Origin: Diprion similis
Taxonomy: Eukaryota > Arthropoda > Insecta > Hymenoptera > Diprionidae
Length of the DNA: 64,000 bases
Direction of reading: 5' to 3'
NCBI RefSeq assembly: GCF_021155765.1
Contig: NC_060112.1
Location: 5,580,001 to 5,644,000 of the forward strand
How positions within the stretch are numbered: the first letter of the stretch is position 1; each line of letters starts with the position of its first letter. The notes beneath the pieces were generated by a model that had not been told where the DNA came from, searched no databases, and saw only the letters and a program-made list of their open reading frames with translations. Shown here piece by piece: positions 1-64,000 of this stretch. The position numbers were made by a program, and so were the translations under genes.

Positions 1-60
1 CGATGAAATTTTGGAGAGCGAACGAAGTTCAACTTGGATACATGTTCATCTTTATTACAG

Positions 61-1051
61 ATCGGCGATTACATTTTATCACCAGAAATTTGCGTTGAGA
101 GAAAGAGTATATCGGATTTAATTGGCTCGCTAAACTCTGGAAGGCTGTATAATCAGGCAGTTGCCATGACTCGTCACTATGCCAAGCCCATGCTACTTAT
201 AGAGTTTGATCCGAACAAGCCATTCTGCTTCCAGGTTCGTCGCGTGTCATTAATTCTTGATAAAAAATTTAGGGAATACTTTGTAAAGAAACTTCGTACT
301 CGAATTCGATCATGAATTTTGTACAATTCGTATAATTTTACAGAATAACTATTTTCTCAGTGCGGATACAAAAAGCAGCGAAGTTACAGCAAAACTTCAA
401 TTGCTTACTCTACATTTTCCAAAGTTGAAATTAATTTGGTCACCCAGCCCAAGCGCTACGTCACAATTATTTGAAGAGCTCAAGGTGAAAAAATACTTGC
501 TGTTTAGCTTGTCCTGTATTCAAAACTATTTTATCAATTTAAAAAGAATTTCATTTCATTAACTCATGAATGATATGTATTCACAGAAAGACAGAGCACA
601 GCCGGACGCGTTGAAGGCGGCACAAATTGGAGTAGAAGAAAACGTAGACGAAGAATTCATTGTTGATAAATATAACAAGATTCAAGATCTTGTGTCGAAA
701 CTCCCAGGTGTCAACTCGAAGAACATCAGAGCATTGCTGAATAAAGGAGAATCGCTGGATCATCTTATCACGTTGTCTCAGGTGATATATTTGTAAATTA
801 TAAATCTTAATTCAAATGTTGCACTGTCCTTTATATATCAATTAGTTGGACCAAAATTTCATGTTTTCATTCTATCTTTATTTCCATTGCAGGCGGAGTT
901 GACTGAAATACTAGGTAACAGCGGAGATGCTCAACTTTTACATGATGCATTACACAAGAGAAACACGTTGAAGGAAGAGCTGCCCGCTAGTCGAAGTGGT
1001 CGAGGTGGATCAAAAGTTCGAGGGAGAGGATTATTCCGTAAAAAGAAATAG
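61..1051 (+). CDS. ERCC4: DNA repair endonuclease XPF, C-terminal exons (5' part outside window)
   Basis: XPF is the catalytic half of the XPF-ERCC1 structure-specific nuclease, which cuts the 5' side of lesions in nucleotide excision repair and acts in interstrand crosslink repair and recombination (mei-9 in Drosophila). Four exons are visible: 61-234, 344-484, 587-781 and 893-1051, all joined in phase 0. The first encodes the end of the ERCC4 nuclease domain ([15 protein letters not shown], containing the ERKxxxD-type metal-binding motif). The second continues it ([19 protein letters not shown]). The last two encode the tandem helix-hairpin-helix region ([17 protein letters not shown], then a second hairpin) that dimerises with ERCC1. 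The tail is basic and ends in KKK before the stop. Bases 1-60 are intron, and the N-terminal helicase-like part lies upstream of the window. Family identity is secure from the motifs; the gene is partial. Confidence 0.93.
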
Positions 1052-1342
1052 ACCAATATCTAATTAAAAACGAGCTTTAAATTTATACTTATTTATTTTA
1101 TTAGTAAATCTCAATGTTTTATCAATCATAGATTGTATCTTCGATCTACGATACATGTAAATATATTCCGCAATTAGTGTATAAATTTGCATCACAGCGT
1201 TATGTTCAGAATGTTTATTATCTATAACTTTTTACTTTTATAAAATTACTACAAGTTGTCCCAACACGTAGAAATTTAATCTATTGAGATACTTTGATTT
1301 TTTATTTCTGTTTTGTCTTGTTCGTAAAAGAGTAAACAAAGG

Positions 1343-3787
1343 TCATTCGTCACCCATCATAGCTTCGGAGGCTATTTCTGAATCCTCTGGATCCTTTCCG
1401 ACTTCAACTGCGTGTAACAAGGCTTCTTTCAGTATTTCTTCGACGAGTGACATACCATCCGGCGTCACTAATCCTTCGGTAATCTTTTTCACTTCTTCAC
1501 TACACCAAATTAAACATTTTTCAATTACATTTCAATTTCTTTTTTCTCAGTAGCATTGTCCGCATTATTCTTCGACTGAAATACCTCAAAAACACTTTTT
1601 GGCAATCTTCTTGTTCGTGGAGCTCCCTACTTTTGATAGGTTCAACTCTGGCAAGAGCTGCAGATGCAACCTCGCACGCCAGTTCAAGAATCCATTGCGC
1701 CGTACCCACACCATCCATCGACATTCGTTCCAAATTTGCCTAAGGTATGAATTTAGAACTGATATTGTACCGCATAGCGCGAAATTTTCCGTATCATTTC
1801 AGCTTACTTCATCGTCACAGGCATTCAAGGCACGGGCAACAATTTCTTTACCAACTCCGCATATGAGGGCTAATTTTTCCTCGTCGCTCGATGTTGCAAA
1901 GTCAAATGAAAATTCTGCGCTCTCTCCTGTTTCGTAACCAGGGCAAACCTGGTTCATATCTATATTCACCTCTGTAGCTGGACTCACCTTCTGCCTTTCT
2001 GGCAAAAGCATATCAGTTCCTGTGAATCAAACAAATCATGATTCGCTACAATCAATAATTTTATGATGATTACAGATTTTCCAATTAAAATAATTATTTT
2101 TTGTAATCACCTGGCAGATAGTCAGTTGCAAGAGTGTAAAGACCGGACAAATACCGCTCCGCCATCAGAAGAGAGATTGTATCACGATCATCCAATTTGT
2201 CAGCGACATTATCAAGCCATGGATCGATGCCTGGATATCCGGGATAAATGTAAGGACAGGGACCTGGACACTCTCCTTCTGGCATCGGAGTAAGTAACTC
2301 GCTAGCGTGTTTCTGATACCAGACAACAGTGCAGCATAAATGGGTTAAAAGTTACTTCAATTTTTCCGACTCTTGGAAGCCTGCATTTTACTCACAACAA
2401 AGGCATCGGGCCCAGCCTCCATGTCTGGTTCTTCTCCAAAGAAGTATTGTCCACAGCGAGAGATAACTATTCGCCTCAACGGTTTCTCGAATAAAGTTGG
2501 AACCTGCTCAATCTTCTTCAATGTTTCAACCCCATCAACTAATTGCCTGTGAAAAAAAATAATTGGTTGAAAAGGATAAACGAAAAAAATTTAGAAAGAC
2601 GTTATCCATCTCACCCAAAGGCTACATAATAGTAGTCCATCCATGGATTCGCTTTCAAGGAAATAACGAATTGAGATCCATTGCTGTCCTTCCCGTTGTT
2701 TGCCATTGAAAGAACTCCGCGCCGATTGTGGGGCACGCAGTACGATTCATCGGGAATCACAGCACCATTTGTTGCTGTTCCACCGCCTCCACGGATTAGT
2801 TCTATATCTGTTGAAAAATTTGGTTGTGAACAGTTGTAGAACACGTACGATCTTTGTTACCTCCACACTGCAGCCATCCATTTTTGACGATGCGATGGAC
2901 AATCGTGTTTTTGTAATGTAAGTGTGTACCATCCTTTGTGTGGCCTTGATCTCCAATACATAGATCTAAGAAATTCTTACAAGTACGAGGCAGCAGATCT
3001 GAAAACAGCTAGATAAAATTTTCTTCTTAGTTCAACTTTCTTCCATGAAGGATGATATGTTCTTACCATGAAAAGGAACGAGCCTATCGTTTGATTGTTG
3101 ATAGTGAATGTGAAGTAAACATAATCCCTCTGAAATATTGGATATACAACAATTATTGCATGAGTTCTGTGTGTGTTCAGTTCAACGTATCAATGGCATT
3201 TATACATGATTATACGAAGCTTACTCCGGAGTCTTCTATGTATTGTTGAAATTGTTGCGTTATGAGGTCTTGATAATATCCCCCTTTGGTCGGTAAGCGA
3301 AATACATAGCTTTCGCTTATGTAATCTTCAAAGTCCTTGTCATTACCGATGTACTCGTCGTTTAAAAAGACCATTACTTGACTGTTGGACAACCACATGC
3401 GATCTCCAATTCGCTATGAATATTAAAAATATTATCGAACTGATTTTAATCTGTAATTAAAGAAAAGAACAAAAAAAAAACTACTTAATACAGCAAGTTC
3501 AGCGTCAATACCGGTTTCATTTTCTGCATGTATTCGTACCAGTCAACTTGCAGCATCGCTCTTATTTCTGGTTTAGAAAATCGGAAGGGTAAATGATCGT
3601 GTAATTTATTAGCTATTAATTGGGCTTTTTGAAAATCTATCGTAGTCAAGAGGCCTGCGAGTTTTATCGCTATGTATGGAACTTCCGGACGATTTAGAAA
3701 CCGATCTTTGACAAACGGCTCCTCGCCGAGACTGCTCGCTACGCGCTCTGTCTTCGAACATCGTCCAAAAATCGTGTGACGAGCCAT
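1343..3787 (-). CDS. PPIL6: PPIL6-like (probably inactive) cyclophilin with a long C-terminal extension
   Basis: Ten exons keep phase throughout: 3787-3512, 3413-3225, 3129-3067, 3008-2861, 2807-2615, 2546-2396, 2312-2111, 2019-1808, 1739-1585 and 1499-1343, giving about 581 residues. Residues 1-175 match the unusual N-terminal half of PPIL6 (LSNSQVMVFLNDEYIG). About 175-340 form a cyclophilin fold, with LLPRTCKNF, HYKNTIVHRIVKNGWLQCG, VPHNRRGVLSMAN, NGSQFVISL and YYVAFGQLVDG. Compared with cyclophilin A the catalytic Arg, Gln and Trp positions remain, but the pocket Phe residues are Trp and Val and the His is Tyr, so isomerase activity is doubtful. PPIL6 in vertebrates is about 311 residues and is linked to motile cilia and testis. 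The last four exons (about 240 residues) add an acidic region I do not recognise, with ALICGVGKEIVARALNAC and TAQWILELACEVASAAL helices. A shorter form could end at 2357 by read-through into intron 6. The downstream exons might instead be a separate gene, but no good start codon favours that. Confidence 0.85.
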
Positions 3788-4483
3788 GAATCAAGTTTGA
3801 CACAAATATTATACTATGTCAGCTAATGTGATTCAATGAAATAGCGATAAAACGATATTTCAATCAGTGTCAGTCCATTTGCGTGGTTTAAACTATCCAA
3901 AATGGTCCCGCCGACGTGTAGGCCATTAATTATAAGATCGAGAACAGAGAAGCTGCACACTGGAATTTCGATAAATGCTTCACTCCTCGCGGAACTCCGA
4001 TTGAACTACCTGCGTCGTCAAGCTTGTGGAGGCGAGGTGCATTCCACATTAATAATCAAAGAAAATAGAACTAAAACATTATTCATGTAACTCTTTTTAT
4101 TAGATCACCATTTTGGCCACTTCTAATTTTAGCAGATTTCTATAACACCCCATTTCGAGTAATTAATTCCGAAGGGCATCCGACATATTAAACGCCACCT
4201 ATGAGAATTTGGCTAAAGTGTTTTAGTCTCACTCAGTGTAGTTCGTGGTAAGTAAATTTCATACAAATTTTCCACTTTGGATGAGAAAAACGGGTAGATT
4301 TTTCGCAGTGACTTTGAAAAAACTTGTTGAGATAACGGAGCGCTTGCCGAAAGTTCAGTTGAAAGTAAGCGAAGGTGCATAAATTTATAGAATTAGAGTT
4401 CCGTTCGTTTTTTGGGACCGGTACAGTGGCCGTACGATTTAATTAAAATTAAATCGGGCACGTTTAAAGAATTACCAAATGAA
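3788..4483. other. Divergent intergenic region between PPIL6-like and USP10
   Basis: About 700 bases separate the divergent starts of the PPIL6-like gene and USP10, so both promoters probably lie here. A strong donor-like GTAAGT at about 4250 suggests a 5' UTR exon of the plus-strand gene. A second candidate first coding exon, 4281-4364 (ATG to a GTAAGC donor, 28 codons, phase 0), could replace the six-codon exon I chose for USP10, but its start context is poorer. A 62-codon plus-strand ORF at 3902-4090 has no recognisable product. Confidence 0.4.
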
Positions 4484-7400
4484 ATGGATATAAAATATAA
4501 GGTATGCAACATAAGTTTGTGATAATATTTATTCGTCCACGTTTTTGTTCTGGCTTTTTAGTTATTGTTGAAACTAACTACGCCGTATTAAGTAACCGGT
4601 AATATACGAGACAAAATAATCGACATCGTCTGATGCCATAGAAATAATACACCGAGCATGCAAATTTATCACAATTCCATACCGTTGAGGTTAGCGGAAT
4701 TCGCATTCTTGGTTTTCCAACCTTACTAATTTCGGTGCGTAGATGCGGCAGGTTTCGCATCTTGAATTCTTCCCCGATTTCAAAAATGTGATATTCACAC
4801 ACTCCTGATTCTATTTCAGAGCGAGTATGAGTTTTTGGATTTGTCGGATCTGGACGACAGAACCAAATGCGAAATAAATGTCGTTCTCAATTCTGGTACC
4901 GCCACAGAAGTACTGCAGTTACCATGGGACACTGGAGAAACCGAATACTACGAAGCAGAGGTCTTACCGCTGGATTTGGACAGTAATCGAAGCTGGCAAA
5001 CCTATGGTAACATGAAGAAATATGAGTTAAGGAGTATATACAAGTAGACAGTTGTAAAAGTGGGTGAATTTCGGAGGCTTATATCTCGACAACCAATAGC
5101 CCAATTTGATACGGGCTGTTTTACGTGATAGTATACAGCTGAAGTTCAATTTCCATAATACCTTTTGTCAGAATTAATGAATAAAAAGTGTTGTTATTTA
5201 TAACAGCGTCAACCATTTCGCTTAGCAACATGTTTTGCGTTATTCACAATATCACAAATACAGTTCAACCGAATCACTCAAATTTGGAAACAATTTTCTT
5301 GGTTAGTCTCTTTGCCTGCAATTACACTTTTTTTCCTTAAATGTTTTTTTTTTTTTGTAATATACATCGAATTTAAGCTTCAGATGGTTACCATTTTATC
5401 TGAAAATGGAAAAAAATTTCAGTTCCTGTGAAAGAATGTACATTATCCAAGAATACAATCTCTAAAATTGAAATAAATAGTTTCAGCTGTGGTGACACAT
5501 TATGGGAATTACAAAACGTGCCACAGCCAAAATGGTTCTCCTTATTATCGATAAAAATTTTGTCTGTTGATTCTAATAAAAAAAAAACAAATACAAATGA
5601 AACTTAATCTGCATACCTGTAAATGAAGCAAAGCCCAATAGAATTGTATAAATGATTCTCGTGGTATGAATCTTCAAAACTTATCTACTTTTTCGACCCT
5701 GTACTTGAATAAACTACTTTTATCTACTTACCTCTCTAAAATCCTTCACCTTGTATCTTCCAGATGCAGAACAGAGCCAAGTGTCTTATGAAGGCGAAAT
5801 GGTAACATCGGCAGCGGCAGTCATGGCAACAATGCCGCAAATGGACATCCCCTACGCTCACACCCATCGTCAAATGATGACTCCAGTTTACACCGGAATG
5901 GTTCTAACGCAACCTAACATGTACGAAATGGGTCCGGAATTCAGCACACACACTTACATGCAGGGTGTGGGTTTCCCACATCCGGTATACCTCCAAGAAG
6001 CAGAGATTCATGAGGTACCAACGGGCAGGGAGAACAGAAGACGAGGCCATCACCGCGGTCGAGGCAGCAAAAGGGATGCCAACAGTCGCTACATGGACTC
6101 AGGCAACGAAATGGGACCCGCTTATCACCCTGCTCAGGCACAGTACCACAGGATGCAGAGAAACATGTGTTCCCAGACGATTTACTACCAGACGGAACAC
6201 CCGAATCCTCAGCGACAGCGTCCCTATTACCCATCGACAACCCTCTATTCGCCGGCCTCGCAGCATCCCGTTTATAACCAGGTTTGTCAGCATCCAGGAG
6301 TCAGTGCTCAGTACACGCGTCACAGCCCCGCGACTCCAGTACCTCGCCCGCGGCCGGAGTTGGCAAAGAGTTCGGTACAAAGAGGCGGTGATCCCGTCCC
6401 TCGGCCAAATGCCAGTAACTATGGTCCGCCGCCTCTGAGTATTCAGAAAAAGCCAGAACCGGTTAATCCCTCCCAAACGAATATAGACTGTGTCACAACC
6501 GTGATCGTAAATAACAGTGCGATCGAGCAGAAGCTTGAAAACAACGTTGCTAGTGACTCTGCTGCCAGCAGCAATAACAGTTTTAATAATAGTAATAATA
6601 ATAATAATAATAATAATAGTTCTAGTAGTACTATTAGTAGTAACAATAGTAGCAACAGTAACAATAATAAGATTATCAATAATAATAATAACAACAATAA
6701 AGTGCCTCCTGTGAACGTGACAATAGAGCACAATATCGTCGCTACAGTTAATAAGAGTTGCGAACTTTCAGAGAAAACTGATGTACCGTATGTCAATATT
6801 AACAGCAGTATTCAAGTCAAACAAAAGACAGAGAATAATGTCGAGTTGAGGAAGGATACCGTCTCCCTTACTCAGACAAATGTTCCCGAAACTTCAGTCA
6901 AACCTGATCCAGTTGCAAAAATTGATGAGCGGCAAGAAGAAGTTGTGAGAATTAGTGTTCAGGCAGTTGAAAAACAGAAGCAAGAAAGTATCCCAACACC
7001 ACATTTGCTGCCAACTCCTGTTACTCGCACAGCACCAGAAGCCAGCCCATCTTGGGCTAGTATTTTAAAGAAAACAAACAACGAACCCTTTCCTTCTGGT
7101 ATAACAAATGGCAAACCGACAGCACGCATTTGTCCACTTCGTGTTGATGTTGCATCAGATTCTGAAGCTACACCAAAAATTAATTTTTCACCTAACGAAG
7201 CACCTGGAACTCGACAATTACATGGAAAGCCTAGAGCTTTTCCGGCACTCGAACCTATCAACCATGAAACGACAGCCTCAAATCGAACTGAGGTACAAAA
7301 AGAGTGTAATAATTCTTCAAACAAGTTTGACGACCTCGACGCATGCAAAACAGGAGGTGAGATTCTATCTGGTCGCCAATGTTGCTAGATTTCACTGTAA

Positions 7401-9189
7401 TGGAACAAAATTTTCTCAGGCATGTGAGCAAATCTAATACTGTTTTTTTTTCTCTTCAGAGTTCTTATCGAAGTATCAAATGAAGAAGCAAACTGTCAGT
7501 CTTTTGCCTCGAGGGCTGATCAATCGAAACAATTACTGTTACATCAACAGCATACTGCAGGCACTCCTTGCTTGCCCACCGTTCTATAATCTTCTCGTAG
7601 CTATGCCTTATTCCAAGAATACTACACGCAATAGTACATCCAACAATTTGACCACCAACATGTGCGTATTTTGTTCATTCTTCACACTATAGCAACTGAT
7701 AATTTGAATAAATGTTTAAACCGTTTACAAAAGTATACTTGATCAAAAATTCTTTTCACAGGATTCGATTTGTACATGAATTTTCTCCGTTAGCAGCTGG
7801 AGCTCGATTACCAAGGAAAGACAAAGCACAAAAGTGTGCCGATGAAACTGTCGTCAACGTACAATCCGGCATTGCCTTTGAGCCTACCTATGTCTATACA
7901 ATGTTAAAAAATACGTCATGTGCTAGTGTGTTTTCTGTCGAAGGTCGGCAGGAAGATGCCGAAGAATTTCTCTCTTGTCTGCTTAATGGCATTAGCGATG
8001 AGATGCTTGAGGTGTGTAATTAATATTTTTTTTATATATAGTGAAGCATTTCTTTTCTTTATGAATATTTTCAGAATTTTACTGACCAGAGTTATCTTTC
8101 ATTTTTTCAGATGATGAAATTGGGAAGCAATGAAACTACTCCCACTACCACTGATAACGAATCTCTTCAAACAAATCAGGGCGATCAGGAAGAGTGGAAA
8201 GTATGTATAATTATAATCATTCATTTTTAGTTCCGTTTCAAACGTTGCAGCATTTTATTTCCTTAACACCTGAGACTTATTATAGCTAATTGGTGGATAG
8301 AAATTTATTTTATTGCTGCATTGATATCGTTTCAGATCATGGGACCAAAGAATAAAGGATCCATCACACGCTGTACAGAATTTGGTCGCACACCTTTATC
8401 AGATATATTCCGCGGGCAATTGAGATACAGGGTATCCCGCGCAGGGGAACAGCCGACAGATAATGTTCAGCCTTTCTTCACGTTGCAGTTGGACATTGAG
8501 GTATTTTCAGAAACAATCAAAGCCTTTTGCCAACTGAACAAGAGTTTGGAGCCAATATTTGGTATAATTGTTTTTGAATCTTTCAGAAAGCTGAATCTGT
8601 AAAAGGAGCTCTGGAGATATTAGTCGGCCGAGATCAGCTTGAGGGAATGACGTGCAGCAAAACAAAACGGGAGATCGAAGCATGGAAGCAAGTCACTCTC
8701 GAGGAGCTTCCGGTGATTTTAATTCTGCACCTCAAATGGTTTGACTACAAACTGGATGGATGTTCGAAGATTTTAAAGAGCGTAGAGTTTCCGATAGACC
8801 TCAAAATAGACAGCAGTAAGTTAGAGAGTGTGATTTTGTGTGGTTTACTTATTTTGAGAAAGTTCAAAACAACTGATCAATCGTTTCTCTTCGATGTTTC
8901 AGAAATTCTGTCGCCAAACGCGGCTAAAAAACTTTCACTCAAACAAAAACAATACAAATTATTCGCCGTGACATATCACGACGGAAAAGAAGCCACTAAA
9001 GGGCATTACGTCACGGATGCTTTTCACGTTGGTTACGGAGGCTGGGTGAGGTATGACGATAGCTCACTTAGGGGCGTCTCGGAACATGATGTGTTGAACC
9101 CGCTGCCACCCAGAGTACCGTATCTTTTATATTACAGAAGATTGGATACCATCGGTAATAACCAGCTTAACAACGACAGGATCCGCTAG
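4484..9189 (+). CDS. USP10: Ubiquitin carboxyl-terminal hydrolase 10
   Basis: USP10 is a cysteine deubiquitinase acting on p53, Beclin-1 and ribosomal proteins and binding G3BP in stress granules. The exons I assemble are 4484-4501, 4820-5006, 5764-7356, 7460-7661, 7762-8011, 8111-8200, 8336-8500, 8587-8815 and 8903-9189 (1006 residues). All junctions keep phase; the second joins TAT-G to AT-GCA. The N-terminal exon has SEYEFLDLSDLDD, in the place of the G3BP-binding FGDF segment of human USP10, though FGDF itself is absent. The large third exon is disordered, with Met/Tyr/Pro-rich and Asn/Ser-rich stretches and a conserved SWASILKK. The USP domain starts at LLPRGLINRNNYCYINS (catalytic Cys about 626). 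It continues with GRQEDAEEFLSCLLNG and LQLDIE, and ends with GHYVTDAFH (His about 946) and RYDDS (Asp about 963). The start is the least certain part: the ATG at 4484 has a good context (GAAATGG) and mirrors the very short first exon of the vertebrate gene. Confidence 0.9.
6571..6701 (+). repeat. AAT/AAC/AGT trinucleotide tract coding for Asn/Ser in USP10
   Basis: An imperfect run of AAT, AAC and AGT codons encodes an Asn-rich, Ser-interrupted stretch at about residues 338-380 of USP10, including one run of eight Asn. It is a likely length-variable, prion-like low-complexity segment in the disordered part of the protein. On the minus strand the same tract creates long spurious Leu/Ile-rich ORFs. 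Confidence 0.9.
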
Positions 9190-9921
9190 GTAGTTGATAA
9201 GAAATTTAGTAGATAAAACTGCATCTTTTTTCTATAGTTTCTATATACATATATAAATTTCAACATTTTTTCACAATACAATTTATATTTAGCTATGAAA
9301 ATTTATCAAATGACTCGTTACTAGATATTATAAAAATTGCCTTAATTTTTCTCTACAATGATAGTAATAATCATAATCATACTTGATTTATAATTTATCA
9401 GATTCTTAAATGATATATTAAGAAAATTAACGGAAATAATATTGATTACTTTGGCGACGTCTTCAATAATTTAATAACGAAGAAACGCAGTTTTCGTAAC
9501 GTCGAAATTTTATGAGGAAAGTTAATACGCAATGCGGAAATCTGATATGTTATTGGATCGCTGCTTTACCTCTAAATTTGCCACTGAATTATTGCAAATT
9601 ACTCCCTCTGATTGTTTCATTTTTTATTTTGATTTACAATTGTTTGTATTTATGCTGTGCATCTCTCAAAATATTTGATAGGTTAGCAAAAAAAATAATA
9701 ATAATAATGTTGGACATCTCCATTGTACAGTCGTTTATTGAAAATTTTTTTTTTTTCCATTTTAACCCTTCTACTTTACAAATAATTTAGTTACATCCAA
9801 GATACCGTCTATATGTCTATTTTATTCGATCAGGGAATGAAAATCGTGTTGGTAAATCTATCGTGAAATGTGGCTTCCATCATTAAGGATCAAGTGATAG
9901 GTATTTAACACAAGATCCGCA
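9190..9921. other. Convergent 3' intergenic region between USP10 and CIAPIN1
   Basis: AT-rich DNA between two convergent stop codons. It should hold both 3' UTRs. I see no further ORF with protein-like composition and no repeat. Confidence 0.5.
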
Positions 9922-11216
9922 TCAATTGTTAGGCAGCAAGATTTTTTCTCCTGGCTTGAAAGCTGGCATTCCCAGATACGGGCAGCTTGCACAGCGAAAA
10001 GCATCTCCCAAATAACACTGAAAGAATAAAGTAAAAAAAAATTGTGGTCTTTGGAAGAACAAGAAAAAATACTTTTAGTTTAGTTAGATATACTAAATAT
10101 ACGTACGCTTCCACAGGAAGATTTTTCCACTTTCTGCGTAACAGTTTCTCCCAATAATTCCTCTGCTAATCCACAACTGCAATCTTTACATGCCTTCCGC
10201 TTCCCAGTGGTAGCGCAAACTAAAAAATGAAAAAACAAAAACGGAATGAATTCAGCAGTTTGAAAAGTATACAAATTAATTTTGCTTCGAGAAGTACGGA
10301 TCTTTTGTTTGTAATCCGATCCTCAGGTTGTTAGTTCTTGGTGATTCTTTGTGGTTCTAGCCAACCCGGGTGAATCAATATGCAATGCAATTACCTTTTA
10401 GGGAAGCTACTTGTGGTTTCTGAATGTCACTTTCATCCAAAAGAGTATCCTCATCTATCAAATCTTCCTCTACCGCATCATCCAGTTTCCATACATTTAC
10501 AGAAGATTTAGCTAATGGAAGGTACATCGAGGAACCTACCTGCCGATGAAAAATAATCAATAACTTTGTTAGATTATAAATTATTCATTTTCAGAATTTC
10601 TCACGGAATTATGTGTTTATGGAGAAAATCTGTCCTGTAACAAACTTACCTCGAATTGTGGCTTCTTTGCTACAATTTGGCATACTTTGATATCATCTAC
10701 ATTATACTGTTCGGAAAGACTTTTTAAAAGTTCAGATGAGATCGCTGAAGCTTCGCCATCTGGAGATTCTAGGAGGAATCCATTTAGTTTGAATTTTGAT
10801 ATCAGTTCCGCATATGTCTTGAGATTTTGATGACCGGGTTGCTTTATAACTGGCTCCTGAATAACAATCTTTCCACCAGGTGATAAGATGCGGAGTGCTT
10901 CCGCAAGGAGGATATTATCATGGATAATCGGGTGCAGAAATCCTGATAGAATTATGTCGACGGAAGAGGCATCGTGATTTGCTGCAACAAGATTATAACG
11001 ATAATAATTGATGATGTGAGATTGGAGAAATTCGTTGCTGCAATAGTGTAGTTCAAACTTACATTTTATGATCTGATTCGAATTCTCCAATGAAACGATA
11101 CCCGAGTTTCCAACCTTAGATTTGGTCTGTGAAACAAACTCCTGCAGTTCCTCAAGCGATGTTCCAGGACACCATATTACTAAAACCTTGTTACCTTCGT
11201 TCACAAAATTTTCCAT
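9922..11216 (-). CDS. CIAPIN1: Anamorsin (cytosolic Fe-S cluster assembly factor)
   Basis: Anamorsin/Dre2 passes electrons from the diflavin reductase NDOR1/Tah18 to the early cytosolic iron-sulfur assembly machinery and is anti-apoptotic in mammals. The five exons are 11216-11063, 10981-10650, 10539-10395, 10219-10107 and 10017-9922 (279 residues, phases consistent). Residues 1-160 form the SAM-methyltransferase-like domain ([44 protein letters not shown]). An acidic linker follows ([16 protein letters not shown]). The [2Fe-2S] motif is C212-x8-C221-x2-C224-x-C226 ([15 protein letters not shown]). The second twin-Cys motif is C246-x2-C249-x7-C257-x2-C260 ([21 protein letters not shown]). All eight ligands are present. 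The first intron (10982-11062) is only 81 bases, a multiple of three, and has no stop codon in frame, so it can be misread as coding sequence. Confidence 0.96.
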
Positions 11217-12480
11217 CTTGCACGTATACCTTGTCGAGAGTGAATGACAAAGTGATTTATGTTTTGTACGTATTCAATTATGAATTGGAACACACTCACC
11301 GTACTCAATGACTGAAATGACTGACAGTTAATTGTAAGAGCACACGTTTGTCGTCTGACTCTGAAGTCGAGCTTCGATTCGATTGCGTGTTGACACGAAA
11401 TAAAATACAAAATGGATAGAAGGGAATCTTCCAATGCACTAATGCAGCAATTCAAATGTCGAATTTAGTGTAACATCCGACCGAATCGTCTGTATGTTTT
11501 ATTGCTTTAATGACTATTCCTCAACAGTGGTGCCAACTAACCTAACTCCAAATGTGAGAATTTGGTAACCGGATCATTCAGTGCAGAATTCTAGAGTCTC
11601 ACAGCCCTAAATTATTTTTCGTATCAGTTTTTCAGGTCTGGCCGGATTTGAGGTTATTGGGAAAGTAACGTATTATCAATCAACCAACTGAAAATATCAG
11701 TAAAAAAGTTTTCCTAACCAAGAACTATCGCGTACAAAATGTTGATAACATACCGTTGTCATTGCGAAATTAAGAAGTTGAGAAAATCCCGCACAAGAAA
11801 TATGTACGCCGAAATTATACAACGGAAAAATAAATGTCAACCAAATACATAAACGTATATCGTTTATATTTACTTGAATATATCACAGTGGCATCTCGGC
11901 ATATCTCTATAATCAACTAGGTATCAACTACCTAGTCTGGTTGGCAGATGTGTATTTTTCTACCTGTAAGTGGGCCTTGCCCGTGTGTAATTCGACAAGT
12001 GCATAAATAAATAATAAGACGCTCAATTCATTTTTTCGAAGTTTTTTACCGAGTCAATTCTGAACTGTAAATACTTTGGGAGAATATGAAAATACTTCAT
12101 GTTCAATGTCGATCGTTTGAAGACTGTTCCCATCCAGAATTTTTTATTGATTTGTTGAGCATTTTCGAAATTAAGAATTCAATAAACTTAAAATCTCAAG
12201 TTTCGGAAGTATTCCAAAAATTCTGGGAGACTTTTCACTTTGCTATAAGCACCTTCAAGATATGTAGAAGACTAAACCTGCTTTCACAAGATAAATTACT
12301 GAACTTGTGAAATTTGTAAATAAAATCGATTGTATTGATATTGACTTAGCACGAGAGGATTGAAATATGAAGGAACAGCTCAAACAGCTGGTATAGCTCA
12401 ACCGTGCTGCTAGAGAATTAATTACCGTTAGGCATAGAGGCATGGTAGCATACATGTGGCATGGTGACACGGTGGCATGC
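11217..12480. other. Intergenic, upstream of CIAPIN1 to the satellite edge
   Basis: AT-rich sequence with no convincing gene. The CIAPIN1 promoter must lie in its first part. The 60-84 codon ORFs here have no recognisable domains and no supporting splice structure. Confidence 0.4.
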
Positions 12481-13069
12481 ATGTGGTTTCCAAGATTGCA
12501 GATTTCTTCAGTGAATCCAAAACTGCTGACTTGACCGATCCCGATTATGTTGATATTGTGGGTGGTGATTTAACCCCATTCAATTGTTACATGCTGAACG
12601 TTTTGACGATTCTGAAGAATAGTAAAAATGATTCTTTGATGGACTACGTCAACGTTATTTTGCGAAAGAACTCGTTTGCGTGCTGTCAAAGTGGGCTGCG
12701 AGCAGCAGATCAGGGGTTGTGTTCGTGATTTAAGTGCCGATGGTCATAAGCTCGTTTTGATGCGATTTGTGAATTCCTGAGCTCCTAGTAGTCAGGAAAA
12801 TCTCAGACAAGTCGATTATGGGGTGAATAAATTTTTGCGCAGAAAATAGGTGAGGCTAACACCTTTGGTTTTTGGCGAATATTTCAAGGACTTTGGAAAA
12901 AGCTGCAATAAATTCTTTCAGGCACTTGCCCGACGTATAGTTTTGGAAGAAAAATCGATTGAGCGCAGTCCAAATGCGCTGCGTGCGACGGATCGAAAGT
13001 TACAGCGAAAGATCGAGAGCCGAATTTTCTCAATTTTTCTGCTGCTGGTCTTTGCGTCGTGATTTCTCT
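12481..13069 (+). repeat. Decayed satellite copies, left flank of the array
   Basis: Two copies are visible at decreasing distance from the array. From about 12,855 a moderately diverged copy carries the landmarks CTAACACCTTTGGTTTTTGGC, GCTGCAATAAATTCTTTCAG, ATCGATTGAGCGCAG and ATGCGCTGCGTGCGACG. It is about 343 bases long from landmark to landmark instead of 312. The extra sequence, CTGCTGCTGGTCTTTGCGTC, is absent from core units. Further out, about 12,565-12,715, is a strongly decayed copy (TAACCCCATTCAATTG, TTGACGATTCTGAAGAATAG, GACTACGTCAACGTTATTTTGCG). These edge copies carry stops and are not open reading frames. Confidence 0.8.
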
Positions 13070-16000
13070 GCCGTTGATCCTACGCTCTTTTCCATGTGTT
13101 TTTTGAGTTCCTGGGGGTCGATTTACTCCAGAGAGGGTTATGCAAATCGATTCCAGAACGAGAAATTTTCGGCTCCGAAAATGAGGAAAAAACTAAAGCT
13201 AACCCCTTTGGATTTTTGGCCAAAATTTTGACGAGTTTGAAAAGTGCTGCAATTAATTCTTTCAGGCACTATTCCGACGTAATTTTGCAAGAGGAATCGA
13301 TTAAGCGCAGTCCCAATACGCTGCGAGCAACGCCTGAGATGTTACGGAAAAAAAACTGCTTATTTTCGTCCTCATTTCTCTTCTGATGGTCCTACGCTCT
13401 TTTCCATGTGTTTTTTGAGTTCCTGGGAGTCGATTTACTCCAGAAAGGGTCATACAAATCGATTCCAGAACGACAAATTTTCGGCTCCGAAAATGAGGTA
13501 AAAACTAAGGCTAACCCCTTTGGATTTTTGGCCAAAATTTCGACGAGTTTGAAGAGTACTGCAATTAATTCTTTAGGGCACTATTTAGACGTAATTTTGC
13601 GAGAGGAATCGATTAAGCGCAGTTCCAATACGCTGCGAGCAACGCCTGAGAAGTTACGGAAAAAAAACTGCTTATTTTCGTCCTCATTTCTCTTCTGATG
13701 GTCCTACGCTCTTTTCCATGTGTTTTTTGAGTTCCTGGGAGTCGATTTACTCCAGAAAGGGTCATACAAATCGATTCCAGAACGACAAATTTTCGGCTCC
13801 GAAAATGAGGTAAAAACTAAGGCTAACCCCTTTGGATTTTTGGCCAAAATTTCGACGAGTTTGAAGAGTACTGCAATTAATTCTTTAGGGCACTATTTAG
13901 ACGTAATTTTGCGAGAGGAATCGATTAAGCGCAGTTCCAATACGCTGCGAGCAACGCCTGAGAAGTTACGGAAAAAAAACTGCTTATTTTCGTCCTCATT
14001 TCTCTTCTGATGGTCCTACGCTCTTTTCCATGTGTTTTTTGAGTTCCTGGGAGTCGATTTACTCCAGAAAGGGTCATACAAATCGATTCCAGAACGAGAA
14101 ATTTTCGGCTCCGAAAATAAGGAAAAAACTAAGACTGACCCCTTTGGATTTTTGGCCAAAATTTCGACGAGTTTGAAAAGTACTGCAATTAATTCTTTAG
14201 GGCACTATTTCGACGTAATTTTGCGAGAGGAATCGATTAAGCGCAGTTCCAATACGCTGCGAGCAACGCCTGAGAAGTTACGAAGAAAAAACTGCTTATT
14301 TGCGTCCTCATTTCTCTTCTGATGGTCCTACGCTCTTTTCCATGTGTTTTTTGAGTTCCTGGGGGTCGATTTACTCCGGAAAGGGACACACAAATCGATT
14401 CCAGAACGAGAAATTTTCAGCTCCGAAAATGAGGAAAAAACTAAGGCTAACCCCTTTGGATTTTTGGCCAAAATTTTGACGAGTTTGAAAAGTGCTGCAA
14501 TTAATTCTTTAAGGCACTATTCCGACGTAATTTTGCGAGAGGAATCGATTAAGCGCAGTTCCAATACGCTGCGAGCAACGCCTGAGAAGTTACGGAGAAA
14601 AAACTGCTTATTTGCGTCCTCATTTCTCTTCTGATGGTCCTACGCTCTTTTCCATGTGTTTTTTGAGTTCCTGGGAGTCGATTTACTCCGGAAAGGGTCA
14701 TACAAATCGATTCCAGAACGAGAAATTTTCGGCTCCGTAAATGAGGAAAAAACTAAGGCTAACCCCTTTGGATTTTTGGCCAAAATTTTGACGAGTTTGA
14801 AAAGTACTGCAATTAATTCTTTAGGGCACTATTTCGACGTAATTTTGCCAGAGGAATCGATTAAGCGCAGTTCCAATACGCTGCGAGCAACGCCTGAGAA
14901 GTTACGGAGAAAAAACTGCTTATTTGCGTCCTCATTTCTCTTCTGATGGTCCTACGCTCTTTTCCATGTGTTTTTTGAGTTCCTGGGGGTCGATTTACTC
15001 CGGAAAGGGTCATACAAATCGATTCCAGAACGAGAAATTTTCGGCTCCGAAAATGAGGAAAAAACTAAGGCTAACCCCTTTGGATTTTTGGCCAAAATTT
15101 TGACGAGTTTGAAAAGTGCTGCAATTAATTCTTTAAGGCACTATTCCGACGTAATTTTGCGAGAGGAATCGATTAAGCGCAGCTCCAATACGCTGCGAGC
15201 AACGCCTGAGAAGTTACGGAGAAAAAACTGCTTATTTTCGTCCTCATTTCTCTTCTGATGGTCCTACGCTCTTTTCCATGTGTTTTTTGAGTTCCTAGGG
15301 GTCGATTTACTCCAGAAAGGGTCATACAAATCGATTCCAGAACGAGAAATTTTCGGCTCCGAAAATGAGGAAAAAACTAAGGCTAACCCCTTTGTATTTT
15401 TGGCCAAAATTTTGACGAGTTTGAAAAGTGCTGCAATTAATTCTTTAAGGCACTATTCCGACGTAATTTTGCGAGAGGAATCGATTAAGCGCAGTTCCAA
15501 TACGCTGCGAGCAACGCCTGAGAAGTTACGGAGAAAAAACTGCTTATTTTCGTCCTCATTTCTCCTCTGTTGGTCCTACGCTCTTTTCCATGTGTTTTTT
15601 GAGTTCCTAGGGGTCGATTTACTCCAGAAAGGGTCATACAAATCGATTCCAGAACGAGAAATTTTCGGCTCCGAAAATGAGGAAAAAACTAAGGCTAACC
15701 CCTTTGTATTTTTGGCCAAAATTTTGATGAGTTTGAAAAGTACTGCAATTAATTCTTTAGGGCACTATTTCGACGTAATTTTGCGAGAGGAATCGATTAA
15801 GCGCAGTTCCAATACGCTGCGAGCAACGCCTGAGAAGTTACGGAGAAAAAACTGCTTATTTGCGTCCTCATTTCTCTTCTGATGGTCCTACGCTCTTTTC
15901 CATGTGTTTTTTGAGTTCCTGGGGGTCGATTTACTCCGGAAAGGGTCATACAAATCGATTCCAGAACGAGAAATTTTCGGCTCCGAAAATGAGGAAAAAA

Positions 16001-19000
16001 CTAAGGCTAACCCCTTTGGATTTTTGGCCAAAATTTTGACGAGTTTGAAAAGTGCTGCAATTAATTCTTTAAGGCACTATTCCGACGTAATTTTGCGAGA
16101 GGAATCGATTAGGCGCAGTTCCAATACGCTGCGAGCAACGCCTGCGAAGTTACGGAGAAAAAACTGCTTATTTTCGTCCTCATTTCTCCTCTGTTGGTCC
16201 TACGCTCTTTTCCATGTGTTTTTTGAGTTCCTAGGGGTCGATTTACTCCAGAAAGGGTCATACAAATCGATTCCAGAACGAGAAATTTTCGGCTCCGAAA
16301 ATGAGGAAAAAACTAAGGCTAACCCCTTTGTATTTTTGGCCAAAATTTTGATGAGTTTGGAAAGTACTGCAATTAATTCTTTAGGGCACTATTTCGACGT
16401 AATTTTGCGAGAGGAATCGATTAAGCGCAGTTCCAATACGCTGCGAGCAACGCCTGAGAAGTTACGGAGAAAAAACTGCTTATTTGCGTCCTCATTTCTC
16501 TTCTGATGGTCCTACGCTCTTTTCCATGTGTTTTTTGAGTTCCTGGGGGTCGATTTACTCCGGAAAGGGTCATACGAATCGATTCCAAAACGACAAATTT
16601 TCGGCTCCGAAAATGAGGAAAAAACTAAGGCTAACCCCTTTGGATTTTTGGCCAAAATTTTGACGAGTTTGAAAAGTACTGCAATTAATTCTTTAGGGCA
16701 CTATTCCGACGTAATTTTGCGAGAGAAATCGATTAAGCGCAGTTCCAATACGCTGCGAGCAACGCCTGAGAAGTTACGGAAAAAAAACTGCTTATTTTCA
16801 TCCTCATTTCTCCTCTGTTGGTCCTACGCTCTTTTCCATGTGTTTTTTGAGTTCCTGGGGGTCGATTTACTCCAGAAAGAATCATACAAATCGATTCCAG
16901 AACGAGAAATTTTCGGCTCCGAAAATGAGGAAAAAACTAAGGCTAACCCCTTTGGATTTTTGGCCAAAATTTCGACGAGTTTGAAAAGTGCTGCAATTAA
17001 TTCTTTAAGGCACTATTCCGACGTAATTTTGCGAGTGGAATCGATTAAGCGCAGTTCCAATACGCTGCGAGCAACGCCTGAGAAGTTACGGAGAAAAAAC
17101 TGCTTATTTTCGTCCTCATTTCTCTTCTGATGGTCCTACGCTCTTTTCCATGTGTTTTTTGAGTTCCTGGGGGTCAATTGACTCCAGAAAGGGTCATACA
17201 AATCGATTCCAGAACGAGAAATTTTCGGCTCCGAAAATGAGAAAAAAACTAAGGCTAACCCCTTTGGATTTTTGGCCAAAATTTTGACGAGTTTGAAAAG
17301 TACTGCGATTAATTCTTTAGGGCACTATTTCGACGTAATTTTGCCAGAGGAATCGATTAAGCGCAGTTCCAATACGCTGCGAGCAACGCCTGAGAAGTTA
17401 CGGAGAAAAAACTGCTTATTTGCGTCCTCATTTCTCTTCTGATGGTCCTACGCTCTTTTCCATGTGTTTTTTGAGTTCCTGGGGGTCGATTTACTCCGGA
17501 AAGGGTCATACAAATCGATTCCAGAACGAGAAATTTTCGGCTCCGAAAATGAGGAAAAAACTAAGGCTAACCCCTTTGGATTTTTGGCCAAAATTTTGAC
17601 GAGTTTGAAAAGTGCTGCAATTAATTCTTTAAGGCACTATTCCGACGTAATTTTGCGAGAGGAATCGATTAAGCGCAGTTCCAATACGCTGCGAGCAACG
17701 CCTGAGAAGTTACGGAGAAAAAACTGCTTATTTTCGTCCTCATTTCTCCTCTGTTGGTCCTACGCTCTTTTCCATGTGTTTTTTGAGTTCCTAGGGGTCG
17801 ATTTACTCCAGAAAGGGTCATACAAATCGATTCCAGAACGAGAAATTTTCGGCTCCGAAAATGAGGAAAAAACTAAGGCTAACCCCTTTGTATTTTTGGC
17901 CAAAATTTTGATGAGTTTGAAAAGTACTGCAATTAATTCTTTAGGGCACTATTTCGACGTAATTTTGCGAGAGGAATCGATTAAGCGCAGTTCCAATACG
18001 CTGCGAGCAACGCCTGAGAAGTTACGGAGAAAAAACTGCTTATTTGCGTCCTCATTTCTCTTCTGATGGTCCTACGCTCTTTTCCATGTGTTTTTTGAGT
18101 TCCTGGGGGTCGATTTACTCCGGAAAGGGTCATACAAATCGATTCCAGAACGAGAAATTTTCGGCTCCGAAAATGAGGAAAAAACTAAGGCTAACCCCTT
18201 TGGATTTTTGGCCAAAATTTTGACGAGTTTGAAAAGTGCTGCAATTAATTCTTTAAGGCACTATTCCGACGTAATTTTGCGAGAGGAATCGATTAGGCGC
18301 AGTTCCAATACGCTGCGAGCAACGCCTGCGAAGTTACGGAGAAAAAACTGCTTATTTTCGTCCTCATTTCTCCTCTGTTGGTCCTACGCTCTTTTCCATG
18401 TGTTTTTTGAGTTCCTAGGGGTCGATTTACTCCAGAAAGGGTCATACAAATCGATTCCAGAACGAGAAATTTTCGGCTCCGAAAATGAGGAAAAAACTAA
18501 GGCTAACCCCTTTGTATTTTTGGCCAAAATTTTGATGAGTTTGAAAAGTACTGCAATTAATTCTTTAGGGCACTATTTCGACGTAATTTTGCGAGAGGAA
18601 TCGATTAAGCGCAGTTCCAATACGCTGCGAGCAACGCCTGAGAAGTTACGGAGAAAAAACTGCTTATTTGCGTCCTCATTTCTCTTCTGATGGTCCTACG
18701 CTCTTTTCCATGTGTTTTTCGAGTTCCTGGGGGTCGATTTACTCCGGAAAGGGTCATACAAATCGATTCCAGAACGAGAAATTTTCGGCTCCGAAAATGA
18801 GGAAAAAACTAAGGCTAACCCCTTTGGATTTTTGGCCAAAATTTTGACGAGTTTGAAAAGTGCTGCAATTAATTCTTTAAGGCACTATTTCGACGTAATT
18901 TTGCGAGAGGAATCGATTAAGCGCAGTTCCAATACGCTGCGAGCAACGCCTGAGAAGTTACGGAGAAAAAACTGCTTATTTTCGTCCTCATTTCTCTTCT

Positions 19001-20582
19001 GATGGTCCTACGCTCTTTTCCATGTGTTTTTTGAGTTCCTGGGGGTCGATTTACTCCGGAAAGGGTCATACAAATCGATTCCAAAACGACAAATTTTCGG
19101 CTCCGAAAATGAGGAAACAACTAAGGCTAACCCCTTTGGATTTTTGGCCAAAATTTTGACGAGTTTGAAAAGTGCTGCAATTAATTCTTTAAGGCACTAT
19201 TCCGACGTAATTTTGCGAGAGGAATCGATTAAGCGCAGTTCCAAAACGCTGCGAGCAACGCCTGAGAAGTTACGGAGAAAAAACTGCTCATTTTCGTCCT
19301 CATTTCTCCTCTGTTGGTCCTACGCTCTTTTCCATGTGTTTTTTGAGTTCCTAGGGGTCGATTTACTCCAGAAAGGGTCATACAAATCGGTTCCAGAACG
19401 AGATATTTTCGGCTCCGAAAATGAGGAAAAAACTAAGGCTAACCCCTTTGTATTTTTGGCCAAAATTTTGATGAGTTTGAAAAGTACTGCGATTAATTCT
19501 TTAGGGCACTATTTCGACGTAATTTTGCGAGAGGAATCGATTAAGCGCAGTTCCAATACGCTGCGAGCAACGCCTGAGAAGTTACGGAGAAAAAACTGCT
19601 TATTTGCGTCCTCATTTCTCTTCTGATGGTCCTACGCTCTTTTCCATGTGTTTTTTGAGTTCCTAGGGGTCGATTCACTCCGGAAAGGGTCATACAAATC
19701 GATTCCAGAACGAGAAATTTTCGGCTCCGAAAATTAGGAAAAAACTAAGGCTAACCCCTTTGGATTTTTGGCCAAAATTTTGACGAGTTTGAAAAGTGCT
19801 GCAATTAATTCTTTAAGGCACTATTCCGACGTAATTTTGCGAGAGGAATCGATTAAGCGCAGTTCCAATACGCTGCGAGCAACGCCTGAGAAGTTACGGA
19901 GAAAAAACTGCTTATTTGCGTCCTCATTTCTCTTCTGATGGTCCTACGCTCTTTTCCATGTGTTTTTTGAGTTCCTGGGGGTCGATTTACTCCGGAAAGG
20001 GTCATACGAATCGATTCCAAAACGACAAATTTTCGGCTCCGAAAATGAGGAAAAAACTAAGGCTAACCCCTTTGGATTTTTGGCCAAAATTTTGACGAGT
20101 TTGAAAAGTACTGCAATTAATTCTTTAGGGCACTATTCCGCGTTATTTTGCGAGAGAAATCGATTAAGCGCAGTTCCAATACGCTGCGAGCAACGCCTGA
20201 GAAGTTACGGAGAAAAAACTGCTTATTTTCGTCCTCATTTCTCTTCTGATGGTCCTACGCTCTTTTCCATGTGTTTTTTGAGTTCCTGGGGGTCAATTGA
20301 CTCCAGAAAGGGTCATACAAATCGATTCCAGAACGAGAAATTTTCGGCTCCGAAAATGAGAAAAAAACTAAGGCTAACCCCTTTGGATTTTTGGCCAAAA
20401 TTTTGACGAGTTTGAAAAGTACTGCGATTAATTCTTTAGGGCACTATTTCGACGTAATTTTGCCAGAGGAATCGATTAAGCGCAGTTCCAATACGCTGCG
20501 AGCAACGCCTGAGAAGTTACGGAGACAAAACTGCTTATTTGCGTCCTCATTTCTCTTCTGATGGTCCTACGCTCTTTTCCAT

Positions 20583-23500
20583 GTGTTTTTTGAGTTCCTG
20601 GGGGTCGATTTACTCCGGAAAGGGTCATACAAATCGATTCCAGAACGAGAAATTTTCGGCTCCGAAAATGAGGAAAAAACTAAGGCTAACCCCTTTGGAT
20701 TTTTGGCCAAAATTTTGACGAGTTTGAAAAGTGCTGCAATTAATTCTTTAAGGCACTATTCCGACGTAATTTTGCGAGAGGAATCGATTAGGCGCAGTTC
20801 CAATACGCTGCGAGCAACGCCTGAGAAGTTACGGAGAAAAAACTGCTTATTTTCGTCCTCATTTCTCCTCTGTTGGTCCTACGCTCTTTACCATGTGTTT
20901 TTTGAGTTCCTAGGGGTCGATTTACTCCAGAAAGGGTCATACAAATCGATTCCAGAACGAGAAATTTTCGGCTCCGAAAATGAGGAAAAAACTAAGGCTA
21001 ACCCCTTTGTATTTTTGGCCAAAATTTTGATGAGTTTGAAAAGTACTGCAATTAATTCTTTAGGGCACTATTTCGACGTAATTTTGCGAGAGGAATCGAT
21101 TAAGCGCAGTTCCAATACGCTGCGAGCAACGCCTGAGAAGTTACGGAGAAAAAACTGCTTATTTGCGTCCTCATTTCTCTTCTGATGGTCCTACGCTCTT
21201 TTCCATGTGTTTTTTGAGTTCCTGGGGGTCGATTTACTCCGGAAAGGGTCATACAAATCGATTCCAGAACGAGAAATTTTCGGCTCCGAAAATGAGGAAA
21301 AAACTAAGGCTAACCCCTTTGGATTTTTGGCCAAAATTTTGACGAGTTTGAAAAGTGCTGCAATTAATTCTTTAAGGCACTATTCCGACGTAATTTTGCG
21401 AGAGGAATCGATTAGGCGCAGTTCCAATACGCTGCGAGCAACGCCTGCGAAGTTACGGAGAAAAAACTGCTTATTTTCGTCCTCATTTCTCCTCTGTTGG
21501 TCCTACGCTCTTTTCCATGTGTTTTTTGAGTTCCTTGGGGTCGATTTACTCCAGAAAGGGTCATACAAATCGATTCCAGAACGAGAAATTTTCGGCTCCG
21601 AAAATGAGGAAAAAACTAAGGCTAACCCCTTTGTATTTTTGGCCAAAATTTTGATGAGTTTGAAAAGTACTGCAATTAATTCTTTAGGGCACTATTTCGA
21701 CGTAATTTTGCGAGAGGAATCGATTAAGCGCAGTTCCAATACGCTGCGAGCAACGCCTGAGAAGTTACGGAGAAAAAACTGCTTATTTGCGTCCTCATTT
21801 CTCTTCTGATGGTCCTACGCTCTTTTCCATGTGTTTTTTGAGTTCCTGGGGGTCGATTTACTCCGGAAAGGGTCATACGAATCGATTCCAAAACGACAAA
21901 TTTTCGGCTCCGAAAATGAGGAAAAAACTAAGGCTAACCCCTTTGGATTTTTGGCCAAAATTTTGACGAGTTTGAAAAGTACTGCAATTAATTCTTTAGG
22001 GCACTATTCCGACGTAATTTTGCGAGAGAAATCGATTAAGCGCAGTTCCAATACGCTGCGAGCAACGCCTGAGAAGTTACGGAGAAAAAACTGCTTATTT
22101 TCGTCCTCATTTCTCTTCTGATGGTCCTACGCTCTTTTCCATGTGTTTTTTGAGTTCCTGGGGGTCAATTGACTCCAGAAAGGGTCATACAAATCGATTC
22201 CAGAACGAGAAATTTTCGGCTCCGAAAATGAGAAAAAAACTAAGGCTAACCCCTTTGGATTTTTGGCCAAAATTTTGACGAGTTTGAAAAGTACTGCGAT
22301 TAATTCTTTAGGGCACTATTTCGACGTAATTTTGCCAGAGGAATCGATTAAGCGCAGTTCCAATACGCTGCGAGCAACGCCTGAGAAGTTACGGAGACAA
22401 AACTGCTTATTTGCGTCCTCATTTCTCTTCTGATGGTCCTACGCTCTTTTCCATGTGTTTTTTGAGTTCCTGGGGGTCGATTTACTCCGGAAAGGGTCAT
22501 ACAAATCGATTCCAGAACGAGAAATTTTCGGCTCCGAAAATGAGGAAAAAACTAAGGCTAACCCCTTTGGATTTTTGGCCAAAATTTTGACGAGTTTGAA
22601 AAGTGCTGCAATTAATTCTTTAAGGCACTATTCCGACGTAATTTTGCGAGAGGAATCGATTAAGCGCAGTTCCAATACGCTGCGAGCAACGCCTGAGAAG
22701 TTACGGAGAAAAAACTGCTTATTTTCGTCCTCATTTCTCCTCTGTTGGTCCTACGCTCTTTACCATGTGTTTTTTGAGTTCCTAGGGGTCGATTTACTCC
22801 AGAAAGGGTCATACAAATCGATTCCAGAACGAGAAATTTTCGGCTCCGAAAATGAGGAAAAAACTAAGGCTAACCCCTTTGTATTTTTGGCCAAAATTTT
22901 GATGAGTTTGAAAAGTACTGCAATTAATTCTTTAGGGCACTATTTCGACGTAATTTTGCGAGAGGAATCGATTAAGCGCAGTTCCAATACGCTGCGAGCA
23001 ACGCCTGAGAAGTTACGGAGAAAAAACTGCTTATTTGCGTCCTCATTTCTCTTCTGATGGTCCTACGCTCTTTTCCATGTGTTTTTTGAGTTCCTGGGGG
23101 TCGATTTACTCCGGAAAGGGTCATACAAATCGATTCCAGAACGAGAAATTTTCGGCTCCGAAAATGAGGAAAAAACTAAGGCTAACCCCTTTGGATTTTT
23201 GGCCAAAATTTTGACGAGTTTGAAAAGTGCTGCAATTAATTCTTTAAGGCACTATTCCGACGTAATTTTGCGAGAGGAATCGATTAGGCGCAGTTCCAAT
23301 ACGCTGCGAGCAACGCCTGCGAAGTTACGGAGAAAAAACTGCTTATTTTCGTCCTCATTTCTCCTCTGTTGGTCCTACGCTCTTTTCCATGTGTTTTTTG
23401 AGTTCCTTGGGGTCGATTTACTCCAGAAAGGGTCATACAAATCGATTCCAGAACGAGAAATTTTCGGCTCCGAAAATGAGGAAAAAACTAAGGCTAACCC

Positions 23501-24326
23501 CTTTGTATTTTTGGCCAAAATTTTGATGAGTTTGAAAAGTACTGCAATTAATTCTTTAGGGCACTATTCCGACGTAATTTTGCGAGAGAAATCGATTAAG
23601 CGCAGTTCCAATACGCTGCGAGCAACGCCTGAGAAGTTACGGAAAAAAAACTGCTTATTTTCATCCTTATTTCTCCTCTGTTGGTCCTACGCTCTTTTCC
23701 ATGTGTTTTTTGAGTTCCTGGGGGTCGATTTACTCCAGAAAGAATCATACAAATCGATTCCAGAACGAGAAATTTTCGGCTCCGAAAATGAGGAAAAAAC
23801 TAAGGCTAACCCCTTTGGATTTTTGGCCAAAATTTCGACGAGTTTGAAAAGTGCTGCAATTAATTCTTTAAGGCACTATTCCGACGTAATTTTGCGAGTG
23901 GAATCGATTAAGCGCAGTTCCAATACGCTGCGAGCAACGCCTGAGAAGTTACGGAGAAAAAACTGCTTATTTTCGTCCTCATTTCTCTTCTGATGGTCCT
24001 ACGCTCTTTTCCATGTGTTTTTTGAGTTCCTGGGGGTCAATTGACTCCAGAAAGGGTCATACAAATCGATTCCAGAACGAGAAATTTTCGGCTCCGAAAA
24101 TGAGAAAAAAACTAAGGCTAACCCCTTTGGATTTTTGGCCAAAATTTTGACGAGTTTGAAAAGTACTGCGATTAATTCTTTAGGGCACTATTCCGACGTA
24201 ATTTTGCGAGAGAAATCAATTAAGCGCAGTTCCAATACGCTGCGAGCAACGCCTGAGAAGTTACGGAAAAAAAACTGCTTATTTTCGTCCTCATTTCTCC
24301 TCTGTTGGTCCTACGCTCTTTTCCAT
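20583..24326 (+). repeat. Higher-order duplication inside the satellite (six-unit block in tandem)
   Basis: The six units from 20,583 and the six from 22,455 carry largely the same ordered series of diagnostic variants: open unit, VFLAKILMS unit, RRSSN/PAK unit, VFLAKILMS-type unit, then divergence, and the GTCAATTGAC unit last. The offset is 1,872 = 6 x 312. Other blocks repeat likewise. 29,319-30,566 recurs at 30,567 (four units), 33,999-34,622 at 34,623 (two units, both with a one-base deletion), and about 34,934-35,868 partly at 35,869 (three units). The marker pair with GAGGAAACAACT and CCAAAACGCTGC at 19,024 returns at 26,199 and 32,751, about 23 and 21 units apart. Confidence 0.8.
23079..23993 (+). 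other. Longest fused satellite ORF (304 codons; same size at 27,135-28,049 and 35,869-36,783)
   Basis: Three consecutive units stay open because their junctions carry the TGT-TGG variant instead of TGA. The predicted 104-residue repeat begins MFFEFLGVDLL, has a basic/Ser-rich middle (KSIPEREIFGSENEEKTKA) and NSLRHYSDVILREESIKR, and ends KLRRKNCLFSSSFLLCWSY. I recognise no domain. Openness follows automatically from a stop-free unit with a length divisible by three. Amino-acid-changing substitutions are common and the three frameshifts are tolerated. Most likely this is incidental ORF content of a satellite and not a protein-coding gene. Confidence 0.3.
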
Positions 24327-27300
24327 GTGTTTTTTGAGTTCCTGGGGGTCGATTTACTCCGGAAAGGGTCATACAAATCGATTCCAGAACGAGAAATTTT
24401 CGGCTCCGAAAATGAGGAAAAAACTAAGGCTAACCACTTTGGATTTTTGGCCAAAATTTTGTCGAGTTTGAAAAGTGCTGCAATTAATTCTTTAAGGCAC
24501 TATTCCGACGTAATTTTGCGAGAGGAATCGATTAAGCGCAGTTCCAATACGCTGCGAGCAACGCCTGAGAAGTTACGGAGAAAAAACTGCTTATTTTCGT
24601 CCTCATTTCTCTTCTGATGGTCCTACGCTCTTTTCCATGTGTTTTTTGAGTTCCTAGGGGTCGATTTACTCCAGAAAGGGTCATACAAATCGATTCCAGA
24701 ACGAGAAATTTTCGGCTCCGAAAATGAGGAAAAAACTAAGGCTAACCCCTTTGTATTTTTGGCCAAAATTTTGATGAGTTTGAAAAGTACTGCAATTAAT
24801 TCTTTAGGGCACTATTTCGACGTAATTTTGCCAGAGGAATCGATTAAGCGCAGTTCCAATACGCTGCGAGCAACGCCTGAGAAGTTACGGAGAAAAAACT
24901 GCTTATTTGCGTCCTCATTTCTCTTCTGATGGTCCTACGCTCTTTTCCATGTGTTTTTTGAGTTCCTGGGGGTCGATTTACTCCGGAAAGGGTCATACAA
25001 ATCGATTCCAGAACGAGAAATTTTCGGCTCCGAAAATGAGGAAAAAACTAAGGCTAACCCCTTTGGATTTTTGGCCAAAATTTTGACGAGTTTGAGAAGT
25101 GCTGCAATTAATTCTTTAAGGCACTATTCCGACGTAATTTTGCGAGAGGAATCGATTAAGCGCAGTTCCAATACGCTGCGAGCAACGCCTGAGAAGTTAC
25201 GGAGAAAAAACTGCTTATTTTCGTCCTCATTTCTCTTCTGATGGTCCTACGCTCTTTTCCATGTGTTTTTTGAGTTCCTGGGGGTCGATTTACTCCGGAA
25301 AGGGTCATACAAATCGATTCCAAAACGACAAATTTTCGGCTCCGAAAATGAGGAAAAAACTAAGGCTAACCCCTTTGGATTTTTGGCCAAAATTTTGACG
25401 AGTTTGAAAAGTGCTGCAATTAATTCTTTAGAGCACTATTCCGACGTAATTTTGCGAGAGGAATCGATTAAGCGCAGTCCCAATACGCTGCGAGCAACGC
25501 CTGAGAAGTTACGGAAAAAAAACTGCTTATTTTCGTCCTCATTTCTCTTCTGATGGTCCTACGCTCTTTTCCATGTGTTTTTTGAGTTCCTGGGGGTCAA
25601 TTGACTCCAGAAAGGGTCATACAAATCGATTCCAGAACGAGAAATTTTCGGCTCCGAAAATGAGGAAAAAACTAAGGCTAACCCCTTTGGATTTTTGGCC
25701 AAAATTTTGACGAGTTTAAAAAGTACTGCAATTAATTCTTTAGGGCACTATTTCGACGTAATTTTGCGAGAGGAATCGATTAAGCGCAGTTCCAATACGC
25801 TGCGAGCAACGCCTGAGAAGTTACGGAGAAAAAACTGCTTATTTGCGTCCTCATTTCTCTTCTGATGGTCCTACGCTCTTTTCCATGTGTTTTTCGAGTT
25901 CCTGGGGGTCGATTTACTCCGGAAAGGGTCATACAAATCGATTCCAGAACGAGAAATTTTCGGCTCCGAAAATGAGGAAAAAACTAAGGCTAACCCCTTT
26001 GGATTTTTGGCCAAAATTTTGACGAGTTTGAAAAGTGCTGCAATTAATTCTTTAAGGCACTATTTCGACGTAATTTTGCGAGAGGAATCGATTAAGCGCA
26101 GTTCCAATACGCTGCGAGCAACGCCTGAGAAGTTACGGAGAAAAAACTGCTTATTTTCGTCCTCATTTCTCTTCTGATGGTCCTACGCTCTTTTCCATGT
26201 GTTTTTTGAGTTCCTGGGGGTCGATTTACTCCGGAAAGGGTCATACAAATCGATTCCAAAACGACAAATTTTCGGCTCCGAAAATGAGGAAACAACTAAG
26301 GCTAACCCCTTTGGATTTTTGGCCAAAATTTTGACGAGTTTGAAAAGTGCTGCAATTAATTCTTTAAGGCACTATTCCGACGTAATTTTGCGAGAGGAAT
26401 CGATTAAGCGCAGTTCCAAAACGCTGCGAGCAACGCCTAAGAAGTTACGGAGAAAAAACTGCTCATTTTCGTCCTCATTTCTCCTCTGTTGGTCCTACGC
26501 TCTTTTCCATGTGTTTTTTGAGTTCCTAGGGGTCGATTTACTCCAGAAAGGGTCATACAAATCGATTCCAGAACGAGAAATTTTCGGCTCCGAAAATGAG
26601 GAAAAAACTAAGGCTAACCCCTTTGTATTTTTGGCCAAAATTTTGATGAGTTTGAAAAGTACTGCGATTAATTCTTTAGGGCACTATTTCGACGTAATTT
26701 TGCGAGAGGAATCGATTAAGCGCAGTTCCAATACGCTGCGAGCAACGCCTGAGAAGTTACGGAGAAAAAACTGCTTATTTGCGTCCTCATTTCTCTTCTG
26801 ATGGTCCTACGCTCTTTTCCATGTGTTTTTTGAGTTCCTAGGGGTCGATTCACTCCGGAAAGGGTCATACAAATCGATTCCAGAACGAGAAATTTTCGGC
26901 TCCGAAAATTAGGAAAAAACTAAGGCTAACCCCTTTGGATTTTTGGCCAAAATTTTGACGAGTTTGAAAAGTGCTGCAATTAATTCTTTAAGGCACTATT
27001 CCGACGTAATTTTGCGAGAGGAATCGATTAAGCGCAGTTCCAATACGCTGCGAGCAACGCCTGAGAAGTTACGGAGAAAAAACTGCTTATTTTCGTCCTC
27101 ATTTCTCTTCTGATGGTCCTACGCTCTTTTCCATGTGTTTTTTGAGTTCCTGGGGGTCGATTTACTCCGGAAAGGGTCATACAAATCGATTCCAAGACGA
27201 CAAATTTTCGGCTCCGAAAATGAGGAAAAAACTAAGGCTAACCCCTTTGGATTTTTGGCCAAAATTTTGACGAGTTTGAAAAGTACTGCAATTAATTCTT

Positions 27301-30300
27301 TAGGGCACTATTCCGACGTAATTTTGCGAGAGAAATCGATTAAGCGCAGTTCCAATACGCTGCGAGCAACGCCTGAGAAGTTACGGAAAAAAAACTGCTT
27401 ATTTTCGTCCTCATTTCTCCTCTGTTGGTCCTACGCTCTTTTCCATGTGTTTCTTGAGTTCCTGGGGGTCGATTTACTCCAGAAAGGGTCATACAAATCG
27501 ATTCCAGAACGAGAAATTTTCGGCTCCGAAAATGAGGAAAAAACTAAGGCTAACCCCTTTGGATTTTTGGCCAAAATTTTGACGAGTTTGAAAAGTGCTG
27601 CAATTAATTCTTTAAGGCACTATTCCGACGTAATTTTGCGAGAGGAATCGATTAAGCGCAGTTCCAATACGCTGCGAGCAACGCCTGAGAAGTTACGGAA
27701 AAAAAACTGCTTATTTTCGTCCTCATTTCTCCTCTGTTGGTCCTACGCTCTTTTCCATGTGTTTTTTGAGTTCCTGGGGGTCGATTTACTCCAGAAAGGG
27801 TCATACAAATCGATTCCAGAACGAGAAATTTTCGGCTCCGAAAATGAGGAAAAAACTAAGGCTAACCCCTTTGGATTTTTGGCCAAAATTTCGACGAGTT
27901 TGAAAAGTGCTGCAATTAATTCTTTAAGGCACTATTCCGACGTAATTTTGCGAGTGGAATCGATTAAGCGCAGTTCCAATACGCTGCGAGCAACGCCTGA
28001 GAAGTTACGGAGGAAAAACTGCTTATTTTCGTCCTCATTTCTCTTCTGATGGTCCTACGCTCTTTTCCATGTGTTTTTTGAGTTCCTGGGGGTCAATTGA
28101 CTCCAGAAAGGGTCATACAAATCGATTCCAGAACGAGAAATTTTCGGCTCCGAAAATGAGAAAAAAACTAAGGCTAACCCCTTTGGATTTTTGGCCAAAA
28201 TTTTGACGAGTTTGAAAAGTACTGCGATTGATTCTTTAGGGCACTATTCCGACGTAATTTTGCGAGAGAAATCAATTAAGCGCAGTTCCAATACGCTGCG
28301 AGCAACGCCTGAGAAGTTACGGAAAAAAAACTGCTTATTTTCGTCCTCATTTCTCCTCTGTTGGTCCTACGCTCTTTTCCATGTGTTTTTTGAGTTCCTG
28401 GGGGTCGATTTACTCCAGAAAGGGTCATACAAATCGATTCCAGAACGAGAAATTTTCGGCTCCGAAAATGAGGAAAAAACTAAGGCTAACCCCTTTGGAT
28501 TTTTGGCCAAAATTTCGACGAGTTTGAAAAGTGCTGCAATTAATTCTTTAAGGCACTATTCCGACGTAATTTTGCGAGTGGAATCGATTAAGCGCAGTTC
28601 CAATACGCTGCGAGCAACGCCTGAGAAGTTACGGAGAAAAAACTGCTTATTTTCGTCCTCATTTCTCTTCTGATGGTCCTACGCTCTTTTCAATGTGTTT
28701 TTTGAGTTCCTGGGGGTCGATTTACTCCGGAAAGGGTCATACAAATCGATTCCAGAACGAGAAATTTTCGGCTCCGAAAATGAGGAAAAAACTAAGGCTA
28801 ACCCCTTTGGATTTTTGGCCAAAATTTTGTCGAGTTTGAAAAGTGCTGCAATTAATTCTTTAAGGCACTATTCCGACGTAATTTTGCGAGAGGAATCGAT
28901 TAAGCGCAGTTCCAATACGCTGCGAGCAACGCCTGAGAAGTTACGGAGGAAAAACTGCTTATTTTCGTCCTCATTTCTCTTCTGATGGTCCTACGCTCTT
29001 TTCCATGTGTTTTTTGAGTTCCTAGGGGTCGATTTACTCCGGAAAGGGTCATACAAATCGATTCCAGAACGAGAAATTTTCGGCTCCGAAAATGAGGAAA
29101 AAACTAAGGCTAACCCCTTTGTATTTTTGGCCAAAATTTTGATGAGTTTGAAAAGTACTGCAATTAATTCTTTAGGGCACTATTTCGACGTAATTTTGCG
29201 AGAGGAATCGATTAAGCGCAGTTCCAATACGCTGCGAGCAACGCCTGAGAAGTTACGGAGAAAAAACTGCTTATTTGCGTCCTCATTTCTCTTCTGATGG
29301 TCCTACGCTCTTTTCCATGTGTTTTTTGAGTTCCTGGGGGTCGATTTACTCCGGAAAGGGTCATACAAATCGATTCCAGAACGAGAAATTTTCGGCTCCG
29401 AAAATGAGGAAAAAACTAAGGCTAACCCCTTTGGATTTTTGGCCAAAATTTTGACGAGTTTGAAAAGTGCTGCAATTAATTCTTTAAGGCACTATTCCGA
29501 CGTAATTTTGCGAGAGGAATCGATTGAGCGCAGTTCCAATACGCTGCGAGCAACGCCTGAGAAGTTACGGAGAAAAAACTGCTTATTTTCGTCCTCATTT
29601 CTCCTCTGTTGGTCCTACGCTCTTTTCCATGTGTTTTTTGAGTTCCTAGGGGTCGATTTACTCCAGAAAGGGTCATACAAATCGATTCCAGAACGAGAAA
29701 TTTTCGGCTCCGAAAATGAGGAAAAAACTAAGGCTAACCCCTTTGTATTTTTGGCCAAAATTTTGATGAGTTTGAAAAGTACTGCAATTAATTCTTTAGG
29801 GCACTATTTCGACGTAATTTTGCGAGAGGAATCGATTAAGCGCAGTTCCAATACGCTGCGAGCAACGCCTGAGAAGTTACGGAGAAAAAACTGCTTATTT
29901 GCGTCCTCATTTCTCTTCTGATGGTCCTACGCTCTTTTCCATGTGTTTTTTGAGTTCCTGGGGGTCGATTTACTCCGGAAAGGGTCATACAAATCGATTC
30001 CAGAACGAGAAATTTTCGGCTCCGAAAATGAGGAAAAAACTAAGGCTAACCCCTTTGGATTTTTGGCCAAAATTCTGACGAGTTTGAAAAGTGCTGCAAT
30101 TAATTCTTTAAGGCACTATTCCGACGTAATTTTGCGAGAGGAATCGATTAAGCGCAGTTCCAATACGCTGCGAGCAACGCCTGCGAAGTTACGGAGAAAA
30201 AACTGCTTATTTTCGTCCTCATTTCTCCTCTGTTGGTCCTACGCTCTTTTCCATGTGTTTTTTGAGTTCCTGGGGGTCGATTTACTCCGGAAAGGGTCAT

Positions 30301-33300
30301 ACAAATCGATTCCAGAACGAGAAATTTTCGGCTCCGAAAATGAGGAAAAAACTAAGGCTAACCCCTTTGTATTTTTGGCCAAAATTTTGATGAGTTTGAA
30401 AAGTACTGCAATTAATTCTTTAGGGCACTATTTCGACGTAATTTTGCGAGAGGAATCGATTAAGCGCAGTTCCAATACGCTGCGAGCAACGCCTGAGAAG
30501 TTACGGAGAAAAAACTGCTTATTTGCGTCCTCATTTCTCTTCTGATGGTCCTACGCTCTTTTCCATGTGTTTTTTGAGTTCCTGGGGGTCGATTTACTCC
30601 GGAAAGGGTCATACAAATCGATTCCAGAACGAGAAATTTTCGGCTCCGAAAATGAGGAAAAAACTAAGGCTAACCCCTTTGGATTTTTGGCCAAAATTTT
30701 GACGAGTTTGAAAAGTGCTGCAATTAATTCTTTAAGGCACTATTCCGACGTAATTTTGCGAGAGGAATCGATTGAGCGCAGTTCCAATACGCTGCGAGCA
30801 ACGCCTGAGAAGTTACGGAGAAAAAACTGCTTATTTTCGTCCTCATTTCTCCTCTGTTGGTCCTACGCTCTTTTCCATGTGTTTTTTGAGTTCCTAGGGG
30901 TCGATTTACTCCAGAAAGGGTCATACAAATCGATTCCAGAACGAGAAATTTTCGGCTCCGAAAATGAGGAAAAAACTAAGGCTAACCCCTTTGTATTTTT
31001 GGCCAAAATTTTGATGAGTTTGAAAAGTACTGCAATTAATTCTTTAGGGCACTATTTCGACGTAATTTTGCGAGAGGAATCGATTAAGCGCAGTTCCAAT
31101 ACGCTGCGAGCAACGCCTGAGAAGTTACGGAGAAAAAACTGCTTATTTGCGTCCTCATTTCTCTTCTGATGGTCCTACGCTCTTTTCCATGTGTTTTTTG
31201 AGTTCCTGGGGGTCGATTTACTCCGGAAAGGGTCATACAAATCGATTCCAGAACGAGAAATTTTCGGCTCCGAAAATGAGGAAAAAACTAAGGCTAACCC
31301 CTTTGGATTTTTGGCCAAAATTCTGACGAGTTTGAAAAGTGCTGCAATTAATTCTTTAAGGCACTATTCCGACGTAATTTTGCGAGAGGAATCGATTAAG
31401 CGCAGTTCCAATACGCTGCGAGCAACGCCTGCGAAGTTACGGAGAAAAAACTGCTTATTTTCGTCCTCATTTCTCCTCTGTTGGTCCTACGCTCTTTTCC
31501 ATGTGTTTTTTGAGTTCCTGGGGGTCGATTTACTCCAGAAAGAATCATACAAATCGATTCCAGAACGAGAAATTTTCGGCTCCGAAAATGAGGAAAAAAC
31601 TAAGGCTAACCCCTTTGGATTTTTGGCCAAAATTTCGACGAGTTTGAAAAGTGCTGCAATTAATTCTTTAAGGCACTATTCCGACGTGATTTTGCGAGTG
31701 GAATCGATTAAGCGCAGTTCCAATACGCTGCGAGCAACGCCTGAGAAGTTACGGAGAAAAAACTGCTTATTTTCGTCCTCATTTCTCTTCTGATGGTCCT
31801 ACGCTCTTTTCCATGTGTTTTTTGAGTTCCTGGGGGTCAATTGACTCCAGAAAGGGTCATACAAATCGATTCCAGAACGAGAAATTTTCGGCTCCGAAAA
31901 TGAGAAAAAAACTAAGGCTAACCCCTTTGGATTTTTTGCCAAAATTTTGACGAGTTTGAAAAGTACTGCGATTAATTCTTTAGGGCACTATTCCGACGTA
32001 ATTTTGCGAGAGAAATCAATTAAGCGCAGTTCCAATACGCTGCGAGCAACGCCTGAGAAGTTACGGAAAAAAAACTGCTTATTTTCGTCCTCATTTCTCC
32101 TCTGTTGGTCCTACGCTCTTTTCCATGTGTTTTTTGAGTTCCTGGGGGTCGATTCACTCCAGAAAGGGTCATACAAATCGATTCCAGAACGAGAAATTTT
32201 CGGCTCCGAAAATGAGGAAAAAACTAAGGCTAACCCCTTTGGATTTTTGGCCAAAATTTTGACGAGTTTGAAAAGTGCTGCAATTAATTCTTTAAGGCAC
32301 TATTCCGACGTAATTTTGCGAGAGGAATCGATTAAGCGCAGTTCCAATACGCTGCGAGCAACGCCTGAGAAGTTACGGAGAAAAAACTGCTTATTTTCGT
32401 CCTCATTTCTCTTCTGATGGTCCTACGCTCTTTTCCATGTGTTTTTTGAGTTCCTGGGGGTCGATTTACTCCGGAAAGGGTCATACAAATCGATTCCAAA
32501 ACGACAAATTTTCGGCTCCGAAAATGAGGAAAAAACTAAGGCTAACCCCTTTGGATTTTTGGCCAAAATTTTGACGAGTTCGAAAAGTGCTGCAATTAAT
32601 TCTTTAGGGCACTATTTCGACGTAATTTTGCGAGAGGAATCGATTAAGCGCAGTTCCAATACGCTGCGAGCAACGCCTGAGAAGTTACGGAGAAAAAACT
32701 GCTTATTTTCGTCCTCATTTCTCTTCTGATGGTCCTACGCTCTTTTCCATGTGTTTTTTGAGTTCCTGGGGGTCGATTTACTCCGGAAAGGGTCATACAA
32801 ATCGATTCCAAAACGACAAATTTTCGGCTCCGAAAATGAGGAAACAACTAAGGCTAACCCCTTTGGATTTTTGGCCAAAATTTTGACGAGTTTGAAAAGT
32901 GCTGCAATTAATTCTTTAAGGCACTATTCCGACGTAATTTTGCGAGAGGAATCGATTAAGCGCAGTTCCAAAACGCTGCGAGCAACGCCTGAGAAGTTAC
33001 GGAGAAAAAACTGCTCATTTTCGTCCTTATTTCTCCTCTGTTGGTCCTACGCTCTTTTCCATGTGTTTTTTGAGTTCCTAGGGGTCGATTTACTCCAGAA
33101 AGGGTCATACAAATCGATTCCAGAACGAGAAATTTTCGGCTCCGAAAATGAGGAAAAAACTAAGGCTAACCCCTTTGTATTTTTGGCCAAAATTTTGATG
33201 AGTTTGAAAAGTACTGCGATTAATTCTGTAGGGCACTATTTCGACGTAATTTTGCGAGAGGAATCGATTAAGCGCAGTTCCAATACGCTGCGAGCAACGC

Positions 33301-36300
33301 CTGAGAAGTTACGGAGAAAAAACTGCTTATTTGCGTCCTCATTTCTCTTCTGATGGTCCTACGCTCTTTTCCATGTGTTTTTTGAGTTCCTAGGGGTCGA
33401 TTCACTCCGGAAAGGGTCATACAAATCGATTCCAGAACGAGAAATTTTCGGCTCCGAAAATGAGGAAAAAACTAAGGCTAACCCCTTTGGATTTTTGGCC
33501 AAAATTTTGACGAGTTTGAAAAGTACTGCAATTAATTCTTTAGGGCACTATTCCGACGTAATTTTGCGAGAGAAATCGATTAAGCGCAGTTCCAATACGC
33601 TGCGAGCAACGCCTGAGAAGTTACGGAAAAAAAACTGCTTATTTTCGTCCTCATTTCTCCTCTGTTGGTCCTACGCTCTTTTCCATGTGTTTTTTGAGTT
33701 CCTGGGGGTCGATTTACTCCGGAAAGGGTCATACAAATCGATTCCAGAACGAGAAATTTCCGGCTCCGAAAATGAGGAAAAAACTAAGGCTAACCCCTTT
33801 GGATTTTTTGACAAAATTTTGACGAGTTTGAACAGTGCTGCAATTAATTCTTTAGAGCACTATTCCGACGTAATTTTGCGAGAGGAATCGATTAAGCGCA
33901 GTTCCAATACGCTGCGAGCAACGCCTGAGAAGTTACGGAGAAAAAACTGCTTATTTGCGTCCTCATTTCTCTTCTGATGGTCCTACGCTCTTTTCCATGT
34001 GTTTTTTGAGTTCCTGGGGGTCGATTTACTCCGGAAAAAGTCATACAAATCGATTCCAGAACGAGAAATTTTCGGCTCCGAAAATGAGGAAAAAACTAAG
34101 GCTAACCCCTTTGGATTTTTGGCCAAAATTTTGACGAGTTTGAAAAGTGCTGCAATTAATTCTTTAAGGCACTATTCCGACGTAATTTTGCGAGTGGAAT
34201 CGATTAAGCGCAGTTCCAATACGCTGCGAGCAACGCCTGAGAAGTTACGGAGAAAAAACTGCTTATTTTCGTCCTCATTTCTCTTCTGATGGTCCTACGC
34301 TCTTTTCCATGTGTTTTTTGAGTTCCTGGGGGTCGATTTACTCCGGAAAAAGTCATACAAATCGATTTCAGAACGAGAAATTTTACGCTCCGAAAATGAG
34401 GAAAAAACTAAGGCTAACCCCTTTGGATTTTTGGCAAAATTTCGACGAGTTTGAAAAGTGCTGCAATCAATTCTTCAAGGCACTATTCCGACGTAATTTT
34501 GCGAGAGGAATCGATTAAGCGCAGTTCCAATACGCTGCGAGCAACGCCTGAGAAGTTACGGAAAAAAAACTGCTTATTTTCGTCCTCATTTCTCCTCTGT
34601 TGGTCCTACGCTCTTTTCCATGTGTTTTTTGAGTTCCTGGGGGTCGATTTACTCCGGAAAAAGTCATACAAATCGATTCCAGAACGAGAAATTTTCGGCT
34701 CCGAAAATGAGGAAAAAACTAAGGCTAACCCCTTTGGATTTTTGGCCGAAATTTTGACGAGTTTGAAAAGTGCTGCAATTAATTCTTTAAGGCACTATTC
34801 CGACGTAATTTTGCGAGTGGAATCGATTAAGCGCAGTTCCAATACGCTGCGAGCAACGCCTGAGAAGTTACGGAGAAAAAACTGCTTATTTTCGTCCTCA
34901 TTTCTCTTCTGATGGTCCTACGCTCTTTTCCATGTGTTTTTTGAGTTCCTGGGGGTCGATTTACTCCGGAAAAAGTCATACAAATCGATTTCAGAACGAG
35001 AAATTTTACGCTCCGAAAATGAGGAAAAAACTAAGGCTAACCCCTTTGGATTTTTGGCAAAATTTCGACGAGTTTGAAAAGTGCTGCAATCAATTCTTCA
35101 AGGCACTATTCCGACGTAATTTTGCGAGAGGAATCGATTAAGCGCAGTTCCAATACGCTGCGAGCAACGCCTGAGAAGTTACGGAAAAAAAACTGCTTAT
35201 TTTCGTCCTCATTTCTCCTCTGTTGGTCCTACGCTCTTTTCCATGTGTTTTTTGAGTTCCTGGGGGTAAATTTACTCCAGAAAGGGACATACAAATCGAT
35301 ACCAGAACAAGAAATTTTCGGCTCCGAAATCGAGGAAAAAACTAAGGCTAACCCCTTTGGATTTTTGCCCAAAATTTTGACGAGTTTGAAAAGTACTGCA
35401 ATTAATTCTTTAGGGCACTATTCCGACGTAATTTTGCAAGAGGAATCGATTAAGCGCAGTTCCAATACGCTGCGAGCAACGCCTGAGAAGTTACGGAAAA
35501 AAAACTGCTCATTTTCGTCCTCATTTCTCCTCTGTTGGTCCTACGCTCTGTTTCATGTGTTTTTTGAGTTCCTGGGGGTCGATTTACTCCGGAAGGGGTC
35601 ATACAAATCGATTCCAGAACGAGAAATTTTCGGCTCCGAAAATGAGGAAAAAACTAAGGCAAACCCCTTTGGATTTTTGGCCAAAATTTTGACGAGTTTG
35701 AAAAGTACTGCAATTAATTCTTTAGGGCACTATTCCGACGTAATTTTGCGAGAGGAATCAATTAAGCGCAGTTCCAATACGCTGCGAGCAACGCCTGAGA
35801 AGTTACGGAGAAAAAACTGCTTATTTTCGTCCTCATTTCTCTTCTGATGGTCCTACGCTCTTTTCCATGTGTTTTTTGAGTTCCTGGGGGTCGATTTACT
35901 CCGGAAAGGGTCATACAAATCGATTCCAGAACGAGAAATTTTCAGCTCCGAAAATGAGGAAAAAACTAAGGCTAACCCCTTTGGATTTTTGGCCAAAATT
36001 TTGACGAGTTTGAAAAGTACTGCAATTAATTCTTTAGGGCACTATTCCGACGTAATTTTGCGAGAGGAATCGATTAAGCGCAGTCCCAATACGCTGCGAG
36101 CAACGCCTGAGAAGTTACGGAAAAAAAACTGCTTATTTTCGTCCTCATTTCTCCTCTGTTGGTCCTACGCTCTTTTCCATGTGTTTTTTGAGTTCCTGGG
36201 GGTAAATTTACTCCAGAAAGGGTCATACAAATCGATACCAGAACAAGAAATTTTCGGCTCCGAAAATGAGGAAAAAACTAAGGCTAACCCCTTTGGATTT

Positions 36301-37675
36301 TTGCCCAAAATTTTGACGAGTTTGAAAAGTACTGCAATTAATTCTTTAGGGCACTATTCCGACGTAATTTTGCAAGAGGAATCGATTAAGCGCAGTTCCA
36401 ATACGCTGCGAGCAACGCCTGAGAAGTTACGGAAAAAAAACTGCTCATTTTCGTCCTCATTTCTCCTCTGTTGGTCCTACGCTCTGTTTCATGTGTTTTT
36501 TGAGTTCCTGGGGGTCGATTTACTCCGGAAGGGGTCATACAAATCGATTCCAGAACGAGAAATTTTCGGCTCCGAAAATGAGGAAAAAACTAAGGCAAAC
36601 CCCTTTGGATTTTTGGCCAAAATTTTGACGAGTTTGAAAAGTACTGCAATTAATTCTTTAGGGCACTATTCCGACGTAATTTTGCGAGAGGAATCAATTA
36701 AGCGCAGTTCCAATACGCTGCGAGCAACGCCTGAGAAGTTACGGAGAAAAAACTGCTTATTTTCGTCCTCATTTCTCTTCTGATGGTCCTACGCTCTTTT
36801 CCATGTGTTTTTTGAGTTCCTGGGGGTCGATTTACTCCGGAAAGGGTCATACAAATCGATTCCAGAACGAGAAATTTTCAGCTCCCGAAATGAGGAAAAA
36901 ACTAAGGCTAACCCCTTTGGATTTTTGGCCAAAATTTTGACGAGTTTGAAAAGTACTGCAATTAATTCTTTAGGGCACTATTCCGACGTAATTTTGCGAG
37001 AGGAATCGATTAAGCGCAGTCCCAATACGCTGCGAGCAACGCCTGAGAAGTTGCGGACAAAAAACTGCTTATTTTTGTCCTCATTTCTCTTCTGTTGGTC
37101 CTACGCTCTGTTTTATGTGTTTTTTGAGTTCCTGGGGGTCGATTTACTCCGGAAAGGGTCATACAAATCGATTCCATAACGAGAAATTTTCGGCTCCGAA
37201 AATGAGGAAAAAACTAAGGCTAACCCCTTTGGATTTTTGGCCAAAATATCGACGAGTTTGAAAAGTGCTGCAATTGATTCTTTAGGGCACTATTCCGACG
37301 TAATTTTGCGAGAGGAATCGATTAAGCGCAGTCCCAATACGCTGCGAGCAACGCCTGAGAAGTTGCGGAAAAAAAACTGCTTATTTTCGTCCTCATTTCT
37401 CCTCTGTTGGTCCTACGCTCTTTTCCATGTGTTTTTTGAGTTCCTGGGGTTCGATTTACTCCGGAAAGGGTCATACAAATCGATTCCAGAACGACAAATT
37501 GTCGGCTCCGAAAATGAGGAAAAAACTAAGGCCAACCCCTTTGGATTTTAGGCCAAAATTTTGACGAGTTTGAAAAGTGCTGCAAATAATTCCTTAAGAC
37601 ACTATCCCGACGTGATTTTGCGAGGGGAATCGATTAAGTGCAGTCCGAATGCGCTGCGAGCAACGGATCAAAAGT

Positions 37676-38035
37676 TACAGCCAAAATACGAAAGACGTAT
37701 TTTCTTAATTCTTCTGCTGCTTGTCTTTGTGTCGTTATTTTTCTGCTGTTGGTCCCACGTTTTTCTTGTTGTGTTTTCTGATTTCCTGGGCGTCGAATTA
37801 ATCAAGAAAGGGTCATACAAATCGATTCCGAGAAGAAAATTTCACAGCTCCAAAAACGACCAAAAAAGTACTGCTAACCCCTTCGGATTTTTCGCGAAAA
37901 TTTCGACGATTCTAAAAAGTGCTGCAATAAATTCTTTCAGGCACTATTTTGACGTCAATTTGCCAGAGAAATCCATTGAACGCCGTCGAAATACGCTGCG
38001 AGAATGGATCAAAACTCTTAGCAGAAAAACATAGA
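37676..38035 (+). repeat. Decayed satellite copy, right flank of the array
   Basis: The last recognisable contiguous copy has CTGCTGCTTGTCTTTGTGTC, GATTTCCTGGGCGTCG, AAGGGTCATACAAATCGATT, GCTAACCCCTTCGGATTTTT and GGCACTATTTTGACGTCAAT. Landmark spacing to the previous unit is about 342 bases, like the left edge copy. Edge copies on both sides therefore share a segment of about 30 bases that core units lack. Confidence 0.85.
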
Positions 38036-38702
38036 ATTTCCAGTGGGTTTTCAAATAGTTGAAAGTCAAAAATCACAAATTCATAGCACCAAAGTTGTAT
38101 TTGCAGTTTAGTTAATATGCGTTCGTTATTGTAGTACACGTGTTTTGGCGTCAGTGTATACTTCTTAACCAAGTTTCGGTATAACTTAATTATAATATAT
38201 CAAACTAATACATCATTTCAATAACTACATATTATACCTATAATTATCATAAGATATCTGGAATTGATATAGTTAGCATGATCTTTCCAAAAGTATTGGA
38301 GATCGAGCGAAAAAAATTCAATACCATCATCGATCATTTTATAAGAAGCCTGAATAGTATTTAAGAACAAACAAACTGCATAACACATAGCATCAAGCAG
38401 AATATGAACAGTGTTGTATGAGATAATCTTTATTGTTGTTTGTAAGCGCAGTTTAAATTTCGGCCTGCGTTCAGTAGTAAGTTCACGTCTGCAGAATACG
38501 AGATGTGTCATATTGTGCTGTCTAAGTATGACGTAACCTGGAACACAACAAATTATACCTGCATCAATGTTTCTACATTTTCTGTTTATGTTATTAGGTG
38601 TTGATCTTACGATGCTGTTTCTACCATTTTCGCAATACTTTGGGTCCAATGAGTCTAGAAAAGTCCGTTTGAATCGAGTTTGAGACGCAAAGTTCCCCAC
38701 TT
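38036..38702. other. Non-satellite spacer between decayed copies, with a 160-codon minus ORF
   Basis: About 670 bases without satellite landmarks separate the right edge copy from a further decayed copy. A minus-strand ORF (38,700-38,218) of 160 codons covers most of it, with a hydrophobic stretch near its end (YLMIIIGIICSY). I do not recognise it and see no inverted repeat ends. It may be an insertion that split the decayed end of the array, or chance. Confidence 0.35.
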
Positions 38703-39070
38703 GAATAAAAAATAAAGCCTTATCCCTGTGGATTTGGTCAAAATTCCGACGATTTCGAAAAATACCCGAACGAATTGTTTTCGTTGCACTGCGGGCAGCG
38801 AATCAAGAGTCACTGCCAAAAAACAAAATATCGTCTTCGTTATGTCTCTGCTGCTTGTCTGCCCTTCATAATTTCGCTACTGTTGGTCCAACGCTCTCTT
38901 TGGCGCATTTTCTGCATTCCTGGGGGTCTAATTAGTCTACAAAGTATTATACAAATTAACTCCAAGACGAAAGTCTTCTTTCTCAAAATAAAAGTAAGAC
39001 TAGCCTCTTAAAATTTTTGGTGAAAGCTTTGACAATTTTGAATAATGCTGAAATCAATTCTTTGATCCGA
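38703..39070 (+). repeat. Strongly decayed outer satellite copy
   Basis: Landmarks persist in order: CCTGTGGATTTGGTCAAAAT, CCGACGATTTCGAAAAAT, CTGCTGCTTGTCTGCCCTTC, TTGGTCCAACGCTCTCTTTG, GCATTCCTGGGGGTCTAATT, TATACAAATTAACTCCAAGACG and ATGCTGAAATCAATTCTTTG. It again carries the extra CTGCTGCTTGTC segment of the edge copies. Confidence 0.75.
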
Positions 39071-42000
39071 AATGAAAGAGTTCTCTGCTGCTGATCGCAT
39101 GCACTTTTCGATTACGTTCTCGTAATTTTAAAGGTTCAATTATAATATAGGTCCCTGAGGGTCGGCGCACGTCCGGCTATAAGTTACATGCCATTGTCAA
39201 ATTGTTTAATCGTGGGTAAGCAGCACCGTATATACACAGAGAGTTGCATTGACTCATCGTAGCAGGCGTTGCTTGTTTATACGTTTTACATAAATTGCAC
39301 GAGATGAGCCATGTGCTTTGGTCACCATTAATTATCGACGATATTCAATAGCGACGATTTATTGTCCGGGCAACCGCACACTGTAAACATCGCCTCGCCC
39401 TAACTATTTTTCCGTGAGAGTTCAGTGATTTTTCATATCGAAATGCCCGCTAGCCTGCCCGCTTTTCAGTAGTTTGACCTATAACATACAGAGTGACAGG
39501 CAGCCATCCGGCTACAGACTCTGAAAATTTCAAATTTTAATTTTAACGGAAAACAGTTACAGTGTTTATTTTAACTTGAGTAAAAACTCAGGTAACGATT
39601 TGAAAACTGGTAAGGTTATCATCATAATGATACTAGAACAAAACCTGAAAATTTCAAATTTTTACAATAACAATTTCTTTATAGGAAAGCGGAATAAGAA
39701 TCGATTTCTTCTTATTAATGTAAAATTCAAGAAAAAATGTCTAAATTTATAGGGTTTGTACCTATCATTATAAACAACAACTTTTTCAAGTGTCGAATCG
39801 TTATTTGAGTTAGTTATAAAAAAAAACAGTAACTATACCATTTTTATCTATTCAACTATCTAACCATCTAATTGGCCAACTGGTAAAGATGGCCAACTGG
39901 CTAGTATGGCCAACTAACACGAACTGGCAGTGGAACTGGCTAAGTACAGATTCAGTGCCCACGGCCGGTGCTCTTAAGTGAGCAGTGTTGCCAACGTTCT
40001 CTTTGACAACTTGAATCAAAAAAGTTCCCGCCAATATTTTCTATTTTATCGTCGCGATTAACATGCAACAGAATAGATATTAGAGCAATACCCATATATC
40101 TCTATGATCAGCAGGGAATTAACAAATTGTTGAGAAAAATTGTATTATTTGCAAACAAAATTCCAACAATATAAAATAGTAGTTTATTTGTTTTCTTCTT
40201 TCATAGAAAAAAAACAAGAAGTTCGACCACAGTTCGACATTTATGGTAAACTTGTTTATGGATTCTTTCTTAGGCTTCTCTCTGCAGCTTGTCTGTCGTG
40301 TAGTCGTAGGTGAAATGAAGCATCACGGGTAATTTAAAATTATCAGTACCATACTAGAAACATTGGTTTGAATCTCTTGTTGCCATATATCGCTGCCATA
40401 TATATTGGATATGGTTTTTTCCATCGTTTCGAAGCATTTTGAGAAAATTGAAATCATGAGGGAATAATGCCTGAATAGAAAAACAGTAGACCTCGAGGTG
40501 ACAACAAGATATCGCATTAATTTTATTATTTATATTTATTTTGTTATATGAAACACAATTCTTGAGCGTCCGTTAGGTAAATTAATGTAGTAGTCTGGTA
40601 AATTGGGTTGGGCAAATGGATTTTTTTTGTTACTTATTTCGAAAGTAAAATATATTGACAGTACATTGCAAAAATTTCAGTCCAAAATTCGAAATATTAA
40701 CCAAGTTATAATGAATATTGGAGAGCGTCACGTAGTTGCACGCTGAAGGTCGCCCGGGCCGACAGCTGCAAGTAGTCGGACTCCTCTATTGTTTGCGCGA
40801 AAAAGTTGCCAAGAATTATGCCAACGAAGAAATTGAAGGTAAATCATACGCCCTAGGCATAGACGATGAATGAAGAATGAGTTTTAAAAAAAATCTGTTA
40901 TTAAACTTTCAAACGCGTTTTTCTGAAAACAACGTTTTTTCGGGTGAAAAGAAATTTTATATCTGACTGATTGGTCTCAAATTTTTACACGTCATTCTAC
41001 ACTTCAGTAGTTCTCGTCGGGACTAGAACTTTCTTTTCATCCCTAACTTTCCATTTTACAGCCCGATTTGTGCCTGAAAAAGATCACTTTTATTTTTCGA
41101 AGTCCGCCATTTTGTTATTTTCTGATAAAATTCAATAATCATAGTTCCAACGACAGCGACAATTCTGTAGATTGATAATCAATTCGGTTTTTTATTTCAG
41201 ATGTCTTCAACCTTTTTTTTTTAAGTGTCTACTTTGATCAATAATAATTAAAATAAAACGTTGTAAAATTAAGTAAAACAAAAATTTATTCGTATCCTTT
41301 ACATGTCAATACTAACATACTAAAAAACAAAACCATTGAATTTTATTTTCCCATAAAAAAATTGCCGATAGACATAAAAACGTGCAAGTTACCAGACTAC
41401 TACCTTACTGCTTGCATTCTCCAAGCTTCTGCACTGCACCACGAATCAAACCACTGCAACAACCAATCAAAATAGACGCCTTAAAAATTTGCGCAAAATC
41501 CACACATAAAATTAACATAAAATATGCCTTATATAGACAAATTAATCATTGAAAAATTACAAAATTAACCAGTAATATGGGATCGGTCCTTAGCCACCTT
41601 CCGTGATGTCAAGAAAAAAGAACATGCCTACAAAGAAATATTTCCAGTAATGTCGTTGCAGTACACAAGACTTTTTTGATGAGATATTCATTTTCATCCA
41701 TTCTCGACAAGGTTCGTTAGATTATTCAATCTGTCTTAAAACTTGAAATGTCAGATCTTTCTACACTGTAATACCTACGATTTGTGAACGCTGTTCTGCA
41801 ATACCACTCATCTACCACTTTACGTCGCACTACTACCCCTACCACTGCACTAAGTCGATTGTGAATGATACTTAAGACTGTGTGATACCGCAAATTGTAT
41901 GCGATAAATTTCAATAATTCGAATACACAGTACCTTCATTTCAAATAGATAAGTTGTGAATAAACGAATAATGAAGCGAGATTCTACATCGGCAATAATA

Positions 42001-42894
42001 TTATTATTTGAGTTACGAAGTACCTCATTATTCAAATATAATTAATATCAACCTCTTTTTTTAATTGTTGGGGTCTATTGCGTTGACATTAAAGACTACA
42101 ATCCAATAGTATAATTACCTATTTCCCCAAAACAAAACTTTATCATGGATCGAGAATGAACACGAATTACTAACACAATGATGAAGTAGATATAGATATT
42201 GCACGAGGTAATGCACTAGGTCTTGGAGTAATTCAAGCAAGGTTTATTTTGACGTTCAGACGCTTAGGTTTTTTGTTAATTAGATATAGGTATGTCGGCA
42301 TCTTTTCTTAGCAATTGCTGACATTTTCTATACAGATAATTTATTATAATTTGATTTTTTATTATATTTTTGATGATGTTTTCTACGCTTCCTCTCCATA
42401 CATTGTTGGGAAGAACCGAAGAAAACTCATTGTGATAATGCTTCCGGATTTCTCTTGTAAGCTGAGCAATGATTGGCTGTTGTAAGATTTTCTCACACGG
42501 CAACACTGCCTGGCTCAGCGCGTTCAAAAATTATCGTACGTCACTAGACGTATGCGACTAACCAAGTTCGAGTCGCATGCGATTTGGTCTATGCGATAAT
42601 TATCGCACGAATTCGAGAATAGGCCTCACACAACACGACACAGTGATTTCATTGTCGTATTCCGTTAGATCCGACCAATGAATTCGCTTAGTGTAGAGTT
42701 GTGTTAGAAAATTGACGTAAAAGGAAACCGCTCTTTTCCAATGATTTATTTTTGATGTGACGTCATGTTCTGTGACGTAGGCTACGACTGAACCGAATAG
42801 GCCAAGCTGCGGTTGGTTATACCTGTAACTTGTTTGAAATCCTCGTTCGGTTCAGAACATTTGCAATACTTTGCTAGATTCGTTACCAGTCACA
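39071..42894. other. Intergenic region between the satellite and PDCD5
   Basis: AT-rich, no confident gene. Minor features: imperfect short repeats of GGCCAACTGG around 39,872-39,915, two copies of TGAAAATTTCAAATTTT near 39,519 and 39,645, and a possible lone first exon at about 40,828 (ATG then six codons and GTAAAT) with no partner exon that I can find. The PDCD5 promoter lies at the right end. Confidence 0.4.
42592..42607. promoter_or_regulatory. 16-bp perfect palindrome upstream of PDCD5
   Basis: TGCGATAATTATCGCA is its own reverse complement. It lies about 290 bases before the PDCD5 start, in a patch rich in related pieces (GTCGCATGCGAT at about 42,572, ATTATCGTACG at about 42,530). It could be a dimeric transcription factor site; no factor is recognised. 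Confidence 0.3.
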
Positions 42895-43867
42895 ATGGCT
42901 GATCCGGAGTTAGAAGCGATCCGTCAGCAGCGATTAGCCCAATTACAATCACAATACAAGGTATCAAGAATTTTTTTCCACCCGGCCTTCAGCGGTGCAA
43001 TTTTACGTGGTTTCCTTTCGTGAAAATGTCACTCGGTAATTTATTTATCTTACCGATTCAATTTGTTGATCGATATTACAACTTACACGCTGTTTTCTCA
43101 TATCACTGATTTAGTTATATCCTTTCACCGTCTCACTTACCATTAAACAAATGTCGATGAAGTTCTTTTAGTATCAGTTAGTTCATAGGTTATGTTATAA
43201 ATCCATTCATGATCACAACAATCATTTGGTTGTAACAAGCATTGATTCTTTTATTTAATGTTTGAAATTTTATGTCATGCATATTTAATACGTAGGGTGG
43301 CGATGCTTCCAACCAGCAAGCAGCTGAAGAGAAACGACAGCAGGTAGAGGAGATGAGACATTCAATTCTGACGCAAGTACTAGATCAATCAGCCCGAGCA
43401 AGACGTAAGGACAGAAAATAAAGCAATTCATTTCATTTCAAATCTGAGTTCGGAAAAAGTACTGAAATTAAAGACTAAAATGGTTACATTATTTGCATAG
43501 TGAACACGCTACGTCTGGGAAAACCAGAAAAAGGTAAAATGGTGGAAGAAATGCTTCTTAACATGGCACAGCGCGGTCAGTTACCTGGCAAACTTGGAGA
43601 AAAGGAACTCATCGGACTTTTGGAAAGTGTAAATCAGCAGACACAGAGAACAACGACTGTCAAAGTACTAGCTCTTCCAAAATCCTTACAATCATAACTT
43701 TTTCATGCAATTTTTATTTATTCCAAATTAGGGAATAGAACGAGTTCTTTAAAGCATTTGTACTACCAGGTTTTTTACAATTTCGATTCTAACAAGTTAT
43801 TCTCTCTTTACAGTTTGATCGGCGCAGAGCAGCACTGGATTCGGACGACGATATTGATGACTTGTAG
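42895..43867 (+). CDS. PDCD5: Programmed cell death protein 5
   Basis: PDCD5/TFAR19 is a small helical DNA-binding-type protein that moves to the nucleus in apoptosis, binds p53 and Tip60, and binds the chaperonin CCT. The four exons are 42895-42960, 43296-43404, 43501-43664 and 43814-43867 (130 residues, close to the usual 125). The protein opens MADPELEAIRQQRLAQLQSQ, then EEKRQQVEEMRHSILTQVLD and the core ARLNTLRLGKPEKGKMVEEM. It continues QRGQLPGKLGEKELIGLLE and ends FDRRRAALDSDDDIDDL, the acidic tail seen across eukaryotes. The ATG at 42895 is fixed by the conserved N terminus. Identification is firm. Confidence 0.97.
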
Positions 43868-44001
43868 CAAGTCAAACAACGGTTTGTTTAAAAAATTGTT
43901 ATCGCCCACGGCATTGCTGTCAGACAATGTTGACAGGTTACGATAACTAAAACCATTTCGCTAATCAAATTGCAGCGAATATCTCTCGCTATTTATATTA
44001 A

Positions 44002-44007
44002 AATAAA
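44002..44007 (+). terminator. AATAAA polyadenylation signal, PDCD5
   Basis: AATAAA about 135 bases after the PDCD5 stop codon, the first such hexamer downstream that I noticed. Confidence 0.5.
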
Positions 44008-44494
44008 GCACAACTTTTTATGCATTATATAAATAAAACATAAAGAAACTATTGTACGGATACAGAATCTTTTCTCTTTGATCCCCATTATATTGTGAAC
44101 TGGACACTCAAACGTCAAAATCATCATTTTCACCCATCTTTATATATGAAGCTGAAGATACTTGCCGATTCACAGAAAGTTTATATATACATTGTTTTTC
44201 ATAATCAAACTATTTGAAACACTAGATGAGTGTCAAAAATATTAAAACGCCATTTATTCCAGTGGTTTCTTCTTGAAAGTCACTTTGTATAAGAAGTTTT
44301 TGTGAGTGGGCGACTAGCTTCAGTATCATTATTTAAACGAGTTTATGTAACAAATTGACAGTCAGATACAAAACTTTTTTTCATGACATTTCATTGATAA
44401 GAATTGGAGAGTATCTCTTTACTTATTGTACAGTTATTAAATTTTTATTTTTTACTTACACCTATTACATTGTCGCTTGTAACTATGCAATTCT

Positions 44495-46855
44495 CTAATC
44501 TTTCTTCATATGGCTTGATTCTGAAAAAAATTAGAAAGAAAACGTTGAGATTTTTGCTAAAGTGCATTGTAGATTTCACAGCCGTTTCTTACCTTCTTCT
44601 TCGTCGTCATCGGCGTCAAGAATATCAGCACAACAAATACTGTAGCAGATGAGTAAAAGGAAACCAAACGGAAGTCCAAACAAAACCATTGTCAGAATTG
44701 GATTTCCCTTCCACATTTCAGATAGTGTTGTTCTGAATTCGAACCATGATCTGTACATACGCACCAGCCAACCGTTGCCTCCATAAGTCTGTAATTTTTG
44801 AAAAATAATAATATCCGTGTGTTTATTGATTTTGAGATGTGGCGTTATTGTAAAGCAACTTCGTCATAAATTCAGGGAGTATTTCTAACCGGTGCACTAT
44901 CATTGTAGATCTGTTCTAAAAACAATTCGATTGCGTGGGGAGTCAATTTTCGTGGTTCATCTTCCGGGATGTAATGATGACTAGTTGTCGTGTTGATTAC
45001 AATCAAACTCGGCAAAGGTACGATCATCATAGCTATACTGTTTGCCAACTCAGGGTTTGCTATCCAGCCAAACTGAAAATGGCTATAACAATTTACAGCA
45101 ATTATTTTTCTTTCATTGTGTTGATGCACGGATTAAAATTTTTTTCGTCCCTAAAAACTTACTCGTGATATTTATCACGTTTCTTCATTATCACCGCTTG
45201 TACCATATCTCTGAATTCGATCATGTCAGGCTGAATTTCTTCAAGCTGATTCTCCTCCACCACCGCCAAAACCAAATTCTTATTGGTTAAAAATAACTGA
45301 TTTATATTTCCTCGCGTCACTTTTGGAAATGTTGGAAAACGTTCGGCATTCACCCATTTGTACATGGAATCATTTAAGGCTTCGCGGTCATTCCTCTCCT
45401 CTCCTAAAATCCAAACAAAAAATGTGCATTTCTCTACTATTATCCTATGAGTCCCATTATAGAGAGGATAGAAAATAATGTTCACCTGTAAAATGATAAT
45501 GGGAATTCTCCTTGTAAACAAATACCGCAGGAGTATTTTCCGACGGTGCGTGTTTTCCAGCTACATTAGTGTACGACTGATAGAAAAATGCGTGTGGTTG
45601 AAACGTGTCTGCTATTTTATTGTAAGTTTCCTATGTAAAAACATGGTGATTATTAATATTTGAGTAATTTGATGAGCATCTCCTTATTCTTTGATGACAA
45701 ATAACAAAACACTTTACCCAGAGATGTCCGGTCCTTTCTCCGATATATAGAAAATATACATCCTGAGCTTTTTTTATCGCCTCAAAGCTCTGAGTCCTTG
45801 TTATTTCCTGGACTGGTGGTCCGCTCAGTCTCAATGCGAATCTGACTATTTCATCTTTAGTTCTATCCCCGTTGTACACAAATTCTTGATCTCCCTTAAG
45901 GCTGTGTGAAAAGATCTGATTTAAAACATATTTCTGGATAAGATTGCTCTTTGAAATTTACAATTGTCTTTTACTCTATAATCAAAAGTGGAGTGTAAAC
46001 ACACTTACAATAAAATTGTAGGGAACCCATTGATTTTGAAGGCACGAGCGACATTTGTAAATCTTGTACAATCAACGCGGCCGACCCGAATTGATGTTGA
46101 GTGTAAATGCTGAGCTACGTGACCCCATATCGGTTCTAATCTCTTGCAGTGTGCGCACCAAGGTGCATACATCTGAAATAATGAATCGCGGACATAAAGA
46201 AAATAGTTTAGAATACTGCAAGATTTGATTACTCTGGAGCTTCTCATTCAGAGTCAATGCAATATTGCGGTACCCAATTTACTGCCGCATCACTCTGCTC
46301 GAAGGTATCTGATTGTATTGATACTTCTCCTTCTTTTACACCCCAACGTTACCTTCTGTCTTACTAACCATAACCAGCCACTGGCCTTCCTTGTGAATAT
46401 CCATAAATCTGTAATTCAGGGGATGTCACGTTAAAATTATCAGCTATGTTTAATTTTTCAAATGCTCTTACATGAATTTGATAGCAACGAAAAAAATAAA
46501 ATTGTTACGCACCTATCGCTGAGCTCCAACACTCGAGACGCGGCGGTGCTAGCAAATATTGCTGTAAATAAAAACAAGTTATCATTGCAGTAAAGTTTTT
46601 TTCACGAATCATCAATCCCTGCTCGTGTATTCTGTAAATTGAATAAGACCTCAACGAGATTAATTGCCACCGAAGCTTCAGCTCAATGGCTAGCTGGCCA
46701 GCAGGGAGTATTGATTAAATCCGAATTTAGGGTTATGTGTATGGAAGGGGACCGGGAATTTAGCGACGCGAGTCGAAGACATGGCCAATAACATTTGGTG
46801 ATTAATACTTACCGCAAAAGGCGCCGAAAAACGTTATTTTGGGCAAGGAAACCAT
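44495..46855 (-). CDS. TMX3: Thioredoxin-related transmembrane protein 3 (ER disulfide isomerase)
   Basis: TMX3 is a type I ER membrane oxidoreductase of the protein disulfide isomerase family. The ten exons are 46855-46813, 46561-46513, 46408-46369, 46172-46009, 45901-45718, 45630-45486, 45403-45163, 45082-44890, 44788-44593 and 44520-44495 (426 residues; human about 454). Residues 1-23 form a signal peptide (ITFFGAFCAIFASTAAS). The thioredoxin domain carries MYAPWCAHCKRLEP, with active site C50-A-H-C53 instead of the usual CGHC, and GFPTILFLKGD. Inactive thioredoxin-like domains follow (FQFGWIANPELANSI; IPEDEPRKLTPHAIELFLEQ). One membrane span (LTMVLFGLPFGFLLLICYSICC) precedes an acidic tail ending HMKKD, a KK-type ER retrieval signal. 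The intron before the final 26-base exon carries an early stop if retained. The acceptor at 45,083 was chosen because the nearer AG would give a stop. Confidence 0.94.
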
Positions 46856-48109
46856 CCTGCTAAGCTCTGGTACCTCTTGAGGGTTACTCGACCTGAGCAA
46901 CGGACTTTTTCACTCTTCAGCAACTTGGTACCGTCAGTAAAATTCACTCCCTATCTTCCATCCCGTTTCATTTCAAAACTGTCTTCAAACTAGTTGAATA
47001 CTTTTGATAATTTATCCGAACAATTCCTTGTGTGTTTCAATATTATCACATTTTGTATCATCGTTAACCCCGCTCTTACTTTACTTCGACAATCGAATGT
47101 CAAAACGTCACGTAGGTAGGAGTGGATAGAATTAAGAGGACGAGATTCGGCCATAGAATAAAAAAGTTTGAGAAATGCTTCACGTTCAATGACGTTTAAC
47201 TCACTTTGGATCTCTGCAACTTCATGGCGACGGACGCCGGGCGGTTCGATTCGATTCAGCATCGACGAACATTTAAATTTTCGGAAAATTTAGAGATACA
47301 TACGCTTCATCTTGATAGTTTTAGTAAGGTTTATTTATTAATTATTTCCTTGTCATTGAGGTAACGTAACAATTTATGAAAATACGTATAACAATACTTT
47401 TAAACGTTTAATATATCACGTTGAGTTACTTATTTAGTTCAACACAAAGGCGTGTGTAATCGATATTCACTAAATCAATTTCAGGACTCAGCAGTTCCTC
47501 TGCACGGCATTTTCGAGATCTGAGAGAAATTTCAATCAAGATTTTACAGCGATATCATAATTAAGTTGAAGTATATTTCTCTCACACTATGAGGCTCATC
47601 ACGGTATTGTAGACATGTTGGATTCCAAGAAATGAGAATCGTACTTGCTGTAATAGAAACCCTTGGTAAAATAAACACCTTGAGGGGGTGTCCTAGTCAA
47701 TTTCGATATTGTTGTATATATCTCCAAATATTGAAGTCCACGTATTCCAAATGTGAAAAAGGGCTTAACGGCTTCATTCTATGCGCGATTCTGAAGAAAA
47801 ATACTGAAATGCATTTTCTTCATATTCCGGCCTGAATTATGCGAATTTACTACTGCGATAATGACTTCATTCTATGCGCGATTCTGACTGTTAGGCTCTT
47901 TTTCGCGTTTGAGATACGTGGACTTCGATGTTTAGAGATATATACGACACGTCGAAATTGAACAGGGCACCCCTTTAAATACACACCAGTGACTGTGTGT
48001 AAAAGAAAAAGTTTCCTCCGACTTTTACCAAGTAAAGAGGAGGATTTCTCTGTCTGTTACCTTCGATTCATTCCGAAAATCCTATCCATTGCTCGTGTAC
48101 TGCTTGGTC
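46856..48109. other. Intergenic region between TMX3 start and the GH20 gene 3' end
   Basis: A 90-codon minus ORF (47,262-46,990) begins MLNRIEPPGVRRHEVAEIQ. It lies head-to-tail upstream of TMX3, has a donor-like GTGAGT inside it, and shows no known motif; it could be a 5' exon or chance. The rest is AT-rich and holds the inverted-repeat element described separately. Confidence 0.3.
47683..47976. mobile_element. MITE-like hairpin element with long inverted repeats
   Basis: The left arm reads GGGGGTGTCC, TCAATTTCGA, GTATATATCTC, GAAGTCCACGTAT, AAAAAGGGCTTAA. The reverse complement of the right end gives GGGGTGCCCTG, TCAATTTCGACG, GTATATATCTC, GAAGTCCACGTAT, AAAAAGAGCCTAA. The arms are about 85 bases and roughly 80% identical by eye. 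The centre carries a 23-base direct repeat (TTCATTCTATGCGCGATTCT core) at 47,772-47,794 and 47,865-47,887. No coding capacity: a non-autonomous foldback element. Target-site duplication is unclear. Confidence 0.8.
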
Positions 48110-51100
48110 TTATAGATAACAATATCCCTGATTTTGAGCACACCACTCAGGCTGTATACTGTCAGCATTGATTCCTTTCTGTACCATCCTCTCGCGGTGC
48201 CTGAGCATTCGGTGTTCAGCATGAATCCACGATGACTTCGGCTCAGACCATAGCCGTTCAGCAGCTGCAGCCGCACGTGGCCAAAGTCTGCTGTCTATCG
48301 TGGTGCTGTCCGTTTGCTCAGACCATAGTGTAGCCTCGCCGCCTGTCGGCATTATCGTACAATTGTCATATAAATATTCTTTCAGATTGGTTTTTCTATA
48401 ATTTTTTGAAATTCGTTCACTTATCAATGTGTTTTGTACTTGTTTGTGACAGGAGAAAATCGAGTGCGACTCGTGCACACTATATTTTTATTCACTTTAT
48501 TGAACATGACTTAGAAAACGCACCGAGTATGAGGTTTTTCTTATCCGGGCCGAATCCTTGCGATGTAAGAATGGCCAGAGGCGAATTGTCGTACACCACT
48601 TGCCAGCCCTTGTAAGGCGAGCACCAGTTGTTTCCTTCTCCTACCCACGCTCCGAAACTAAAATATGACCAGTAACAAAGGAATGTCCAGGTGATGGTCG
48701 CAAAATATTCTGAATTCAAAACATGGAAAAGTTTAGAGAGAAGTTACTCACCCGCAATCGAGGTACCAGGCGTCGTAGTTAGAAAAAATTACTTTAAAGT
48801 TATTTCTGATCAATCTAGATATGGTTTCGTCTTCGCCGGTTGTCCATATCTGAATGATATACTTCGCAGGATCGAGTATTTTGATATTTTCTGCGTTGGT
48901 CAATCCGCTGGTCCACATTATAATAGGAACTTGTTTCCCGGCGTTGGCTTCAACATACTTTTCAAGAGCCCGAGATTGGAAGTGATCCCAGACTTTGTAA
49001 AAGTCTTTTTCCTTGTGTCCCCATCCCTTTGAGGTCATCCATTCTTTCAGATTATCCGAGGTATTCCAGCAAGCGATGTTGACCTCGTCACCGCCCATGT
49101 GAAATATGTCAGGATCAAAATCAGTTATCATGTCTTTGTATATGCCACCTAAAATTTCATAGACACGATCGCTCGCCGGATTCAATTGACCGCATGGTGG
49201 TTCGACGCAGTATTTTAGCCAGGGCTCCGCTTTGAAGCATACCGTCGTATTGTCTCCAACCTGAACAGTGCGATCAAAAAATTAGCATCCAATCACCAAA
49301 TGCTGTAGAAATGAAAAAATGGACCACAAATTTCAGCCCGTCAGCTCACCCATTGCCAACCCTCGCCGACGTGAGCGGGAGCATCAAACTCAGGCAAAAC
49401 TCTGACTCCGTGTAGTAAACCGTAGTCGACGATTTCCTTGACGTCATCATGGGAATAGACCTTGTTCGGTGAGTAAGCACCATACAGTGAAAATTTGGGG
49501 TGGGTACGACTTTCGTACGGAAAACTGTGAGAGTCCGTTATGTGCCAATGGAACGTGTTCAATTTGTTCATTCCCATGCCTTCGATCGTTCTCCGTATAG
49601 TCAGCTTGTCTACGAAGTTTCGGGACGTGTCTAAAAGGATTCCTCGGTAAGGATAAACCGGCCCATCGACTATGTACGCATCTCGGACTATCTGAATCTC
49701 ATTTTGAAGATCATTGTATACTATCAGCTGCGACAGGGTTGTCAAACCATGTCTTGCCCCGAAATAACTTCGGGCGTCTATCGAAGCGTTCAACTATAAC
49801 AGAAGTCACATAGGTTTCATAGGAAACTTGTCGGAAGTTATGAAACTTCGAAAATATTGCATATATTTTTATAGGGGTTGACGTCTTCGTCTGCGGCACA
49901 ATAATAGTTTTGAATTGGATTTACTCGCAAACAAACTTCCCAAGTTTCATGAAACTTTTACATCAATTTGTAATTATTGAAAATGATAAACAAGTTCTGT
50001 TTTCAGAATTTCTTCATCATTTTCGGCAAACGTATGGATTCTCTTTAAGGCAGCTTACCCTGCCATCAGCAAGCTCAAATATTTGCAGAATATAGCTTTC
50101 GTCGGTTTCCAGGGTCAGTTTGACATTCCCAGATGAAATTCTTGGACCCAGATGAACGATCAGCCCTCTTCCGCCGCTTTTTAGTCGATCGCTACCCATG
50201 GCCCGTAAATCGTTCTTCAACATTTCGATATTCTTAGCAATCAGTGAAGAACTCTCAGTTTTCGCTGACGATGAGTCGTGCAAATGAATTTCATTCGGAT
50301 TTAATTGGAGAACGAAATTTCCCAGGGATAAATGCCCCGTTGGCCGCGGCCACAGGGCACCAGCTTCTCCGCAAAATAATTGGCATACGTCTAGCGATAA
50401 TGGTGTTTTTATTTTTGGCGTTGCTTGTATCTTCTGGCAATTACCTGCCTTGCATTCGTACGACCATGGTGAGCTGAAAGTTAATGAGTAATTCCTTTGT
50501 TTAGCAGGGATGCCGATTAGCGTTGGAGGAAAATTTTACCTTCAAATGCAAAGATGCTTCACGGAATTTGTATACATTTGGTACTTTGTGGATATTTCAC
50601 GTAAATTACATCTCATGTATTTATCTATAACGTTTTGGAAATTCCAAAATCTCATTAAGCATTTTTAAATGGAAGACTCTAATCGTTATAACTCGATATA
50701 TCCTAGATGAAAATTTATCACATGTTGTGCAACAAAATTTTCCGTCATTAAAATAAAAAAATTGTCTATCGGACTATTATTGCCTGGCCATGTTAGTTTA
50801 TACATGCAATCGAAGGTTTGGAGGTATACCGGCGATGCATCATGCAGACGCAGTTTACTTGAAAATAATCGGCGGACGTTCATCTTGGACCTTGACTGGA
50901 CATTGGGGTCAAGAAACAGCGCAAAGAAATTCACGATACGCGGAGAAAAGAAAAAGAAAAGATTTTACTCAAAACTGCAGGAAAAGAGGGACACTTCAAG
51001 GTTTTTGGTAAAAGATAGCTATGTCAACTATATTATTTACTCCAGATGTAGCAGATTTTACTCTGCACGCAATGGTGTTCACTGCGTCTAGAGTAAATTC

Positions 51101-52829
51101 TGTATTTCACGAAGTATATATTAACGAAAAACCTGATGCGTTCCTCTTTTTCTGCAGCTTTGAGTAAAACCTGCTCTTTTATTCTCTACGTGTGAGTATG
51201 TTTCAACGATATCTTCCGAGTTCTTCATGCCTGTGTCACCTCTCGAAATAATTTCGGGGACAAAGTTGTCATGATTTTATTTTAGCAAGAATTTTGTTTT
51301 CCATATCCATTTGGGTTTTAAGTTTTATTTGAATGACAACAGCGATTGCTATAACGATTATAGCCTGAAAACTTTCACGCACACATACAGTTGCGTGCAA
51401 AAGTTTCGGGCCAAACTAATCTACACTATATAATGTATAATGAATATAAATATATAATGAAATATATAAAATTCCTTGTATTAAAAGTTGCAGGCCAAGC
51501 AATTAAAACTGTGAATTCCTTGTGTATGTTAACGTTTCTGACTTTAAATTTCTATAATAGTAGAAGCTCGATTTTGTTTACACTTGAATGTCAGCACTAT
51601 CAAGTCAAGGTGTCGAAGCGCACGCATTTACGTATTCGTGAAACTGTTATCAAATGACACCAAGAAAACCAAGTTTCTCGTGATTTACCTTCGATATTAT
51701 CGAGTGGAAAAACAACTGTTAATAATATTATTAAAAACTAAGAAGAAACACACACTTTGGTAGACAAACAAGTACCTAAAAGACACAGAAAAACGACTAG
51801 GCGCGTTGATGAACTTATTAAAAGAAAGGCAGTCGTGGATCCAACGAAAAATGCTGCAATTATGGGACGTGAATTACGTGAGTAAATTAAACGAAGTTGG
51901 TCTTTTTGGATGCGTCGGAGCCAAGAAACCATTGCTTATCGCAAAGAATAAGAAGGCGAGATTACAATTTGCCAAGGAACATGAGAATTGGACTGACGAA
52001 GATTGGAAAAAAGTGTTTTTTCAGACGAAACAAAAATCAATCTTTTTGGAAATGACTGAAAGAGGTACGTTCGATGACCAAAAAATGCTGGATATGATTC
52101 TAGATACCAAATACCGACAGTAAATTGTAAGTTATTCAGTTCGACAATATAATTGATTCAGTTTAAATGGCAATGCTAATTTTTTTTTCGTTTGGCCCGA
52201 AACTTTTGCACGCAACTGTATATGCGGCTCAATATATTGTCTATCTAATTGTCAGCAGTTGGAATAATTAATATTAAAAACAGTTCTACCCATCAGACTA
52301 GCGCGGTCATATCTCACGTGCAACATACTGTATTGAAAATGAGAGTGGTCACCTCAGAGGGAAGGGCAGCATGCTAAGACAATGCTAAATTGTTATTATA
52401 GGCGTGTAATAAATATGGATTCAATAAGGAGAACATGGGTTCGACTATAGGTGACCGAATACATATATGTACTTTAATAAATATAATAATAACGCAAATT
52501 GCACGAAGACTAAAATTATCGCTAACGATTTTAATCGTCAAACGCAGAACTGATTACTCGAGATTACACAGTGCTCTGAAGATATTTCTAATTTTGCCCC
52601 ATTCTGGCTTCTAGGCAAATTTTATAAGCGATCATGCAGCGTACTTTCTCCACCACAAGTGAAGGTAGCTTGACAGCATTGGTAGGTAAAATAACGGTTT
52701 AAATCGTGGGTAAGTTTTAGGCGCGATTACTCACTTAAGGTCATCTTCGATAGCCGCGTTAGCGCCGTTGCACAATAAGAATATGCTGACAGCCAGTACG
52801 GTAACTATCCCAATCGATCCGGTCCCCAT
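48110..52829 (-). CDS. Beta-N-acetylglucosaminidase, GH20 (chitooligosaccharidolytic hexosaminidase)
   Basis: This secreted glycoside hydrolase family 20 enzyme removes terminal GlcNAc from chitooligosaccharides, acting after chitinases in cuticle turnover, or from N-glycans. The six exons are 52829-52735, 50473-50059, 49793-49350, 49260-48752, 48657-48524 and 48342-48110 (609 residues, all phases consistent). Exon 1 encodes a signal peptide (VTVLAVSIFLLCNGANA). Exon 2 encodes the N-terminal GH20b domain, starting with a Cys-containing segment (WSYECKAGNCQK). The catalytic barrel carries ARHGLTTLSQLI, YRGILLDTSRNF, LNTFHWHITDSHSFP and VLPEFDAPAHVGEGW. The catalytic pair is D376-E377 in HMGGDEVN. 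The C-terminal part has GGEATLWSEQTD and RAAAAAERLWS. Length and motifs fit the insect NAG1/Hexo1 group better than fused lobes-type enzymes, though I did not run a phylogeny. The first intron is about 2.26 kb and holds a Tc1-like element. Confidence 0.93.
51388..52218 (+). mobile_element. Tc1/mariner element, internally deleted, in intron 1 of the GH20 gene
   Basis: Perfect 29-bp terminal inverted repeats begin CAGTTGCGTGCAAAAGTTTC (51,388-51,416) and end with the exact reverse complement at 52,190-52,218. Both ends are flanked by TA (51,386-51,387 and 52,219-52,220), the Tc1/mariner target-site duplication. The element is 831 bp, shorter than a full element of about 1.2-1.7 kb. Perfect terminal repeats point to recent insertion or mobilisation in trans. 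It lies antisense to the host gene. Confidence 0.93.
51806..52123 (+). pseudogene. Tc1-type transposase remnant
   Basis: A 105-codon ORF inside the element contains LNEVGLFGCVGAKKPLL and KKARLQFAKEHENWTDEDWK, hallmarks of the middle of Tc1 transposases. The usual Asp-bearing segment after VLWSDES is replaced by VFFQTKQKS, and the remaining catalytic Asp and Glu regions are missing. Upstream, the N-terminal helix-turn-helix region is lost or broken. Not functional. Confidence 0.85.
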
Positions 52830-53550
52830 GATGCTGATAATTCGACTGATCAAAAACTAAAGATCGTTTTCTGTGCTTGTCGCCTCGAGCCGTTTACGCG
52901 CCAGGTTTCAATATCCACTGTAATTCGGCCCGGAGGGGGAACAGCGGCTCCCACTTCTCCCGAGTACGGAATCTTTGTGTTTGAAATGAGTATCGATCTT
53001 ATTTATCTACATACTTGTATGGTTCTTATGTCAAGTCACACAAGACATTTATTTTTCAACTCTGCAGAAAATAGTATTTCTATGTATCTGCATGAGCTTA
53101 AATATCTTATAAGGTTATTTGGTATCTGCATGTGTTCACGTAACACAGTAAAACAGTCAATACACACAAAATTTAGTCACCATTCATGATTCAGTACCTA
53201 AATGTATACACTAATATTCACTGTAAAAAATTCTTTTATTCCAATAACTTTTACATTGTTTTTGATCGTCGTTATTTTGTTCACAACGGATTTGTTATGA
53301 CGCACTATGTTTGGCTTTCCGTTCCCAATTAGTTGCAATGTTAATATTTTAGTCATTGCTATCTCTTTTGGACCAGGTGTACACAATGTATATATATTAT
53401 ATATACAATAATATAAACTCAAATCCGTGCCACCACGCATATTCCGCATTATTTTCTAATCTTTAGGATTACGATTAGGCCGTGTTCGCTTTTCTCTTTA
53501 TTCGCCAACAGAATACGGAAATAACGGTAAATGATTAACGGTTCCCGGTA

Positions 53551-53626
53551 AGCCAGGCATAGAGGCCAGGTATAGAGGCCAGGCATAGAGGCCAGGTATA
53601 GAGGCCAGGTATAGAGGCCAGGTACC
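53551..53626 (+). repeat. 13-bp minisatellite, about six copies
   Basis: Tandem AGGCCAGGTATAG / AGGCCAGGCATAG units starting near 53,551, 53,563, 53,576, 53,589, 53,602 and 53,615, with the last copy diverging to GGTACC. A lone related piece (GCCAGGTATA) follows at about 53,631. Confidence 0.9.
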
Positions 53627-54154
53627 AAAAGCCAGGTATATACAATGGATGTTATTCCACTGAGGCAGGAATTTTGAATCTTGGGCTCAGCAATACCTGT
53701 ACCTGTGGTCTTACATACGTCCAGAATTTTCAAAAAATCAATTTTTTTTTTTTTTACTGATCGTTGTTCTCTATAGTTTTAGGCTTATTTCTGCGGAAGC
53801 CGGTTGCGAAAATTCCCCATAGATCCAGAGTTATGGTATAAAATGTGGCTGTCCCACGAAAGAGGCCAAAACAGCTCGTCGACTGTAAAAAAAATAAACA
53901 AAAACAATTATCTACCGACAAGGAGAGGTAGAAAACGCAGTCGTAATGGTAGATTAAAGGTAAGTTTACAAAACAAATAAAAAAATTCATAAAGTTCTTG
54001 CTTTAGCTGCGCGCGACTTCGAGTAAAAAGCGCTTAAAACTTTGAATGCGTTTTTCTCGAAACTACTTTTTCCGACACGGTCGACATGATAACTCGTACG
54101 GTTTTTAATATTTTTTGATGCGATTTTTTTTTGATATTCGAATAGTTTTCTCTA

Positions 54155-54306
54155 TAGTCTGTCGAGCCGGATTTTTTATATTTTAATTTAAAAATTTTAT
54201 AAAAATAATCGAAGTGTAAAATTTATAACGTAAAACGCATACTTTTTTTTAAACTGCCATAAGTTACTAAATTTTTCGAAATTCATAATTCCGGCTCGAC
54301 AGACTG
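54155..54306. mobile_element. Short TA-flanked MITE, 152 bp
   Basis: The left end is TAGTCTGTCGAGCCGGA and the right end, reverse-complemented, is CAGTCTGTCGAGCCGGA: 16 of 17 bases match. TA dinucleotides flank both ends (54,153-54,154 and 54,307-54,308), as for Tc1/mariner-derived MITEs. The interior is AT-rich and non-coding. Confidence 0.75.
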
Positions 54307-55385
54307 TAACTACAACTTTATTTTACAAGATTTTTTTTTAAATTTGCAGGTCGATTAACATTCACCGGAGATATGATGTCGACCGTGGAGCAACTTTTTT
54401 TTCTTAGAGTTAAATTTCTGTAAGAGAAAAGTTGACGATACGAATTTACACCCAAGTTGAAGCTTTTCCGTGGGGGTAGATCTGTTGCAAGGTCTATAAT
54501 CGCCAAAATCGCCCAAACTTCATATCGACCTATTCAGATCATCCCACGTATTTCATTGGCGCGAGAGGTCCATTTATTTTTCATGCGTCCTGTAATCATT
54601 GAACGGCATCATAAAGCATAAAAAGAACCATGGCTAACTGTTCAGTTAGCCAATAATCCAAGTGCCTAGGGAATATCCTAGCTAGATCTTGGGATCGCAT
54701 CATGGGATAGACTGTATAATAAAATATCGATTATTCGATTGAATTTATTCTTGTTGTTTGGTTTTTTCTTATTCCTTTCTTGTCTTTTTTATTCTTTTAG
54801 TCGGAAAGATTTTTTAATCGTGCGAATAGTGTTCGTTCTTGAATTTTGGCGTTTTAAAATTTTCCAATACTCTTGAGAAGACTCTTGGCGAAAAATTCGA
54901 GTTTTGCATACAACACTTACTAGCCCGAGTCAAGCATAACATACTAAAAAGCTAGGACTCCATGTATACACCGACGCCATTACGCGTGAGGCCCCTGGCG
55001 GATTGCCACTGTACTATGATAATATAATACACTTTATTGCAGGGATGCACGGCCAGTCGGACCACCTCTTATTATCTTATTCTTAGCCGTGCCTGAGACG
55101 CGCGGCCGATATTGCAACGTTATCGCATGGTTATTTCCACTGATATCTCCCACGTTTCGGGCTTCAACATAACCTCCTTCAGTTGTAAATTAAATTCTTT
55201 CTACTAATGCGTATGCGCTATACCACACTTTGGTCGTGTCTTTGTCGCACCAGGACAGTGCTGCAAACGGTGCTCACCCAACACCCTGGGTCGTATTTCT
55301 AGGGTTATCGATCGTGTCAGAATCAATCTTAAGTTTCTGTACACTTTACGTCAGTTCGAATTTTGATGTCAACAGTTGAAATTGG

Positions 55386-55718
55386 ATGACGAGAATCGCT
55401 GATAACGAGAAAGAGTACAATAATCGATTGGTAGCACTGATAATCGTCCTCTTCACGCTTAATTCAGGGGTGTCACGATTGACCTGTGATTTTTTCATCT
55501 TGTTTCTACTCGTTTCACAGGTTTCGTTGACTGAAGATGATCCACGGATAATCAGTCAACGCAGGTCTAGAGCGAGGCCAATGAGATCAGCAAATGGTTT
55601 TCGTACGATTAAGAATAGAGTAATGACTAATAACAAGAGACTTAATAAAGAACTAAAAGGACACCAAAAGTATAGAGTACAAGAAGCGTGTTCCGATTAT
55701 CTGCTCCAAAAGGAGTAA
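55386..55718 (+). CDS. Hypothetical small basic protein (possible two-exon gene)
   Basis: The ORF runs 110 codons unspliced. A good acceptor (TTTCTACTCGTTTCACAG, ending 55,520) and a donor at 55,431 define a possible 90-base intron. Because 90 is a multiple of three, both forms stay in frame. Unspliced, the protein has a hydrophobic segment (LVALIIVLFTLNSGVS) near the N terminus and might be membrane-bound or secreted. Spliced, it is an 80-residue, strongly basic soluble protein (TEDDPRIISQRRSRARPMRS, then NKRLNKELKGHQKYRVQEAC). I recognise no family. It may equally be a terminal exon of a larger gene or chance. Confidence 0.35.
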   Translation: MTRIADNEKEYNNRLVALIIVLFTLNSGVSRLTCDFFILFLLVSQVSLTEDDPRIISQRRSRARPMRSANGFRTIKNRVMTNNKRLNKELKGHQKYRVQEACSDYLLQKE

Positions 55719-55750
55719 ATATAGAATGTGATGTATTGTCAATTGTATCT

Positions 55751-55788
55751 GCATCATCATCAATCATCAATCATCATCGTCGTCATCA
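55751..55788 (+). repeat. Imperfect CAT/ATC microsatellite
   Basis: Interrupted CATCATCAT/CAATCATC/CGTCGTCATCA run just after the small ORF. Confidence 0.7.
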
Positions 55789-56834
55789 ATGACTAAAAGA
55801 CTGAACACTAACAAATGGTGTAAAAAGTTCACAGCCACGACGTAACGATCATGTGATTAGTAAATAACTATCTCGATTTATCTTTCCTCTGCTATTGTTT
55901 TTACACTAACATACATAGATATTGTCATGAGTGGTTGTCGATCGTGTCACCCTCAGCAAAACGAAAATAGCGCGGATGAGTGCGCGTCACCTCCGTCTGT
56001 GCGTTGAAAGCATAGTCGAAAGACGGGATTGTTTACAGCTGCTGCTTCATTTCCCCCTCTTTCAACAATCTCACCGTCGACCTCTTCCGCCTTCACCGCC
56101 TCCGCCACGAACATCGTGTTCAGTCCAGTCCGTCCAGTCCCAATTCAGCTGTTCAGTCTTGTTATTGGAACGTTGCGGTGTTCAAGCATCGAGTTACCGT
56201 TCCGTGCAACAAAATTTCTATACGTACGGCTTCGCGGTGGGCTATGGCTGCGTCTTGAAGAAAATTCCCACAATGTAAATGCCACGCATAATGGACGATA
56301 GTGGTCGCTGCGCTTTCAATAACAAAAATCGTGGCCCAATGACACGCGGGTGTTATTTTTTACGTCTATGAATACAATTGTAAATAACACCAGCCGCCTG
56401 ATACCCTACATATTGATGAGACACACACGCATACATACGTAACCCGCGTTGTACGTGTGATGCGAGAAAAAGCAACTGGGCGCTATTGATAACCAAGGTT
56501 CAACTTTCCATCGATGGACAATCAGGCCGCCGCAACGTGGTCGAATGGGTCAACGCCGACGGAAGCCACGAATTAACCTAACGAACCGGAGAGGTAAACA
56601 ATCACGCTAATCTCGAACCCGCGATCATCATTAATTCGATTATCACGCCATTTTTAACCTCAATTTCGATAACTTTATACCACTCATATCTAACCAAAGT
56701 TTAATTTGTACGGACATAAACAATAAAACAGCTTTCTTCATCACTCGTAAAACTAAAGTCTTATTTGTATTTGTATACATTGTAGCATGTATACACGATA
56801 ACTACTTCCTTCGCTTCGCAGGATTCTGTCGATC

Positions 56835-57491
56835 ATGAACGCGAGGACGCAACTTTTTGAGCTCAGCATGGAGGGGCGTCAGGTGGACGAAGCAGTGGCT
56901 GGAATATTCCATAGTGTCCTGTTCCACAGGAGTTTAGGAAAATTCAAATACAAACAAGAAGGAAGCTACTCGGTTGGGACGGTTGGTTATCAGGACGTCG
57001 ATTGTGATTTTATAGACTTTACGTACGTCTGTTGTTCGTCAGTGCTTCTTGACCAAACTTTGAAACGAGAAATATCCGGCTTCTCAGAGGCACTCAGGTC
57101 TAACGACGGACCTGGGTCGGGACAGATATCTCTAGAATTTTTTCAGAAGAAAAAAAATCGCTGGCCGTTTCAGCCCGAGTGTATACCCTGGGAGGTATGG
57201 ACAGTCAGACTGGAGCTGATAAAGCTAGTCACCGAACACGAGAGGCAAATATGTAGGGAGAAAGTTGGCGACCTACTTACGGACAAAATATTGTACATAA
57301 CCGAAGTTATGAATCGACATGATTACCTACCAAAAACGCCTAATCAGGCTGAGCTAGACCTCATATTCGACACCTCATATCCGGACATCCAACCATACTT
57401 ATTTAAGTTATCGTTCACCACATCTGGACCTTCTAGTACGACAATGGGTAACACTATGAAAAAATTAATCAAAGAGACATTGTCCATATAA
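56835..57491 (+). CDS. ATG101: Autophagy-related protein 101
   Basis: ATG101 is the HORMA-domain partner that stabilises ATG13 in the ULK1 initiation complex of autophagy. The coding region is one intron-free exon of 218 residues, the same size as the human protein. Conserved blocks are MEGRQVDEAVAGIFHSVLFH, GSYSVGTVGYQDVDCDFIDF, QKKKNRWPFQPECIPWEVWT, ERQICREKVGDLL, EVMNRHDYLPKTP and YPDIQPYLFKLSF. The WF finger that recruits downstream factors is intact (W110, F112). An AG acceptor just before GATTCTGTCG (about 56,820) shows that the 5' UTR is spliced, so the promoter is further upstream, perhaps around 56,000. Confidence 0.97.
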   Translation: MNARTQLFELSMEGRQVDEAVAGIFHSVLFHRSLGKFKYKQEGSYSVGTVGYQDVDCDFIDFTYVCCSSVLLDQTLKREISGFSEALRSNDGPGSGQISLEFFQKKKNRWPFQPECIPWEVWTVRLELIKLVTEHERQICREKVGDLLTDKILYITEVMNRHDYLPKTPNQAELDLIFDTSYPDIQPYLFKLSFTTSGPSSTTMGNTMKKLIKETLSI

Positions 57492-60032
57492 TAATAGTTC
57501 ACGATCTTATGCAACATTTTTTCTATTCGACTTTGGCAGTGGATTGGGGAATCAAATTCATAGATATAAAACTGGTGTGATTGTTACGCCTCGGTCTCCG
57601 GCAAAACAATCGTTGAATGGCCAAACCGAGCAGACGAACTGTATGAAATTGAGGTTTAAGCTCTTTATTCTAAGTACGTATTGATGAACTCTAGTTATGG
57701 TTAATATTGGAAATAAATTTAGGTTGTTTCTTTTGTGTTCTTTTTTTCACTAATATTAAGATTAAATGAGAAAATGTGGCAGGTGGCATAATGCAGCTGA
57801 TCGTGATACAGCTTGTACCTACGTATAACTTGGTGTTTTATCAAACAGTACGAGAAGAATTGTAATGGAAAGGTCAATTTATAATTTATGTAATATAACG
57901 TAAAATTATTATTACTATATCGTCTAGTAGATAATATTAATGATATATTAAAATTACAAATGAGATTTTGAATAAGCACTTTTAAGTTTAGTGGGAATGT
58001 CATTTTTTACGTCATTTTTCCGTTTGCGATTTTCATCGAAAAAAGAAAATCTCCCCGGCCTCTGCTCTCTTTTTTTTTTTTAATTTAACAGTCATTTTCA
58101 AAGATTGTTATAACAGTTTGCGAGACCAGCTAAGCAGGGAGATTTTTTTTAAACAACGTGACTACTGCTTGTGGAATTATTATTATTTATAAATATAGTA
58201 GATTATAAAGAAACATAACAAATTAAACTTTAAGTCAAATGTCTCAACCCTATGTCGAAAGAAAAGAAGATGCACTAATGTTCTCGCAGTTGATATTGCT
58301 ATTATATTAATTTAATTTCCTTGTCTGTGAATCAATCGTGCGTGCAATATATTAACACTGTGTACGACCGGAAAACTATTATTATAGACAAGCGAAGATA
58401 TATTATTTATTTCGTGTTGTCTCCTTTATGGCCTGCTCTTGTTGCTCGAAAAAGCCTGGTGATAGGCTTAAACACTTTTATTAATGTAGCTACTCAATAC
58501 TATATTGATAACAGAATAGATGCTAGCATATAATAGTAACTGATTTAGGTAATATACAAATTTTTTTCGCCAATAGTGATCCATTCGTAATTTAAACGGC
58601 CCTCGCAACCTGTATATGTGTAAAAGTATTCTGTTTTTCATTTTCAACTTTGTTCCTTCTCAACTTTGGGAGGAAACAATTAAGACCGTAAAATTTACAC
58701 TTGACAATGATTTTAAAACTTGTTAAATAACAGCAGTTTTAATGTGAGAGAAAACTAGGCTCGTTTTTAGGCTGTCTCTCTTCTCTTTCTCGTTTCTTTA
58801 ATTTACAACGGGTACATGTGAGAATATGTTTGAAAAGAAGAAAGGAAAAACATGTATCCGCCTTGTAAAAGATATCATTTGGAATATGAAGAAAAACTAA
58901 CGAAATAAATTGAGGACAGATTATTCTTAACAAAAGCTTATACTTTCTTTTGTACTCGTATATTTCCCTCCATCCCACGTCATCTTCAATTTTCGAATTT
59001 TGACAATCCGAACTTCTCTTCTACCTCTTGAGAGTCAGATCTTCAAAGTCCGGAAAACCCAATTATACATGCACAGAATCTATTCAGAATCACAACATTT
59101 AGAATATGAAGGCTATGCATGTAAAGCCTACAAAGAAGTAATGCACTTTTCAATCCTTACATTCCTGTCCAGTTTTTCCACATTATTTTATATTTTCCTG
59201 CTCCCAATAGTTCGTTGTCATCTGTCTGTGAGTATAAAATCTCTGATATTAATATAAGCTATTGTATTTTGTAAGATATAAGAAAAAAAAAGCGAAGTTT
59301 TTAAATTTGAAAATATAAATGTCAGAAACTGATTCCATCCAGAATGATTGATTGCTGCTTCTGTTCAACCTATAAGCAACTTGTTATTTTACACGCCTTT
59401 TATTAGCCAATTTACGATGTAACGATCATACATTGTATACATCAGCGGTTTTATTGTAAATTAGCAAACAGTAAGAGTTCTATTATTCTAATAATGACAT
59501 CATCCGTATTTCAAGGGTCGCAAATAGAATTATAAATAAAATCAGCTTGTCTAACATGGCCTTGTTCAATTGGCAAAAAAAACGTGACCCTGACAATCCA
59601 TGTCGATAGATTTTATCGTAGTATTTATTGCCATATGTATAGGAACGTGATAGACAACTGTGAAATATATAGACTTTTCTTTTTTGATTGCAAACCAATA
59701 TAATCCGGCAATTCAAGCGCGACCTAAATCTTCAATTTCGTTCACTAATGACGAGGAGTTTCGGCAGTTATCTCGAATTTTTGATAAAATGTGGTGAAAA
59801 GGAAAATTTGCTCTGTAATTTCACTGCACGAGCCATTTTGCAATACACAATTTTGTTCATGGACTTATTTCCTTTTTTGTTCCATGAATTTGCCGATTGA
59901 CAGAATTTGAACCCGTAAACTTTCGGTCGTGCCGTTAGGTAGGGCAAGTGTTGCCGCCGGAGTTCACCGGAAGCTGTCGAGTATCGAAGTAATCGCATAC
60001 CAGCCATGCGCGATGTGGACGCCAGAACGCAT
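57492..60032. other. ATG101 3' UTR and intergenic region to RpL5
   Basis: An AATAAA at 57,712-57,717 may end the ATG101 transcript. The next 2.3 kb is AT-rich with scattered 60-97 codon ORFs of low complexity. I see no gene, RNA gene or repeat family here. Confidence 0.4.
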
Positions 60033-60041
60033 CTCTTTTCT
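60033..60041 (+). promoter_or_regulatory. Pyrimidine-rich TOP/TCT-type initiator of RpL5
   Basis: CTCTTTTCT about 70 bases before the ATG fits the terminal oligopyrimidine start of ribosomal protein mRNAs (TCT initiator in insects). The exact start site is inferred. Confidence 0.45.
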
Positions 60042-60108
60042 ACGTGGGCCGTGCACGTCACGGTCGTTGCGGAACACCGTCGGTGCGTCTTCGTGATCGT
60101 GAATCAAA

Positions 60109-62554
60109 ATGGTGAGTCATAAAACTGTACAATATTATGAAAAATAGTAAATCGAAAATATATCCCAACGTAATAAACGTATATAAACCTGATTGCTGTT
60201 AGGATGCATAAAATATTATCGGATGCAATCCAGCACCGAACACACCAACGTGCTTTGCGACAATGGCGGCATCGAACGTTTGCAGACGGCTACCCTTGCC
60301 GAATTCATATTGACATATTGTTGATCGTTTCAGCATTTCTGGCCATGCTAATACCAGTCCAATATACCATATAATTTCCGACCTTTCGTTTCATGGCAAA
60401 AAAACTTTAATTCCCGAAGTAATAAAAATCCGTGTTGGTTAGGTGAGGGCGACGTCTGTTCGCTCCCAAATGCTTCTCAGAGTTTTATTGGATTTTATTT
60501 CATTCTACATTGTGCGAATTTTAAGATTATCGTTTCGTTAATATTCTTTTCAGGGGTTCGTTAAGGTGGTCAAGAACAAGCAATACTTCAAGCGGTATCA
60601 AGTTAAGTTCAAGAGGCGTCGCGAGGGTAAGACCGATTACTATGCTCGTAAACGGCTTACCGTTCAGGACAAGAACAAATACAACACCCCCAAGTATAGG
60701 CTGATTGTCCGCCTTTCGAACAAAGACATCACTTGTCAAGTAAGCATTGCATCAGTTTAACACTGTATTTACCGCTCTAAATATTACATTTAAACCAAGC
60801 AGAATTGAACTTTGCCTCTATTTCTATTTACATGATGAACCACTCAGCTCGCTATGATACAGAACTGAAGAAAACACAATTGTTCCCTAATTATCAATGG
60901 TCTGACTCAGTCATTGAGATCGATCATGAATTGCACACAATTACCGTACCATATTAACACTTATTTTTCATACATTCCAGGTAGCTTACTCTCGCATTGA
61001 AGGAGACAAAATTGTCTGTGCAGCTTATAGTCATGAGCTTCCCAAGTACGGAGTCAAGGTTGGTTTGACCAACTATGCATCTGCGTACTGCACAGGACTT
61101 CTTCTAGCTAGAAGGGTAAGCAATGTTATCTATACCCAATTACTTCCAAACTCTAGATATTCTAATATTGGGCTGATATACTCACCAAATGATGATCCAC
61201 TCAGCTCGCTTTGATACATAACTGAAGAAAAATCAATTGTTCCCTAAAACTATATTATCTGAATGGTGTATTGTAAACCAAACAATGCTGTTCATGGTCC
61301 TACGAAATGTATTGAATAATCCATTGCTGTTGTTATAGCTTCTGAAAAAGTTGGGCCTGGATAACCTGTATGCCGGTACAACTGACGTTAATGGTGACGA
61401 ATACAACGTTGAGGAATTAGATGATGGTCCAGGTGCTTTCCGGTGCTACTTGGATACAGGGCTCATGCGCACGACAACTGGCGCTCGAGTTTTTGGAGCT
61501 ATGAAAGGGGCTGTAGATGGAGGCCTGAATATCCCCCACAGGTACAAACCATGTATTGTATTATGAACTTTGAAACCTGTAAACTTGATAGTAATGCTGT
61601 TTTAATATAATTGAGAGTTTGCAAAAGAGGGATAAGCTATATAATATCAAAGTTTAGTTTGCATATATTGTTATTGCATAATTTTATATTATACAGAGTA
61701 CAACCAATCTTGAAATTACTTTCTAGTGATGATTTCTTGACACATGCGCGTCATCTGAACCACCACAAAGCGTAAGCCTTTTAACGTGTTTTACGTTGAT
61801 TGGACGAAACTTTGTACCGGTATCAAAAGATTATAAAGTGTCTCTGATTCTCTGAAAATTTATAGCTGAGTTCTCCCAGCGTTTTCAATATGTGTTGATA
61901 CAGTATTTCATGCTGTTCACAGCACAAAACGGTTCCCTGGATACGATAATGAAGCCAAATCCTTCAACGCTGATGTCCACCGGCAGCATATATTCGCTCA
62001 ACACGTAGCAAACTACATGCGCACGCTAGAGGGTGAGGACGAGGAAGCTTTTAATCGCCAATTCTCCCAGTACATCAAAAACGGCATTACTGCCGACAGT
62101 GTAAGTTCTTAATTTGATAATAATTGAATGTTTCATTTTTCATGCCATCTTACCTTACGGAACTACGTCCAACTTGAATTACCGCTTGAAGCTTATTAAA
62201 TTTCTGTGGTGTCGCAGTTGGACAACAGCAATTCGCTGGTTAATTATTTGAATGCGTTCAGTTTGAACCATTTATCAAGTAACCTTTGTAACAGGATCAC
62301 TACCGTCGTGAATCCGCGCATTGTTGTGTATGATCGCGTTGAATAATTTCGTTTTCTCCCAACAGATCGAAACCATCTACAAAAAGGCCCACGAAGCTAT
62401 CAGAGCCAACCCTGTGCACACGGTAGTGAAGAAGGACAAACAACCAGTTAAGAAACGCTGGAACCGCTTGCGTCTCACGCGTTCGGAACGGAAGAACCGT
62501 ATCGCCCAGAAAAAGGCTTCTTTCCTTAAGAAATTGGAAGAAACTGAAGCTTAA
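60109..62554 (+). CDS. RpL5: 60S ribosomal protein L5 (uL18)
   Basis: RpL5 binds 5S rRNA with RpL11 in the 5S RNP of the large ribosomal subunit. Six coding exons: 60109-60111 (ATG alone, followed directly by GTGAGT), 60554-60739, 60981-61115, 61339-61541, 61923-62100 and 62366-62554. They encode 297 residues, equal to the human protein. Blocks include [80 protein letters not shown] and the basic tail [20 protein letters not shown]. An ATG-only first exon is typical of ribosomal protein genes. Introns 2 and 3 carry a pair of related box C/D snoRNA candidates. AATAAA at 62,676-62,681 is the likely poly(A) signal. Confidence 0.98.
60832..60905 (+). ncRNA. Candidate box C/D snoRNA in RpL5 intron 2
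   Basis: C box ATGATGA (60,832-60,838), internal CTGA (possible D', 60,865-60,868) and CTGA D box (60,902-60,905) span 74 bases, a normal box C/D size. The stretch before D' (CACTCAGCTCGCTATGATAC) is shared with a sister copy in the next intron. No good terminal stem is visible. Confidence 0.55.
61189..61262 (+). ncRNA. Candidate box C/D snoRNA in RpL5 intron 3 (sister copy)
   Basis: C box ATGATGA (61,189-61,195), internal CTGA (61,222-61,225) and D box CTGA (61,259-61,262) again span exactly 74 bases. The region CCACTCAGCTCGCT-TGATACA-AACTGAAGAAAA and CAATTGTTCCCTAA are shared with the intron 2 copy, while surrounding intron sequence is not. CACC before the C box can pair with GGTG after the D box, a terminal stem as in intronic snoRNAs. 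Confidence 0.6.
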
Positions 62555-62675
62555 CTTCGTTCTGTTACTCGGCGCCGACTCGCTGTTCCTTTCAATCTTC
62601 ATTCAAGCAGACTTCTGTAAACTCAAGTTCTCAGAATGTAATTTATGTCTGTCACTGGCGATGATTCGGCAATGT

Positions 62676-62681
62676 AATAAA
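62676..62681 (+). terminator. AATAAA polyadenylation signal, RpL5
   Basis: AATAAA 122 bases after the RpL5 stop codon, well placed for a short ribosomal protein 3' UTR. Confidence 0.65.
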
Positions 62682-63494
62682 CGGATTGGATTCAACCTCA
62701 ATATCTTTCCTTTACTGTATTGTATTATAAGTTAGGTGGTATTTTATTTAGGTAAATATTTTTTATTGTAATATACCTTTCGATTGATAATTGTTTTTGG
62801 TCAACGTGTGTAGTCACTGGTAGACGCCACTAATGACATTAAAAATAATCAAATTGGACCTTGCATCATATTTATTCTCAATCATGTTTAGGTATTTTTA
62901 AGATTAAATTATACTTACTCTGAATCCTCAGTGAATGCATTTTGTCCGTAAATCCTTCGAACAAAAAAATATCCTGTAGTTTGCTCAGATCTTGTTTTTT
63001 CACATGCCTGTCAGTGAAAGTCAAATTCCGAACCTTTGAGTTGACATAATGTCGACGTATAACAGAAAAGGTTTGGCACACAGTCGCAAAGTTATCACCA
63101 GTTCTATAGGTTCCTCAAGACCAGGGTACAGTCTCGATCCGATTCTTCAATCTTCGGCCAAAGAAACCGTACGTCGATTAAACACGTAAAAATTGATGCA
63201 ACGTCATAACATAGTAATTATAAGTATAGTATTAAATAAAATATGCCTAGAGGCGATGGGCGAACGAAAATGTAGTCACTGGTCATGCGTCTTCGATGCT
63301 GATGATTCGCGAAAATCCTGAATATAATAGTCTCCGAACGAAAAATGAATATTCAAAAAATTGGCACGACATTAGGGACGTCAAACAGATTCCCACGGTT
63401 TTTGGTAATCAAATTTTACTTACACATATTTGCTGACATTAGGATGTGATTACTATAATACAAGTTAAACAATCCTCTAGTCGGTATTTCTAAG
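62682..63494. other. Intergenic region between RpL5 and the coiled-coil gene
   Basis: No recognised gene or repeat. It may contain upstream exons or the promoter of the next plus-strand gene. Confidence 0.35.
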
Positions 63495-64000
63495 CCATCA
63501 GCCGCTATTGACAGACTTGTCAAAAAGAGAGAAACTGATCATAAGAAGGCGGTGAAGAATATGAATGAAGAATTAGCAAAAAGCTACGCCGCTTGCGAAG
63601 GGGAATTGAAGAATCGTAGCATCAGCATAAAAATTGAGATCAATGGGATCCACGAGAAAATCAACGAGGCAAGAGATAAGCTGCGACAGATAAACGTAAT
63701 TCTTGAATTTTTTTTTTTTATTAGCGTTATTTTTTAATTTGAAATTCCAATATCTGTATCCAATTAGCCTTCAGATTTGCGCTTGGATGATTTCGATTTG
63801 GCCTGGGAGAAAATTAGCGCACTTACAAACGATGAAAAGCAACTCGTTAGTCACTTTTATGACAATCTCCTAAATATTGAAAAGAAGCGGCAGGAATATG
63901 TTAAGCCGATACTGCAGAAGTATTATAAAATTTTTCACAAGATATCCCACTTCATGCCCTACGAAATACAAGTATACTTGGAAAATGAAATACTGGTATA
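63495..64000 (+). CDS. Coiled-coil protein, partial (continues beyond window)
   Basis: Two exons join in phase 0: about 63495-63695 and 63768 to the window end. The acceptor at 63,767 was chosen because it restores the frame (PSDLRLDDFDLAWEKISALT); the next AG, 5 bases on, does not. The sequence is rich in charged heptad-like helices (RLVKKRETDHKKAVKNMNEE, EGELKNRSISIKIEING, EKINEARDKLRQIN, YDNLLNIEKKRQEYVKPILQ). The first in-frame ATG is at 63,561, but the frame is open upstream to an acceptor-like AG at 63,494, so earlier exons may exist. I cannot name the family; the style resembles long cytoskeletal or ciliary coiled-coil proteins. Confidence 0.6.

Follow-up and report, generated by a model that had tools for sequence, protein, structure and literature searches.

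The tandem array that lies between CIAPIN1 and PDCD5 on contig C8 is very probably one array of a scattered satellite family, with no sign of coding, in which a 312-bp form expanded and was homogenised inside an older array of 342-bp-type monomers. The window, that is, the whole stretch of DNA analysed here, covers 64,000 nucleotides of the Diprion similis genome (C8:5580001-5644000), and the assembly comprises 269,008,206 bases in 60 contigs.

Structure of the array and its neighbouring genes

TRF detected a repeat with a period of 312 bp at positions 13051-37665 of the window (78.9 copies, 96% matches, 0% indels). A BLAST search of the window with the consensus recovered 79 units, the first starting at 13075 and the last at 37408, with the final match ending at 37689; the unit spacing is 312 bp in 75 of 78 cases and 311 bp in the other three. 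All within-array counts are based on 75 of the 79 units, without the last one and the three of 311 bp. These full 312-bp units have a mean pairwise identity of 96.6%, and 59 of them are distinct. The units are arranged head to tail, as in satellite DNA, and the GC content per kb is 41.0-42.5% inside the array versus 31.6-45.6% outside. TRF, BLAST, and the Pfam matches of the neighbouring genes (Table 1) confirmed the first-pass annotation of approximately 79 near-identical 312-bp units between CIAPIN1 and PDCD5. Decayed monomers flank the core on the same strand and reach approximately positions 12601 and 39063.

Table 1 Features of the window and of the flanks of other arrays.
Feature	Position in window	Strand	Evidence or remark
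Core array, 79 tandem units	13075..37689	+	TRF, BLAST
Left-edge decayed monomers	12601..13074	+	~70% to unit; end segment scores as 342-bp long form
Right-edge decayed monomer	37690..38034	+	80% over 37750-38002; end segment scores as long form
Further decayed monomer fragments	38707..39063	+	38707-38765 at 77%, 38884-39063 at 70%
Four-unit block duplication	29025..31536	+	1264-bp exact match, copies starting at 29025 and 30273, lag 1248
CIAPIN1 (anamorsin) N-terminal ORF, left neighbour	10617..11273	-	Pfam Anamorsin_N, E 2e-40
PDCD5, right neighbour	42838..43697	+	Pfam PF01984, E 4.1e-14, ORF 43479-43697; presumed first exon 42838-43023
Exons in flanks of other arrays: kinase (L049), ArfGap (L050), ankyrin/TPR repeats (L081), AMP-binding enzyme (L082)			Pfam

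Exact internal matches of 1264, 964, and 905 bp occur in the array at lags of four, seven, and six units, respectively. When the unit order was shuffled 200 times, the longest exact match averaged 589 bp and reached at most 968 bp, a maximum that is exceeded only by the 1264-bp block and not by the 964- and 905-bp blocks. Several other candidate features were rejected. A strong higher-order repeat is not present in the array, where identity is 0.963 one unit apart and 0.970 two units apart, and an internal duplication of the unit was dismissed on best self-matches of 33% at a shift of 149 (312-bp form) and 32% (342-bp form). The top peaks in a search for a 10-bp dinucleotide rhythm, at 11.55 and 12.47 bp in the 312-bp form and at 12.66 and 9.0 bp in the 342-bp form, were obtained without a control and are read as nothing. 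A conserved protein-binding block along the unit was also rejected: across 16 array consensuses, no more than 12 bp in a row are invariant (permutation P 0.23), and 26 sites are invariant in the most conserved stretch of 30 bases (P 0.075).

CIAPIN1 and PDCD5 are both transcribed away from the array, which sits in the 5'-to-5' interval faced by the 5' sides of the two genes. The ORF reading MADPELEAIRQQRLAQLQ, which we take to be the first exon of PDCD5, has in Pfam only a sub-cut-off match, to a family other than that of PDCD5. Other ORFs in the window include an ERCC4-domain ORF, a GH20 hexosaminidase, a UCH ORF, and ATG101. A search of Rfam over the window gave no match at the gathering threshold, and an RNA gene cluster was rejected on this basis. 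The window also contains a Tc1/mariner-like transposase fragment at 51764-52123 on the plus strand (PF01498, E 2.3e-08), a 13-bp tandem repeat at 53552-53640 (6.8 copies, 88% matches in TRF), and a TAA-type trinucleotide run at 6584-6700, which reads as an Asn/Ser-rich tract inside a 559-aa ORF (5709-7388).

Genome-wide abundance and distribution

A 28-mer from the unit core, allowing up to two mismatches, matched the whole genome 28,506 times (14,592 and 13,914 on the two strands), of which 1,309 matches are exact, while the reversed 28-mer used as a control matched nowhere in it; such a high copy number is characteristic of satellite DNA. Because the same 28-mer gives 79 matches in the window (first at 13199, last at 37532), the genome-wide count, which takes in isolated monomers as well as arrays, corresponds at 312 bp each to approximately 8.9 Mb, or about 3.3% of the genome as a rough estimate. 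Assuming that every array has the length of that in the window, the genome would contain approximately 360 of them, a figure that is an extrapolation and not a count.

Contigs C1 to C14 are each longer than 10 Mb and together amount to 264.5 Mb. Among the matches listed, the family occurs at at least 37 places, including the window array, on nine of these 14 chromosome-sized contigs (C1, C2, C3, C4, C6, C8, C10, C11, and C12); places were delimited by eye on a 50-kb criterion, and seven of the 37 rest on a single match. The DNA-search results are samples, since the query's own place was absent from one of the genome lists. Several separate arrays were found among the matches listed on each of C1, C2, C3, C4, C8, and C10, for example at 0.12, 0.64, 0.98, 1.18, and 2.02 Mb on C1 and at 4.70, 5.59, and 10.30 Mb on C8, and array lengths are approximately 7-30 kb where extents were observed. 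Pfam-matched exons lie in four of 10 other array flanks, approximately 1-5 kb from the edge (Table 1), in a survey that submitted selected ORFs from nine of the 10 non-window flanks to Pfam and left out L077. Nearness to genes is therefore not peculiar to the window array, and since the same repeat builds many similar blocks elsewhere, this array is typical of its genome. The first-pass annotation had called the array and its setting among genes unusual, which the number of places and the exons in other flanks do not bear out. It had also stated that its reading would be refuted if the repeat were present everywhere in the genome as an ordinary dispersed element; the repeat is indeed dispersed, in the form of arrays, and no dispersed mobile element was found.

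Two observations concern the assembly at large. Contigs C1, C2, C3, and C13 start with CCTAA repeats, which represent TTAGG telomeres at four contig starts; TTAGG is the ancestral insect telomere repeat and Hymenoptera vary, according to excerpts of the source (PMC9841428). On the large contig C7, a COX1-like stretch with five TGA codons (G000:C7:8182164-8182700, L072) is probably mitochondrial DNA copied into the nuclear genome, and the mitochondrial DNA is very AT-rich, with 8-25% GC per kb (L071).

Subfamilies and divergence between arrays

Other arrays in the genome have a period of 342 bp, and the 312-bp form is without approximately 30 bp near the unit end. Match spacings elsewhere include 311 bp (C3:3.53M) and 608, 912, and 1520 bp (C2:21.55M), the last three being multiples of 304. 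Over 282 common bases, identity within arrays is 0.931-0.982 in the 15 arrays that comprise two or more units. In all 15, it is higher than the identity to the closest other array, a pattern of concerted evolution as in satellite DNA, with a small margin for the 342-bp arrays. The window array has an identity of 0.968 within and 0.929 to its closest relative, C8:10.3M. In five 342-bp arrays, units are 0.926-0.943 identical between arrays and 0.950-0.982 within them, and these small differences between arrays make their signatures weaker. The between-array identities were calculated from at most 25 units per array with double-counted units removed, but L006 and L082 overlap by approximately 1 kb. 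A junction 32-mer of the window array has 3,700 matches in the genome at up to three mismatches. Its 24 exact matches all lie in the window array, and the one-mismatch forms listed elsewhere differ by one base. A long-form 32-mer has 1,580 matches, and a CGCG variant of the core, allowing up to one mismatch, is found 10,367 times.

Open reading frame of the unit

Each unit carries the stop-free plus-strand frame described in the first-pass annotation, and replacement of the terminal TGA by TGT fuses neighbouring units: of the 75 units, 47 end in TGA and 28 in TGT, and the fused frames in the window array comprise 207 and 311 aa. A repetitive protein-coding gene, in which this open frame with its TGT codons would encode 104-residue repeats, is an exceedingly improbable explanation. 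The frame is open across each unit, reaching 311 aa in the window array and 546 aa in that at C10:9.1M; summed over 16 array consensuses, it has 16 stops, fewer than any of the other five frames (51-94). Four of these consensuses have no stop in the first 93 codons, whereas the other 12 do; moreover, 31% of shuffled units show some frame with one stop or none. The codon-multiple period is itself broken, with three of 78 units at 311 bp and spacings elsewhere of 311 and multiples of 304.

The pattern of substitution argues against coding. The 103 within-array variants comprise 26 synonymous, 73 non-synonymous, and 4 stop changes, versus neutral expectations of 29.3, 69.6, and 4.2. Between arrays, dN/dS is 0.93 in the plus frame versus 0.69-1.02 in the other frames, as summed over non-independent pairs, with some units entered more than once through overlapping loci. 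The consensuses used for dN/dS excluded units that were below 78% identity or failed to span the query, and some rest on few units (C1_1.18M, n = 1; C3_0.5M, C4_19.4M, and C2_21.9M, n = 3 each). Purifying selection, as expected of a protein gene, was not found on the plus frame, and the neutral pattern within and between arrays suggests, at the level of sequence, a non-coding satellite.

Pfam searches gave a similar picture. The peptide of a single unit matches no Pfam family. The 546-aa read-through scores above the whole-protein cut-off for two families (Fucose_iso_N1, 31.6 versus 28 bits, and DUF1286, 26.7 versus 25 bits), but seven unrelated families are listed for it and none passes by a single stretch; the scores are taken as summed chance over the repeats. 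This frame, located at L080:1438-3075 in the C10:9.16M array, is the longest observed, belongs to a diverged subfamily that is approximately 84% identical to the window unit, and is taken as chance. We read the open frame of the satellite as a chance frame that is kept by near-identity of the units together with a period divisible by three. The emphasis that the first-pass annotation placed on the codon-multiple period and open frame is not justified, given the neutral variants, the dN/dS of 0.93, and the other periods not divisible by three, and this removes the tempting reading of a protein gene made of repeats of exactly 104 codons.

Array edges and proposed origin

We read 16 edges of 14 arrays, 15 of which grade into more diverged monomers, with C10:9.1M and C3:2.5M (a 42-bp fragment) as weak cases; the remaining edge, at C11:4.6M, is sharp. 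At the two edges of the window array, the long-form end segment outscores the short-form segment (127 versus 37 and 178 versus 50). Among 11 edges scored, the long form is best in five and the short form in five, with one near tie, and some of the slices at other arrays also contained array units. Because the edge form is mixed, derivation of the 312-bp from the 342-bp form is supported at the window array and not generally.

We propose that the interval between CIAPIN1 and PDCD5 already contained an array of 342-bp-type monomers, inside which a form approximately 30 bp shorter expanded. The 312-bp units would have been homogenised locally through unequal exchange or conversion, a block of four units would have been copied at least once, and the outer monomers may have escaped homogenisation and then decayed. 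Local expansion and homogenisation in an older array are suggested by the private variant, the four-unit duplication, the decayed edges, and the lack of common flanks. We infer unequal exchange as the mechanism and 342 to 312 as the direction of change. The satellite would have no sequence-specific function and is most likely a tolerated, self-maintaining sequence. The tested junction variant has no exact match outside the array, and both edges consist of decayed monomers, findings that do not favour the earlier suggestion of a recently moved satellite.

Alternative explanations

Carriage of the arrays by a mobile element, such as a Helitron-type element with tandem repeats inside it, would suit the high frequency of core matches in both orientations and has a parallel in oyster Helitrons, for which long internal monomer runs are reported in excerpts of the source (PMC10048060). 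However, comparison of 12 flanks of 11 arrays (approximately 48 kb, one flank being 520 bp) gave no cross-match at E 1e-5, so that no common element sequence was found around these arrays, and the array edges mostly grade into decayed monomers. We therefore regard carriage by an element as decidedly unlikely, although an element or extrachromosomal circles may have seeded the arrays long ago. An assembly artefact, with a wrong unit count or order, is very unlikely: units that are 96.6% identical are hard to assemble and the assembly sequence alone was examined, but the majority of the units are distinct, the window array has a variant without an exact match elsewhere, and both of its edges grade. 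A modest error in copy number is possible.

The first-pass annotation further considered a pericentromeric satellite, and a tandem, abundant repeat with a unit of approximately 300 bp would be compatible with a pericentromeric or centromeric block. We nevertheless find this most improbable, since several separate arrays occur on single contigs such as C1 and C8, genes lie on both sides of the window array, and different satellites, of 279 bp (C6, C8, C12, C15, and C17) and 148 bp (C16 and C19), lie at contig starts. One dominant block per chromosome was not observed, the block sizes being partly mapped. A CENP-B-box-like motif was rejected: its core matches the window four times at up to one mismatch versus 11.4 expected, with a single match inside the array, where it falls in the divergent last unit. 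The 279-bp satellite has full units that are 95-97% alike, occupies the first 0.5-3 kb of its five contigs (L015, L013, L054, L057, and L059), and is a candidate centromeric or terminal satellite. The 148-bp period belongs to a third tandem repeat, found in the first 500 bases of its two contigs (L058 and L061).

Significance and comparison with known systems

The array belongs to an abundant, widely scattered, and otherwise ordinary satellite family, and an exceptional or moved status is not needed to explain it. One satellite family thus makes up approximately 3% of an arthropod genome as many scattered arrays, several of them beside genes. These arrays form a natural series in which the expansion, homogenisation, and decay of a satellite, and its tolerance by housekeeping genes, can be measured. 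It is conceivable, though unlikely, that they constitute a putative distributed system, in which satellite blocks among genes would seed local heterochromatin or small RNAs and govern the boundaries or the expression of housekeeping genes nearby, the window array being one element.

The 1.688 (359-bp) satellite of Drosophila has euchromatic relatives, local homogenisation, and copies beside genes. The present family resembles it in a unit of 300-360 bp, in local homogenisation, and in copies beside genes. The moderate-copy euchromatic satellites of Tribolium castaneum are reportedly linked with Pavlek et al. 2015. Judged from titles and abstract openings, no description in the literature matched the 312-bp repeat family. 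In excerpts of a further source, Tribolium has ten moderate-copy satellites, mainly in euchromatic regions and mostly at or below 1% of the genome each (PMC10218199). By this description, the window array beside genes would be similar in location, whereas the present family is more abundant, at approximately 3.3% by the 28-mer count. The same excerpts describe dispersed short satellite arrays in the oyster Crassostrea gigas, often in Helitron/Helentron elements (PMC10218199), and concerted evolution together with monomer runs within oyster Helitrons is described in excerpts of another source (PMC10048060). The wide dispersal of arrays through the genome is shared with the oyster by this description; in contrast to the frequent Helitron/Helentron location there, the 12 flanks compared here are without similarity at E 1e-5. 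Satellite arrays outside centromeric blocks are a kind already known, and the 312-bp array is a further member of it.
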